Positions 1-41,315 of a stretch of DNA of 41,315 bases are shown piece after piece. Position numbers and translations under genes: made by a program. The notes under the pieces are model-generated. The model was not told where the DNA came from. It saw nothing but the letters and a program-made list of their open reading frames with translations, and made no database searches. The DNA comes from a virus: positions 1 through 41,315 of the IMG/VR virus record IMGVR_UViG_3300020020_000012. One strand, given 5' to 3'. Within the stretch, counting starts at the first letter, position 1, and each line of letters begins with the position of its first letter.

Positions 1-127
1 CCGGCATTCCGTCGATAGGGGTAGGACCGGCGGGCGCGAGCGGGACTTCTGGTGCCGGCGGCGGAGCCATCGCGGCGACGAGCTCGTCGATGTAGCGACG
101 GAGCAGCATCAGCGGGAACTCCGGCGC
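1..127. repeat. Terminal direct repeat, left copy (circular overlap)
   Basis: Bases 1-127 are identical to bases 41189-41315. The repeat lies inside the portal reading frame and keeps that frame when the ends are joined. An exact overlap of 127 bases is a length typical of an assembler k-mer on a circular contig, so I read it as an assembly closure and not a biological terminal repeat. The unique genome is then 41,188 bp. Confidence 0.95.
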
Positions 128-1873
128 GCCCTGGTTGAGGGCCTCGAAGTAGACCTGACGCGCCGCGTTCAGCGCGGCCGCCTTGTCGCCGAGGTTCGGA
201 TCGGGCGACTCGTAGCCGCCGAGCTCTTCGAGCTCCGAGACGGTCTCCGAGTCGAGGTAGCGGTCGCAGATGTTCTCGACGTAGTCCGTCTCCGCGGTCT
301 CGCTTTCGAGGACGGCGTCCAGGTCAGGCATGCCGAGGAGCTGCTTGAACTTCTCAGCGCTGATCAGGCCGGAGTCGAACATCTCTTGCGCCAGCTGGTA
401 GCGCGTGCCGATGTCCCGCGAGAGCTGCGAAGCGGGGACGACGTGCACGGTGTACATGTCCTCCTCCATCTTCACGTCGGACCACTTGATGGTCTTCAGG
501 AACTTCTTGCCAGGCCACTTCGCGCTGATGTCCCCGAGCTCTTTGACCGCATCGATGATGAGCTCACCGAGTGCCGCGAAAGCCTGCTCGTAGACGCGCG
601 CTTTCGGCAGGAAGCGTACTGTCTGAATGTCGTTCATCGTGCGCATGGCCACCGCGGCCGTGACGCCCGAATCCTTGCGCGACGAGGCGTTCATCTGCGA
701 AACGCCGGTCATGTCGTAGCCGCGCTGGATGTTCTCGGTGACGTTGTTGAACTCGGCCGAGGTGGGCGGCGGGCACTGGGCGAAGTTCGGGGGCTGGCCG
801 CCCGTGTACTCGATGAGCGCCAGGTTCTCGTTGCCGGCGAACTTGGGCTTGTCGATCTTCGAGCCGACCGGAACGAAGGCGTACGAGTGCGTCACCTCGC
901 GCAGCCGCTCCTGGAGGCGGAGCGCCGCGTCGTTCACGAGGATGTGCGAGGACCGAATCTCGTCGCCGAGACCGCGGCCCCACGGGCCCGTCCGCTCGCG
1001 CGCCCACTGCATGAACAGGAACGGGAAGCGCTTCCGCTCCCACGGCTCGTGGAACAGCACCTTGCCGGCGATGGCGATGACGTGCGCCCCGACGCGCTCG
1101 CCGTACGGCAGGCGCCAGGCCTCGTAGACGCGCACCATGTCCGTGACTCGGGACTTCGTGCGCACCGTCGAGCGGTCGTCGCGAGTCGCCGAGTCGATGG
1201 CGAGGAGGATGTCCCGCTCGTCGTCGTCGAGCTCCTCGCGGCTCTTCGCGGCGTCGCAGTACATGTCCCGGAGGAGGTCCCGCGAGACGGTGTAGCTGTG
1301 GAACAGGTTCTGCCCGTTCCGGTACTTCCACTCCTCTGGGTCGAGCAGAATCTCGAAGGGCAGGACGCGCTCGAGCACGACGCGCTCAAGCACCGAGTCC
1401 GCGGTGACCTTGACGCATCCGGTCCCGTACCCGCCCTGCGCGCAGTCGATGAAGACGTCCTGCATCAGCTGCCAGGCGTCCTCGTACGTGCCCTGATTCT
1501 CGTGGAGCTGGGCCTCGACGAACTTGTCGAGCTGCTGCGCGCGGCGGCGCTCCTTCCACTCGGCGGAGCTCGTGAGGAACGATGGCTTCGGGCGCTGCCT
1601 GGCCGCGATGTCCGCCTGAACCGTGTCGATGACGGACCGGGTCAGGTTGTACGTGTCGTTCGACCACGCCGCCGAGTTCAGGGCGCTCGGGTCGGTGTCG
1701 CCGAGGTTGAAGCCCTCGTACCGGCAGACGCTGTCCTTGTACCGAGCGCGGCGCTCTTCCTGCTCTTCGATGAGCGCGTCGCAGAGGCCCTTGACGGAGG
1801 CGGCCATGGCCTGAGTCGGCTCACCGTCTTCGGTGACCTGGTCATACCAGCGCTGCTCCTGGCCGTGGCCCAT
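1..1873 (-). CDS. Portal protein (N-terminal 624 residues; continues across the circular junction)
   Basis: This gene forms the head-tail connector ring through which DNA is packaged and ejected. Translating the minus strand from ATG at 1873 gives an open frame to base 1. It continues in frame from the other end of the window to a stop at 41100, for a full length of 653 aa. The N-terminal half is rich in Trp, Arg and Glu (NLTRSVIDTVQADIAAR near residue 75, then a long basic helix). The C-terminal tail is rich in Pro, Gly and Met, as in podovirus portals. The scaffold and major capsid genes follow directly, which is the classical order. No Shine-Dalgarno sequence precedes the ATG, but a promoter-like pair lies just upstream (see 1874-1910). 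The assignment rests on size, composition and position, not on a catalytic motif. Confidence 0.85.
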   Translation of the reverse strand, partial: MGHGQEQRWYDQVTEDGEPTQAMAASVKGLCDALIEEQEERRARYKDSVCRYEGFNLGDTDPSALNSAAWSNDTYNLTRSVIDTVQADIAARQRPKPSFLTSSAEWKERRRAQQLDKFVEAQLHENQGTYEDAWQLMQDVFIDCAQGGYGTGCVKVTADSVLERVVLERVLPFEILLDPEEWKYRNGQNLFHSYTVSRDLLRDMYCDAAKSREELDDDERDILLAIDSATRDDRSTVRTKSRVTDMVRVYEAWRLPYGERVGAHVIAIAGKVLFHEPWERKRFPFLFMQWARERTGPWGRGLGDEIRSSHILVNDAALRLQERLREVTHSYAFVPVGSKIDKPKFAGNENLALIEYTGGQPPNFAQCPPPTSAEFNNVTENIQRGYDMTGVSQMNASSRKDSGVTAAVAMRTMNDIQTVRFLPKARVYEQAFAALGELIIDAVKELGDISAKWPGKKFLKTIKWSDVKMEEDMYTVHVVPASQLSRDIGTRYQLAQEMFDSGLISAEKFKQLLGMPDLDAVLESETAETDYVENICDRYLDSETVSELEELGGYESPDPNLGDKAAALNAARQVYFEALNQGAPEFPLMLLRRYIDELVAAMAPPPAPEVPLAPAGPTPIDGMP

Positions 1874-1910
1874 GTTGTGCCATCGTAGCGGCACAGCGTG
1901 GCACAGGCAA
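1874..1910 (-). promoter_or_regulatory. Candidate late promoter, leaderless, for the portal operon
   Basis: On the minus strand TTGCCT (1910-1905) and TACGAT (1887-1882) are separated by 17 bases, a reasonable sigma-70 pair. The portal ATG begins 8 bases after the -10 box, so transcription would start at or next to the start codon. TGTGCCA or its complement TGGCACA occurs three times in 1876-1937 and may be an operator. Confidence 0.5.
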
Positions 1911-1921
1911 GCCCCTACCAC

Positions 1922-1956
1922 TAGCCACGGTGGCACACATCTGCTAGCGGATTGGG
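1922..1956 (+). promoter_or_regulatory. Candidate leaderless promoter for the chaperonin/terminase operon
   Basis: TAGCCA (1922-1927) and TAGCGG (1945-1950) are 17 bases apart, and ATG follows 6 bases later at 1957. The start of this element (CACTAGCCACGGTG) closely resembles the immunity-region promoters at 14536-14494 and 15210-15252, which read CACTAGACACCGGTG. It may belong to the same promoter class with a diverged operator. Confidence 0.4.
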
Positions 1957-2232
1957 ATGGGCGAAAGAGCAGTCGCCTTCCGCGCGGCGTGGACCGTTCG
2001 CGACGGAGGGAAAGATCCGAATGGTTTCGAGCGTGAGACTCGAGACTTTGCCGTCGGGCTCCACGGGGTCGAGAGCATCGACGTGGCGCCTGGGCTCGTG
2101 ACCATCATCCGAGCGGACGGCGCAACGCGGCACACAATCTACGTCACGCCGATGGGCGCGGCACACATGGTCAGCAAGGGGCCGGCGGCACTGCCGGCGA
2201 AGGAGCAGCAGAGTGGAAAACGCAGTCGCTGA
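1957..2232 (+). CDS. Hypothetical protein, 91 aa
   Basis: This is the first gene of the plus-strand operon. It is a small, soluble-looking protein with alternating hydrophobic and polar residues in the middle (GVESIDVAPGLVTIIRADG), suggesting a compact beta fold, and a basic C-terminal tail. It has no recognisable family motif. ATG 1957 has no good Shine-Dalgarno sequence but sits 6 bases after a -10-like box. Its end overlaps the GroES-like gene by 20 bases. The function is unknown; its place at the head of the operon would suit a regulator. Confidence 0.6.
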   Translation: MGERAVAFRAAWTVRDGGKDPNGFERETRDFAVGLHGVESIDVAPGLVTIIRADGATRHTIYVTPMGAAHMVSKGPAALPAKEQQSGKRSR

Positions 2233-2560
2233 GAGCATCCGGCCGCACGCGGAAAACGTCCTCGTGCTTTTTGACCATCACGACCCGAAGCTCCGCAAAG
2301 AGCGCCGCACGCCGGGCGGCATCCTGCTTCCAGACGACGTCGAGCCGACGCCCGTGGACGCAATCCCGGCCGTCATCGTCGCCGCGGGGCCGGGGAGGTA
2401 CGCGCCGTGGAATCCGAGCGTGTTCCTGCCGAGCGAGTGCGCCGGCAAGGAAGGGAAACGCTGCTGGGTCGACAACAAGCACTCGGGGCAGCCGGTGCCC
2501 ATCAACGGCGTCGAGCACCGCATGGTCCGCGAGCAGGACGTGCTCATGGTGGACGAGTGA
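2213..2560 (+). CDS. Phage GroES-like co-chaperonin, 115 aa
   Basis: This is a likely partner lid for the host GroEL chaperonin. GroES features appear in order: an opening strand (ENVLVLFD, residues 14-21), the mobile-loop signature GGILLPDD (about 35-42), the VIVAAGPGRY turn (about 54-63) and the C-terminal strand ending in REQDVLMVDE, which parallels the GroES ending RESDILAIVE. The length is slightly above bacterial GroES (about 97 aa) because of an insertion around residues 64-95. The start is GTG 2213, preceded by AAGGAG 7 bases upstream. I see no GroEL gene in the genome, so it would act with host GroEL, as T4 gp31 does for capsid folding. Family assignment is by motif recognition. Confidence 0.8.
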   Translation: MENAVAESIRPHAENVLVLFDHHDPKLRKERRTPGGILLPDDVEPTPVDAIPAVIVAAGPGRYAPWNPSVFLPSECAGKEGKRCWVDNKHSGQPVPINGVEHRMVREQDVLMVDE

Positions 2561-3030
2561 GCGCCGCGGACTTCTTCCAGATAAACGACGTCCCGCCTGG
2601 GGGATGGCCGAAGGCCGAGCTCCAGGCGCAAGTCCGCGAGTTCCACGAGGCCTTCGGTCAGCCCGTGCTCGACAAGCCACAGAGCCCTGGCGTGCGGCGC
2701 GCGGAACTCCGGATGCGACTCATCGACGAAGAGGCTCAGGAGCTACACGCTGCGCTGTTCGGCAACGGCGGGCTCCCGTCATCTTTCGAGCCCAACATCC
2801 CCGAGGTCGCTGACGCGCTCGGAGACCTGCTCTACGTCGTCATGGGCACGGCGCTGGAGTTCGGGATCGACATGGGCCCCGTGCTCGCGGAGATACACCG
2901 CAGCAACATGGCCAAGCTCGGCCCCGACGGGAAGCCCATCCTCGATGCGAACGGCAAGGTCGCGAAGCCCCAGGGCTGGACGCCTCCGGACATCGCGGGC
3001 GTGCTGCGAAGGCAAGGGTGGGAGCCGTGA
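2557..3030 (+). CDS. MazG/HisE-like nucleotide pyrophosphohydrolase, 157 aa
   Basis: This is an all-alpha NTP pyrophosphohydrolase that probably cleaves nucleoside triphosphates to monophosphates, as proposed for phage nucleotide housekeeping or ppGpp control. Metal-binding carboxylates are visible: EEAQE (E58, E59, E62), then E83, D86 and D90 in EVADALGD. The tail DGKPI-DANGKV-KPQGWTPPDI is the typical C-terminal arm of this phage family. I chose GTG 2557 because it overlaps the preceding TGA by GTGA; an upstream in-frame start would lie deep in the GroES gene. The first 18 bases of this gene recur at the start of the gene at 16906. Confidence 0.85.
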   Translation: MSAADFFQINDVPPGGWPKAELQAQVREFHEAFGQPVLDKPQSPGVRRAELRMRLIDEEAQELHAALFGNGGLPSSFEPNIPEVADALGDLLYVVMGTALEFGIDMGPVLAEIHRSNMAKLGPDGKPILDANGKVAKPQGWTPPDIAGVLRRQGWEP

Positions 3031-3344
3031 CCTTCGACGAGCTCGTCGGGATGATTCGAGAGGCTGCCTACGCCGACGACCAGACGTGTCGGTTCTTCGC
3101 GGATGAGCTCCAGAAGCTGGAGAACGACCGCCGAGAAGAGGCGAGCCGCCAGGAATATCTGGCCGACAAGTGCGCCGCCGGTCCTTGGATTCCGGTCGGG
3201 GAAAGGCCAACGCCACCGGAGCTCTACATTCTCATTCGCCATGAGCTCGACGGAGACGAGTGGGTCGATGTCATCTGGTTCACCAACTGCACGGCATTTC
3301 CGGAGCACGCGACCCACTGGGCCGAGATACGGGGGCCGAAGTGA
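3027..3344 (+). CDS. Small conserved phage protein, DUF551-like, 105 aa
   Basis: The C-terminal half contains the pattern GPWIPVGERPTPPELYILI followed by a WVDVIWF strand and an HATHWAEIRGP ending. This resembles the DUF551-type phage proteins that carry W-P-E-P residues and end in THW. The N-terminal half is a charged helix (about residues 1-45). The start is GTG 3027, overlapping the upstream TGA; GTG 3018 in the same frame is an alternative. The function of this family is not known. Confidence 0.65.
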   Translation: MTFDELVGMIREAAYADDQTCRFFADELQKLENDRREEASRQEYLADKCAAGPWIPVGERPTPPELYILIRHELDGDEWVDVIWFTNCTAFPEHATHWAEIRGPK

Positions 3345-3658
3345 AAGAGTGGAGCTTTACCAAGAACCTTGCTGTCCTCGTGTTCTCGCTCGCGAGTATT
3401 CCCGGACTCATCGCCGCGAATACCTTCGCGCTGCAAGCCATCTGGGGCTGGCACGTGACGCCGCACTTCGGCATCGACGCGCCTTCCGTGGGCCGCATGT
3501 TCGGCCTGCTTGGCTTCGTGCAACTCCTGGTGGTCCGAGAGGACGCCAAGGAAAAGAAGGAGGGCGAGAAGCCGGACGTCCCGAAGCTGCTGGGTGTCAT
3601 CGCTGGTCGGTTCATCACCATCGGCCTCGTCACGCTGGTCTCATGGTGGCTCCGATGA
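3341..3658 (+). CDS. Hypothetical membrane protein, 105 aa, about three transmembrane segments
   Basis: Hydrophobic stretches lie at about residues 9-30, 52-64 and 86-105. They are separated by a highly charged cytoplasmic loop rich in Lys and Glu (REDAKEKKEGEKPD, about 66-79). The start is GTG 3341 in a GTGA overlap with the gene before. It is similar in size and plan to phage holins and other small inner-membrane proteins, but it lies far from the endolysin at 22894, so a lysis role is only a guess. Confidence 0.65.
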   Translation: MKEWSFTKNLAVLVFSLASIPGLIAANTFALQAIWGWHVTPHFGIDAPSVGRMFGLLGFVQLLVVREDAKEKKEGEKPDVPKLLGVIAGRFITIGLVTLVSWWLR

Positions 3659-3867
3659 CCGACGCCATCTCCGCCGACCTGAAACACATCGCCGACCAGT
3701 GCGCGAAGAGCGCCGACTTCCACAAGGGGCAGTTCCTCGTCGTGCTCGTCAGCGAGACGGGCCACGCCTACACCGCGACGAACATGGGCGCCGAACAGAT
3801 CCGCGACGTGCTCGGCGGATGGGTCAGGACGGACGAGAACATGTGCCCGACGGAGGAAACGCAGTGA
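3655..3867 (+). CDS. Hypothetical protein, 70 aa
   Basis: This small soluble protein has an N-terminal helix (ADLKHIADQCAKSADF) followed by a strand (FLVVLVSETGHAYTA) and a final helix (AEQIRDVLGGWV). ATG 3655 overlaps the stop of the membrane protein by ATGA. It ends TEETQ, and the next gene also ends EETQ after an acidic stretch. No family is recognised. Confidence 0.6.
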   Translation: MTDAISADLKHIADQCAKSADFHKGQFLVVLVSETGHAYTATNMGAEQIRDVLGGWVRTDENMCPTEETQ

Positions 3868-4166
3868 TTGCCGGCGCCCTCATGATTGCCGGCGCCCTCA
3901 TGGGATGGTTCATCGGACTACTGATGGGCATGTACCTGGAAACGGTGCGCGATGGCATCCTCGCGAAAGAGGTGGCGCTACCCATCGTCTTCGAGCGCGA
4001 GGCGCCCGGAGGCGATGTCATCCTGAGGCGCGGGTCTCAGCACTTCCGCGGCAGCGGCACGGTGTGGCGCTACTACCCGAGCGGCGTCCGGTGCGATACC
4101 ACCACCGAGATGCTGCTGTCGGCGGCGGAGAATCGCATCGAGTGGGAGAAGGAGGAAACGCAGTGA
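3864..4166 (+). CDS. Membrane-anchored hypothetical protein, 100 aa
   Basis: The protein begins with a Gly/Ala/Met-rich transmembrane helix of about 25 residues and continues as a soluble domain containing GTVWRYYPSGVRCDTTTE. The start of the helix is encoded by a perfect 18-base tandem duplication at 3865-3900, so IAGALM appears twice. The start is GTG 3864, overlapping the upstream stop by GTGA. The function is unknown. Confidence 0.6.
   Translation: MIAGALMIAGALMGWFIGLLMGMYLETVRDGILAKEVALPIVFEREAPGGDVILRRGSQHFRGSGTVWRYYPSGVRCDTTTEMLLSAAENRIEWEKEETQ
3865..3900 (+). repeat. Perfect tandem duplication, 2 x 18 bases
   Basis: The unit tgattgccggcgccctca occurs twice back to back (3865-3882 and 3883-3900). 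It keeps the reading frame and doubles the IAGALM segment of the membrane helix. The first copy also contains the TGA stop of the upstream gene in another frame. This looks like a recent slippage event. Confidence 0.95.
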
Positions 4167-4381
4167 CGTCCCGTCTTCCGTCTCCAGCCATCATCGCCGA
4201 GTACGCGCAGAAGTGCGTCGAGTTCGGTGTGTGCGCGCCGGAGCAGAGCGAAGAGATGACGCGCATGCTCACCGGCATGTTCCGCGAGGGGTACGTCTAC
4301 TGCTTGGAGGTGGAGGCCATCCGTGGCCACGGGTTCGCCATCCTCGAGGGCCAGCGATTGCTGGGGAAGCTGAAGCCATGA
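4163..4381 (+). CDS. Hypothetical protein, 72 aa
   Basis: This small helical protein starts with GTG 4163 in a GTGA overlap and ends in the ATGA overlap of the next gene. The sequence includes IIAEYAQKCVEFGVC and a C-terminal EAIRGHGFAILEGQRLLGKL. I recognise no motif. Its position within a tightly packed run of small genes and normal codon usage support it being real. Confidence 0.55.
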   Translation: MTSRLPSPAIIAEYAQKCVEFGVCAPEQSEEMTRMLTGMFREGYVYCLEVEAIRGHGFAILEGQRLLGKLKP

Positions 4382-4569
4382 GATCCATCTCCCTCCACCA
4401 GCAGCGGCACACGAGCCACTTCGCGCTCATCCTGGCGTGGGTGCACGGCGGGGGACGGGTTGTCGGTTGGTCTACCATCCACGAGGAGACCTGGGAGCCG
4501 ACGCATCACACCATAAACGGCGAGTGCCACACCGTAGACGAGTGCGACGAGCGCGGCTGCCCAAGGTAA
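4378..4569 (+). CDS. Hypothetical protein, 63 aa, His/Cys-rich
   Basis: The protein has many histidines (HQQRHTSHF, HGGGR, THHTINGECH) and three cysteines near the C-terminus (ECHTVDECDERGCPR), so metal binding is possible. ATG 4378 overlaps the previous stop by ATGA. No known family is recognised. Confidence 0.55.
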   Translation: MRSISLHQQRHTSHFALILAWVHGGGRVVGWSTIHEETWEPTHHTINGECHTVDECDERGCPR

Positions 4570-4574
4570 CCACC

Positions 4575-4757
4575 ATGCCAATCATCCAAATCATTGCCAT
4601 CCTCGCGGTCCTCGGCGTCGTCATCTGGGGCGTCACGCAGCTACCGATTGACCCGACCATCCAGCGGCTGATCCGCGTCGTGGCCATCGTCGCGGTGTGC
4701 CTCTGGCTGCTGACGCTGTTCTTCGGGGTCAACCTGGCGGGCGTTCGCTGGCGGTGA
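4575..4757 (+). CDS. Small two-helix membrane protein, Thivi_2564-like, 60 aa
   Basis: Two hydrophobic helices (about residues 3-20 and 32-55) flank a short loop, LPIDPTIQRLIRVV. This arrangement, with a PxDPxxxR loop and a C-terminal WLL-LF, matches a widespread family of tiny bacterial and phage membrane proteins (Thivi_2564-type) of unknown function. It could act as a holin but lies away from the lysis genes. The start ATG is 5 bases after the preceding stop. Confidence 0.65.
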   Translation: MPIIQIIAILAVLGVVIWGVTQLPIDPTIQRLIRVVAIVAVCLWLLTLFFGVNLAGVRWR

Positions 4758-6364
4758 CTTCGGTCCTCGCTTACGCCGCCTCCCGCGCAGTCTGCTCGCT
4801 CGAGCGGCTGCTGACCCTCGTGCTCGCGCAGTCCGGCGCGGTCCCGTCGCCGGTGCAGCTCGCCATATGCCGCCTCGTGGACGGCACGCCGCTCGGCGGC
4901 CTCGCGAAGTGCCCCGAGGTCGTCCTTGCTCTCGGCGGCCCGGAGCGGATGGCCATCATGCCGCGGTGGATCGCGGTCCTCTACCTGCTGTCCGGCGTGC
5001 GCTGCGGGAAGAGCCTCATCGTGGCCCTGGCCGGCATTCGCGCGAGCCAAGTCGTGGACGTCCGCAAGCTGTCCCCGGGCGAGGTGCCGCGCGTCAGCAT
5101 CATCTCCCTGTCCCTGGACAACGCGAACGCGACGTTCAACCAGCACGTCCTCGGCGCGGCGAACAGCCTGCCCATCGTCGGCAACCTCGTCGTCGGCGAG
5201 CCCAACGCGAACACCATCACCCTGCGTCATCCGCTCGGCAGGAAGGTGGAAATCATGTGCGTGGCCGGAGCGCGGGCCGGGAACACGCTGGTCTCCCGCT
5301 GGTGCGCTGGCGCCATCTTCGACGAAGCGCCACGTATGCAGGGCGCTGAAGCCGTGGTGAACCTCGAGGACCAGCTGACGCAGCTCCACGGCCGCATGCT
5401 GCCCCGCGCCCAAATCTTCTGCATCGGCTCGCCGTGGGCTCCGGAAGGGCCGGTCTATGACGCGGTGGAGGCCGACAAGACGACGGGGCCAAGCGAGCGC
5501 CGCGTGGTCATCAAGGTCCGCGCCTCGTGGATGAATCCGTCCTACTGGACCCCCGAGCGCGTCGAGGACCTGCGCATCCACCACCCGGACACGTGGACGA
5601 CCGACGAGCTGGGCGAGTTCATGGCGCCGGACGTCGGCCTGTTCGCGCCGGCAGACCTCGCGGCGTGCACCCGAGCGGACGACGAGTGGGAGCCCCCGAA
5701 GCCTCGCCACCAGTACGCGGCGGCCATGGACCCGGGCACGCGGCGGAACTCGTGGACGCTCGTGGTCGGCACGTTCGACGGCACGCAGTGGCGCGTCATC
5801 GGGTGCAAGGAATGGATCGGCTCGACGGCCGCGCCGCTCTCCCCTCTCGACACGATGAGCGACGTGGCCAACCTGCTGCGCCCCTACTGCGTGGACGTCG
5901 TGATGACGGACCAGTGGGGCTTCGACGCCATCCGGGACATCGCCTCACTCGTCAAGCTGACCCTCGTGGAGGAGCAGTTCACGGCCGCGTCGAAGGTCAA
6001 GCTGTTCCTGAACCTGAAGACTCACATCCTCGATCAGTGCCTCGAGGCCAACGAGCGCGGGGTTCTGGTGCCGAACGGGAACCGCAAGCTGTCCCTGCCG
6101 CGTGACCCGCTGCTCCTGAAGGACCTGCGCAACGTTCGACGCATCGTCCGTAACGGGGCGACCGGCATCGTCATCGACCTGCCGCAGACATCGGACGGCC
6201 GGCACTGCGACTTCGCGGCCTGCCTGGCCCTCCTGCTCATCCACCCGCTGAGCCCGCCCATCCCGGAGCCGGAGCGCCTCAGCGACGACGACGCCCACTT
6301 CCGCGAGCTACAGGCGGAGATTGCGGCGCGCGCGAAGGCTAGGGCTAGGTCGCTGGGGTACTAG
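4754..6364 (+). CDS. terL: Terminase large subunit, 536 aa
   Basis: This is the ATP-driven DNA packaging motor and headful nuclease. The ATPase domain shows a Walker A-type loop GVRCGKS (residues 81-87), Walker B AIFDEA (D190, E191) and a coupling motif FCIGSPW (about 222-228). The RNase H-like nuclease domain follows with D326 in AMDPG, D386 in VVMTDQWGFD and D487 in HCDFAAC. The length is in the usual 450-600 aa range. The start is GTG 4754 in a GTGA overlap; a frame extension further upstream overlaps the membrane protein gene and has no motif. The stop TAG overlaps, in the palindrome CTAG, the stop of a gene on the other strand. Confidence 0.93.
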   Translation: MTSVLAYAASRAVCSLERLLTLVLAQSGAVPSPVQLAICRLVDGTPLGGLAKCPEVVLALGGPERMAIMPRWIAVLYLLSGVRCGKSLIVALAGIRASQVVDVRKLSPGEVPRVSIISLSLDNANATFNQHVLGAANSLPIVGNLVVGEPNANTITLRHPLGRKVEIMCVAGARAGNTLVSRWCAGAIFDEAPRMQGAEAVVNLEDQLTQLHGRMLPRAQIFCIGSPWAPEGPVYDAVEADKTTGPSERRVVIKVRASWMNPSYWTPERVEDLRIHHPDTWTTDELGEFMAPDVGLFAPADLAACTRADDEWEPPKPRHQYAAAMDPGTRRNSWTLVVGTFDGTQWRVIGCKEWIGSTAAPLSPLDTMSDVANLLRPYCVDVVMTDQWGFDAIRDIASLVKLTLVEEQFTAASKVKLFLNLKTHILDQCLEANERGVLVPNGNRKLSLPRDPLLLKDLRNVRRIVRNGATGIVIDLPQTSDGRHCDFAACLALLLIHPLSPPIPEPERLSDDDAHFRELQAEIAARAKARARSLGY

Positions 6365-6573
6365 GGAATCTCGAGGTCCGCCCAGTACGTCACGCCTTCG
6401 AACTCGACGCCGGTGTCGGGGTCGAGGAAGTGATACGTGCTCCCGCTTTCCGGCCAGGTCAGATGCACAAGGCACACCTTGCACGTCTCTCCGTCGGTCA
6501 CCAGCACGACGCTCTTGTCGTCCGGCTGTTCGCTGCCGATGGTTCGCCATCGCCCCACGTCTCTTCCGCTCAC
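6361..6573 (-). CDS. Hypothetical protein, 70 aa, phage-type beta domain
   Basis: The sequence contains WRTIGSEQPDDKSVVLVTDG, a C-x-x-C pair (CKVC) and FLDPDTGVEFEGVTYWADLEIP. It looks like a small beta-rich domain related to the W-x-x-I-G... E-P-P-D type found in phage and host DUF proteins. The start is GTG 6573 with GGAG about 10 bases upstream. The tRNA 3' end lies 12 bases upstream, so it may be co-transcribed with the tRNA. The TAG stop (6363-6361) lies within the same CTAG as the terminase stop. Confidence 0.6.
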   Translation of the reverse strand: MSGRDVGRWRTIGSEQPDDKSVVLVTDGETCKVCLVHLTWPESGSTYHFLDPDTGVEFEGVTYWADLEIP

Positions 6574-6585
6574 TGCTCTTCTCCC

Positions 6586-6672
6586 TGGTGGACGCCCGCA
6601 GAATCGAACTGCATAGCCTATCGGAAACTGGTTTACAGCCAGCCGCTGGTCCCAGCCAGTCTTTCGGCGTCC
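6586..6672 (-). tRNA. tRNA-Tyr (anticodon GUA), 87 nt with encoded CCA
   Basis: The acceptor stem is GGACGCC/GGCGTCC, followed by discriminator A and encoded CCA (6588-6586). The anticodon stem is GCTGG/CCAGT with loop CTGTAAA, so the anticodon is GTA (6636-6634 on the minus strand). The variable region is 13 nt, as in bacterial class II tRNA-Tyr, and the T arm is TGCAG-TTCGATT-CTGCG. The D arm is the weak part: a CTGG/CCAG stem is possible but is displaced, and the acceptor-to-anticodon region is 22 nt against 20 in E. coli tRNA-Tyr. It could be functional or slightly degenerate. Confidence 0.85.
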
Positions 6673-6692
6673 ACCGCCACGATAGCACGACC

Positions 6693-7217
6693 TCACTCGA
6701 AGGCGACCGGCTCCGCATCCAGCCTGACCCCGAACGCCTCCCCGTACAGCCGCGCCGTCTCGGGCCCGAAGACCGCCGCGACGCCGATGTCCCGCTCTGG
6801 GAACATGAGCTCGTCCCGCGCCGCGTCGCTTCCCGTGTGCTCCCAGACGCCGATGGCGTGCAGCAGCTCGTGCGCCAGCGTGCTCGCGTCGTTCCCGAGC
6901 TCGGCGTCCACGTGGATGACGGCGCCCTCGTGCCCAGGCGGGTTCGTGTGGCCGGCGCAGCGCTTCACCTCGCCGTCGTAGTCCGTCGTGGCAGGGCACT
7001 GGTAGCCGTCGATGGCCACGACCGCGACGCAGTACGGCCGGTCCCCGCAGCGCCCTATCGCGAGGTCCGTGTCGCCGCCGGTCGCGACGCGCAAGCCGTC
7101 CACCGCAGCGCGGAGCTCGACGCGGTCCACGCCGGGCCAAGGCTCGACGACTGCGCGGCGGCCGTCAGGGGCGGCGCACCCCAGTAGCAGGAGGCTCGCG
7201 AGGAGCGGAAGGCGCAT
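6693..7217 (-). CDS. Predicted lipoprotein zinc metalloprotease, matrixin-like, 174 aa
   Basis: The N-terminus MRLPLLASLLLLGCA is a lipoprotein signal with lipobox LLGC, so the product would be exported and lipid-anchored. The catalytic region HELLHAIGVWEH (about residues 116-127) has the HExxHxxG core of metzincins. It is followed 12 residues later by ELMFPE, resembling the Met-turn of matrixins. The third ligand is shifted: E sits at the usual third-His position and H follows it. Four cysteines in the preceding domain may form disulfides. Such a protein is not a standard phage part; it may be a lysogenic-conversion gene or an envelope-acting protease. GGAGG lies almost against the ATG. Confidence 0.75.
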   Translation of the reverse strand: MRLPLLASLLLLGCAAPDGRRAVVEPWPGVDRVELRAAVDGLRVATGGDTDLAIGRCGDRPYCVAVVAIDGYQCPATTDYDGEVKRCAGHTNPPGHEGAVIHVDAELGNDASTLAHELLHAIGVWEHTGSDAARDELMFPERDIGVAAVFGPETARLYGEAFGVRLDAEPVAFE

Positions 7218-7253
7218 CCCTCCGAGGGTAGCACGAGGCGTGCCTGGCTCACT

Positions 7254-7511
7254 CTACGCGGTCACCGTGACGCCAAGTGACGCCAGCGCATCGAGGCGCA
7301 GCGCCAGCTCTCCGGTGCTATTCGTTTGCCACTCCGAGTACCAATACTCATCGTCCTCGTGGACCACGAGGTAGTCCATCAGCCCACGCTCCACCAGACG
7401 ATCCACGACAGGGTGAACCGGCGCGTCCGTCGGGAACCTGTCGCGCTCGAATGGCTCCAGCTTGAGGCCCTCTTCGAGCTCGTGGCGCTCCTCGGCCGTC
7501 AGTCCCCTCAC
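7254..7511 (-). CDS. Hypothetical protein, 85 aa
   Basis: This is an acidic protein with an N-terminal helix (TAEERHELEEGLKLEPF) and a C-terminal aromatic stretch (VVHEDDEYWYSEWQT). It starts with GTG 7511 overlapping the stop of the terminase-small-like gene by GTGA, so the two are probably translationally coupled. No family is recognised. A role next to the packaging gene is possible but unsupported. Confidence 0.6.
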   Translation of the reverse strand: MRGLTAEERHELEEGLKLEPFERDRFPTDAPVHPVVDRLVERGLMDYLVVHEDDEYWYSEWQTNSTGELALRLDALASLGVTVTA

Positions 7512-8014
7512 TGCTCTTCTCCCGTCGTTTCCACGACTCTACGCCATCCGGTCCGCTCGAGCGCTTCCGCGAGCTCCGGCCCCGGCGCCGTGAGCTCCGA
7601 GACGAGGGCGTCGATCTGCTGCGCCGGGGTAGCCTGAGGGCCCATGCCAGCGTCAGGCGGCGCGCCCTTGAAGCCGAACGCCTTGTACCCGTCGAGGATG
7701 GCGCGGGCGGCGGCGATGGTCTCCAGCGGCTCGAGCGGATGGCTCATGAGCTCGTGCAGCCTGGCGAGGACGTGCTCGATGGCCGCCTCGGGCGCCTTCA
7801 CCATGCGGAGGATGCGCCCCGCCTCGGAGCTCATGTTCCGCAGCTGCGACTCCGATAGGCCCCATTCCGCGGCGAGTTCGGCCTGCGACCCGGACCGGTC
7901 CCACGTGCCCGACGTCATCATTGTCGCGATGCGCCATATCCGCCGGTCTGTCTCGCGCGCGCGGGAGTCCAGCGGGGGGAGAACCATCGCCGCAGCTTCG
8001 TTCTTGCGCCCCAT
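7508..8014 (-). CDS. terS: Putative terminase small subunit (HTH DNA-binding), 168 aa
   Basis: The central part contains a helix-turn-helix of the kind found at the N-terminus of small terminases: SQAELAAEWGLSESQLRNMSSEA (first 20 residues shown as SQAELAAEWGLSESQLRNMS, about residues 43-62). It follows an arginine-rich helix and precedes a long helical segment suited to oligomerisation (about 70-115). The length is typical of TerS. It lies on the opposite strand to the large terminase and converges with it. ATG 8014 has GGAG about 9 bases upstream. A transcription regulator is the main alternative. Confidence 0.5.
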   Translation of the reverse strand: MGRKNEAAAMVLPPLDSRARETDRRIWRIATMMTSGTWDRSGSQAELAAEWGLSESQLRNMSSEAGRILRMVKAPEAAIEHVLARLHELMSHPLEPLETIAAARAILDGYKAFGFKGAPPDAGMGPQATPAQQIDALVSELTAPGPELAEALERTGWRRVVETTGEEQ

Positions 8015-8115
8015 TCAGGAATTCTCCACGGTACGCAAAATGGTGCACTTGAGTAAGTGAACGCTTACCTGTACGCCGGGAAGCGCCCCCAGTGAAAAGA
8101 CCATGAGCACGGGCG
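8015..8115 (-). promoter_or_regulatory. Intergenic control region upstream of the terS-like gene, with imperfect dyad
   Basis: This 101-base gap separates the end of the minus-strand early operon from the terS-like gene. It is less GC-rich than its surroundings. It contains GTAAG-N6-CTTAC at 8053-8068, an imperfect 16-base palindrome that could be an operator. I do not see a convincing -35/-10 pair or a U-tract terminator. Confidence 0.35.
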
Positions 8116-8454
8116 TCACGGCTTCCCGTCCACTCTGGTCCCGACGTTCGGCACCACTTGGACCGCTCGGTCATCCCACAGTTCGACCATCGCGTAGTCC
8201 TTCGCGCACGTGACGGGCAGCTCTCGACCGATGTGCTTACGGCACCAGTCGCGAATAGCCGTGTCCGCCTCGGCTCGGTCTGACCCGCTGACACGAGCCG
8301 TCATGATGCGAACGTCTCGCCCGTCGTCGAGCCACTTGCGCACTCGGAAGAGCATCGGGCCAATGGGCTCGCCCACGTGCTCGACTCCTCGCCACCCGTC
8401 GTAGTGGGCAAGCGTCCCGTCCAGGTCCACACCGATCCATCCACGGTCGTTCAC
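8116..8454 (-). CDS. HAD-like hydrolase/phosphatase, 112 aa
   Basis: HAD motifs are visible. Motif I is GVDLDGTLAHYDGW with nucleophile D10 and D12. Motif II Thr lies in RIMTARVSG, and motif IV acidic residues are in VELWDDRAVQV. The size fits the short capless HAD proteins found in phages, which are often annotated as polynucleotide kinase-phosphatase-like or 5'-nucleotidases. The start is GTG 8454 in a GTGA overlap; this is the last gene of the minus early operon. Confidence 0.8.
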   Translation of the reverse strand: MNDRGWIGVDLDGTLAHYDGWRGVEHVGEPIGPMLFRVRKWLDDGRDVRIMTARVSGSDRAEADTAIRDWCRKHIGRELPVTCAKDYAMVELWDDRAVQVVPNVGTRVDGKP

Positions 8455-8573
8455 TTCGCGTCCTCCTTCGGTTCCTTGACGGGCATACGGCATCGCTCAT
8501 CCCTTCGCACAAGGCGCCCGCAATCTGGACACTGCCACTTCGCGTCCTCGGGTGAGTCCAGCGGGGCCATCAT
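8451..8573 (-). CDS. Tiny zinc-ribbon-like protein, 40 aa
   Basis: The protein holds a C-x-x-C knuckle (WQCPDCGRLVRRDERC) with a third Cys and a Lys/Glu-rich tail. ATG 8573 overlaps the stop of the preceding gene (ATGA), and the gene's stop overlaps the GTG of the HAD gene. The tight packing on both sides supports a real gene despite its size. One Cys short of a classic ribbon, so it may need a partner. Confidence 0.6.
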   Translation of the reverse strand: MMAPLDSPEDAKWQCPDCGRLVRRDERCRMPVKEPKEDAK

Positions 8574-8752
8574 GCCTCCCCGACCGTGACCCGTACGCCG
8601 CGGTGGTACGGCCTCAGGGCGCGCGCGAAGGCTTCCCGCTGCGGCGCGTCCAGGTCGACGTGGACCAGCAGCCAGCTGGGCGAGAGCGGCGTGCAGTAGA
8701 CCGCCGAGGCGCCGGCGCGGCGGCATGCGTCGAGGACTTGCACGAGGGTCAT
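8570..8752 (-). CDS. Hypothetical protein, 60 aa
   Basis: This is a small alpha/beta protein: helix (MTLVQVLDACRRAGASAVY), strand (WLLVHVDLD), helix (APQREAFARALRPY), strand (RGVRVTVG). It looks like a single compact domain. ATG 8752 overlaps the preceding stop by ATGA. No family is recognised. Confidence 0.6.
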   Translation of the reverse strand: MTLVQVLDACRRAGASAVYCTPLSPSWLLVHVDLDAPQREAFARALRPYHRGVRVTVGEA

Positions 8753-9207
8753 AGCGGTGCCCCTGGAGCGCACCACGCTGGGCACCATCTGAGTTTCGGC
8801 GCAGTGGGCGACTTGTCTACGCGGCGCCTCGATGGGCGGTCCTGGCTCTCGCCGCGAACCCGCTTCTCCATGATCCACCCGGAGGCGCGGAGACTACCTC
8901 CCGGTTCGCTTTCCAGCGTGTAGGTGTACAGCTTCGCGAAACCCAACTCGCGAGCCACCCTCGAGCAGCGGCTGTACAGAAACGAGCAAACATTTTTTGA
9001 GCCGTCCGTGCATAGCCGCGTCACCTCGGCCTCGTTTGCCTGGTCCAGCAGACGCGCGCGCGGTCGCCCCACCACCGCGACGCCGACTAGCCGGTCTCCG
9101 TCCGCAGCGCCGACAATGAACCGGTGCCCCGTCACGCGCCCATGGTGACGGTGGTGGGCCACGATGTAGGCGTTTGCCTGGTCTCGAGTGAGCGGTACCG
9201 CCCTCAC
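8749..9207 (-). CDS. XF1762-like GNAT-fold protein, 152 aa
   Basis: The N-terminus RAVPLTRDQANAYIVAHHRH, the middle segment GHRFIVGAADGDRLVGVAVVGRP and LGFAKLYTYTLESEPGGSLRASGW match a phage/prophage family annotated XF1762, related to GNAT acetyltransferases. The chemistry and substrate are unknown. GTG 9207 overlaps the replication gene's stop. The C-terminal 30 residues (after about 120) are basic and variable. Confidence 0.75.
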   Translation of the reverse strand: MRAVPLTRDQANAYIVAHHRHHGRVTGHRFIVGAADGDRLVGVAVVGRPRARLLDQANEAEVTRLCTDGSKNVCSFLYSRCSRVARELGFAKLYTYTLESEPGGSLRASGWIMEKRVRGESQDRPSRRRVDKSPTAPKLRWCPAWCAPGAPL

Positions 9208-10268
9208 GGCATTGCCCTCCCGACGCCCCGTATGAGCGCCGACAGGTCGCCAGGCGGCGGTACCCCTACCTGCCCGTCCGGACGCCTCCCAGCGGCCTCC
9301 TGGCGCTCCCTGATGAGCCTTTGCGCGAGGGGGTAGTCGAGCTGCCCGGCGTCGAGCTTCGCGGCGAGGCCCTTGCCGTGCTGCCCGGACCGGATGGCCT
9401 CGCGGAGCCGGGCGGCGTCCTCGGTGGGCCAGTCGGTATTTGCCTGCACCCTGCCGGCGCGCGTGCCGCCGGGGTTGGCTTTGCGCAGGAGCGCGACGTC
9501 GATGTACTTCCAGACCTTGGCGTCGAACCAGTCGAACTCGTGGCGGCCCGTGAGCCCGTCCCGCGCCTCGATGAGCGTGACGTCGAGCTCCGCGTCGGTG
9601 AGCCCGCGTGCCTTGCACCAGGCCAGCATCGCCGACGACGGGAACCACGACGCGAACGAGATTCGCTCGCCGAGCGGGTCGTGCCTGGGCCGAGGAGCCG
9701 CGCCTGCCTCCGCGGTCGGCTGCCGCAGTCGCTCGGAAAGCCGGCCCTTCGCCGCCTCGCGGGCGCTACCTGTCAGATCGGAAGAAGGCTCTGAAGATCC
9801 GGAAATCAGAGAAGATCCAGAATCCAGAGGTGGAGGAGGAGAGGGGAGAGTGTGAGAGGGGAGGGCTGGCGTGACGGTCGCCGTGACGGCGTCACGTGAC
9901 GGTCCGTGACGTTCGTCACTTTCCGCGTGACGGTCGTCACGTGACGCGTCACACTCCGTCACGTGACGGTCGTGACGATTCCTCCTCTGTCGGTATGCCT
10001 TCGACCGCTCCGCGTCGGTCTTGCGGACCTGGAGCCGAGCTTCCTGTGGGTAAGCGGCGACGAAGTCCGCGGCCTGGTAGCCGGTGCCGTCGTCGGTCCA
10101 AACGCCCTTGCTCAGGAGTTCGTCGATCGCCCGCTGCTTGCCCAGCGCCTTGGCGCGTCCGGCCGGCAGCGAGCCGAGTCCTAGGTCGAGGCACATCCGC
10201 ACGGCCAGCAGGTGCAGGCGGAAGGCGGCATCGGTGAGGCCGTCGAGCGCGAAGACGTCGGGGAGCAT
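9204..10268 (-). CDS. Putative replication initiation protein carrying the origin within its gene, 354 aa
   Basis: The N-terminal part (residues 1-85, MLPDVFALDGLTDAAFRLHL onwards) resembles the winged-helix start of phage O-like/DnaD-like replication proteins. The central 90-200 region is low-complexity (Arg/His/Asp-rich, then Ser/Pro-rich) and corresponds to the iteron cluster at 9871-9977. The C-terminal region (about 215-330) contains FASWFPSSAMLAWCKARGLT and FDWFDAKVWKYID, like replication loader or DnaD-type domains. I chose ATG 10268 in a TGATG overlap; GTG 10277 is possible. The layout is like lambda O, where the linker encodes ori. Confidence 0.65.
   Translation of the reverse strand: MLPDVFALDGLTDAAFRLHLLAVRMCLDLGLGSLPAGRAKALGKQRAIDELLSKGVWTDDGTGYQAADFVAAYPQEARLQVRKTDAERSKAYRQRRNRHDRHVTECDASRDDRHAESDERHGPSRDAVTATVTPALPSHTLPSPPPPLDSGSSLISGSSEPSSDLTGSAREAAKGRLSERLRQPTAEAGAAPRPRHDPLGERISFASWFPSSAMLAWCKARGLTDAELDVTLIEARDGLTGRHEFDWFDAKVWKYIDVALLRKANPGGTRAGRVQANTDWPTEDAARLREAIRSGQHGKGLAAKLDAGQLDYPLAQRLIRERQEAAGRRPDGQVGVPPPGDLSALIRGVGRAMP
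9871..9977. other. Candidate replication origin: GTGAC/GTCAC iteron cluster
   Basis: In 107 bases the pentamer GTGAC or its complement occurs 13 times, including three perfect palindromes GTCACGTGAC at 9891-9900, 9936-9945 and 9958-9967. The cluster lies inside the replication gene. Next to it (about 9778-9840) is a purine-rich stretch with lower GC and repeats of the type agatcc and atccaga, which could be the unwinding element. This matches the logic of lambda-type origins but is an inference. Confidence 0.65.
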
Positions 10269-10465
10269 CAGCCACACCTCCGCGCCAGGTCTCGGAGCGC
10301 TTCCCGCGCCTGCTTCTTCGTGACGCACATCGTGTAAGCCACGGTCTCGGCGAGGTCATCGAGCGAGAGCATGTCCGGCATCTTGACGTTTCCTGTCGCG
10401 GCCAGCGTGCGCCCATCGGCTGCCGCCTCGTCCTCGTCCATTCGCATCTCCGTAGCGGCGCTCAT
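10268..10465 (-). CDS. Hypothetical protein, 65 aa, upstream of the replication gene
   Basis: This protein has an acidic N-terminus (MRMDEDEAAADGRT) and a helical C-terminal half (LSLDDLAETVAYTMCVTKKQ) with a short basic end. The helical half could be a small HTH or helicase-loader-like domain. ATG 10465 overlaps the upstream stop by ATGA, and its stop overlaps the replication start by TGATG. The function is unknown. Confidence 0.55.
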   Translation of the reverse strand: MSAATEMRMDEDEAAADGRTLAATGNVKMPDMLSLDDLAETVAYTMCVTKKQAREALRDLARRCG

Positions 10466-10659
10466 CGGGCCTTCGCCTTCCTGCGCTCCATGGACGACAT
10501 GCCGCGCGGCCTGAGCTGAGAAGGCAGGAGCGGCGGCGGCGGCCTACCCTGAGGCACCCACGTGGCGACAGCTTTTAGCTGCATGTGAACATCAGCGAGA
10601 TCGGAGAGAGTGACCGATGGGGTGGTGAAAATGACCATGATTTTGGCGCCTGCCTTCAA
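10462..10659 (-). CDS. Hypothetical protein, 65 aa, TTG start
   Basis: TTG 10659 overlaps the nuclease stop as TTGA and is preceded by a strong Shine-Dalgarno GGAGGG at a 6-base spacing. ATG 10638 in the same frame (giving MVIFTTPSVTLSDLADVHM) is a fallback. The C-terminal part is Pro-rich, then basic (MERRKAKAR). No family is recognised. Confidence 0.55.
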   Translation of the reverse strand: MKAGAKIMVIFTTPSVTLSDLADVHMQLKAVATWVPQGRPPPPLLPSQLRPRGMSSMERRKAKAR

Positions 10660-10973
10660 GCTGTTCCCTCCAGGATGTTGCGAACGGTTGCGATGCCCTC
10701 GGCGACGCTGGTGACGACCTCGACGCGGGCCCCGGCGCGGCGGAGCTCGGCATGCTTCGCGAGCTGTCCCGGCTGGTACCTGCCGCCCACTGGGCGCTTC
10801 GCTTCGAAGAACAGGGCGACGCCTCGGACGACGACGGCGATGTCTGGGAGGCCCGCGCCTGCACCGCGCATGCGCTTCGTCGGAAGGCTCGCGTGGATCC
10901 GGTAGGCCACGACGCCCGGGATGCCCCGGAGGGCCTTCAGGAGCGGCGAGGTGATGGTGGCTTGCTCGCTCAC
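10656..10973 (-). CDS. VRR-NUC domain nuclease, 105 aa
   Basis: This is a stand-alone PD-(D/E)xK nuclease of the VRR-NUC family, expected to act on branched DNA such as Holliday junctions. The catalytic series is visible: GLPDI with D44, FFEAKR with E57 and K59, and Q68 in GGRYQPGQ, followed by AGARVEVVTSV. The length (about 100 aa) is usual for phage VRR-NUC proteins. GTG 10973 overlaps the previous stop by GTGA. It sits between integrase and replication genes and probably serves in replication or recombination intermediate processing. Confidence 0.88.
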   Translation of the reverse strand: MSEQATITSPLLKALRGIPGVVAYRIHASLPTKRMRGAGAGLPDIAVVVRGVALFFEAKRPVGGRYQPGQLAKHAELRRAGARVEVVTSVAEGIATVRNILEGTA

Positions 10974-11356
10974 GTGATGCCCCCGAGCTCGGCCTGCTCC
11001 ATGTCTTCCGAGTCGCCCACGCGCCCGACGCGACGAAAGCACCACGCCGGCCAGCACTCCGGATCGCTCATCCCGGCCCTGGCCAGTACGTGGCGCACCT
11101 CGGCCCAGTCGAGCGGGTCGTCGCCGTGCAGGAGCTCGATGAACTCGAGGACGTGCTCGAGTCGGTCCGTGATGGCCCACTCGAGCTCCTTGGCGTCACG
11201 GAGGAGCTCCACGCGCGCGAGGAAGTCGGCGCCGCAGTCGAAGTCCTCGACGGCCCGCGGCTTGCGCCGGCCTGGCCTACGCGATGAGGGCGGCGGGCAT
11301 GGGATGGTCTCGAGCGCGGAGTCCGGCGGCTCGACGTGGGGAGGCAGGCCGGTCAT
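10970..11356 (-). CDS. Hypothetical protein, 128 aa
   Basis: After a Pro-rich N-terminus (about 1-35) comes an acidic helical domain: FDCGADFLARVELLRDAKEL and AITDRLEHVLEFIELLHGDD. ATG 11356 overlaps the upstream stop by ATGA. The sequence gives no clear family. Its position just before VRR-NUC may point to DNA metabolism. Confidence 0.6.
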   Translation of the reverse strand: MTGLPPHVEPPDSALETIPCPPPSSRRPGRRKPRAVEDFDCGADFLARVELLRDAKELEWAITDRLEHVLEFIELLHGDDPLDWAEVRHVLARAGMSDPECWPAWCFRRVGRVGDSEDMEQAELGGIT

Positions 11357-11958
11357 CGCTGAACGCTCCTGGCGAGGGACACGAGCCACTCGGCGAAGGC
11401 GGGAGGCGTGCGGCGGCGCTGCTGGGCGCTGCAGACCTTGATTCCAGGAGGCACGATTCCTCCGCCGCAGCGCCCGTTTTTCCTGAGCGGGTTCCTGCCG
11501 CCAGAGACCCAATGCGTCACCGTGCCGCCAGTCAGGATGCCGGCCGCGACCACCGAGCGCGCTACCCCGACGATGTACAACCACGTTTTCTTGCGCGCCG
11601 GGTGGCCCCATGCCACTTGCTCGACCTCGACGGTGAAACCGTGCTCGTCGGAGGCGCCTGGCTTCGGGAGAGCGAACGCCTCGAACATCTTCGAGCCCGC
11701 CGGCTGCTCCAGGACTCCGCCTCGCGCGCGGACCGCCGCGATGGCGAACGCGGCGCAGTCAGCGTCCCCGGTGCGTCTCTCGCGGTTCGGGACACGCATG
11801 TGACGTAAGGCGCCCCACGGACCACACGGCGGATGCGCGACCACCGGATGCGGCCCGTCGTAGAGCTTCGCGTCCCGCGTCTCGTCCCAGCAGTCGACGC
11901 CGGGCATCTTCGGGTACGGGCCCCGCGGATCGATGTAGAGGGCGGCCACGGTTTTCAT
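11353..11958 (-). CDS. Phage DNA methylase-like protein with a PPC motif, 201 aa
   Basis: The sequence opens with AALYIDPRGPYPKMPGVDCW, followed by VAHPPCGPWG (PPC at about residues 43-45) and GGVLEQPAGS. This pattern belongs to a phage family usually annotated as DNA methylase or C5-cytosine-methyltransferase-like because of the PPC and E-x-P segments. I see no AdoMet-binding FxGxG motif, and the protein is short for an active C5 methylase, so catalysis is doubtful. ATG 11958 overlaps the integrase stop by ATGA. Confidence 0.6.
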   Translation of the reverse strand: MKTVAALYIDPRGPYPKMPGVDCWDETRDAKLYDGPHPVVAHPPCGPWGALRHMRVPNRERRTGDADCAAFAIAAVRARGGVLEQPAGSKMFEAFALPKPGASDEHGFTVEVEQVAWGHPARKKTWLYIVGVARSVVAAGILTGGTVTHWVSGGRNPLRKNGRCGGGIVPPGIKVCSAQQRRRTPPAFAEWLVSLARSVQR

Positions 11959-13313
11959 CGCCCCCCCGAAACGAGCCGTTCCGACTCGGCCAGAATCTCG
12001 TGGACGCGGGCCTTGGCGAGCGGGCTGCCCTTCCGGAACGAGAGGCGCGTGGCCTCCAGAAGGAGCGCCTTGATCCGCCCATCCCGCGCCGTGGAACGCT
12101 GGTGGAAGTCTTCCACCGCAAGTCCCGAGAATCCTTCAAGGTGCCGGGGATTCGTAAACCGCAGGTCTCGGGTCCGAATCCCGAAGATGGCTCTGGAGTT
12201 AGCTCCGCTCTCGCTCCCCCCGTGGAATTCCACGTCGGAGCGCTTCCCGGCGGCGCGAAGGGTCTCGTTCAGCAGGTGCGCGTAGCGCTCCGTGACCTTC
12301 ACCGAGGAGTGCCCGAGCAGCTGCCGGATCTCCTCGAGTGACCACGCTGGACCCCACCAGCCAGCGAGCAGCGACGTCGCGCAGGTGTGGCGCAGATCGT
12401 ACCAGCGGAACGCGGGATCGACGCCGGCGGCACCGGTCCACTTCTCCCAGCGCGTCGGGTTCGATGAGTCCGCGCGGCGCTTGTTCGTCCGCGGCGACGG
12501 GAAGACGTACTCGCAGCCGCCTTTGCGCGAGTGCTCCGCGGCCCGGAACGCCTCAAGGGCCAGGCCGAAGAGGGGGAGCTTTCGGATCTTGCCGCTCTTC
12601 GTCTTCAGGCCCTTCACCGAGTATCGGACCGTCACCAGGCGGGCGTCCATGTCGACGTCCTCCCAACGGAGGCGCCACTGCTCGGAGTTCCGGAAGCCGA
12701 GACCGAGCATGGCGGCGACGGCCGGCCACTCCTCGGGAGCCACAGAGCGAAGGAGCCGGAGCTGCGCGTCGGGGTCGATGACGCGCCACTTCTCATCCGT
12801 CGAGCCCTCCTCGGCGCGCTTGATCCGAATGTCGCGCGCTGGGTTCGCGGAGATGAGCTCGTCGTCCAGGGCGGAGTGGAGCACCACGCGCATCAGGTTC
12901 AGGGTGTTCTTCCGCGTCTGAATCTCGAGGCCCTTCGCCTTGAGCGACTCGAGCCAGCGCATCAGCATCCCGCGCGTGAGCTGGCGGAGCGGCACGTTGA
13001 CGATGTCATGCGTCTCGACGTAGAGCGCCCAGCGCTGGATGTCCGTGCGGTAGTCGCGCACCGTGACGCGGCGGCGCTTCTCGAAGTCCGGCCAGATGTC
13101 CGCGAGCGTCGAGCCCTTGCCGGCCTTCGCGAACGGCTGCGCGAGCGCGTGCTGCGCCTCGAGCTCCGTGTCGTACGTGCCGGCGCTTCGGTACTTGCCG
13201 GACTTCGGATCGATCTTCCGCGCACGGAAGCGACCAGAGGGAAGCGTTTCGATCGTGCCGTTCACGTGTTCACCCTGTTCGAATGTTGACGACGACATTT
13301 GCGGAGACCGCAT
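11955..13313 (-). CDS. int: Tyrosine-type site-specific integrase, 452 aa
   Basis: The integrase inserts and excises the prophage. A core-binding SAM-like domain (about residues 65-160) is followed by the catalytic domain. Visible residues are R208 in LGLGFRNSEQ, lysines in KGLKTKSGKIRK, box II YDLRHT with R308 (the usual His is Tyr305), H335 in QLLGH and nucleophile Y344 in ERYAHLL. The N-terminal arm-binding part resembles AP2-like domains (GRFRARKIDPKSGKYRSAGT). The protein has an unusual tail of about 100 residues after Y344, and residues 374-388 are encoded by the putative attP core. M6 or V17 are alternative starts. Confidence 0.93.
   Translation of the reverse strand: MRSPQMSSSTFEQGEHVNGTIETLPSGRFRARKIDPKSGKYRSAGTYDTELEAQHALAQPFAKAGKGSTLADIWPDFEKRRRVTVRDYRTDIQRWALYVETHDIVNVPLRQLTRGMLMRWLESLKAKGLEIQTRKNTLNLMRVVLHSALDDELISANPARDIRIKRAEEGSTDEKWRVIDPDAQLRLLRSVAPEEWPAVAAMLGLGFRNSEQWRLRWEDVDMDARLVTVRYSVKGLKTKSGKIRKLPLFGLALEAFRAAEHSRKGGCEYVFPSPRTNKRRADSSNPTRWEKWTGAAGVDPAFRWYDLRHTCATSLLAGWWGPAWSLEEIRQLLGHSSVKVTERYAHLLNETLRAAGKRSDVEFHGGSESGANSRAIFGIRTRDLRFTNPRHLEGFSGLAVEDFHQRSTARDGRIKALLLEATRLSFRKGSPLAKARVHEILAESERLVSGGR
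12151..12192 (+). other. attP: Putative attP core: 3' half of a tRNA-Thr (CGU) inside the integrase gene
   Basis: Read on the plus strand, this segment has a tRNA 3' half: anticodon loop TTCGTAA (12151-12157, anticodon CGT), variable AGGTC, a perfect T stem TCGGG/CCCGA (12168-12172 and 12180-12184) around loop TCCGAAT, then an acceptor strand AGATGGC. No 5' half is present upstream. Such fragments are the usual attP cores of phages that integrate into tRNA genes. It overlaps the integrase frame antisense. Confidence 0.75.
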
Positions 13314-13325
13314 AGTTTTCCGACG

Positions 13326-13340
13326 GGGCCCAGCGGGCCC
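13326..13340. other. GC-rich hairpin in the integrase leader
   Basis: GGGCCC-AGC-GGGCCC forms a perfect 6-base stem with a 3-base loop. It lies in the 48-base gap upstream of the integrase start, one of the few gaps in this operon. There is no U tract, so it is not a standard terminator, but it could attenuate or stabilise the transcript. Confidence 0.4.
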
Positions 13341-13361
13341 GCACCACTGGGGAAAGAAACA

Positions 13362-13694
13362 TCAGCCATCTGAGCCCGTCCGATCCGAGCGCGGCGCCTG
13401 CTCGTCGGCTACGTCGCAAAGCAGCTGTGCCACGCGGTAGAGCCCTTCGCGGTTCAGCGACAGAAGCAGGTCTTTCACCGCGATCCCGCGCGCGGTCGAA
13501 CGCCGGTCGCGAATGGTTCGCTCATCGCATTCGGCGATGCGGGCAGCCTGCCGATTGCCACCCGTGACCTCGACTGCGTCGCCGTAGATCTGAGCGGCAC
13601 GGGCTTCGCAAAGAGCCTCCCTCGATGAGGAAACCTTCGCGATCCCAGGACCGAGTACAGCGTGAATGCGTGAGCGGACGTTGTGGTCAGCCAT
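13362..13694 (-). CDS. Putative HTH regulator, 110 aa
   Basis: The centre of the protein, GNRQAARIAECDERTIRDRR (about residues 45-64), looks like a helix-turn-helix of the kind that recognises DNA. It is followed by a helical C-terminal domain (VKDLLLSLNREGLYRVAQLL). Location between the Cro-like gene and integrase is where lambda-type phages place CII-like activators, so a switch role is plausible but not shown. ATG 13694 overlaps the upstream stop by TGATG. Confidence 0.6.
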   Translation of the reverse strand: MADHNVRSRIHAVLGPGIAKVSSSREALCEARAAQIYGDAVEVTGGNRQAARIAECDERTIRDRRSTARGIAVKDLLLSLNREGLYRVAQLLCDVADEQAPRSDRTGSDG

Positions 13695-13912
13695 CAGGCG
13701 CTCCCCTTCTGGCCGTTGTCGTTGTCGACGCGCTGCTCGAGCTCCTGCGCGCCGAGCTCCTCCGGCGTGCACTCGATAGGAAGGTCTTCGTCCGCATCGA
13801 GGCGGCGCCCCTGACGGCTCGCGCCCGCAAGGAACACGAAGACGCCGGCCAGGCCAACGAGTGCCACGAAGAGGGCCCCTAACCCGAATGCTGCGAAGTG
13901 GCTCATGTCCAT
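13694..13912 (-). CDS. Small single-span membrane protein, 72 aa
   Basis: One hydrophobic helix (about residues 5-29, AFGLGALFVALVGLAGVFVF) is followed by a basic turn (SRQGRR) and an acidic cytoplasmic tail (PIECTPEELGAQELEQRVDN). Two ATGs, at 13912 and 13906, are both possible. The early-operon position next to the repressor suggests a host-takeover, superinfection or regulatory role; nothing in the sequence decides this. Confidence 0.6.
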   Translation of the reverse strand: MDMSHFAAFGLGALFVALVGLAGVFVFLAGASRQGRRLDADEDLPIECTPEELGAQELEQRVDNDNGQKGSA

Positions 13913-13923
13913 TGCCGCCGCGG

Positions 13924-14187
13924 TCAATTTGGCCGCTCCGTCGCGGAACCCTTGTCGCTGTCGTCGAAGAGCATGTGGGCAACGACCGTGAGCTCCTGCT
14001 CGAGGTCCTGCACCTGGCAGCAGAGCGAGGCGGCGACGGCGTCCGTCTCGAAGGAGCGCGCCTCGGAAGCAGCAAGACGGGTCTCGAGCAGCACGAGACG
14101 GTCCGCGATGCGGACGTACTCGCGGAGACCGAGCAGCGCGCCGCCGACAGCGGAGGCCACCGCGAGACTGAAGACGATGCCGATCAT
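13924..14187 (-). CDS. Membrane-anchored coiled-coil protein, 87 aa
   Basis: An N-terminal hydrophobic helix (IGIVFSLAVASAVGGALLGL) is followed by a long heptad-like helix (ADRLVLLETRLAASEARSFE, DLEQELTVVAHMLFD). Two adjacent cysteines (CC) lie in the middle. This N-in anchor plus coiled coil is a common plan in phage early membrane proteins and i-spanins, but the gene is in the early operon. The function is unknown. The gap to the Cro-like gene is 3 bases. Confidence 0.6.
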   Translation of the reverse strand: MIGIVFSLAVASAVGGALLGLREYVRIADRLVLLETRLAASEARSFETDAVAASLCCQVQDLEQELTVVAHMLFDDSDKGSATERPN

Positions 14188-14190
14188 CGC

Positions 14191-14496
14191 TCAGCCGTGC
14201 GTCCCGGTGGTAGGCTCGGAGTCCGTATCCTCTGCGCCGGTACGCTCGGACGCGGGCGGCATCTCTTCTTCGACCGGCTCGTCCCAGTCGAGCAGCGCGA
14301 TCGCGAACTTCTTCTCGAGCTTCATGCGCTCGGCGGTCTGCGGCACGCGCCACCCGGAGGCCCAGCGAGAAACGAGTTGCGGCGTGCAGTCGAGCTCGCG
14401 GGCCAGGTCGGCGGTGGTCTTCGGTTTCGCCAGCGCCTTCGCGAGCGCAACGGAGCCCCTCGAGGGCTTCTGTCTGTGGTGCGGGTTCGGAGGCAT
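14191..14496 (-). CDS. Cro-like HTH repressor, first gene of the minus-strand early operon, 101 aa
   Basis: The HTH lies in the middle: TTADLARELDCTPQLVSRWA (about residues 27-46) with a following wing/helix (GWRVPQTAERMKLEKKF). The C-terminal third is acidic and probably disordered. The start ATG 14496 is 7 bases from the -10-like box of the promoter at 14533-14504, with no Shine-Dalgarno sequence, so translation of a leaderless mRNA is likely. It faces away from the CI-like gene, as cro does from cI in lambda, and shares operator sequences with the opposite early promoter. Confidence 0.75.
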   Translation of the reverse strand: MPPNPHHRQKPSRGSVALAKALAKPKTTADLARELDCTPQLVSRWASGWRVPQTAERMKLEKKFAIALLDWDEPVEEEMPPASERTGAEDTDSEPTTGTHG

Positions 14497-14536
14497 ACCC
14501 AGAACCCTAGTGCCTCATGGTCACCGGTGTCTAGTG
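14494..14536 (-). promoter_or_regulatory. Early promoter/operator for the Cro-like operon (PR-like)
   Basis: On the minus strand TAGACA (14533-14528) and TAGGGT (14509-14504) are 18 bases apart, and ATG follows 7 bases after the -10 box. The spacer carries CACCGGTGACC. A second ACCGGTGACCA lies 17 bases upstream (about 14536-14546), giving tandem operators. The 43-base unit matches 39 of 43 bases of the unit at 15210-15252 in opposite orientation. Confidence 0.7.
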
Positions 14537-14597
14537 GTCACCGGTCGCGGGTCGTTGATTCCTCACCGCCCACTGGGCACCATTCGGCGAACAGGTA

Positions 14598-14924
14598 ATG
14601 GCTGCGTCAAAGAAAACATGGTCTCCGGAATTGAAGGGTGCCGGTAAGCGCGCCCGCATCGCTCGGGAGCTCAAGAAGCTCGGCGTCCGTGAAGCCGCAG
14701 ACGCGATAGGGATCCACCACTCCACCATCTCGCGGTTCGAGGACGGTGAGCGCCTCATCGACTTCGATCCCCTAATCGCCCTGTCGAAGTTGTACGGCGT
14801 GTCGGTGGGATGGATCCTCGCCGAGGACGTCCCCCTGAGCGCCCCCGCGAAGAAGACAGACCTGCCCCCGGACGGGCCCGCTCCTACCCCCGTCGGCGAC
14901 CGACGGCGCCGCAAGACCGGTTAG
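14598..14924 (+). CDS. CI-like lysogeny repressor, 108 aa
   Basis: This is a putative repressor that keeps the two early operons silent. It has an HTH_3/XRE-type domain: REAADAIGIHHSTISRFEDG (about residues 31-50) and DPLIALSKLYGVSVGWILAE. A short Pro-rich and basic tail follows (after about 80). It lacks a LexA-like S24 peptidase domain, so RecA-triggered self-cleavage is not expected; induction must work differently or by an antirepressor. It lies between the two operator units and is transcribed toward the PL-like one, as cI is in lambda. ATG 14598 is preceded by AACAGGTA (a weak Shine-Dalgarno). Confidence 0.8.
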   Translation: MAASKKTWSPELKGAGKRARIARELKKLGVREAADAIGIHHSTISRFEDGERLIDFDPLIALSKLYGVSVGWILAEDVPLSAPAKKTDLPPDGPAPTPVGDRRRRKTG

Positions 14925-15140
14925 GGCCACCCCGGCCTCCTGGAGCTGACTCACGACCCGGGCTTGGCTTCCGCGCGCGTACGCGACGGCCCCACGCCCG
15001 ACGTAGACGACGGCGCGGCATCCAGCCCCCTCCCTGGTAATTACTGCGAGGATCATCGGCCCCGACACCCTAAATGGGTCAGGGGTCGCACGGAAGGCCA
15101 CACAAGGTCCGGCCTCGTAATCGGTCGCAGGCTTACTCAC
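14772..15140 (-). CDS. Possible antisense ORF between the repressor and the PL-like promoter, 122 aa
   Basis: This minus-strand frame runs from GTG 15140 to 14772 and overlaps the repressor's C-terminal coding region by 153 bases. Its first 75 residues look protein-like (PMILAVITREGAGCRAVVYV, GSQARVVSQLQEAGVALTGL) with mixed helices and strands. The rest is the complement of the repressor gene. No Shine-Dalgarno or promoter is evident. The rest of 14925-15209 holds no better gene. In lambda this slot, between cI and PL, holds the rexAB exclusion genes. I am not confident it is translated. Confidence 0.35.
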   Translation of the reverse strand: MSKPATDYEAGPCVAFRATPDPFRVSGPMILAVITREGAGCRAVVYVGRGAVAYARGSQARVVSQLQEAGVALTGLAAPSVADGGRSGPVRGQVCLLRGGAQGDVLGEDPSHRHAVQLRQGD

Positions 15141-15209
15141 AGGGAAACTCCGCTGGTGAGGAGGTCTGAATCGGCCCCTGCGCTCGTTGGTGAAAATAGT
15201 TGTGGTGCC

Positions 15210-15252
15210 CACTAGACACCGGTGACCAATGGGCACTAGGGTTCTGGGCATG
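15210..15252 (+). promoter_or_regulatory. Early promoter/operator for the plus-strand early operon (PL-like)
   Basis: TAGACA (15213-15218) and TAGGGT (15237-15242) are 18 bases apart, and ATG 15250 is 7 bases downstream, so the mRNA would be leaderless. The operator-like ACACCGGTGACCA (15216-15228) lies in the spacer. Upstream, GGTGCCCA (15203-15210) is a one-base variant of the second operator half seen in the PR-like unit. Confidence 0.7.
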
Positions 15253-15486
15253 GAGCCTACGACAACCTTCCACGCGCTCGACGCGGAGCTTTCCGCGGCT
15301 GGCGAGGCGCGTGACGCAGTAAGCCTCGACATTCACGCCGCCCCCTGCGGCCTGTGCAAAGGCGTCGGCGCCGTCGTCGTCTGGCACGAGCCGGGCGAGG
15401 CCGCGGAGTTCGTTCCGGCCTTCGACGAGTACAGCCCCGGCCAGACGCCGTGCCCCCGCTGCGCGGACCTGGAGGACTACCGATGA
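15250..15486 (+). CDS. Zinc-binding hypothetical protein, first gene of the plus early operon, 78 aa
   Basis: Two C-x-x-C knuckles (CGLC near residue 37, CPRC near residue 71) suggest a zinc ribbon. ATG 15250 is chosen because it sits exactly where the homologous promoter places the Cro-like start; ATG 15229 in the same frame lies inside the operator. First genes of such operons are often regulators (lambda N is in this place), but no antiterminator motif is visible. Confidence 0.65.
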   Translation: MEPTTTFHALDAELSAAGEARDAVSLDIHAAPCGLCKGVGAVVVWHEPGEAAEFVPAFDEYSPGQTPCPRCADLEDYR

Positions 15487-15677
15487 GCTCGCCGCGCTAC
15501 GTCATCGACCGCATGGGCATCGAGCTCCACGAGGCGCCCAACTTCTACCAGGCGGTGGCCTTCGTGAAGAGCCTCACGGACACCCGCGGGATCCGGGTCG
15601 TGAACTACGACCAGGCCGACGAGGGCGACGACGGTCTGACCGACGGCGAGCGCGAGCGCCTGGAGCAACTGCTGTGA
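15483..15677 (+). CDS. Hypothetical protein, 64 aa
   Basis: This is a small alpha/beta protein (RYVIDRMGIELHEAPNFYQ, GIRVVNYDQ) with a very acidic C-terminal helix (DEGDDGLTDGERERLEQLL). ATG 15483 overlaps the stop of the zinc-binding protein. No family is recognised. Confidence 0.55.
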   Translation: MSSPRYVIDRMGIELHEAPNFYQAVAFVKSLTDTRGIRVVNYDQADEGDDGLTDGERERLEQLL

Positions 15678-15859
15678 GCGCCGTCCTTGCCGACGAGGCG
15701 CCCCCGACGAGCCGCTACCCGGTGCTCGCGACGACGGCGGAGCTGGACCGGCTCATCGACGAGACGCGGGACGCCATCATTGCGAACGACGACATCCGCG
15801 CCTTGCGGGTGACCGACGAGCTGCGGGCGCTCGCCCACAGGATGCGAGGAACCCTATGA
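15674..15859 (+). CDS. Hypothetical helical protein, 61 aa
   Basis: After a short Pro-rich start, residues 20-58 form a continuous amphipathic helix pattern (TTAELDRLIDETRDAIIAND, IRALRVTDELRALAHRM). GTG 15674 overlaps the previous stop by GTGA. The function is unknown. Confidence 0.55.
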   Translation: MSAVLADEAPPTSRYPVLATTAELDRLIDETRDAIIANDDIRALRVTDELRALAHRMRGTL

Positions 15860-16065
15860 CCGCCCACAACCTAGCCCGATACGACGCGCCGACGGGCGAC
15901 GACCTGCGCGCGCAGATTGCCGAGCTGACGGAGCGCATCCGGTTCCACCGCGCGCTGGGCGCCTGGCAGCTGTGCAATATCCTCGAGGTCGACCGGGCGA
16001 ACACGGTCCGGGCGCTCCGGAGGCTGGAGAGCGAGCCGGTCAGCGTCGTTAGGAGGGTGCCGTGA
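15856..16065 (+). CDS. Possible small HTH protein, 69 aa
   Basis: The C-terminal part, LGAWQLCNILEVDRANTVRA (about residues 34-53), could be a helix-turn-helix, preceded by a helix of the form LRAQIAELTERIRFHR. ATG 15856 overlaps the previous stop by ATGA. A DNA-binding role is an inference only. Confidence 0.5.
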   Translation: MTAHNLARYDAPTGDDLRAQIAELTERIRFHRALGAWQLCNILEVDRANTVRALRRLESEPVSVVRRVP

Positions 16066-16271
16066 GCCCCGCGCTGGCCGGCGCTGTCGCCGAGGTCGTC
16101 AAGACGCGGACGACGGCGGCGCTGAGGAAGGCGGCGCTGGACGTGCCGCCGGACCGCATGGGCGAGTACTGCGAGTTCCTGGTGCTCGTCGCGTACGAGC
16201 TCGCGAAGCTGGGCAGTTCGATGACGGCCGAGGTGCTCGCCCTACGCCTCGAGCTTGGGGGCACGTCGTGA
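16062..16271 (+). CDS. Hypothetical helical protein, 69 aa
   Basis: The sequence is nearly all helical (PALAGAVAEVVKTRTTAALR, MGEYCEFLVLVAYELAKLG). GTG 16062 overlaps the upstream stop by GTGA and an AGGAGG-like sequence lies just before it (taggagggtgccGTG). No family is recognised. Confidence 0.55.
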   Translation: MSPALAGAVAEVVKTRTTAALRKAALDVPPDRMGEYCEFLVLVAYELAKLGSSMTAEVLALRLELGGTS

Positions 16272-16909
16272 ACTACCCGGACGGGCTCCTCTCGATCGCC
16301 TTGGATATGACAATGAGCTTCTCTTGGCCGCTCCCGTTCGCCGTTGAACAAGGCGGGAAGCGGTGGGCCGTGTTCACCGACGGACATGCGCTTCTGGCGC
16401 TGGATGAGCCCACCGTCGTTGACGAGGCCGACACGAGCTCCAGAATCGGCGCGGACTGCGCGCGTTTCCTTGCCGAAACCAGAGGCGACGGTGAGCTTTT
16501 GGATCTGAGTATCGCCGCCGAATGGATCGAGCGTAGCCGAGTGGCCTGCGACGAATGCGACGGAACGCGCCGCAAAGATTGCCCACGATGCGACGCCAAG
16601 GGGTCACTGCGACATGATTGTTCGTGCCGGCACTGCCACTTCGCCGGCCGCGAGGAATGCGAGTTCTGCGACGGTGACGGCTGGCTCGAATGCCCATGCC
16701 TGACCCGAGTGTTCGGGGTTTCGTTCAACGGAAAGCCGTTCAGCCTGAACCTCTTGCGCCGCACCGTAGGGAGGCTGTCTGGCGTCGCAACATGGCACTC
16801 GAACGAGAATGACCGCTCGCAGGCGATTCGCGGCGACGGGTGGGCGCTGCTCCTGATGCCGATCCGCAACGGCGAGACGCTCCACGCCAAGTTCCCGGAG
16901 GCCAAGTGA
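16268..16909 (+). CDS. DnaJ-type zinc-finger protein, 213 aa
   Basis: Residues about 97-145 contain repeated Cys knuckles of the DnaJ central type: CDECDGTRRKDCPRCDAKG, then CSCRHCHFAGREECEFCDGD. No J-domain (HPD) is present, so it does not look like a true Hsp40. The N-terminal 95 residues hold a beta-rich segment (KRWAVFTDGHALLALDEP). A chaperone-like or nucleic-acid/protein-binding role is possible. GTG 16268 overlaps the previous stop. Confidence 0.65.
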   Translation: MNYPDGLLSIALDMTMSFSWPLPFAVEQGGKRWAVFTDGHALLALDEPTVVDEADTSSRIGADCARFLAETRGDGELLDLSIAAEWIERSRVACDECDGTRRKDCPRCDAKGSLRHDCSCRHCHFAGREECEFCDGDGWLECPCLTRVFGVSFNGKPFSLNLLRRTVGRLSGVATWHSNENDRSQAIRGDGWALLLMPIRNGETLHAKFPEAK

Positions 16910-17082
16910 GCGCCGCGGACTTCCGCCGGCAGCACGGGCGCGCGGTCTGCATGACGGCGAGCACGTTCTTCGCGGCCTTCCCGTGGGCAGGGGCGTGGAT
17001 GGTCAAGGACTGGGTAGGCGAGATTGCGCTGTGCCTGCAGATGGGCACGAAGGCGCGGAGCATGAGGGGAGGCGATTCCTGA
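16906..17082 (+). CDS. Hypothetical protein, 58 aa
   Basis: A weakly hydrophobic stretch (TASTFFAAFPWAGAWMVKDW) suggests a membrane or surface-binding segment. The first 18 bases, gtgagcgccgcggacttc, are the same as the first 18 bases of the MazG-like gene at 2557, so both proteins begin VSAADF. The GTG overlaps the preceding stop. The function is unknown. Confidence 0.5.
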   Translation: MSAADFRRQHGRAVCMTASTFFAAFPWAGAWMVKDWVGEIALCLQMGTKARSMRGGDS

Positions 17083-17687
17083 TGGCAACCGGGTACACGA
17101 ATCCAGTCAAAGAAGGAAAAGTGACATTCGCGCAGTTCGTCTGGGTCTGCGCGCGAGCGTTCGGCGCACTGATCGAGATCCGCGACGACGGCCTGGACGC
17201 CCCGATCCCGGAGTCGTTCCAGCCGTCGAAGTACTACAAGGAATCCGTCGACCGAGCCGAAGCCGCGCTACGGGCTCTCGAGGAGATGACGGAAACTGAC
17301 ATCGAGCGCGCCGCGGTCGCCGAACGCGAAGCCGCCGCGGATTCGGCCGCCAGAATCGCGGCGGAGCGGCAGGTGAGCGAACGGCGCTATCTGGAAATGC
17401 TCTCACGTGTGGAGGCATGGGAGCCGCCCACGACGGAACACGCCGGGCTGAAAGAGTTCATGATCGCGCAGCTTACAGAATCGATCGAGTGGGATTGCAA
17501 GCCGTGGCGCTTCGAGTCGGCTCCGCCCAAGACGGTCGCGCAGTGGCGCGCCGATGAGTTCGAGCGTCGTCGCGCGGCACTGGCTCGCGCTCGGGAGTCG
17601 CTCGCCGATGAGCTGAAACGCATCAAGTCGCGGAACGACTGGCTCGCGGCACTGCGGAAGTCCGTGCCGTACGAGAGGGCACCATGA
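17082..17687 (+). CDS. Coiled-coil hypothetical protein, 201 aa
   Basis: Long charged helices dominate, with few prolines: RAEAALRALEEMTETDIERA, VAEREAAADSAARIAAERQV and RRAALARARESLADELKRIK. The centre contains EAWEPPTTEHAGLKEFMIAQ, a short linker often seen in phage proteins that end in a helical bundle. ATG 17082 shares one base with the preceding stop (TGATG). The function is unknown. Confidence 0.6.
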   Translation: MATGYTNPVKEGKVTFAQFVWVCARAFGALIEIRDDGLDAPIPESFQPSKYYKESVDRAEAALRALEEMTETDIERAAVAEREAAADSAARIAAERQVSERRYLEMLSRVEAWEPPTTEHAGLKEFMIAQLTESIEWDCKPWRFESAPPKTVAQWRADEFERRRAALARARESLADELKRIKSRNDWLAALRKSVPYERAP

Positions 17688-17884
17688 CGCTGCGCCTTCT
17701 CCTAGTCGCGAAGGCCAGCGAGATGCGCCGCTTTGCGGGCCGTCCGAGCCACGAGATTTACGCCGCCGTTGAGGACCTGGAGCGGCACGCGGACTCGCTT
17801 CGGGAGCAGGCGGGAAGGTTGCGCGCGCTGGCGGACTTGGCGCTCGCGTCGGAGCTCGGGAAGAGCGTCGGAGGTGTGAAGTGA
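17684..17884 (+). CDS. Hypothetical helical protein, 66 aa
   Basis: Two amphipathic helices (KASEMRRFAGRPSHEIYAAV and RHADSLREQAGRLRALADLA) form a possible coiled coil. ATG 17684 overlaps the previous stop by ATGA and the gene overlaps the exonuclease-annealase start. Position just before the recombination gene hints at a link, without sequence support. Confidence 0.55.
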   Translation: MTLRLLLVAKASEMRRFAGRPSHEIYAAVEDLERHADSLREQAGRLRALADLALASELGKSVGGVK

Positions 17885-19443
17885 AGCTGCTACTCGTGGA
17901 CTTTTCGGGTGTCTGGAGAATGCACTGGCACGCATCTGCGGATCAGGAGGTCTCTGCCGCCTACGAGAAAACCGTCTCGCGGGTGCGCGCTCTCGCCGCG
18001 GAGCACGATCGGACGGTCATCTGCTGCGACGCCCCGCCATACCGGCGGAAGGAGCTGTCGCCCGCCTACAAGAGCGATCGCGAGCCGCCGACGCAGGCAA
18101 TGATCGAGCAGGGGCGCCGGACCGTCTACCGCCTGGAGCAGGACGGCCACCTCATCTGGCGCGTGAAGGGATTCGAAGCTGACGACGTCGTGGCTAGCGC
18201 CGTGAAGTGGGCGCGCGACAACGCCACGCAAACGACGATAGCGAGTTCTGACAAAGACCTTATGCAGTGTGTCAGTGACTCGCATCGGATCACGCAGTAC
18301 TCGTTCGCCGCCGACAAGACATTCGCGGAGGCGGACGTCATCGCGAAGTTTGGCGTCCACCCGAAGGACATGGGCGACTGGCTCGCGCTCGTCGGGGACA
18401 AGAGCGACGGAATCGCGGGTGTCCCGGGCGTAGGGCCCAAGACAGCAGCGAAGTGGCTCGCTGAGTGGGGCAGCCTCGCGGGCATCTTCGACAACGCCGA
18501 CCAGCTGGAACCGAAGGGCCTATCGCTGAAGTTCTACGAGGCGCGAGACGCGGTGAGGCTGGCGCGCAAGCTCGTGACGCTGGACGACTCGCTGGAGTTG
18601 CCGTTCGGCGACGTGCTCAAGGCGGCGGAAGTGAAGCCGCTGAACGACGCAGGGGCTTTCCCGGAAGAAAAGGAAGAGGAGCAGGACATGACCGATGACG
18701 ACGCGGCCGACATGATAAGCGGGCCACCGAAGAGCGAACCAAAGAACGATTCTGAGCCACCGCCGCCGCCTCAGGACAAGGCGCCGCCGGCGGTGAAGCT
18801 TGTGGCGACACCAAAGGCAGACACGAAGTCGGCGCCGACTGAGACGGCGCTCGCGACCATGGCTCCGGTGGAGTGGTCGATGCAGCTGGAGCCGCGCGCG
18901 TCCGCGGGCGCGTGGTGGCTTGCCCAGAAGCTGGAAGACTCCAGGATGTATCCGCAGTTCGGGAACGCGGCCGGCATCTACGCGATGCTGCTCCGTGGCC
19001 GCGCGCTCGGGCTGGACGCGACGACCGCGCTCGCTTCCTTCCACAACATCAAGGGCAAGATCGCGATGCATGCCGACCTCATCGAGGCGCTGGTGCTCCG
19101 CAGCGGGAAGGCCGAGTACTTCGACTGCATCGAGACGACTAGCAAGAAAGCCGTCTACGAGACGAAGCGGAAGGGCTCCCGCAACAAGCTGCGCATCGAG
19201 TTCACCATCGAGGACGCCTGGCAAGCGGACTTGGTCACGAAGGACCAGCGCGGGCAGGACGGCTTCCGCGGTGTCGGCGACAAGGGGCCGTCGAACTGGG
19301 ACAAGTACCGCTCGACGATGCTCCGCCACCGCTGCAAAACGCAGCTTGCACGCGCGGTCTACGCTGACGTCGTGCTCGGCCTCTACATGCCGGAAGAGCT
19401 CGGCGGCGAAGGCGTCATCGACGCGGAATACGAGGTAGCATGA
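17881..19443 (+). CDS. Fusion of 5'-3' exonuclease (FEN-like) and RecT-like annealing protein, 520 aa
   Basis: Residues 1-250 form a FEN/PolA-type 5'-3' exonuclease: D7 in LLVDFSG, D50 in CCDAP, YKSDREPP (about 63-70), FEADD (E99, D101, D102), SSDKD (D124, D126), GDKSDGIAGVPGVGPKTAAK (D173, D176 and the helix-3-turn-helix). Residues 252-328 are an acidic, Pro-rich linker. Residues 330-505 match RecT-family single-strand annealing proteins: GRALGLDATTALASFHNIKG, IAMHADLIEALVLRSG, YETKRKGS and SNWDKYRSTMLRHRCKTQLA. Exonuclease and annealase are usually separate genes (lambda Exo/Beta, RecE/RecT). A strong internal ribosome binding site precedes Met270, so a second, shorter product is likely. 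GTGA overlap sets the start. Confidence 0.88.
   Translation: MKLLLVDFSGVWRMHWHASADQEVSAAYEKTVSRVRALAAEHDRTVICCDAPPYRRKELSPAYKSDREPPTQAMIEQGRRTVYRLEQDGHLIWRVKGFEADDVVASAVKWARDNATQTTIASSDKDLMQCVSDSHRITQYSFAADKTFAEADVIAKFGVHPKDMGDWLALVGDKSDGIAGVPGVGPKTAAKWLAEWGSLAGIFDNADQLEPKGLSLKFYEARDAVRLARKLVTLDDSLELPFGDVLKAAEVKPLNDAGAFPEEKEEEQDMTDDDAADMISGPPKSEPKNDSEPPPPPQDKAPPAVKLVATPKADTKSAPTETALATMAPVEWSMQLEPRASAGAWWLAQKLEDSRMYPQFGNAAGIYAMLLRGRALGLDATTALASFHNIKGKIAMHADLIEALVLRSGKAEYFDCIETTSKKAVYETKRKGSRNKLRIEFTIEDAWQADLVTKDQRGQDGFRGVGDKGPSNWDKYRSTMLRHRCKTQLARAVYADVVLGLYMPEELGGEGVIDAEYEVA
18674..18690 (+). promoter_or_regulatory. Internal ribosome binding site and start codon within the fusion gene
   Basis: AGGAAGAGGAG ends 6 bases before an in-frame ATG at 18688-18690, the codon for Met270. 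This is among the strongest Shine-Dalgarno sequences in the genome. Initiation here would give a 251 aa protein with only the linker and the annealing domain. The purine run also encodes the acidic linker (EEKEEEQ), so coding could explain part of it. Confidence 0.6.
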
Positions 19444-19640
19444 GAAAGCGTTGCCTCATCTGTCGCGAGGCGAAGCCGCTCGACGCCTTCCACCTCGACG
19501 CGAGGAATGCCGACGGGAGGCGCCCGGAGTGCGGGCCGTGTCGCAACACGCGGAACCGGCAGCTCGACGGCGGTGCGCAGCGGTACCGTCCGTGGCAGGT
19601 TGCCAACGCCGCGAAGTACTTGCCGGAGGACGGACGATGA
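19440..19640 (+). CDS. Small zinc-finger protein, 66 aa (recombination-endonuclease-VII-like N-terminus)
   Basis: The sequence RKRCLICREAKPLDAFHLDA, then NADGRRPECGPCRNTRNRQ, is a common phage motif with two C-x-x-C pairs and a DGR turn. It is found at the start of endonuclease-VII/HNH-related proteins. The catalytic part is missing here, so the protein is probably a binding module. ATG 19440 overlaps the fusion gene's stop. Confidence 0.65.
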   Translation: MRKRCLICREAKPLDAFHLDARNADGRRPECGPCRNTRNRQLDGGAQRYRPWQVANAAKYLPEDGR

Positions 19641-19714
19641 TTCTGGTCTACCTGATGCTAGAACTGGTGCGCCCCTGCCGGGCGTATTCGGAGTGGTGCG
19701 GAGGCGGCAAGTGA
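19637..19714 (+). CDS. Very small protein, 25 aa
   Basis: A short frame with a hydrophobic start (MILVYLMLELVRPCRAYSEW) and a Cys/Gly-rich end. It overlaps the previous stop (ATGA) and the next start (GTGA), which fits the packing of this operon and argues for translation. The function is unknown. Confidence 0.45.
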   Translation: MILVYLMLELVRPCRAYSEWCGGGK

Positions 19715-20283
19715 CGGACGCGAAGACGAGGGCCAAACAGTTGCGGTGGAACCTGGTACTCAACAGCGAGCAAGAAACGGTCATCGCCGCCGCCATCTCC
19801 GAAGCTGTGGAGGAAGAGCGGGAGGCGAACATGGGAATCCGTCGCACGCTGACGCTCAAAGTCGACGAACTCCGCGAGCAGCTGGAGTACCTGCGCGACA
19901 AGCACGCGAGCATGGCCGACGAGATGCATCGTGTCACCGGTGTTCAGGAGCTCTCGACGCTCGCCGAGTTGATCCGTTCCCGCGGCCCCGCGTCACCGGC
20001 TCCGGAATACCCGGGACTGGGTCCGAGCCCGTTCCGCGGCCCCGACTACCTCGCCGAGGCGTATCCTGGGCCCGCGTCACCGGCGCCGGTCTTGTCAGAC
20101 GGGACGCTCGTCGTGGAGGCGAACGACGTCGGGGATGCGCTCGCTCAGCTTGCCGAGCCCGCTCCCGATGCGCTGCTCGAGGCGGCAACGCGAGTGGTCC
20201 GCGAGTGGGCACATGGGCGGCCCGCGCTGGAGTCGGAAAGCCTCGACGCTCTCGCTGCCGTCGTGGCCAGGAAGGGGGAGTGA
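19711..20283 (+). CDS. Hypothetical protein, 190 aa, coiled coil plus Pro-rich linker
   Basis: Residues 1-85 are a charged helix/coiled coil (ELREQLEYLRDKHASMADEM). Residues 95-130 are Pro-rich with two similar segments, RGPASPAPEYPGL and PGPASPAPVLSDG, an internal repeat. The C-terminal part is helical (PDALLEAATRVVREWAHGRP). GTG 19711 overlaps the small gene before it. No family is recognised. Confidence 0.6.
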   Translation: MTDAKTRAKQLRWNLVLNSEQETVIAAAISEAVEEEREANMGIRRTLTLKVDELREQLEYLRDKHASMADEMHRVTGVQELSTLAELIRSRGPASPAPEYPGLGPSPFRGPDYLAEAYPGPASPAPVLSDGTLVVEANDVGDALAQLAEPAPDALLEAATRVVREWAHGRPALESESLDALAAVVARKGE

Positions 20284-20618
20284 TGGCGGACTTCGAGATT
20301 CGGAACGAGGACGAGCGCGCGGTCTACCTGGCGGCGTTCGGCGCTGCGGTCGCATACGGCGATGAGCACTACACCGCCGGGATGGCGCACGACGTTGGCA
20401 TCGTGGCCCTGTCGCGACTTCGGGCCATGCATCCGGAGGGCCTTGGCTCTCGGGTCATCCTCGGCGTAGACCTGACCTATAAGGAGGCTCAGCGAATCCG
20501 CCGAGAGGAGCGCGAGCGATGCATTGCCGAACTGCAATCGATGCGCTCCACGAAGATGAGCGCCGAGTGGAACAACGTCGTCGGGGCGTGCGAGAACGCG
20601 CTGGGTGACCTCGAATGA
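20283..20618 (+). CDS. Hypothetical protein, 111 aa
   Basis: A helical, charged protein (EDERAVYLAAFGAAVAYGDE, YKEAQRIRREERERCIAELQ) of unknown family. ATG 20283 overlaps the preceding stop by one base (TGATG). It lies in the run of early accessory genes after the recombination module. Confidence 0.6.
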   Translation: MADFEIRNEDERAVYLAAFGAAVAYGDEHYTAGMAHDVGIVALSRLRAMHPEGLGSRVILGVDLTYKEAQRIRREERERCIAELQSMRSTKMSAEWNNVVGACENALGDLE

Positions 20619-20860
20619 CGCCCGTGTGCCCTCACCGCCGCTACCACCGCGAGGCCACGCACTACCGCTGCCTCGGCGATGGCGTCGAGGAGTGCACGCA
20701 TACCCTGCCGCTCGGGGAGGCGGAGACGGTGCCGGTGGAGGACATCTGGACTGCCGTGGACCGCGAGAGCGACGAGCACGCGGCGCGCATGGAAGCGCTG
20801 AGCCGACAGGACGACGATGCGTGGACGTTTGTCGTAGAGGAGGACGCATGCCGGAAGTGA
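20615..20860 (+). CDS. Hypothetical protein, 81 aa, Cys/His-rich N-terminus
   Basis: The first 30 residues hold C5, H7, H11, C19 and C27 (VCPHRRYHREATHYRCLGDG), a possible metal site. The rest is acidic. ATG 20615 overlaps the stop before it by ATGA. The function is unknown. Confidence 0.55.
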   Translation: MTPVCPHRRYHREATHYRCLGDGVEECTHTLPLGEAETVPVEDIWTAVDRESDEHAARMEALSRQDDDAWTFVVEEDACRK

Positions 20861-21099
20861 AGCGAGTTGGTCCCGTTTGCGTGGTGCAACTGCGGTGCGC
20901 CGGGTGCGCTTTCGAAGCGTCGGAATACTACCGGGTGCAAGGCGACACCGGATGCCACGTGCGGTGCGAGCATCCGTCGCTGTCGAGTCCCCGGCGCGTT
21001 GGCGACACGACATGGGCGACGCCGTCATGGTGTCCGGCGCTCAGCTGGAACCGTGTCGACGCCATCGCCGCCGAGGAATCTGGGGAGGGGGAGGAATGA
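20848..21099 (+). CDS. Cys-rich hypothetical protein, 83 aa
   Basis: Five cysteines (CVVQLRCAGCAFEAS, CHVRC) and a further one in PSWCPALSW suggest a zinc-bound fold. ATG 20848 is preceded by AGAGGAGG, a strong Shine-Dalgarno, and overlaps the previous gene by 13 bases. No family is recognised. Confidence 0.6.
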   Translation: MPEVKRVGPVCVVQLRCAGCAFEASEYYRVQGDTGCHVRCEHPSLSSPRRVGDTTWATPSWCPALSWNRVDAIAAEESGEGEE

Positions 21100-21452
21100 G
21101 CGGCTTCGTCGAACTGGACCTCTCGTACGACGGCTGCAAGAGCAAGATTGCGCTCTGTGGCCAGGCCGGGGACATGGGGGAGCCGCAGCGCCGGGACATG
21201 AACGCCGCGCTGATGAAGGCCGGGCTACCCTGGATTCTGGTTCGCGCCGACGGTGAGCGAGCCGCCTACGACGAGCAGCAGGAGCGCATCGCCCGCCTCG
21301 AGGCCGAGAACGCGCGATTGAAGGGGCATGTGGAGCGGCTGCGTGATGCCGCGCAACTGGTGTACGACGGCGAAGTGTCCTGCGAGTGCCTGTGGGGAGC
21401 CCTCCGCGACACGGCCCCGGCGAAGGAGAAGCCTGATGACGAAGTACGCTGA
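21096..21452 (+). CDS. Hypothetical protein, 118 aa
   Basis: An N-terminal beta domain (FVELDLSYDGCKSKIALCG) is followed by a coiled coil (DEQQERIARLEAENARLKGH) and a Cys pair (SCECLWGAL). ATG 21096 overlaps the upstream stop. The coiled coil resembles leucine-zipper dimerisation segments. The function is unknown. Confidence 0.6.
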   Translation: MSGFVELDLSYDGCKSKIALCGQAGDMGEPQRRDMNAALMKAGLPWILVRADGERAAYDEQQERIARLEAENARLKGHVERLRDAAQLVYDGEVSCECLWGALRDTAPAKEKPDDEVR

Positions 21453-21984
21453 GCGCGACGCTTTCTCACTGGAGCCGCACTACTCGTGGCACGTCGCCGC
21501 GATGACGACGGAGCGACTGGACCAGAAGTCGGACATTGCGGCGGAGCTGGCCTACCGCGACTGGCTCCTGGAGGACTCGATGCGCAAGAGCGACGTCGAG
21601 GACGTTTACCGGCGACTCGCCTCCCTCACCGCCGAATGCGACGCGCTGAAGGCGGAGCGGGATGCGTTCATGTGGGCGAAGGAACAGAACATGGTCGCGC
21701 ATGCCGCGGAGCTCGCCTTCGCCGAATCCGCTCGGGACCAGGCCGTGGAGAAGCTGGGGGAGGAGAAAGCGGCCGTCGTCCACTGGGTGGACGCATTCAA
21801 TCGCGCCTCACTTCGGGTTCAGTCCACCGAGCAAGCCCTTCGCGCGCTGCGGGATGCGGGGCTACGGCGTCTCGAGTGGGGCCACTCCGTCGGCTGCATG
21901 ACTGGCGCCGCTGACCCGGCCGAGGCCGTCTGCTCGTGCGGGCATGAGGCGCTCGAGAAGGCGCTGGAGGCGAAGGATGTCTGA
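21436..21984 (+). CDS. Coiled-coil hypothetical protein, 182 aa
   Basis: The protein is mostly helix (LTAECDALKAERDAFMWAKE, ESARDQAVEKLGEEKAAVVH) with a C-terminal Cys/His group (VGCMTGAADPAEAVCSCGHE). ATG 21436 has AAGGAG just upstream and overlaps the previous gene by 17 bases. The function is unknown; the plan resembles that of the preceding gene, coil plus Cys-rich end. Confidence 0.6.
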   Translation: MTKYAERDAFSLEPHYSWHVAAMTTERLDQKSDIAAELAYRDWLLEDSMRKSDVEDVYRRLASLTAECDALKAERDAFMWAKEQNMVAHAAELAFAESARDQAVEKLGEEKAAVVHWVDAFNRASLRVQSTEQALRALRDAGLRRLEWGHSVGCMTGAADPAEAVCSCGHEALEKALEAKDV

Positions 21985-22309
21985 CTACGGCAAGTGCTGC
22001 GTGGCTCTGCGAAGCTGCGGGAGGGCAACCCATGAGGACGAGGCCGGGCGGCGATTCTGCACCAGGTGCTCGCTGGAGATGATGCGCGTGATGTTCGAGC
22101 TCAGCGACGACTACATCGCCAAGAGCACTCGTCGCCGCGAGATGCGCGCCGTGCTCGATGCGCTCTGGCTGGCGTGGGAGCGGAGCCCGGAGATGCCGCT
22201 GGACGGGATGCTGCACGCCATCGCGTTCGAGCCCACCACCGAGGTGCCGGAGGACGGGCCGATACCTGACGCCACCCTCCTGGCCGCGCTGGAGAAGTGG
22301 CGGAAGTAA
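21977..22309 (+). CDS. Hypothetical protein, 110 aa, last gene of the plus early operon
   Basis: The N-terminus has four to five Cys residues (CCVALRSCG, FCTRC) in a zinc-finger-like arrangement, followed by a helical region (MMRVMFELSDDYIAKSTRRR and LDALWLAWERSPEMPLDGML). ATG 21977 overlaps the gene before. The gene converges on the late operon with only one base between the stops, and no strong terminator is visible in between. Confidence 0.6.
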   Translation: MSDYGKCCVALRSCGRATHEDEAGRRFCTRCSLEMMRVMFELSDDYIAKSTRRREMRAVLDALWLAWERSPEMPLDGMLHAIAFEPTTEVPEDGPIPDATLLAALEKWRK

Positions 22310-22310
22310 G

Positions 22311-22667
22311 CTACCGCTTCGGTCTTCGCGGAAACGACACGTGCTCCGGCGTCCGGTCCGCCGCGTCCATGCCCTGCTGACGGCGCTCCATGTACCGCTC
22401 GGCCTCCATGGTCTCGGCGTCGATGATGGCGCTGTCGTCCTTCCACTGGTCGATGCTCGGCGGGGGGCTGCTCGGGACGCCGTCGGAGCGCTCCAGGAAG
22501 AACTTGGCCTGCTTCAGCGCGTAGGCGTACCGGCGCTTGTCCGCGCGGCGCTCGCGACGGTCCTTGCCACGCTCGCGGACTAGCCAGCCGATGGCGCCCA
22601 GGAGAGCCGTGTGCGACGCAGCCAGCGCCGCCGTGATGACCCCGAGGGGAAGCGTGACGTCGGCCAC
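22311..22667 (-). CDS. Small membrane protein at the end of the late operon, 118 aa (holin or i-spanin candidate)
   Basis: One hydrophobic N-terminal segment (about residues 6-30, PLGVITAALAASHTALLGAI) is followed by a very basic stretch (RERGKDRRERRADKRR) and a long charged tail. It sits at the end of the lysis cluster after the endolysin. The single N-terminal span fits an i-spanin or a class III holin. GTG 22667 overlaps the previous stop TAG by one base. Confidence 0.55.
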   Translation of the reverse strand: MADVTLPLGVITAALAASHTALLGAIGWLVRERGKDRRERRADKRRYAYALKQAKFFLERSDGVPSSPPPSIDQWKDDSAIIDAETMEAERYMERRQQGMDAADRTPEHVSFPRRPKR

Positions 22668-22897
22668 TACTGCCGCTGCTCCCCGGCCTGCGCCTCGAGC
22701 AGTCTGACCCTGGCCTCCAGCACTTCGATACGCTCCTCGTGACGCTCCAGCTTGGGCCCGTGGGAGAGCACGACCTCGAGCGTGCGCACCGAGATTTGGT
22801 ACAGCTCGTTCAGGCGCGTCTCCATGCGCACGAACGCCTCTTCCTCGGGGTCGGGCCGCTCGTTCGCGGGGTCCGTCGGTGCCTCGCGGTTGGTCAC
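22667..22897 (-). CDS. Coiled-coil protein in the lysis cluster, 76 aa
   Basis: After an acidic N-terminus (RPDPEEEAFVRMETRLNELY) comes a heptad-rich helix (LERHEERIEVLEARVRLLEA). No membrane segment or signal is present. The start GTG 22897 overlaps the endolysin stop (GTGA). It lies between endolysin and a membrane protein, so it may be part of the lysis regulation, but this is positional only. Confidence 0.6.
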   Translation of the reverse strand: MTNREAPTDPANERPDPEEEAFVRMETRLNELYQISVRTLEVVLSHGPKLERHEERIEVLEARVRLLEAQAGEQRQ

Positions 22898-23334
22898 AGC
22901 GGGAACTCCTCCGGCACGTGGCCGGCGTTGTAGCGGGGCCTTTCTCCGAGGCGAGCGGCGGCGAGCGTGAGCCCTCCGCGGTGCTGGAAGTGCGGGAGGT
23001 CCGGCTTCTTCCAGCGCCCGCCCCATTCGCAGCCGACGGCTTCCCCGATCTCGCCGATGCGCGTCCAGAGCTTCATGTCCTCGGGCCACGACGGCTTGCC
23101 GTGCGCGTCGAGCGGGGCGACGTCGAAAGCTAGCCCGAAGTTGTGCCAGCTATCGCCGCCCCTGGCGTTGGTCACCTTCGGCCGCTTGTCGTAGAGCGCA
23201 TCCTGCTCCGCGTAGGTTCGGAAGCCCTGCGTGATGACGAGCCGGATGCCCTCCGCGTCGGCGCGGTAGAGCAGGTCACGCGCGGCGAGCTGGATGCTGC
23301 CGTGGAGGCGGGAGATGATCGCGTCCTGTGACAT
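22894..23334 (-). CDS. Endolysin, M15 (VanY/L-alanyl-D-glutamate) peptidase type, 146 aa
   Basis: This enzyme cuts cell-wall peptides at the end of infection. The M15 zinc motif is clear: SWHNFGLAFD with H64 and D71, and a second His, H115 in LPHFQH, with the upstream segment TQGFRTYAEQDALYDKR. The size is that of small endolysins such as T5 Lys. No signal peptide is present, so it needs a holin. ATG 23334 overlaps the small membrane gene by one base (TGATG); an upstream extension in the same frame lacks homology. Confidence 0.92.
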   Translation of the reverse strand: MSQDAIISRLHGSIQLAARDLLYRADAEGIRLVITQGFRTYAEQDALYDKRPKVTNARGGDSWHNFGLAFDVAPLDAHGKPSWPEDMKLWTRIGEIGEAVGCEWGGRWKKPDLPHFQHRGGLTLAAARLGERPRYNAGHVPEEFPL

Positions 23335-23435
23335 CAGGGCGCACCGTAGAGCCACGCCGAGAAGGCCGCCACGATTGCCGCCAGCGCGGTCCAAACCGCG
23401 GCCTCCGTGAGCAGCGCGAGCGCCCAGGCGGTCAC
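23334..23435 (-). CDS. Tiny membrane protein, 33 aa (holin candidate)
   Basis: This short frame runs from GTG 23435 to a stop at 23334, tightly overlapping both neighbours (GTGA and TGATG). It encodes a single hydrophobic helix of about 27 residues (VTAWALALLTEAAVWTALAA onward). It lies directly before the endolysin, where holins are often found. Single-span holins of 33 aa are rare but known (T7-type and smaller). The packing argues that it is translated. Confidence 0.55.
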   Translation of the reverse strand: MTAWALALLTEAAVWTALAAIVAAFSAWLYGAP

Positions 23436-23647
23436 GGCATGCCCTTCAGGCACGCGGCCATGGCGTCGACCATCTCGTTGCGCTTGTCGCGCTCCACGCA
23501 TGGGCCCCCGTCATCGCACTGCGCCCCGATTGCTCGGGCCGCATCCATGACCATCAGCACGCACTCGGCAGGGGCAGCCGGCGGAGGCTGGCCACCGCCG
23601 CATCCGGCCAGGAGGAGCGCCAGGAGTCCGATGCGGTGGATGGGCAT
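23432..23647 (-). CDS. Small lipoprotein, 71 aa (possible o-spanin)
   Basis: The signal peptide MPIHRIGLLALLLAGC carries a good lipobox (LAGC, C16). The mature part begins GGGQPPPAAPAEC, Pro-rich like Rz1-type o-spanins, but also has four further cysteines, which is unusual for them. It begins the lysis cluster and would anchor in the outer membrane. A separate inner-membrane partner could be the gene at 22311. Confidence 0.6.
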   Translation of the reverse strand: MPIHRIGLLALLLAGCGGGQPPPAAPAECVLMVMDAARAIGAQCDDGGPCVERDKRNEMVDAMAACLKGMP

Positions 23648-23651
23648 GAGT

Positions 23652-23670
23652 AATCTTAGCAGTCGTAAGA
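23652..23670. other. AT-rich hairpin between tailspike and lysis genes
   Basis: ATCTTA-GCAGTCG-TAAGAT is a perfect 6-base inverted repeat with a 7-base loop, unusually AT-rich for this genome. It occupies nearly the whole 25-base gap between the tailspike stop and the lipoprotein start, so it could modulate translation of the lysis genes. No Shine-Dalgarno is obvious next to it. Confidence 0.45.
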
Positions 23671-23672
23671 TG

Positions 23673-25115
23673 TCAGGTCACGGTGTTGTCGGCCCCAAAT
23701 ATCCACGGAGTGCCGGCGCCGGTTCCAGGGATGACGTTGATGATTTGCCCCGACTGAATCCAGAGTGACGCGCTGTTCCCTACCGCCGGAGAGATGCGCG
23801 TCGTCGTGTTACCCGACCAGAGCGCTGTCCCTTGGGCCTGCGCGAGAGCAACGCGGGCAATCGACACCGATCCGTCGGCCGCGTTGTCGTCCATGACGTT
23901 CCGGCTCCAGATGTTCGCGTCGGAATCGGCCGAGATGGGCCCAACGGCGTAGGAGTGAAGGACCAGGAAGGCCTCCCCTGCGTTGCCGGTGAGGGTGTTC
24001 TGGTCGAAGACAGCGTGCTTGTGGCGCGTCTCCAGGTCGTAGCCGACGCCGTCCGGGGTCTTTGCTCCACCTAGCCCATTGGGGTCTGGGCGCGTCGTGC
24101 CGCTGAAGGTGCAGCCGCTGACAAGGTATTGGTGCATGTGGCTGCTGAAAAAGCCCGCGGAGCCGTGCGGATACCCGAGCGAGCACTGGTTCGTAAACGA
24201 GCAGCTTGTCATCGAGACACGGTAGGCGGCCGCGAGCTCCGCGTGCTGCCACCAGGAGCTGGTTGACGTGATGTTGTTGAAGCGGTGCTGTTGCCCGGAA
24301 CCCACGTAGAAAGGCAGGTCGGTGTCTTCGAGAGAGCAGTCCTCGATGCGCACGTAGTTCACGCCGAGCACGGTGATGCCGGTTGCGAAGCCCCGGTTGT
24401 AGCCGGCGAGGTCGATGGGAGGGTCAGCGGGAAGCCCAGCCAACGCGATATCCGTCATCGCTACGTCGTGAACCCAAAGGCCATCCACGGCGCCCAAGTA
24501 GAGCTCGTTCGGGTTCTCTGTTCCGATCTTGCTGTAGGTCAGATTCGCGAGCGAGATGCCGGCGCGGGTGTACCCGGTGAACTCCAGGTCGCTGATTTCC
24601 CACCCGGCCATCGAAGGTCTGGCGAAGTAGATGCCGCTCTCGACAGTCCCGCCGCCGTCGAGGACCGGGTCAGCGCCGGCGCCGTACTTTCCGATCCGAA
24701 TCCACTTCGTCGCGGCCGACGCATCTGCCGCTGTCCATGCCGCGTCCTGCGCAGTCGGCAGGGCCATCTGAGCTGCCCAGATATCTCCCCACGCAGCGGC
24801 TTGCGGCGCGGTCTGCCCCGCGGCTACGGCGTTCGCAACGAGGGTAGCGTGGTCTGCGCCTGCGACGATGGCCGCCTTCTCGGCGGCGTGAGATGTCGCG
24901 AACGTGGACTCGTACGTCGCCTTGTCGAAGAGGCCGTAGCCGTGCGCGATGAACTGCCCTGCGTGCGTCTCGCCTGCCTTGAGCAGCAGCGAGTCACCGG
25001 CAACGTACGTGTCCTGCGATGCGCGCGAAAGCGTGGCCCACGCGGTCGCCTCGGTTGTGCCGGCGTTCGCGTCGTTCCCGCCTGACGGGTCCACGTAGTA
25101 CGTGGCTGGGATCAA
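23673..25115 (-). CDS. Tailspike-like right-handed beta-helix protein, 480 aa
   Basis: The start ATYYVDPSGGNDANAGTTEA is the classic beginning of secreted or phage beta-helix proteins. The rest shows the repeating short-strand pattern with asparagines and glycines (WEISDLEFTGYTRAGISLAN, VRIEDCSLEDTDLPFYVGSG, CTFSGTTRPDPNG). Such proteins bind or cleave surface polysaccharide. Catalytic residues cannot be assigned by eye. An alanine-rich insert (about residues 78-130) interrupts the helix. It sits at the end of the structural operon, where host-specificity proteins usually are. Confidence 0.75.
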   Translation of the reverse strand: MIPATYYVDPSGGNDANAGTTEATAWATLSRASQDTYVAGDSLLLKAGETHAGQFIAHGYGLFDKATYESTFATSHAAEKAAIVAGADHATLVANAVAAGQTAPQAAAWGDIWAAQMALPTAQDAAWTAADASAATKWIRIGKYGAGADPVLDGGGTVESGIYFARPSMAGWEISDLEFTGYTRAGISLANLTYSKIGTENPNELYLGAVDGLWVHDVAMTDIALAGLPADPPIDLAGYNRGFATGITVLGVNYVRIEDCSLEDTDLPFYVGSGQQHRFNNITSTSSWWQHAELAAAYRVSMTSCSFTNQCSLGYPHGSAGFFSSHMHQYLVSGCTFSGTTRPDPNGLGGAKTPDGVGYDLETRHKHAVFDQNTLTGNAGEAFLVLHSYAVGPISADSDANIWSRNVMDDNAADGSVSIARVALAQAQGTALWSGNTTTRISPAVGNSASLWIQSGQIINVIPGTGAGTPWIFGADNTVT

Positions 25116-25119
25116 GTGC

Positions 25120-25680
25120 TCAAGGGCTTTTGCAGCCGAGCGTTACGCCCACCAAACTTCCTGCCGTGGAGGCCGTTGAGCCGCTCTGAACGACGCGGAT
25201 GGACAAGGAGTCTCCCTGCGCGATGGCGATGCCGGCGTGTGTACCTTGGGCCGAGGGTGTGCCCGGGGACAGCGTGACCGTGAGCGCAGACGGCGTCCCG
25301 CCGACTTCGAGCGTGTACGTGATGCTGTCGGTGGCCTGAGTTGCGTTTGCGTACGTCGCGGTAAGCGTGACCGCTGTCATGGCCATGGGCGCAGTGATGT
25401 ACAAAGCCCCAGATGCAGCCGTCGCGACGGCTGCACTCCCGGCTCGCGGCATCCAGCGAGTGGATGTGGTCCCTGGGTTGCCGTTGCTGAAGAACGCACC
25501 CGCGGGGAAAACCTTGGCGTTGACCGAGGCATCGATCAGCGTCTGAATGGCCGCCTGACTCGCCGGAAGCGCGTCGATTTTCGTCTTGTCGGCGCCGGTC
25601 ATGAATCCGGCGGCGCCGGCGGCGACAACGTTCGCGTGGCCTCCGGTGATGCTCGTTCCGCTGTGAAGTACGTCAGCCAT
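25120..25680 (-). CDS. Tail fibre/tip-like protein, 186 aa
   Basis: The N-terminus GHANVVAAGAAGFMTGADKT (about residues 14-33) is a motif common in phage tail-fibre shafts, in which AGFM-x-x-ADK-x-KID repeats. The C-terminal two thirds are Thr/Ser/Ala-rich beta structure (MTAVTLTATYANATQATDSI, TLEVGGTPSALTVTL), like a jelly-roll tip. It overlaps the preceding short gene by 8 bases. A host-binding role is likely but inferred. Confidence 0.65.
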   Translation of the reverse strand: MADVLHSGTSITGGHANVVAAGAAGFMTGADKTKIDALPASQAAIQTLIDASVNAKVFPAGAFFSNGNPGTTSTRWMPRAGSAAVATAASGALYITAPMAMTAVTLTATYANATQATDSITYTLEVGGTPSALTVTLSPGTPSAQGTHAGIAIAQGDSLSIRVVQSGSTASTAGSLVGVTLGCKSP

Positions 25681-25837
25681 TGGTCAACTGGTCTCCGCTC
25701 GGGTCGGTGAGAATGTCTACGCCGCCGGTGTTCAAAAGGTGGTCCCCTGTGGGAGGTGGCGGCGGCGTGATAGCTCCGCCTTTGGCGACACCGAAGCGCG
25801 TGCCTCGATTGCGCCCAGCGACTTTCCGGCGGCTCAC
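25673..25837 (-). CDS. Short structural-region protein, 54 aa
   Basis: This begins with GTG 25837 in a GTGA overlap and ends inside the next gene's start. It has a basic N-terminus (SRRKVAGRNRGTRFGVAKG), a run of five prolines (residues 25-29) and a polar tail (TGGVDILTDPSGDQLTNG). The tight overlaps on both sides indicate that it is translated. The function is unknown; a small tail adaptor is possible. Confidence 0.55.
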   Translation of the reverse strand: MSRRKVAGRNRGTRFGVAKGGAITPPPPPTGDHLLNTGGVDILTDPSGDQLTNG

Positions 25838-26229
25838 GGCACCCTCGGAATCCCGAGTCCGCCCAGTGGCGACTGCGAGAGAGAGACGCGAAGGAATCCG
25901 GCGCTCGCTGCCTTCACGACGAGGTATCGCCCCGCGGGACGCTCGTGCTCCGGAGTGCCAGCGATGAGCGCGGAGCACATGCCGGACGTGAGGCCCGCGT
26001 TGCCCGTCGTCGCCTCGTTGACCGCGGTGAGGCCGTCGTTACTCCAAAAATAATAGGTCGTCTGGTCGGCGAGCAGCTTGCAGTAGTTGCCGATCCAGCG
26101 GTCGCCAAGGGTGGCCGCGAACCGTGCGTTCATGTCGATGCTCTGCGAGCTCGTCGTGGTGGCGATGACGGTGACGAGCCCCTGCTGAGGGCCTCTGACG
26201 TCCGCTGCCGAATCCTGTACTCCGCTCAT
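25834..26229 (-). CDS. Hypothetical structural protein, 131 aa
   Basis: This is a beta-rich protein: GLVTVIATTTSSQSIDMNAR, RWIGNYCKLLADQTTYYFWS, then GRYLVVKAASAGFLRVSLSQ. ATG 26229 is preceded by AAAGGA. It sits between the ejection and tail-tip genes and is probably a minor virion or receptor-binding component. No family is recognised. Confidence 0.6.
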   Translation of the reverse strand: MSGVQDSAADVRGPQQGLVTVIATTTSSQSIDMNARFAATLGDRWIGNYCKLLADQTTYYFWSNDGLTAVNEATTGNAGLTSGMCSALIAGTPEHERPAGRYLVVKAASAGFLRVSLSQSPLGGLGIPRVP

Positions 26230-26241
26230 GGTCTGGTCCTT

Positions 26242-29076
26242 TCAGAGGTTGATCTTGTCCAGCAGCGACTGGTGGTGCTGCGCGACGTTGGGTGCTCCGC
26301 CCGGCTTCTGCGGCCGCTGCGGCGCCTGCTTCTGCGCCATGGCCGCTTGCTCGACGACGCGCATGTGCGCCGGCTTCGCGCTGGGCTCGATGGCGCCGCC
26401 GCCACCGAAGAGCAGGTCAAGCTGGATGCGCTTCTGGTACTTGAGCGGCGTCTTGGCTTCCGAGGCGGCCACGACGTAGTCGAAGACCGCCGTCCGGATG
26501 TCGTTGTACAGCTCAGGGTAGACGGCCTGGACGGCCTCGATGCGCTGCGGCGTCAGCATGCCGCGCTGAAGCTCGTCGAGCGCCGAGAGCGGGTCCGTGG
26601 CGCCGGCGACGTACTCGTTGAACCGGTCCTGCGACGCCTTCGAGATGGGCGCCTTGTAAGCCCCGTCGAGCGCGTTCGGCGGGGGAGCCGGCGGGAGCTT
26701 GCTCGCGAGGAACTGGATCGCCCGCATCGGGACGGCGGCGAGCGCCATGCGCGTCTGGGGAAGGTGCCGCGCGGAGTCGCCGAGGAATCGGTCGACCTCG
26801 GCGGCCATCGCGACGGGGTTCGCCGCGAGCTCCGCCACGCGCTCGCGGTGCTTCGGGGCCTCGGCCATCGCGGGGGAAGCGCCGCCGCCGGTCACGGAAG
26901 CCACCGCGGCGCGGCGTCCCGCGGACGGCAGTGCCTTCACTGCCGATCCGGCAGCCTTGCCGACGGCGGAGTGCGGGATGTGGCCGAAGAAGCCTTCGAG
27001 CGCCTTGGACGTGCGCTTGACGGTGTTCCCGGCGAGAGCCCTGATGCGTGCCGCCTGCATGGCTGCCTGCATCGGCTTCGTGGCCAGGCTGACGCCAGGA
27101 ACGGCGCCGAGGATGGGGCCCAGGAGCGACGCGGCGCCCGCGTTCTCGGCCTCCATCCACGCCTTCCCCTGGTTCGCGAGCTTGACCGTGGAATCGGCCT
27201 GCTCGAGCGCCTTCACGATCTTGGCGTGAGCCTGACGAACGCCTTCGATCTTCGCCTGATGCTTCGTGCCAAGGTCGAGATTGTTCGCGATCTCGTCCAC
27301 TAGATTGCGCTCCGCGTCGATGTTTTCCTTGATGTACCGCTCCGCGAGCTCCGCCCGACGAGTCCCGAGGCCACCAACGAACTGCTCGACCTTGCCCGGG
27401 TCGACCTCCCATCGCGCTCGCCCGTAGTCGTCTCCGGTACGAGTCATCAGCGACCGGTCCGCCATCTCCTTCGAGTCGAGCCAGCGCTTCGTGGCGGCGT
27501 TGTACTTCGCCTGCGCAGTGCCCTGGCGGTCGAACAGTGAAGCGTCTTCGAGATGGAAGCGGACGTCTTCCGCGGCCTCCTTCGTCAGGTCCGCGAAGAG
27601 CTGGAGCTGGTCGCGCTTCCCGAGGTCCATGGTCTGGCCAGCGGCGCCACCCTCAGCCTTCTTCCCAAGGCGCTGGAGTTGCCGCTTGGTGGCGTCGAGC
27701 GCCATGTAGCTGTCTTCCGCGCCGAGCGCCCCAGACATGACGTCGTCGAGCGCGTCGTCGATGTACTTGCGGGCGCCCTTCGCCCACTTGTTGTCACCGA
27801 ACGTCTCCAGGTCATCGAGCGCGCCGAGCTTCGATCGGATGGTCGCCGCTTGCTCGCGAGCTCCAGCGAGAGCGGCTTGCTTGTCCGCGTTCGCCATCAG
27901 GCGCACCACGTTTTCGCGCTTCAGCGGCGCTTCAAAAATCTCGCTGAATACCTCACTAGAGTCGCCGCGCATGGAGCGCACCGCGTCTGTGATCTCGCCG
28001 GTCGCGCCGTGCACGATCTCGTCGCGGCGCAGGATCTTATCCATGCCGCTCAGCGCCTCGGCGTCGCCCATTGCGATCTTGTGCGGCCCGTACTTCTCGA
28101 CGGCTTCTCGCGGGACACCTGACAGCGTGGACGCCGTGCCCTCGTAGGCGCGCCCCACGCGGCCGCTCGTCGCGGCGTCTGACACTTCTCTGATGGCCTT
28201 CCCGAGGCCAGGGGCCGGCTCTACACCAAGCGCGCCACGCGCCACTTCCTGGAGCGCCTCGGCTTCCGCGTTCCGGCCTGCGCCAAGCGCAGCCTTCGCC
28301 GCCGATCGCGCCTCGAGTTTCCCAAGGACACCGCCACCGACGCCGCCCAGTATGCCGCCGGCTGCCGCGTTCATCCCGACGTTCGCCCAGAAGCGCTCGG
28401 CAGTGGCCGGCACGTTCTCGATGTAGGCGTCTTCGTTGGCCTGCGCGGCGCCTTGCAGGATGCCCTCGCCTGCCCCGGTGAGCCCGAGCACGACAGCCTT
28501 CGAGCCGACCGTGCCCAGGCGAGCGGCGGTGGCCGCCTGTGCCAGCTGGCCGCCCTTGGTGAGCAGCCCGGCGCCGCCGGTGAGGGCCAGCGCGCCGAGT
28601 TGGCCGCCGATGTTGCCGACCGCGGAAGCCGTTGGGTTCGCGAGCGCCGTGGCCCGCATCGATTCGCCGGCCTCGCGCCCGGACTGCTCGACGCTCTTGT
28701 CGGTCAGCAGGCCGCCACCGAGTGCCGCCGTCGACTCGAGGACGTTCCGGCCGCTCGTTGCGCCCTCGAAGGTCTGCCCGACGCCGGTGCCGCCCGTGGC
28801 GCGGTCGATGGCTTGCGCCGCCTTGTCGCCGAGGTTGATGCCGGTGACGGCCTCGACGGCGCGGTTCGCGAGACGGACGGGAGCCGTGGCGCCTTCGATT
28901 GCGCCAGCTGCCGCGCCTTGGGCAAGCGCCGCCACCATGCCGCCGCCGGTACGCTGGGCCGACTCCTCTGGAGTCTCGATGTGCCAGCCGTCAGCAAGCG
29001 CCGCGCGCAGGTTCGCCTTCGGGACGTGTCCCGTGCTGCCGTCGCTTCGGACGATGCGAACCTGCTCGTCTGCCAT
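26242..29076 (-). CDS. Large internal virion/DNA-ejection protein, 944 aa
   Basis: The N-terminus RIVRSDGSTGHVPKANLRAA is typical of phage injection proteins that begin with a short soluble domain. Residues about 48-300 are Ala/Gly-rich with hydrophobic helices (TASAVGNIGGQLGALALTGG, ILGGVGGGVLGKLEARSAAK), suggesting insertion in the host envelope. The remaining 600 residues are helical and charged. Together with the next two proteins it would form the ejectosome that extends the short tail, as in T7 gp14-16 or P22 gp7/16/20. I see no transglycosylase motif. Confidence 0.65.
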   Translation of the reverse strand: MADEQVRIVRSDGSTGHVPKANLRAALADGWHIETPEESAQRTGGGMVAALAQGAAAGAIEGATAPVRLANRAVEAVTGINLGDKAAQAIDRATGGTGVGQTFEGATSGRNVLESTAALGGGLLTDKSVEQSGREAGESMRATALANPTASAVGNIGGQLGALALTGGAGLLTKGGQLAQAATAARLGTVGSKAVVLGLTGAGEGILQGAAQANEDAYIENVPATAERFWANVGMNAAAGGILGGVGGGVLGKLEARSAAKAALGAGRNAEAEALQEVARGALGVEPAPGLGKAIREVSDAATSGRVGRAYEGTASTLSGVPREAVEKYGPHKIAMGDAEALSGMDKILRRDEIVHGATGEITDAVRSMRGDSSEVFSEIFEAPLKRENVVRLMANADKQAALAGAREQAATIRSKLGALDDLETFGDNKWAKGARKYIDDALDDVMSGALGAEDSYMALDATKRQLQRLGKKAEGGAAGQTMDLGKRDQLQLFADLTKEAAEDVRFHLEDASLFDRQGTAQAKYNAATKRWLDSKEMADRSLMTRTGDDYGRARWEVDPGKVEQFVGGLGTRRAELAERYIKENIDAERNLVDEIANNLDLGTKHQAKIEGVRQAHAKIVKALEQADSTVKLANQGKAWMEAENAGAASLLGPILGAVPGVSLATKPMQAAMQAARIRALAGNTVKRTSKALEGFFGHIPHSAVGKAAGSAVKALPSAGRRAAVASVTGGGASPAMAEAPKHRERVAELAANPVAMAAEVDRFLGDSARHLPQTRMALAAVPMRAIQFLASKLPPAPPPNALDGAYKAPISKASQDRFNEYVAGATDPLSALDELQRGMLTPQRIEAVQAVYPELYNDIRTAVFDYVVAASEAKTPLKYQKRIQLDLLFGGGGAIEPSAKPAHMRVVEQAAMAQKQAPQRPQKPGGAPNVAQHHQSLLDKINL

Positions 29077-30986
29077 CAGCGACTCGCCAGCGGGACCGGC
29101 GGCTCCTCTGCGCTAGGGTTGCTGATCGCGCCATCGACCGTGATGCCGGCGCCAGAAGTGGTCGGCTTGACAGGCGTCTTCGTGGACGGGTCTTTGAACA
29201 GCAGCTTGTACGCGCTGTCCTCGCGGAACTGGGCGTGCTGCTGCGCCTCACGCATGCCGGCGAGTACGGTGGTCTTTTTGGTCGGGTCCAGAGAGATGTC
29301 ATTCCCTCCGGCTCCGGTGAACGGATCCACGAGGACGTAGTCGCCGTCTGTGAGGTTCTTGAGTACCTCGAAGTCGCGGACCAGAACGGTGTTGTTCTTG
29401 ACCAGCTGCTTGTACCGAGCGGCGGCGGCCGGATCGATGCTGCTGCCTAGCTGCCCCAGAATCTTGCGCTGCTCATCCACGTTCTTCTTGAAGCGATCCG
29501 TCGCGTCGATCTGCATCTGGATGTTCTGCGTGATGCGGTCGTCGCCGACGTACGCCTTCTGCCCAGTCGGGAGAATGACCTGACGCTTGAGCTCGTACTC
29601 CTCCTGCTGGCGCGCGGCGTTTTGCTCCTCGGCCCCAGGCTTGGCGCGCCCGAGCGCCTTGTTGTTGTAGTCGAGCACCGCCTCGGCCGCGCCAACCTCC
29701 GCCTTGATCTCCTGGGGCGTCTTCCGGATGCTGCCGCCCGCGCTGGGCGCCTGGTACTTCGCGTCCAGCTTCTGGATGGTCTTGCCCTGCACGTTCTCTT
29801 CCAGCTGCTGGGCGTGCTCGAGGTACTTCTTGTCCGCCGCGATGGCCATCTGCATGGCCGCCTGCTGCGCGTTCGCGTCGCCCATGATGGCCGCCTGTTT
29901 CTGCGCCATCGTCGCCGCCGTGCGTGTCTGAACGGCCTTGAGCGCGGTCTCCGCCGTGTCCATGTCGCCGAAGACGCGCTGGTACTGCGCGAGCGCATTG
30001 TTGGCCTTGATGCCCTTGCGCTGCACCTCGGCCCGCTGCGCCGCGACGTCTTGCGCGATGCGGTTGTTGATGACGTCCATTCCGCTCGGCCCGCGCCCGA
30101 GAATCGCGGAGCCCATCGAGGTAAGCGCGGCGGAGATGAGCGTGAGCATGCCGCCGGCCGCGTCCTTCCCGCTGCCGTTGCCCCAGATGCTGCCGCCGTC
30201 TACCTTCGCCTCGCTGGCATCCTGGCTCAGTTGGTCGAGATTCGTGCGCGCCGCCTCTACATCGCGCCGGATGATGTCCTTCTTGATCTGTGCGTTGAGC
30301 GCCTCCGTTTCGAGCGCGGACCGCTCCGCCTCGGCGGCCTCCAGGGCCGACTTATACGCCGCGTGCTGCGCGCCATACCCCTGGGCGATGGCGCTGTGCT
30401 CCGCCTCGTGCGTGTTCTCGAAACCCTTGATGAGTCCGGGGGAGTACTCCTTCGCGCCCTCTGTCGTCTGCGACTGCGCGGTCGGCATGTACCCGCCTGG
30501 ACGGGCCGCCGTGCGCTTGTACATGCTGATCTCGGTCGGCTGCGGGAACAGCGGGTCGCCGTTCGAACCCGTTGGGTAGCCGGTGCTCGAGACGTACTGC
30601 GGCGGCGCGGCGCCGCCTGGCTGCGGACCAGCGACCGGAGCCGGCGGGGGGACATCGTTCGGCGAAGGCGCGGTAGTCGGGCCCATGTCGCGCGGGTCGC
30701 TCACTGGCGCGGGAGCGGCGTGCGCTTGCGGCGCTTCGCGCGGCGGCGGCTGCTCCGAAAAGCCGCGGATGGCGTCAGCGGTCCCGGCACTCGCGGGCCC
30801 GAAGCCGAGTCCTGTCGAGCCGAGCCCCGCCGTGCGCATGTCAGCCGGCCGCGTCCGGTCGATGTCCTGCGCGATGCGGTCCGCCTCTGGCCCGTGGAAG
30901 AACAGCTGCCGCCCGTCCGGGTGAGCGAACGTGTAGCCGCCGTTCGGCTCGGCGCGGTAGTCGGTGAATCCGGGGTCAAAGGCCAT
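29076..30986 (-). CDS. Internal virion/DNA-ejection protein, 636 aa
   Basis: A Pro/Ala-rich N-terminus (about residues 70-150) precedes a long helical region (EHSAIAQGYGAQHAAYKSAL, IIRRDVEAARTNLDQLSQDA), a small hydrophobic patch (GMLTLISAALTSMGSAILGR, about residues 286-305) and more coiled coil up to about residue 540. The last 90 residues are beta-rich. ATG 30986 starts 3 bases after the previous stop. The cluster position and composition suggest an ejection protein. Confidence 0.6.
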   Translation of the reverse strand: MAFDPGFTDYRAEPNGGYTFAHPDGRQLFFHGPEADRIAQDIDRTRPADMRTAGLGSTGLGFGPASAGTADAIRGFSEQPPPREAPQAHAAPAPVSDPRDMGPTTAPSPNDVPPPAPVAGPQPGGAAPPQYVSSTGYPTGSNGDPLFPQPTEISMYKRTAARPGGYMPTAQSQTTEGAKEYSPGLIKGFENTHEAEHSAIAQGYGAQHAAYKSALEAAEAERSALETEALNAQIKKDIIRRDVEAARTNLDQLSQDASEAKVDGGSIWGNGSGKDAAGGMLTLISAALTSMGSAILGRGPSGMDVINNRIAQDVAAQRAEVQRKGIKANNALAQYQRVFGDMDTAETALKAVQTRTAATMAQKQAAIMGDANAQQAAMQMAIAADKKYLEHAQQLEENVQGKTIQKLDAKYQAPSAGGSIRKTPQEIKAEVGAAEAVLDYNNKALGRAKPGAEEQNAARQQEEYELKRQVILPTGQKAYVGDDRITQNIQMQIDATDRFKKNVDEQRKILGQLGSSIDPAAAARYKQLVKNNTVLVRDFEVLKNLTDGDYVLVDPFTGAGGNDISLDPTKKTTVLAGMREAQQHAQFREDSAYKLLFKDPSTKTPVKPTTSGAGITVDGAISNPSAEEPPVPLASR

Positions 30987-30989
30987 GGT

Positions 30990-32567
30990 TCACTTCCGCA
31001 TTCCGGCGGTGATGCCTTGCCCGAGAGCGTTCCCGCCCGCGCCTCCGGCTGCCGCTCCGCCCGGGCCACCCATGAGCCCGCCGGCGACTGCTCCCGCCGC
31101 GGTGAACGCGCCGCCGATGAGGTTGTTCGCGAACTGCGAGTCGCGCGCCGCCTTCGCGTCGATGCCGGCTTTGTCGATGCCGTAGTGAGTGAGGTAGTTC
31201 CCGGTGCGCGCGGAGTCGTAGGCGATCTTCGAGCCCATGTCCGTCTGCGCGATCTGCTGGCCCATGCCGAGGTACTGCCGAGCGGCGTCGTCGCGCGTGA
31301 GCTCGAGTTGCGCCCCGCGAAGCGCCATCTCGCCGGCCTGCCCAGCCATCTGGCCCGCCTGCCCGTACATCTGGCCCTGTCCGCCGAGCACGTTCGCCTG
31401 CTGACCGAGCGCGTCGACCTGCGAGCCCATCGCTTGGCCGTACGCCTGCCCGCCCGCGCCGAGCGCTTGCATCCGCTGCGTCCTGTAGGCGAGGTCTTCG
31501 TTCGCGCGCTGCTGCCCGAGCTGCGAGACGAGGTTGCCTTGGATGGCCGCGTTGCCCATGGCCGCGTTGCGCATCCCGAGGCCGGCATTCGCGCCGCGCG
31601 CGCCGGCCGCGAGGGCCGCGTTGCCCTGGAGCGCCTGCCCGGCCTGCGTGCGCATCGCCATCTCGGAAGCGCTCATGCCTTGCGGCTGCTGGCCCATCGC
31701 GTAGAGCGCGTTCGCGGCGTTCATCTGGCCCGCGTAGCCGGCGCCGGTGGCCGCTCCGCCGATCTGGTTGGCTACGCCACCGAACTGCCGCCCGACGCCA
31801 GCGATCTGACCGGCGGCCCCGGCCTGGTACATGCCGGCCATGTCGATGCCCGGCTGATAGCGGCTCGGCTGCCCCATCGCGGCGGCGGCGGCGTCCATTT
31901 GCCCGACGCGGTTCCCGACCCACTCCGCGTTGCCGCCGAGCTGGTACGCTGCCGAGTTAGCGTGTGGGTTCCAGCCGCCGGTCTCGTAGAGCTTGCGGTT
32001 CGCGACGGCCGCCTCGTAGCCGGCCGGGTCGTCCTTGAACTGCTCGGCGAGGTCTAGGAGACCGCGGCCTTGGTCGCTCGCGGTGAACCCGCGCCCGAAG
32101 GTGTTCCGAAGGCCGCCCTGCACGCCGTTCTTCTGGAGGTCCTCCATGTGCGCGGGGTTGTATCCACTGGGACTTTTCCAGCCGTAGACGGGGTTGGTCG
32201 TGGTCCCCGTCGCGTTGATCGTTGGCGGCGCCGACTGCGGGCCGTACGGGTTCGTTGGTCCCGACGGCGCCATCGGCGGCGGGGCTTGCGGAGCCGGAGC
32301 CGGCGGCTGCCATCCCGTGGGGGCGATTGCGGCGCTGGGCGCGTTCGGCCCGAAGACGCCCTGCCACGTTGCGTTCGGGTCGGCAGGAGCGGAGAGCGCC
32401 TGCCTGGACGTGCCGACGCCTCCCGGTGAGCCCAGTGGCGTCCCGCCGACAGCAGCGGCACCGAGCATGCCGCCTAGCTGGTTCGCGATGCCTGGCTGTG
32501 GCTGGGGAGCGCCGTACGGCCCTGCACCCATCCCGTTTCGGCCGCCTTGCTGGGGGGGTAGCGCCAT
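30990..32567 (-). CDS. Gly/Ala/Gln-rich ejection-type protein, 525 aa
   Basis: The composition is striking: Gly, Ala, Gln and Met dominate, with repeating GQ/GM segments in the C-terminal half (GQAYGQAMGSQVDALGQQAN, VLGGQGQMYGQAGQMAGQAG). It ends in a hydrophobic glycine-zipper-like helix (GAFTAAGAVAGGLMGGPGGA). This could insert in the host membrane. ATG 32567 shares one base with the preceding TAA (TAATG). A role as the first ejection protein is plausible but inferred from context. Confidence 0.55.
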   Translation of the reverse strand: MALPPQQGGRNGMGAGPYGAPQPQPGIANQLGGMLGAAAVGGTPLGSPGGVGTSRQALSAPADPNATWQGVFGPNAPSAAIAPTGWQPPAPAPQAPPPMAPSGPTNPYGPQSAPPTINATGTTTNPVYGWKSPSGYNPAHMEDLQKNGVQGGLRNTFGRGFTASDQGRGLLDLAEQFKDDPAGYEAAVANRKLYETGGWNPHANSAAYQLGGNAEWVGNRVGQMDAAAAAMGQPSRYQPGIDMAGMYQAGAAGQIAGVGRQFGGVANQIGGAATGAGYAGQMNAANALYAMGQQPQGMSASEMAMRTQAGQALQGNAALAAGARGANAGLGMRNAAMGNAAIQGNLVSQLGQQRANEDLAYRTQRMQALGAGGQAYGQAMGSQVDALGQQANVLGGQGQMYGQAGQMAGQAGEMALRGAQLELTRDDAARQYLGMGQQIAQTDMGSKIAYDSARTGNYLTHYGIDKAGIDAKAARDSQFANNLIGGAFTAAGAVAGGLMGGPGGAAAGGAGGNALGQGITAGMRK

Positions 32568-35500
32568 TATCGTCTCTCCGCGTTACTGAGCCTGGTTGTG
32601 CCACCGAGCTGTGCCAACTCTAGCGCAAATCCGTGCCAAAGTACCCCGGCAGCTGACTCCACGCCGGAGATATCGATGTCCGAAAACCGCAGCCGGAGCG
32701 CCGAAAGCTCGGTCTTCTTTACCGACGCCTCCCAGTGCCGGATCACGACTGTGCCAGCTGCGCCAGTAAACGTGGATTTGAGCCACTCGGCGGCAATGTA
32801 GGTGGCTCCGCTGTCGAAGGAGGCTTCGAAGCGGAGGTTCGACGGGGCGGCCAGCGTTGCGAGGAGCACGATGGCGTCCACCTGGCCGTAGCCGAGGATC
32901 CCAAATGGGCGCGCGTCGCCGGTCTCGATGACGAGCGGGATTTCGTAGTCCGCGGCGGCCGCGTCGATGTCCCGGTAGAGCAGCCCGGTTTGCGTCGAGA
33001 CGATGCCCGCGCCGCTCGCGCCGATGGCCGTCACGTCGTTCCAGAGCCCGACGCACTCGAGCTCCGCGGGGAGGTACGTCGCGACGGTGAACGCCCCGAT
33101 GCCCGTCTCATCCGGGACGTCGTAGTGGTAGTAGACGATGCGCGTGTCCGTCGGCGAGTCGTCCGCGTCGGCGATGAGCAGCTCCACGCGACTCTTGCTC
33201 GTGCGGTCGACGGCGCCCTTCACGACGGGGCAGGCCGCGAGCTCGGCGGAGACACGGCGCCCGATGGGTTGCGGCGTCTGCTCGCCTCGGCGCATCCAGT
33301 AGATGCCCGTGCCGAACTGGTCGCGCCCGGTGAAGAACAGGCCGTCCTGCGTCGCGACGGCTCCCCGCGGGTCGGTGCAGTTGGCCGTCGCGGTGAGGAA
33401 GACGGGCTCCGGGAAGGCGCCTTGCCCGGTGTCTGTCGGCCCTTCGCCGTAGGAGGCGATCCACACGCCGCGGTCGCAGAGCGCGTAGAGCTTGCCGTCC
33501 TGCGGCACGAGCGCGTTCACGCGGCCTGCGCCAGGAACCGGGATCGTGAACTCCGCGGCGGGCGTCGGGATGGTGCCCGAGCTCATGACGCGCGTGCACC
33601 AGAGCGTGTCGGGCCGCTCGGCCATGACGCCCCATATGCGGCCGGCGAAGTTCGCGACGATGACGGAGGCCGGGCCGATGGTGCCCGCGAGGACACCCGC
33701 GTCCGTGTAGAGGGCTTCGCCGAGCGCCGAGTCTGCGGCGGTGTCCGTCCACGTAACCGGCGAGTGGCTGGCCACGTTGTTCGCGACGCTCGGGGGGTAC
33801 GCGGTCCGCATGGCCCGCTTGAACGGCGGCAGGCCACCCTGGTCCGTGCGGTAGGCGACGATCTTGACCGGCGAGCTCTGGTCGTAGTGGCTCGAAAGGT
33901 TGCGGTCCCGGTGCTGCTTCCGGGTCGCGTGGAGCACCGGCAGAGACCACGCCACGGACGCGGTGTCGCCCGAGTAGCCGCCGGCGCTGAGGTCGATGCT
34001 CACGGGAAGCGACGGAGCGGACTGGTGGCGGTTGCCGTACGAGTCGTTCCACTCGTAGACGAAGCAGTACTGGTACGTTCCCTGCTCGATGAGGCCGCCG
34101 GTCGTGCTCGGCGTGGCGTCCACAAGCGCGCCGCCAGGGAAGCTGTAGAAGCCCATCTCCACGACGCGGGAGCCGTCGAACAGGAGCGGGGTGCCGCCGG
34201 CGAGCACCGAGCTTTCGAGGGCCGGCGCGTCCAAGTAGCGGTCGTGCCCCCGCGCGCGGAACCGGTAGGTGACGACGTTCTGCCCGCCGTTCACGCCTTC
34301 GCCGGTCAGGTTCTTGACGACCGAGATGAAGAAGTGGTCCGCCGTGCTCCCGGCCGCGACAGCGGCGATGTACGGGGACGTTGCCGCGGTGACCAGCGGA
34401 GCCACGCCGGAGGCGACGGACAGCACGGGATAGGGGAGGTTCGCGCCGTCGCGTCCCCAGTCGGCGAGGAGCAAGTGCGTCTGCCCCGTCGCCGAGAAGC
34501 GCTGCAAAGCGAAGACACGGCCGCCGTCGAGCGGGTCCCGGTAGAAGCGCGACCCGATGATGTAGTTGGCGAATGGCGCCCACCCGTCGCCGCTCGTGAG
34601 CAGGTCGGTGTAGCGCTTCGACCAGACGTGACCCAGCGGGTTCTGCGGGTCGGTCGCCGTGACGCGGCTCGTGGCGAAGAGCCAGTCGAGCGTGGACACG
34701 AGCTCCACGGAGACCTGCTTCGTGGCCCCGCCGAAGGTCGCCGCGTCGTTCACGCTGGCGATAGCGCTCTGCACGAGGCTCTGGCTCAGGGTGACGAGCT
34801 CCGTCGTGCTGGTCGTGCTGTTCGCGATGGCCGCAATCCCGCGGGTGCCGTTCGTGCCGCTGGCGATGCAGAGCGAGGTCGGAGCCACGAGGTTCGGGGA
34901 TGCCGCCGTGCCCCAGTCGTACGGGCCTGACGCCGCCAACAGGACGCCGCCCGAGGACGTGTACGTGCGGATCAGGACGCTCGACGTGGAGTTGTAGAGC
35001 AGCGCGACGTTCGTGCCGCTCCCGGATACCGTCACGTCGAAGAGCGGCTGAATGCTCTGCGCGTCCGTGACCAGCGTGGTGGGCGAGCCGACCGGGCCGA
35101 GCGTCGCCGCCGACAGGTCGTAGGCCTGATAGACGATCGTGGTCGCCGAGGTCTTCGCGTAGAAGACGTAGACGTAGTTCCCGATGGCCAGCGCCCTGTG
35201 TGGAGCCAGTAGGCCCTCCACCGAGAGCTCGTCGATGAGCTGTGAGCTCCACGCGCGCGAGCCGGTCGAGATGCTGACCACGCTCGCGAAGAGCATGTAG
35301 GCGCTCGAGATGGTGTCGCGCTGGATCCACGATACCCAGAGCCAGTCACCGACCACCGCGCACTGAGCCGACGAGATGGTGCCGCCCGTGTCCGCGCCGG
35401 CCGTGAAGACCTGCTGGAGCGACGCCGCGACGTTGCACCGGATGCCGGCGGCGCCCGCCTCGGCGAGGTCGTCGGTCGCCTCGAACTGCGTGTAGATGTT

Positions 35501-35761
35501 TTCGTCGGTGCAGATGAGCCGCTCGCCGCCCGGGCCCGTCAGGAGCCGGCGCACGTCGCCGAGGTAGGAGTACTCCTTCGAGTGCTGCCCAGTGCCGACC
35601 GCTTCGAAGGCTTCGCGCTTGGCGAGTCTCCCGGGCTTCACGAACTCGACGTTCTGCGCGCGCAGGAGGCCACCCGGGACCATGAGGTCCGTTTCGAGGT
35701 CCTGGCGAAGTCCCGTCGTGAACGGGAAGTCCATTACCTTGCTGTCGTTGCCGCGTGCCAT
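32567..35761 (-). CDS. Large tail nozzle-like structural protein, 1064 aa
   Basis: The N-terminus MDFPFTTGLRQDLETDLMVP and LLRAQNVEFVKPGRLAKREA resembles the start of podovirus tail nozzle/tail tubular B and packaged-DNA stabilisation (gp10-like) proteins. Repeating beta segments throughout suggest a beta-propeller (RVVEMGFYSFPGGALVD, QDGLFFTGRDQFGTGIYWMR, DSRTK-like turns). The length is above T7 gp12 (about 794 aa). I take ATG 35761 (MARGNDSK), in TGATG overlap; ATG/GTG starts slightly upstream exist. It would sit below the portal and adaptor and hold DNA in. Confidence 0.7.
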   Translation of the reverse strand: MARGNDSKVMDFPFTTGLRQDLETDLMVPGGLLRAQNVEFVKPGRLAKREAFEAVGTGQHSKEYSYLGDVRRLLTGPGGERLICTDENIYTQFEATDDLAEAGAAGIRCNVAASLQQVFTAGADTGGTISSAQCAVVGDWLWVSWIQRDTISSAYMLFASVVSISTGSRAWSSQLIDELSVEGLLAPHRALAIGNYVYVFYAKTSATTIVYQAYDLSAATLGPVGSPTTLVTDAQSIQPLFDVTVSGSGTNVALLYNSTSSVLIRTYTSSGGVLLAASGPYDWGTAASPNLVAPTSLCIASGTNGTRGIAAIANSTTSTTELVTLSQSLVQSAIASVNDAATFGGATKQVSVELVSTLDWLFATSRVTATDPQNPLGHVWSKRYTDLLTSGDGWAPFANYIIGSRFYRDPLDGGRVFALQRFSATGQTHLLLADWGRDGANLPYPVLSVASGVAPLVTAATSPYIAAVAAGSTADHFFISVVKNLTGEGVNGGQNVVTYRFRARGHDRYLDAPALESSVLAGGTPLLFDGSRVVEMGFYSFPGGALVDATPSTTGGLIEQGTYQYCFVYEWNDSYGNRHQSAPSLPVSIDLSAGGYSGDTASVAWSLPVLHATRKQHRDRNLSSHYDQSSPVKIVAYRTDQGGLPPFKRAMRTAYPPSVANNVASHSPVTWTDTAADSALGEALYTDAGVLAGTIGPASVIVANFAGRIWGVMAERPDTLWCTRVMSSGTIPTPAAEFTIPVPGAGRVNALVPQDGKLYALCDRGVWIASYGEGPTDTGQGAFPEPVFLTATANCTDPRGAVATQDGLFFTGRDQFGTGIYWMRRGEQTPQPIGRRVSAELAACPVVKGAVDRTSKSRVELLIADADDSPTDTRIVYYHYDVPDETGIGAFTVATYLPAELECVGLWNDVTAIGASGAGIVSTQTGLLYRDIDAAAADYEIPLVIETGDARPFGILGYGQVDAIVLLATLAAPSNLRFEASFDSGATYIAAEWLKSTFTGAAGTVVIRHWEASVKKTELSALRLRFSDIDISGVESAAGVLWHGFALELAQLGGTTRLSNAERR

Positions 35762-37143
35762 CAGTACCCCGCCACCCACTGCTGGACGCGCAATCGCTTG
35801 AAGTACACCGTCCCGAGCGTCGAACCGCCGTTGCCGGTGTTGATGCCGAGGACCACCTGATAGCCGTTGACGTTCGACGAGCCGAACTTGTTCGTGACGA
35901 AGGCGGGGACAGCGCCGCCGCTGGAGCTGCCGGTCAGGTGGTGAATCTTCCCCTGTGGCTCAGCCGGCGGATTGAAGCCGCTGGAGTACTGGGAGAAGGC
36001 ATATTCTGCGCTCAGCGCGGGGTAGAAAATCATCGTGGCGACGTCGTTCGAGCCGACCGCGACGAGAGCCGTCTCGGTGTTTGCGGCGCCGAGGTTCAGC
36101 GCCCCGAGGGTGTCCAGGTTCGTGGTGCCAGCGCCGGACCCTTTGCGCACAATGGCCATGTTCCACATCGCAGGGAGCCCGGTCTCGCTGCCGATGCCCA
36201 TCCCGATCTCGTTCGTGAACTGCACCCCAGTGAAGCCGGCGACGAGTTCGTACTGGACCTGAATGCGCCACGGCCCGTTGCCGTACGCGAATGCCGCCAT
36301 ATCCGGGAGCTCGATGTACACGAACGGCGTGCTGTTGAAAAAAGACCCGGTCGCGCCAGTCTGCGCGATCTTGATGCCCTGGTTCGCCGCTAGGCCAATC
36401 GAGATTGTGCCGTTACTCGTGTTCTTCGCCCAGATGTTCACGCCGTCGACCGCGTGCGACGTGTCCGAGCCGTACGTAAACGACGAGTGACCGAGGAGGT
36501 CAGGATCGTACATGTCCGCCCAGTAGCCGCCTCCGCTCGCCGGCTGCCACGTGGGCACGCCGGCAACGGTCGTCAGGACGTCGTCGTCGTTGCCAGCTTC
36601 GAGCTTGCTGACCTCGATGGCCGCCGCCGCGTCGATGTTCGCGTTGACGATGAGCGCCCAGTCCAGCGCGGGCCCCGCGACGGTCGTCAGGACTTCGCCG
36701 GGAAGGCCGATGCCGATGCTGTCCGCCGTGCTGCGGATCGCGCACCAGTTGTTAGCCTCGCGGTCCGGCACAAGGAACAGCGACTCCAGTGGAGCCGTCA
36801 TCGAGATAGTCGCCGCGAAATCCACCGTGCCCCCGATGGGGCGCACCTCGATGTTGCTCGTTGAGCTCGCCACGTTCTTCAGGCAGATCCAGCCGGCATC
36901 CGGCTCGCGCGGTGAAGGCAGCGTGACGCGCATCGCTGCCGCCGGATTCAGCCGGACGAACTGCCACGGCTGCGCGCGGCACGAGACCGTCTGGACGTCC
37001 GTCAGCGTGAAGGGCCCGTGAGCGCGTCGGTTGTCGCTCTCGAGCTTCTCGCGGACGTTCTGCTCGAGCTGCGAGAGCTTCCTCGGGAGGTCATTCCCGA
37101 GGAAGTCTTTCAGCAGGCGAAACGGTGAGAAGCGCGCCGTCAA
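35761..37143 (-). CDS. Tail fibre/appendage-like protein, 460 aa
   Basis: The N-terminus (TARFSPFRLLKDFLGNDLPR) looks like an anchoring segment followed by a helix. The middle has a fibre-type repeat, GEVLTTVAGPALDWALIVN and DDDVLTTVAGVPTWQPASGG, seen in many phage tail fibres. The C-terminal part is a beta-rich domain (YIELPDMAAFAYGNGPWRIQ, MGIGSETGLPAMWNMAIVRK). TTG 37143 overlaps the adaptor stop as TTGA and has GGAGGG 4 bases upstream; GTG 37191 is an alternative start. It lies with the connector genes, so it may be a head- or neck-attached fibre. Confidence 0.6.
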   Translation of the reverse strand: MTARFSPFRLLKDFLGNDLPRKLSQLEQNVREKLESDNRRAHGPFTLTDVQTVSCRAQPWQFVRLNPAAAMRVTLPSPREPDAGWICLKNVASSTSNIEVRPIGGTVDFAATISMTAPLESLFLVPDREANNWCAIRSTADSIGIGLPGEVLTTVAGPALDWALIVNANIDAAAAIEVSKLEAGNDDDVLTTVAGVPTWQPASGGGYWADMYDPDLLGHSSFTYGSDTSHAVDGVNIWAKNTSNGTISIGLAANQGIKIAQTGATGSFFNSTPFVYIELPDMAAFAYGNGPWRIQVQYELVAGFTGVQFTNEIGMGIGSETGLPAMWNMAIVRKGSGAGTTNLDTLGALNLGAANTETALVAVGSNDVATMIFYPALSAEYAFSQYSSGFNPPAEPQGKIHHLTGSSSGGAVPAFVTNKFGSSNVNGYQVVLGINTGNGGSTLGTVYFKRLRVQQWVAGY

Positions 37144-37901
37144 CCAGCCCTCCAGCGCGCGAGAGACGCGAGGTTCCGGCGCTCCAGCCACGTATCCCGT
37201 CGCCGAGTCACCGAGCGGCGCGCAAGGCCGATGAGAATGTCAGCCTCGACGAGCGTCCGTTCCTCTCTCAAGCCAGCGAGAAACTCGGGAGTGCCGGCGC
37301 GTCCGTCCCGTTCGAGGATGCGCATAGCGGCGTCCAGGATGACGAACTCCTCGCCCCCTAGGATGAAGTCGTAGGACGTGCTCGCGAGCGCAGTCGGGAA
37401 GGCGGGAAGGTAGCGGATATCGCATGTGTAGACGCCGTCTGCCCATGGGTAGATTTGGATGATGTTCGTCGCCGCCGGCGTCGAGCCGCCTTGGCGGTAG
37501 TAGATGGGGATGCCGGTGTTCTGCTCGGCCCACCACGAGCCCTGATAGCGGGCGTCGTTCCGCTCCGCCTCGTCGAAGGTCATCATGGAGAGCGGCGCGT
37601 CGTTGCCGGTCGGGTAAATGTCGATGCCGCGGATCTCCATGCAGGAGTCCGGAGCCACGATGTACTGGCGCGGAGCCCAGCCTTCCGCCCCGATGGTGGA
37701 GCTCGGCGAGGTGGTCACGCGCTGGATCTTGAGGTTCAGGTCGTCGCCAGCGTCGGCGAGCAAGCGGTTCCACTTCTTCAGTGAAACGCTGATGATCGAG
37801 GACAGCATCGCGGTCGTCCACCTCCCGGTGCCGACAACGACGTCGGCCCGGGAAGCAACGAGCTCTTCGAGCTGCGCGTAAGTGAGCGCCGAGACGGTCA
37901 C
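37140..37901 (-). CDS. Head-tail adaptor protein (gp4-like), 253 aa
   Basis: The sequence is of the phage adaptor type: N-terminal helices (TYAQLEELVASRADVVVGTG), a central beta part (APDSCMEIRGIDIYPTGN, NIIQIYPWADGVYTCDIRYL) and the typical DFILGGEEFVILDAAMRILE segment followed by a basic C-terminal tail with many Arg (RRSVTRRRDTWLERRNL). This pattern is shared with P22 gp4/tail-completion and T7 gp11-like adaptors. GTG 37901 overlaps the previous stop by GTGA. It would join the portal to the nozzle. Confidence 0.7.
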   Translation of the reverse strand: MTVSALTYAQLEELVASRADVVVGTGRWTTAMLSSIISVSLKKWNRLLADAGDDLNLKIQRVTTSPSSTIGAEGWAPRQYIVAPDSCMEIRGIDIYPTGNDAPLSMMTFDEAERNDARYQGSWWAEQNTGIPIYYRQGGSTPAATNIIQIYPWADGVYTCDIRYLPAFPTALASTSYDFILGGEEFVILDAAMRILERDGRAGTPEFLAGLREERTLVEADILIGLARRSVTRRRDTWLERRNLASLARWRAG

Positions 37902-38095
37902 TCGTCGTAGCCCTTATCGATGCATGCGTGGATGAACTCCTTGAGCGCGTCCACGTCGACCTTCGCTCCGGGGAAGGCCATCTTGGCGAGCTCCACGAGC
38001 TCTTCGTTGGAGTCCTCCGGAGCGGGGCCGGCTGGCGACGGGGCCTTTACAGGCTTGCCGAACACCAGCGCGGCCACGGGCTTCGGAGCGGGCAT
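37898..38095 (-). CDS. Small virion-region protein, 65 aa
   Basis: A Pro/Ala-rich N-terminus (VAALVFGKPVKAPSPAGPAP) leads to an acidic helix (ELVELAKMAFPGAKVDVDAL, then FIHACIDKGYDE). ATG 38095 shares one base with the preceding stop (TGATG). It sits between capsid accessory and adaptor genes; a structural or assembly role is likely, but no family is recognised. Confidence 0.55.
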   Translation of the reverse strand: MPAPKPVAALVFGKPVKAPSPAGPAPEDSNEELVELAKMAFPGAKVDVDALKEFIHACIDKGYDE

Positions 38096-38499
38096 CAGTA
38101 AGACCCGTACTTCTTCGCGTTGATCGTGAGGAAGATGACGTCACCGCTGGCCGGGTTGACCGCGGTGCCGGCCTTGGAGGTCCGGATCGTCATGGTGCCC
38201 GCCGTGACGGACTCCGCCGTGATGATGGTCTCCGTGACGGTTGCCGCCGCGCTCTTGAGACCGAACGTGACGCCCCAGTCCGGAAGGCCCAACGCGGTCG
38301 CGGCGGCAGTCGTCGCGCTCGTTGGGTCCTTGCAGTACTGGAACGTGAACAGGCCGGTGCCGCTGTTCGCCACGTAGACCCCGGGGAGTCCAGCGGTGGA
38401 AGCAACGGCGCCGGCTGCCCCGATCGTGATGCGCCCGGCGAGGATTTCCCTCTCCGAGGACGCAACATGAATCGGGTATGTCCGAGTGGAGAGGGCCAT
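38095..38499 (-). CDS. Putative capsid decoration or head-fibre protein, 134 aa
   Basis: This is a Thr/Ala-rich beta protein (GVTFGLKSAAATVTETIITA and ESVTAGTMTIRTSKAGTAVN). The gene follows the major capsid gene directly. Position and composition match capsid decoration or minor head proteins. ATG 38499 lies right after the MCP stop. There is no decisive motif. Confidence 0.6.
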   Translation of the reverse strand: MALSTRTYPIHVASSEREILAGRITIGAAGAVASTAGLPGVYVANSGTGLFTFQYCKDPTSATTAAATALGLPDWGVTFGLKSAAATVTETIITAESVTAGTMTIRTSKAGTAVNPASGDVIFLTINAKKYGSY

Positions 38500-38500
38500 C

Positions 38501-39733
38501 TCAGCTGAACCCGACTCGCCCGTTGTTGCCGGGCGCGTTGCACTCGAGGACCGGGTAGGAGATCAGCCGGTACTCGTACTCGTCGACCGCGGCGCCACGA
38601 AGCAGCGTCAGGCCGTCCTTCTCAATGGGGTGCAGGAGCTTGCCCATCGAGTGGAGCCGCCAGTGCTGCATCCGGAGCGCGAAGCCCGTGTTCCGCGGGC
38701 AGAACGGGTCGTTGTAGACCTTGACGGTCTTGCCGCCGACGGCCCAGTTGAGCACGTTGAACCCGAAGCGCGTCGAGTCATCCTCGAGCGGTCGGATGCC
38801 CGAGCTCTGGAGCGCGATGGCAAGAGCCTGCCAGTCGAGCGGGTGGAGGAACAGCGCATCGGGCCCGGGGGCTCGGTAGACGCCGGTCATCCAAGCGCCG
38901 AGAAGCTGGAGGCGCTCCTCGATGCTCTTGCCGCTGGTTTCCGCCGAGGGGACTCGGCAGCCGGCGAGGCGCGTCGGGTCGCTCGTGCGCGTCATCCCGT
39001 AGAGCGCGGGCGGTGCGTCCGAGCTCCAGATGTAGGCGCTGATGCCCTTCATGACGACGACGCCGGTGTTGCCGAAGAAGTCGCCCTGACGGAACAGGTA
39101 GTCGTTGTTGGCGAACAGCAGGAGGGCCGCAGCGCTGGTGAGCGTCACGGTGCCGCTGGAGCGCTCGACGCTGGCCACCGTGGTGGAACCAGTGAGGAGA
39201 GCGTGCGAGACGTCAGAGCCGTCGCCGGTCGACGCCACCACCGTCATGCCCACTTCGAAGTTCGCCACGTCGGACGAGTTCGTTAGGGTGACGATGTTGC
39301 CGGAGATTGACGCGCGACGCCCGAGAGCGTTGCCGCCGTTGCTGTACAGATAGAGCGCCAGGTCCTGGCTCATCTGCTCGTACAGCGAGTCGACCTCGGC
39401 CGTCTTGTTGTCGAGGAACGCGCCGGGGTTGTTGCGCGATGCCTCGAGGACCTCGTCTCCGATGTAGACGGAGCCGTGGTACTTGCCGTTGGTGAGGAGG
39501 AACGTCTTACCGACGACGTTCGTCTGGTTGGTCTGCGCGACGGCACGGGTCGAGCCCGCGATGCCCTGCGCGTTGATGTGGATGAGGGGGACGACGGTTG
39601 CTGAGCCGGAGAATTCCGTGTTCTTCGCGACCATCGCGTAGAACGGCTTATCCTCCATCGTGAGGTCTTCGACCTTCTTGTCGGTGTAACGTCGCTTCAG
39701 AGCGAAGTCGAACGTGGTGACTGTGCTGGCCAT
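38501..39733 (-). CDS. Major capsid protein, HK97 fold with inserted beta domain, 410 aa
   Basis: This is the main shell protein. The N-arm (FALKRRYTDKKVEDLTMEDK) and the P-domain with a long spine helix (AEVDSLYEQMSQDLALYLYS) are typical of HK97-type coat proteins of podoviruses. Residues about 137-218 form a Ser/Thr/Val-rich beta insertion (GNIVTLTNSSDVANFEVGMT, SSGTVTLTSAAALLLF) resembling an Ig-like or P22 I-domain. The A-domain follows, with HPLDWQALAIAL and VKVYNDPFCPRNTGFALRM. The scaffold gene precedes it. An AAGGA sequence lies before the ATG. Confidence 0.88.
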   Translation of the reverse strand: MASTVTTFDFALKRRYTDKKVEDLTMEDKPFYAMVAKNTEFSGSATVVPLIHINAQGIAGSTRAVAQTNQTNVVGKTFLLTNGKYHGSVYIGDEVLEASRNNPGAFLDNKTAEVDSLYEQMSQDLALYLYSNGGNALGRRASISGNIVTLTNSSDVANFEVGMTVVASTGDGSDVSHALLTGSTTVASVERSSGTVTLTSAAALLLFANNDYLFRQGDFFGNTGVVVMKGISAYIWSSDAPPALYGMTRTSDPTRLAGCRVPSAETSGKSIEERLQLLGAWMTGVYRAPGPDALFLHPLDWQALAIALQSSGIRPLEDDSTRFGFNVLNWAVGGKTVKVYNDPFCPRNTGFALRMQHWRLHSMGKLLHPIEKDGLTLLRGAAVDEYEYRLISYPVLECNAPGNNGRVGFS

Positions 39734-39757
39734 GTGCGGTCCTTTGGACCGCGAATG

Positions 39758-40840
39758 TCAGGAGCGACTTGCGCGCATCTCCGCCATTGTCTGGCTACGC
39801 CATTCGGCGTCTGTGAGATCGCGCGAGCGTCCCGCTTCGCTGGTCCGAGAGTGAGAGGGTTTCGGCTTGGGGTTGCCGTGCTTCTCTCGCGCACGTAGCG
39901 GGGGCTCAGGATTGTCGCGCTCCTGGGAGCGGGTCTCGTCGTTTTCAGCCTGACGGCGGCTCAGAAACTTCTTGAGCGCTGCATGCTCGCGGTTCTTGGC
40001 GAACCTGCTGTCCATGCGCGCGTGGACTTGGGCGAACGCCTCGAGAACGCGCTCCGCCGCTTCTTCAGCGGGGATGGCCTCGGAGCCGTCCCATTCCTTC
40101 TGCTGCTCTGCCATGACGGCATCGATGAACGCGGGCTCGTCGCAGAACTCGGCCACGAGGACGTCGGAGCTCTTCTTCAGGTCCGTCGTGAGCTCCTGGC
40201 GCCACCGAGCGTTCGCGCTCGCGACGCGCTCCTGCTCCTCGTGCGAGCGCCGCGTCTCGAGCTCCTTCGCGTCCCGGGCCCGCTGCTCGTCGCGCTCCCG
40301 TTCGAGTTGCTGAAGGCGCCGGTAGCCCGGGGACGAGACTGTCTCCAGGGCCTTCGTCGCCAGGTCGTTCCAGTCCTTGAATCCGTGGTTCTTCGCGAAG
40401 CCGTCCACGTCGCCGATCTCGAGGGCGCGCGCGGCCTGCTCGAACTTGCCGTACTTGTCGGACAGCGTGCGCTCGCGGAGGGTCAGCTCCTCGATGGCCT
40501 TGGCGCGCTCCTGCTCGAGGGCCTTCCGCTGAGTGCGGCGCTCCTCGCGGAGCTTGATGCGTTCCTTGACGAAGGCGTCAGCGGGCTTCTTCTTCGGAGC
40601 CTCGTCGTCGTCCTCGGGCTCCTCGTCGCCGAACGACTCCGCCTTGGCCTCTTCCTCGGGCTCGTCGGCTGGCGTCTCGGTCTCTTCCGCCGCGGGCTCC
40701 TCGGCGGGCGCTTCCTCGGCGACCGGCGCGGGCTCCGCCTTCGCGGGCTTCGCGCCCAGCTTGACGGCCGTCTTCTTCTCGAAGGCGTCGGCCTCCTTTT
40801 GGGCCGCCTTCCAGTCTTCGCTCGAAAGAATGTCGCTCAC
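39758..40840 (-). CDS. Scaffold protein, 360 aa
   Basis: The N-terminal 90 residues are extremely acidic and Pro/Ala-rich (PAPVAEEAPAEEPAAEETET, PADEPEEEAKAESFGDEEPE), followed by a long charged coiled coil (FVKERIKLREERRTQRKALE, QLERERDEQRARDAKELETR) and a basic C-terminal segment that may bind coat. This is the signature of podovirus scaffolds. It lies just before the capsid gene. The start is GTG 40840, in GTGA overlap with the gene before. No protease gene is visible nearby. Confidence 0.8.
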   Translation of the reverse strand: MSDILSSEDWKAAQKEADAFEKKTAVKLGAKPAKAEPAPVAEEAPAEEPAAEETETPADEPEEEAKAESFGDEEPEDDDEAPKKKPADAFVKERIKLREERRTQRKALEQERAKAIEELTLRERTLSDKYGKFEQAARALEIGDVDGFAKNHGFKDWNDLATKALETVSSPGYRRLQQLERERDEQRARDAKELETRRSHEEQERVASANARWRQELTTDLKKSSDVLVAEFCDEPAFIDAVMAEQQKEWDGSEAIPAEEAAERVLEAFAQVHARMDSRFAKNREHAALKKFLSRRQAENDETRSQERDNPEPPLRAREKHGNPKPKPSHSRTSEAGRSRDLTDAEWRSQTMAEMRASRS

Positions 40841-41082
40841 GACCCGGCCTCGTGATGCTGGAGAATCGAGAACAGGCCGCGGATCTCCGCCACCTTGCCG
40901 CCGGCAAGGTCCCCAACCTCACGGGTCTTTCGGCAGAAGACGGCGCCCCGATGATCGGTGCCACGCTTCTGGGCGCGCACCTCCCAGTCGTCGCCGTACT
41001 CCGTGACCTCGAGGAATTCCGCTCCCGGGAACTCGATCTCTGCGGCCTTCGCCAGTGTCTCCAGTTGCTCTTTGGTGATCAT
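40837..41082 (-). CDS. Hypothetical protein between portal and scaffold, 81 aa
   Basis: This is a small alpha/beta protein (EQLETLAKAAEIEFPGAEFL, EVRAQKRGTDHRGAVFCRKT). ATG 41082 has GGGGAG about 9 bases upstream. GTG 41103, overlapping the portal stop as GTGA, would add seven residues (to 88 aa) but has a poorer Shine-Dalgarno. The function is unknown; proteins of this size in this place are often head-assembly accessories. Confidence 0.6.
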   Translation of the reverse strand: MITKEQLETLAKAAEIEFPGAEFLEVTEYGDDWEVRAQKRGTDHRGAVFCRKTREVGDLAGGKVAEIRGLFSILQHHEAGS

Positions 41083-41099
41083 GCTGCTCGTCTCCCCAG

Positions 41100-41315
41100 T
41101 CACTGAATCGGCATCCCGGGCGGAGGCCCCGGCATGGGTGGAGGTGCCCCGCCCACGTCAGCCATCCCCGGCGGAGCAGCGCCGGGAACCGGCATTCCGT
41201 CGATAGGGGTAGGACCGGCGGGCGCGAGCGGGACTTCTGGTGCCGGCGGCGGAGCCATCGCGGCGACGAGCTCGTCGATGTAGCGACGGAGCAGCATCAG
41301 CGGGAACTCCGGCGC
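41100..41315 (-). CDS. Portal protein, C-terminal part (same gene as 1-1873)
   Basis: The final part of the portal reading frame. Bases 41189-41315 duplicate 1-127. From the junction the frame continues to the TGA at 41100, giving a Pro/Gly/Met-rich tail (GAAPPGMADVGGAPPPMPGP). Joined with 1-1873, the protein has 653 residues. The stop overlaps the following gene's upstream candidate start (GTGA). Confidence 0.85.
   Translation of the reverse strand, partial: APEFPLMLLRRYIDELVAAMAPPPAPEVPLAPAGPTPIDGMPVPGAAPPGMADVGGAPPPMPGPPPGMPIQ
41189..41315. repeat. Terminal direct repeat, right copy (circular overlap)
   Basis: These 127 bases are identical to bases 1-127 and mark the point where the circular genome closes. 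Counting them once gives a 41,188 bp genome. Confidence 0.95.

Follow-up and report, generated by a model that had tools for sequence, protein, structure and literature searches.

The window, that is, the whole stretch of 41,315 nucleotides of IMG/VR virus record IMGVR_UViG_3300020020_000012 that was analysed, contains at positions 17881–19443 of the + strand a single open frame of 520 aa with a GTG start and a TGA stop. An initial annotation, made from the sequence alone, had described one gene joining a FEN-type 5′-3′ exonuclease to a RecT-like annealing protein, and both domains were indeed found within this frame by profile searches. The features of the locus are listed below.

17684–17884, + strand: upstream 66-aa ORF, overlapping the start of the fusion gene by 4 nt (position)
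17870–17875, + strand: Shine-Dalgarno-like GGAGGT, 5 nt upstream of the fusion-gene GTG (read from the sequence)
17881–19443, + strand: FEN-RecT fusion gene (domain profiles; at least 66 distinct fused homologues)
17884–18354, + strand: 5′-3′ exonuclease N-terminal (resolvase-like) domain, residues 2–158 (PF02739, E 1.6e-22; invariant ligands; fold)
18355–18606, + strand: 5′-3′ exonuclease C-terminal H3TH domain, residues 159–242, with D173 and D176 (PF01367, E 3.6e-24)
18670–18858, + strand: disordered acidic, Pro/Ala-rich linker, residues 264–326 (pLDDT mostly below 50)
18677–18690, + strand: candidate internal start, with AGGAG at 18677–18681, a 6-nt spacer and in-frame ATG at 18688–18690 (Met270)
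18886–19410, + strand: RecT/Red-beta-type annealing domain, residues ~336–510 (PHROG 4171; Red-beta 7ujl by profile and fold)
19440–19640, + strand: downstream 66-aa ORF, overlapping the stop of the fusion gene by 4 nt (PHROG 1035, E 5e-10, residues 2–44)

By its position, the upstream ORF belongs to the same operon as the fusion gene. The downstream ORF, which may encode a truncated resolvase, resembles phage endonuclease VII families in their N-terminal zinc-binding part only.

Elsewhere in the window, an SU10-like portal gene (2–1936) runs off the left end, and head genes are located at the right end (38501–41297) on the same strand as the portal gene. The 41-kb record, although classed as linear, probably represents a circularly permuted genome that is nearly complete. 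A tyrosine integrase gene at 11955–13313 points to a temperate phage; a tRNA-Tyr gene at 6586–6672 might mark the attachment site. Several ORFs of the structural region (23676–37191, − strand), coding for 480–1070 aa, have no PHROG match save for a short hydrolase match in one of them. With these large unmatched structural ORFs, the virus belongs to a poorly known phage group.

Domains of the fusion protein

Search with Pfam models placed 5_3_exonuc_N (PF02739) at residues 2–158 (E 1.6e-22, 80.4 bits compared to a cut-off of 34.3) and 5_3_exonuc (PF01367) at residues 159–242 (E 3.6e-24, 85.5 bits compared to a cut-off of 40), while a PHROGs search matched the protein to PHROG 107 (exonuclease). 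The acidic residues expected of the nuclease are present at D7, D50, E99, D101, D102, D124, D126, D173 and D176, the resolvase-like domain holding the metal ligands up to D126; D50 is a further ligand that had been missed in the initial annotation. Residues R56, Y63, K64 and R67 of the FEN domain likewise match. Across 66 fused relatives (see below) these four residues and the acidic ligands are invariant, the sole gap, in the D7 column, being due to one truncated sequence. The predicted model of the nuclease superimposes on E. coli ExoIX with Z 28.7 (242 residues, 1.8 Å) and on T5 FEN with Z 25; plastid exonuclease 1, mycobacterial FEN and Taq are also matched, and ExoIX and T5 FEN with bound flap or overhang DNA are among the nearest folds. 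Pfam models YqaJ, DUF3799 and PDDEXK_1 had no match anywhere in the window. Profiles and predicted model thus agree with the earlier assignment: the nuclease has a FEN fold and not the PD-(D/E)XK fold of lambda Exo, RecE and YqaJ. On this evidence the first half of the protein is a FEN/PolA-type 5′-3′ exonuclease, for which exonuclease and flap endonuclease activities are predicted.

When the C-terminal part was searched in isolation, it matched RecT-like PHROG 4171 (E 1.9e-15) and RecT-like PHROG 561 (E 5e-8). The Pfam RecT model (PF03837) gave 19.6 bits with the window protein, below the 24-bit cut-off, and 36 bits, above the cut-off, with fused relatives L028 and L040. A profile built from 74 relatives matched Red-beta (7ujl) with E 7e-5. 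For fold comparison the RecT domain was also modelled alone, apart from the nuclease. Red-beta 7ujl was the only significant PDB match of this model (Foldseek E 1e-5, Z 8.5); Listeria RecT (7ub2) followed with Z 6.7, and RAD52 and Sak appeared lower in the list, at Z of about 5, amid unrelated folds. The C-terminal half, which had been placed at residues 330–505 in the initial annotation and now spans residues ~336–510, is by profile and predicted fold a RecT/Red-beta-type annealing domain that is predicted to form oligomers and to anneal single-stranded DNA.

The full-length protein was modelled with AlphaFold2 using 62 fused sequences. The pLDDT was mostly above 90 in the two domains, and the acidic Pro-rich linker noted earlier was disordered at residues 264–326. 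The third-position GC content is 0.84 in the nuclease, 0.75 in the linker and 0.91 in the RecT part; the high value in the linker indicates that the linker is coding. Linkers of the 66 fused relatives are also rich in Pro, Ala and acidic residues and range from 48 to 196 aa, with a median of 81.

Fused relatives and their evolution

Relatives were collected from IMG/VR by alignment-based scans, the first with a nuclease alignment and the second with the RecT parts of the fusions obtained in the first. The nuclease scan returned 65 loci, 11 of which had both domains in one ORF. The RecT scan returned 346 relatives; among the best 80 of these, 69 were fused with the same domain order, and the remaining loci comprised fragments at contig ends, RecTs without a fused partner and a single copy of a fused gene interrupted by a frameshift. 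After removal of duplicates at least 66 distinct fused proteins were obtained. Since these proteins are found on independent metagenome contigs, the fusion in the window is not an assembly join; it is genuine. Frame errors do occur, as is evident from locus L169, in which one inserted base close to the FEN-domain end splits the gene while the near-identical L168 is fused, but an assembly or sequencing error that merged two adjacent genes is rejected given 66 distinct fused proteins from many independent assemblies, nuclease identities that fall to 25% and a coding composition unbroken across the linker.

Outside IMG/VR, a tblastn search of phage records (50,697) and plasmid records (72,556) for matches spanning at least 80% of the fusion protein gave none. 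A scan of genome contigs revealed Opitutae nucleases only and no fusion, and 289 genomes of the phylum of Opitutae contained seven stand-alone RecTs and no fusion. A full-length structural match was, however, obtained with UniProt entry A0A6J5MUB0 from an uncultured Caudovirales phage (462 aa, 510 columns, 35% identity, E 1.3e-41). This protein apparently has the same architecture; it is named only "PIN_53EXO domain containing protein", and a search for a functional description of it returned none. The initial annotation knew of no standard precedent for the pairing. This holds for the literature that was searched, a scope outside which the classification of Iyer et al. 2002 lies, where no description of a FEN-RecT fusion was found; it does not hold for sequence databases, given the UniProt entry. 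Each half of the protein is of a known family, and what is new is their natural union in one chain.

Whole records of the window virus and 37 other fusion viruses (38 in total), together with those of six viruses encoding stand-alone relatives of this RecT, were searched for other nucleases. Every fusion virus (38/38) contains exactly one FEN N-domain, the fused copy. YqaJ, DUF3799 and over-cut-off PDDEXK_1 matches, the three Pfam models used, were found in 0/38 of these records, which may be fragments; one of the 38 has a sub-threshold PDDEXK_1 match. Conversely, no FEN was detected in the six stand-alone-RecT viruses, three of which encode a YqaJ or PDDEXK_1 nuclease. The hypergeometric probability of such a distribution of RecE-type nucleases (3/6 versus 0/38) is 0.0015. 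This supports, but does not prove, a replacement of the RecE-type nuclease by the fused FEN, since some records could lack part of the genome and since half of the controls, too, gave no match to the three models.

In a maximum-likelihood tree, 62 fused RecT domains form one clade (support 97/91) that adjoins stand-alone RecTs of other environmental viruses. The fused FENs also form one clade (100/96), which contains, in addition, only the FENs of L034 and L038. Pairwise FEN and RecT distances across the fusions correlate with a coefficient of 0.69, the maximum in permutations being 0.22. Most likely, as judged from these sequence comparisons, the FEN-RecT fusion arose once and was then kept, and FENs were joined to other annealers on separate occasions. 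At L034:3899–6130, on the same contig as L173 and L181, a 744-aa ORF combines a FEN of the fused clade with an AAA_24/Sak4-like annealing ATPase (PHROG 124, E 4e-20); used as a query, its Sak4-like C-terminal part matched only its own contig, so the FEN-Sak4 fusion is known from one record. At L038:3360–4726 an Erf annealing gene overlaps a stand-alone FEN gene by 4 nt, which by sequence is a two-gene form with a third class of annealer. At L220:3665–5716 and L234:3899–5707, the fusion partner of a more distant FEN belongs to PHROG 3290, annotated "single strand annealing protein" (E 3e-49). Fusion is not obligatory, since at L215:2232–4675 and L225:2519–4741 the genes for RecT and FEN are close to each other but distinct, on either side of a small ORF. 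The repeated joining of FENs to unrelated annealers (RecT, Sak4-like and PHROG 3290, with Erf adjacent) suggests a general rule among uncultured phages, one concealed by annotation that considers only the nuclease domain.

Several minor observations were made at these loci. The L220 and L234 viruses each also encode an SSB, and a 353–355-aa ORF lies upstream of the RecT/FEN pair in L215 and L225. The FEN genes of L045, L051, L052, L230 and L237 have a C-terminal extension of 150–190 aa, with no further PHROG or Pfam match in those scanned. A small protein of 134–236 aa is encoded downstream of the fusion in 29 of the 66 loci (for example, L101:6519–6968 and L139:6486–6890). The few members searched matched no PHROGs or Pfam family, and this conserved protein, a possible functional partner of the fusion, is absent from the window.

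Proposed function and comparison with known exonuclease–annealase pairs

Lambda-type systems resect 5′ strands and load an annealase onto the 3′ tail. In lambda Red (Exo and Beta) and Rac RecE/RecT, known as SynExo pairs, a 5′-3′ exonuclease is likewise dedicated to an annealer of the RecT/Red-beta superfamily, and in the fusion, too, the dedicated exonuclease and annealase are encoded together, here in one ORF and co-inherited. In the SynExo pairs a PD-(D/E)XK nuclease makes specific contact with a second protein, the annealer, whereas the fusion is one chain with a FEN-fold nuclease and, unlike in the lambda arrangement, provides one nuclease per annealase protomer. Actinophages Kukla, Wizard and P1312, found by tblastn, encode a RecT of the same subfamily as the fusion, but as a separate gene beside a RecE-like or exodeoxyribonuclease VIII gene. 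The stand-alone FENs and PolA domains (T5 D15, ExoIX/Xni, the Taq N-domain) share fold and metal ligands with the fusion and, unlike it, are not joined to an annealing domain. T7 gp6 is FEN-related, and its partner, gp2.5, is an OB-fold SSB, not RecT-like. This 5′-3′ exonuclease and annealer, both needed for double-strand-break patching in vitro (PMC3276506), are a functional precedent for the fusion, albeit as separate proteins.

We propose that the fusion protein, from a tailed phage, is a single-strand-annealing recombinase contained in one polypeptide, a version of the exonuclease–annealase pair, and assign to this reading a probability of roughly three in four. It is based on architecture, an intact active site, conservation, co-inheritance and the fact that RecE-type nucleases were not detected; from these we infer both activities, the direction of digestion, loading in cis and the biological role. 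Its retention in dozens of further environmental phages makes it probable that the fusion really is a machine for DNA recombination in one piece. Starting from a double-strand end, a gap or a nick, the N-terminal FEN domain would digest the 5′ strand. The RecT/Red-beta-type domain would take the exposed 3′ single strand in cis, across the flexible acidic linker, and pair it with a complementary strand, and the FEN domain may also trim 5′ flaps that remain after annealing. Such pairing could serve to circularise the genome, to form concatemers, to restart replication or to carry out repair. The fusion would stand in for both the separate RecE/lambda-Exo nuclease and the protein–protein contact of lambda and Rac, the covalent link solving the problems of partner choice and loading. 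Red-beta binds Exo with an affinity of only ~8 μM (PMC7496540), and the lambda and Rac pairs cannot swap partners (PMC5052646), which suggests why a fusion could be useful. Weighing against the reading are the separate RecT and FEN genes of L215 and L225 and the ratio of one nuclease to each annealase protomer, which departs from lambda.

The main rival reading places nuclease action after annealing: host nucleases (RecBCD, RecJ, AddAB) would make the single strands, RecT would pair them and the tethered FEN would cut the flaps. FEN-family enzymes also act as flap endonucleases, so 5′ resection by the fusion is not certain. The flap- or overhang-bound ExoIX and T5 FEN among the nearest folds are in line with flap cutting, and for T7 gp6 a cleavage of the displaced strand once annealing has taken place has been proposed (PMC3276506). 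Yet no RecE-type nuclease was detected in the fusion viruses, compared to three of the six stand-alone-RecT controls with one, as if resection had passed to the FEN. We consider flap trimming an unlikely substitute for resection, with which it may coexist.

Still less probable is a role in replication, with the FEN removing Okazaki primers like the PolA domain and RecT mainly holding single strands or targeting the nuclease to the fork. The FEN is the primer-removal domain of PolA, and among the 38 fusion viruses an SSB was found in only three and a PolA polymerase in none. Against this, PolA or a solo FEN is generally available from the host (PMC12926913), and the pairing of the same FEN clade with Sak4-like and Erf proteins, and of other FENs with PHROG 3290, points to recombination.

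If the recombinase reading is correct, the fusion bears on an old question for lambda Red, the hand-over of the 3′ strand from exonuclease to annealase: in a natural single chain with another nuclease fold the hand-over becomes directly testable, and separation-of-function and linker mutants are simple to make. For bacteria in which two-gene systems fail, the fusion is in addition a ready-made candidate for recombineering with one gene.

Finally, we considered whether the fused gene makes, in addition to the full FEN-RecT chain, a RecT-only chain translated from an internal site directly behind the nuclease, a suggestion from sequence that we put forward tentatively and think somewhat doubtful. 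A Met located 12–31 residues past the nuclease is present in 34 of 45 dereplicated fused genes, compared to 11.2 expected (p 1.5e-12), in a linker that otherwise does not align, and in 24 of the 34 it is preceded by a Shine-Dalgarno-like match of at least 4. About half of early-linker ATGs have such a match, compared to 10–13% in both domains. The FEN region has fewer ATGs of the Shine-Dalgarno type than expected (22 versus 33.8), and the linker shows no such deficit (41 versus 39.4 expected). Codon-level selection for an internal Shine-Dalgarno sequence was not supported, as a codon shuffle explains the observed rate from the amino acids alone. With no excess in codon choice beyond the amino acids, a conserved peptide motif rather than a start codon is an alternative explanation of the Met. 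An internal start has a precedent in T7 gene 4, whose single frame yields both a long protein and a short one. If the RecT-only chain is made, many annealase protomers could assemble with few nuclease-bearing ones.
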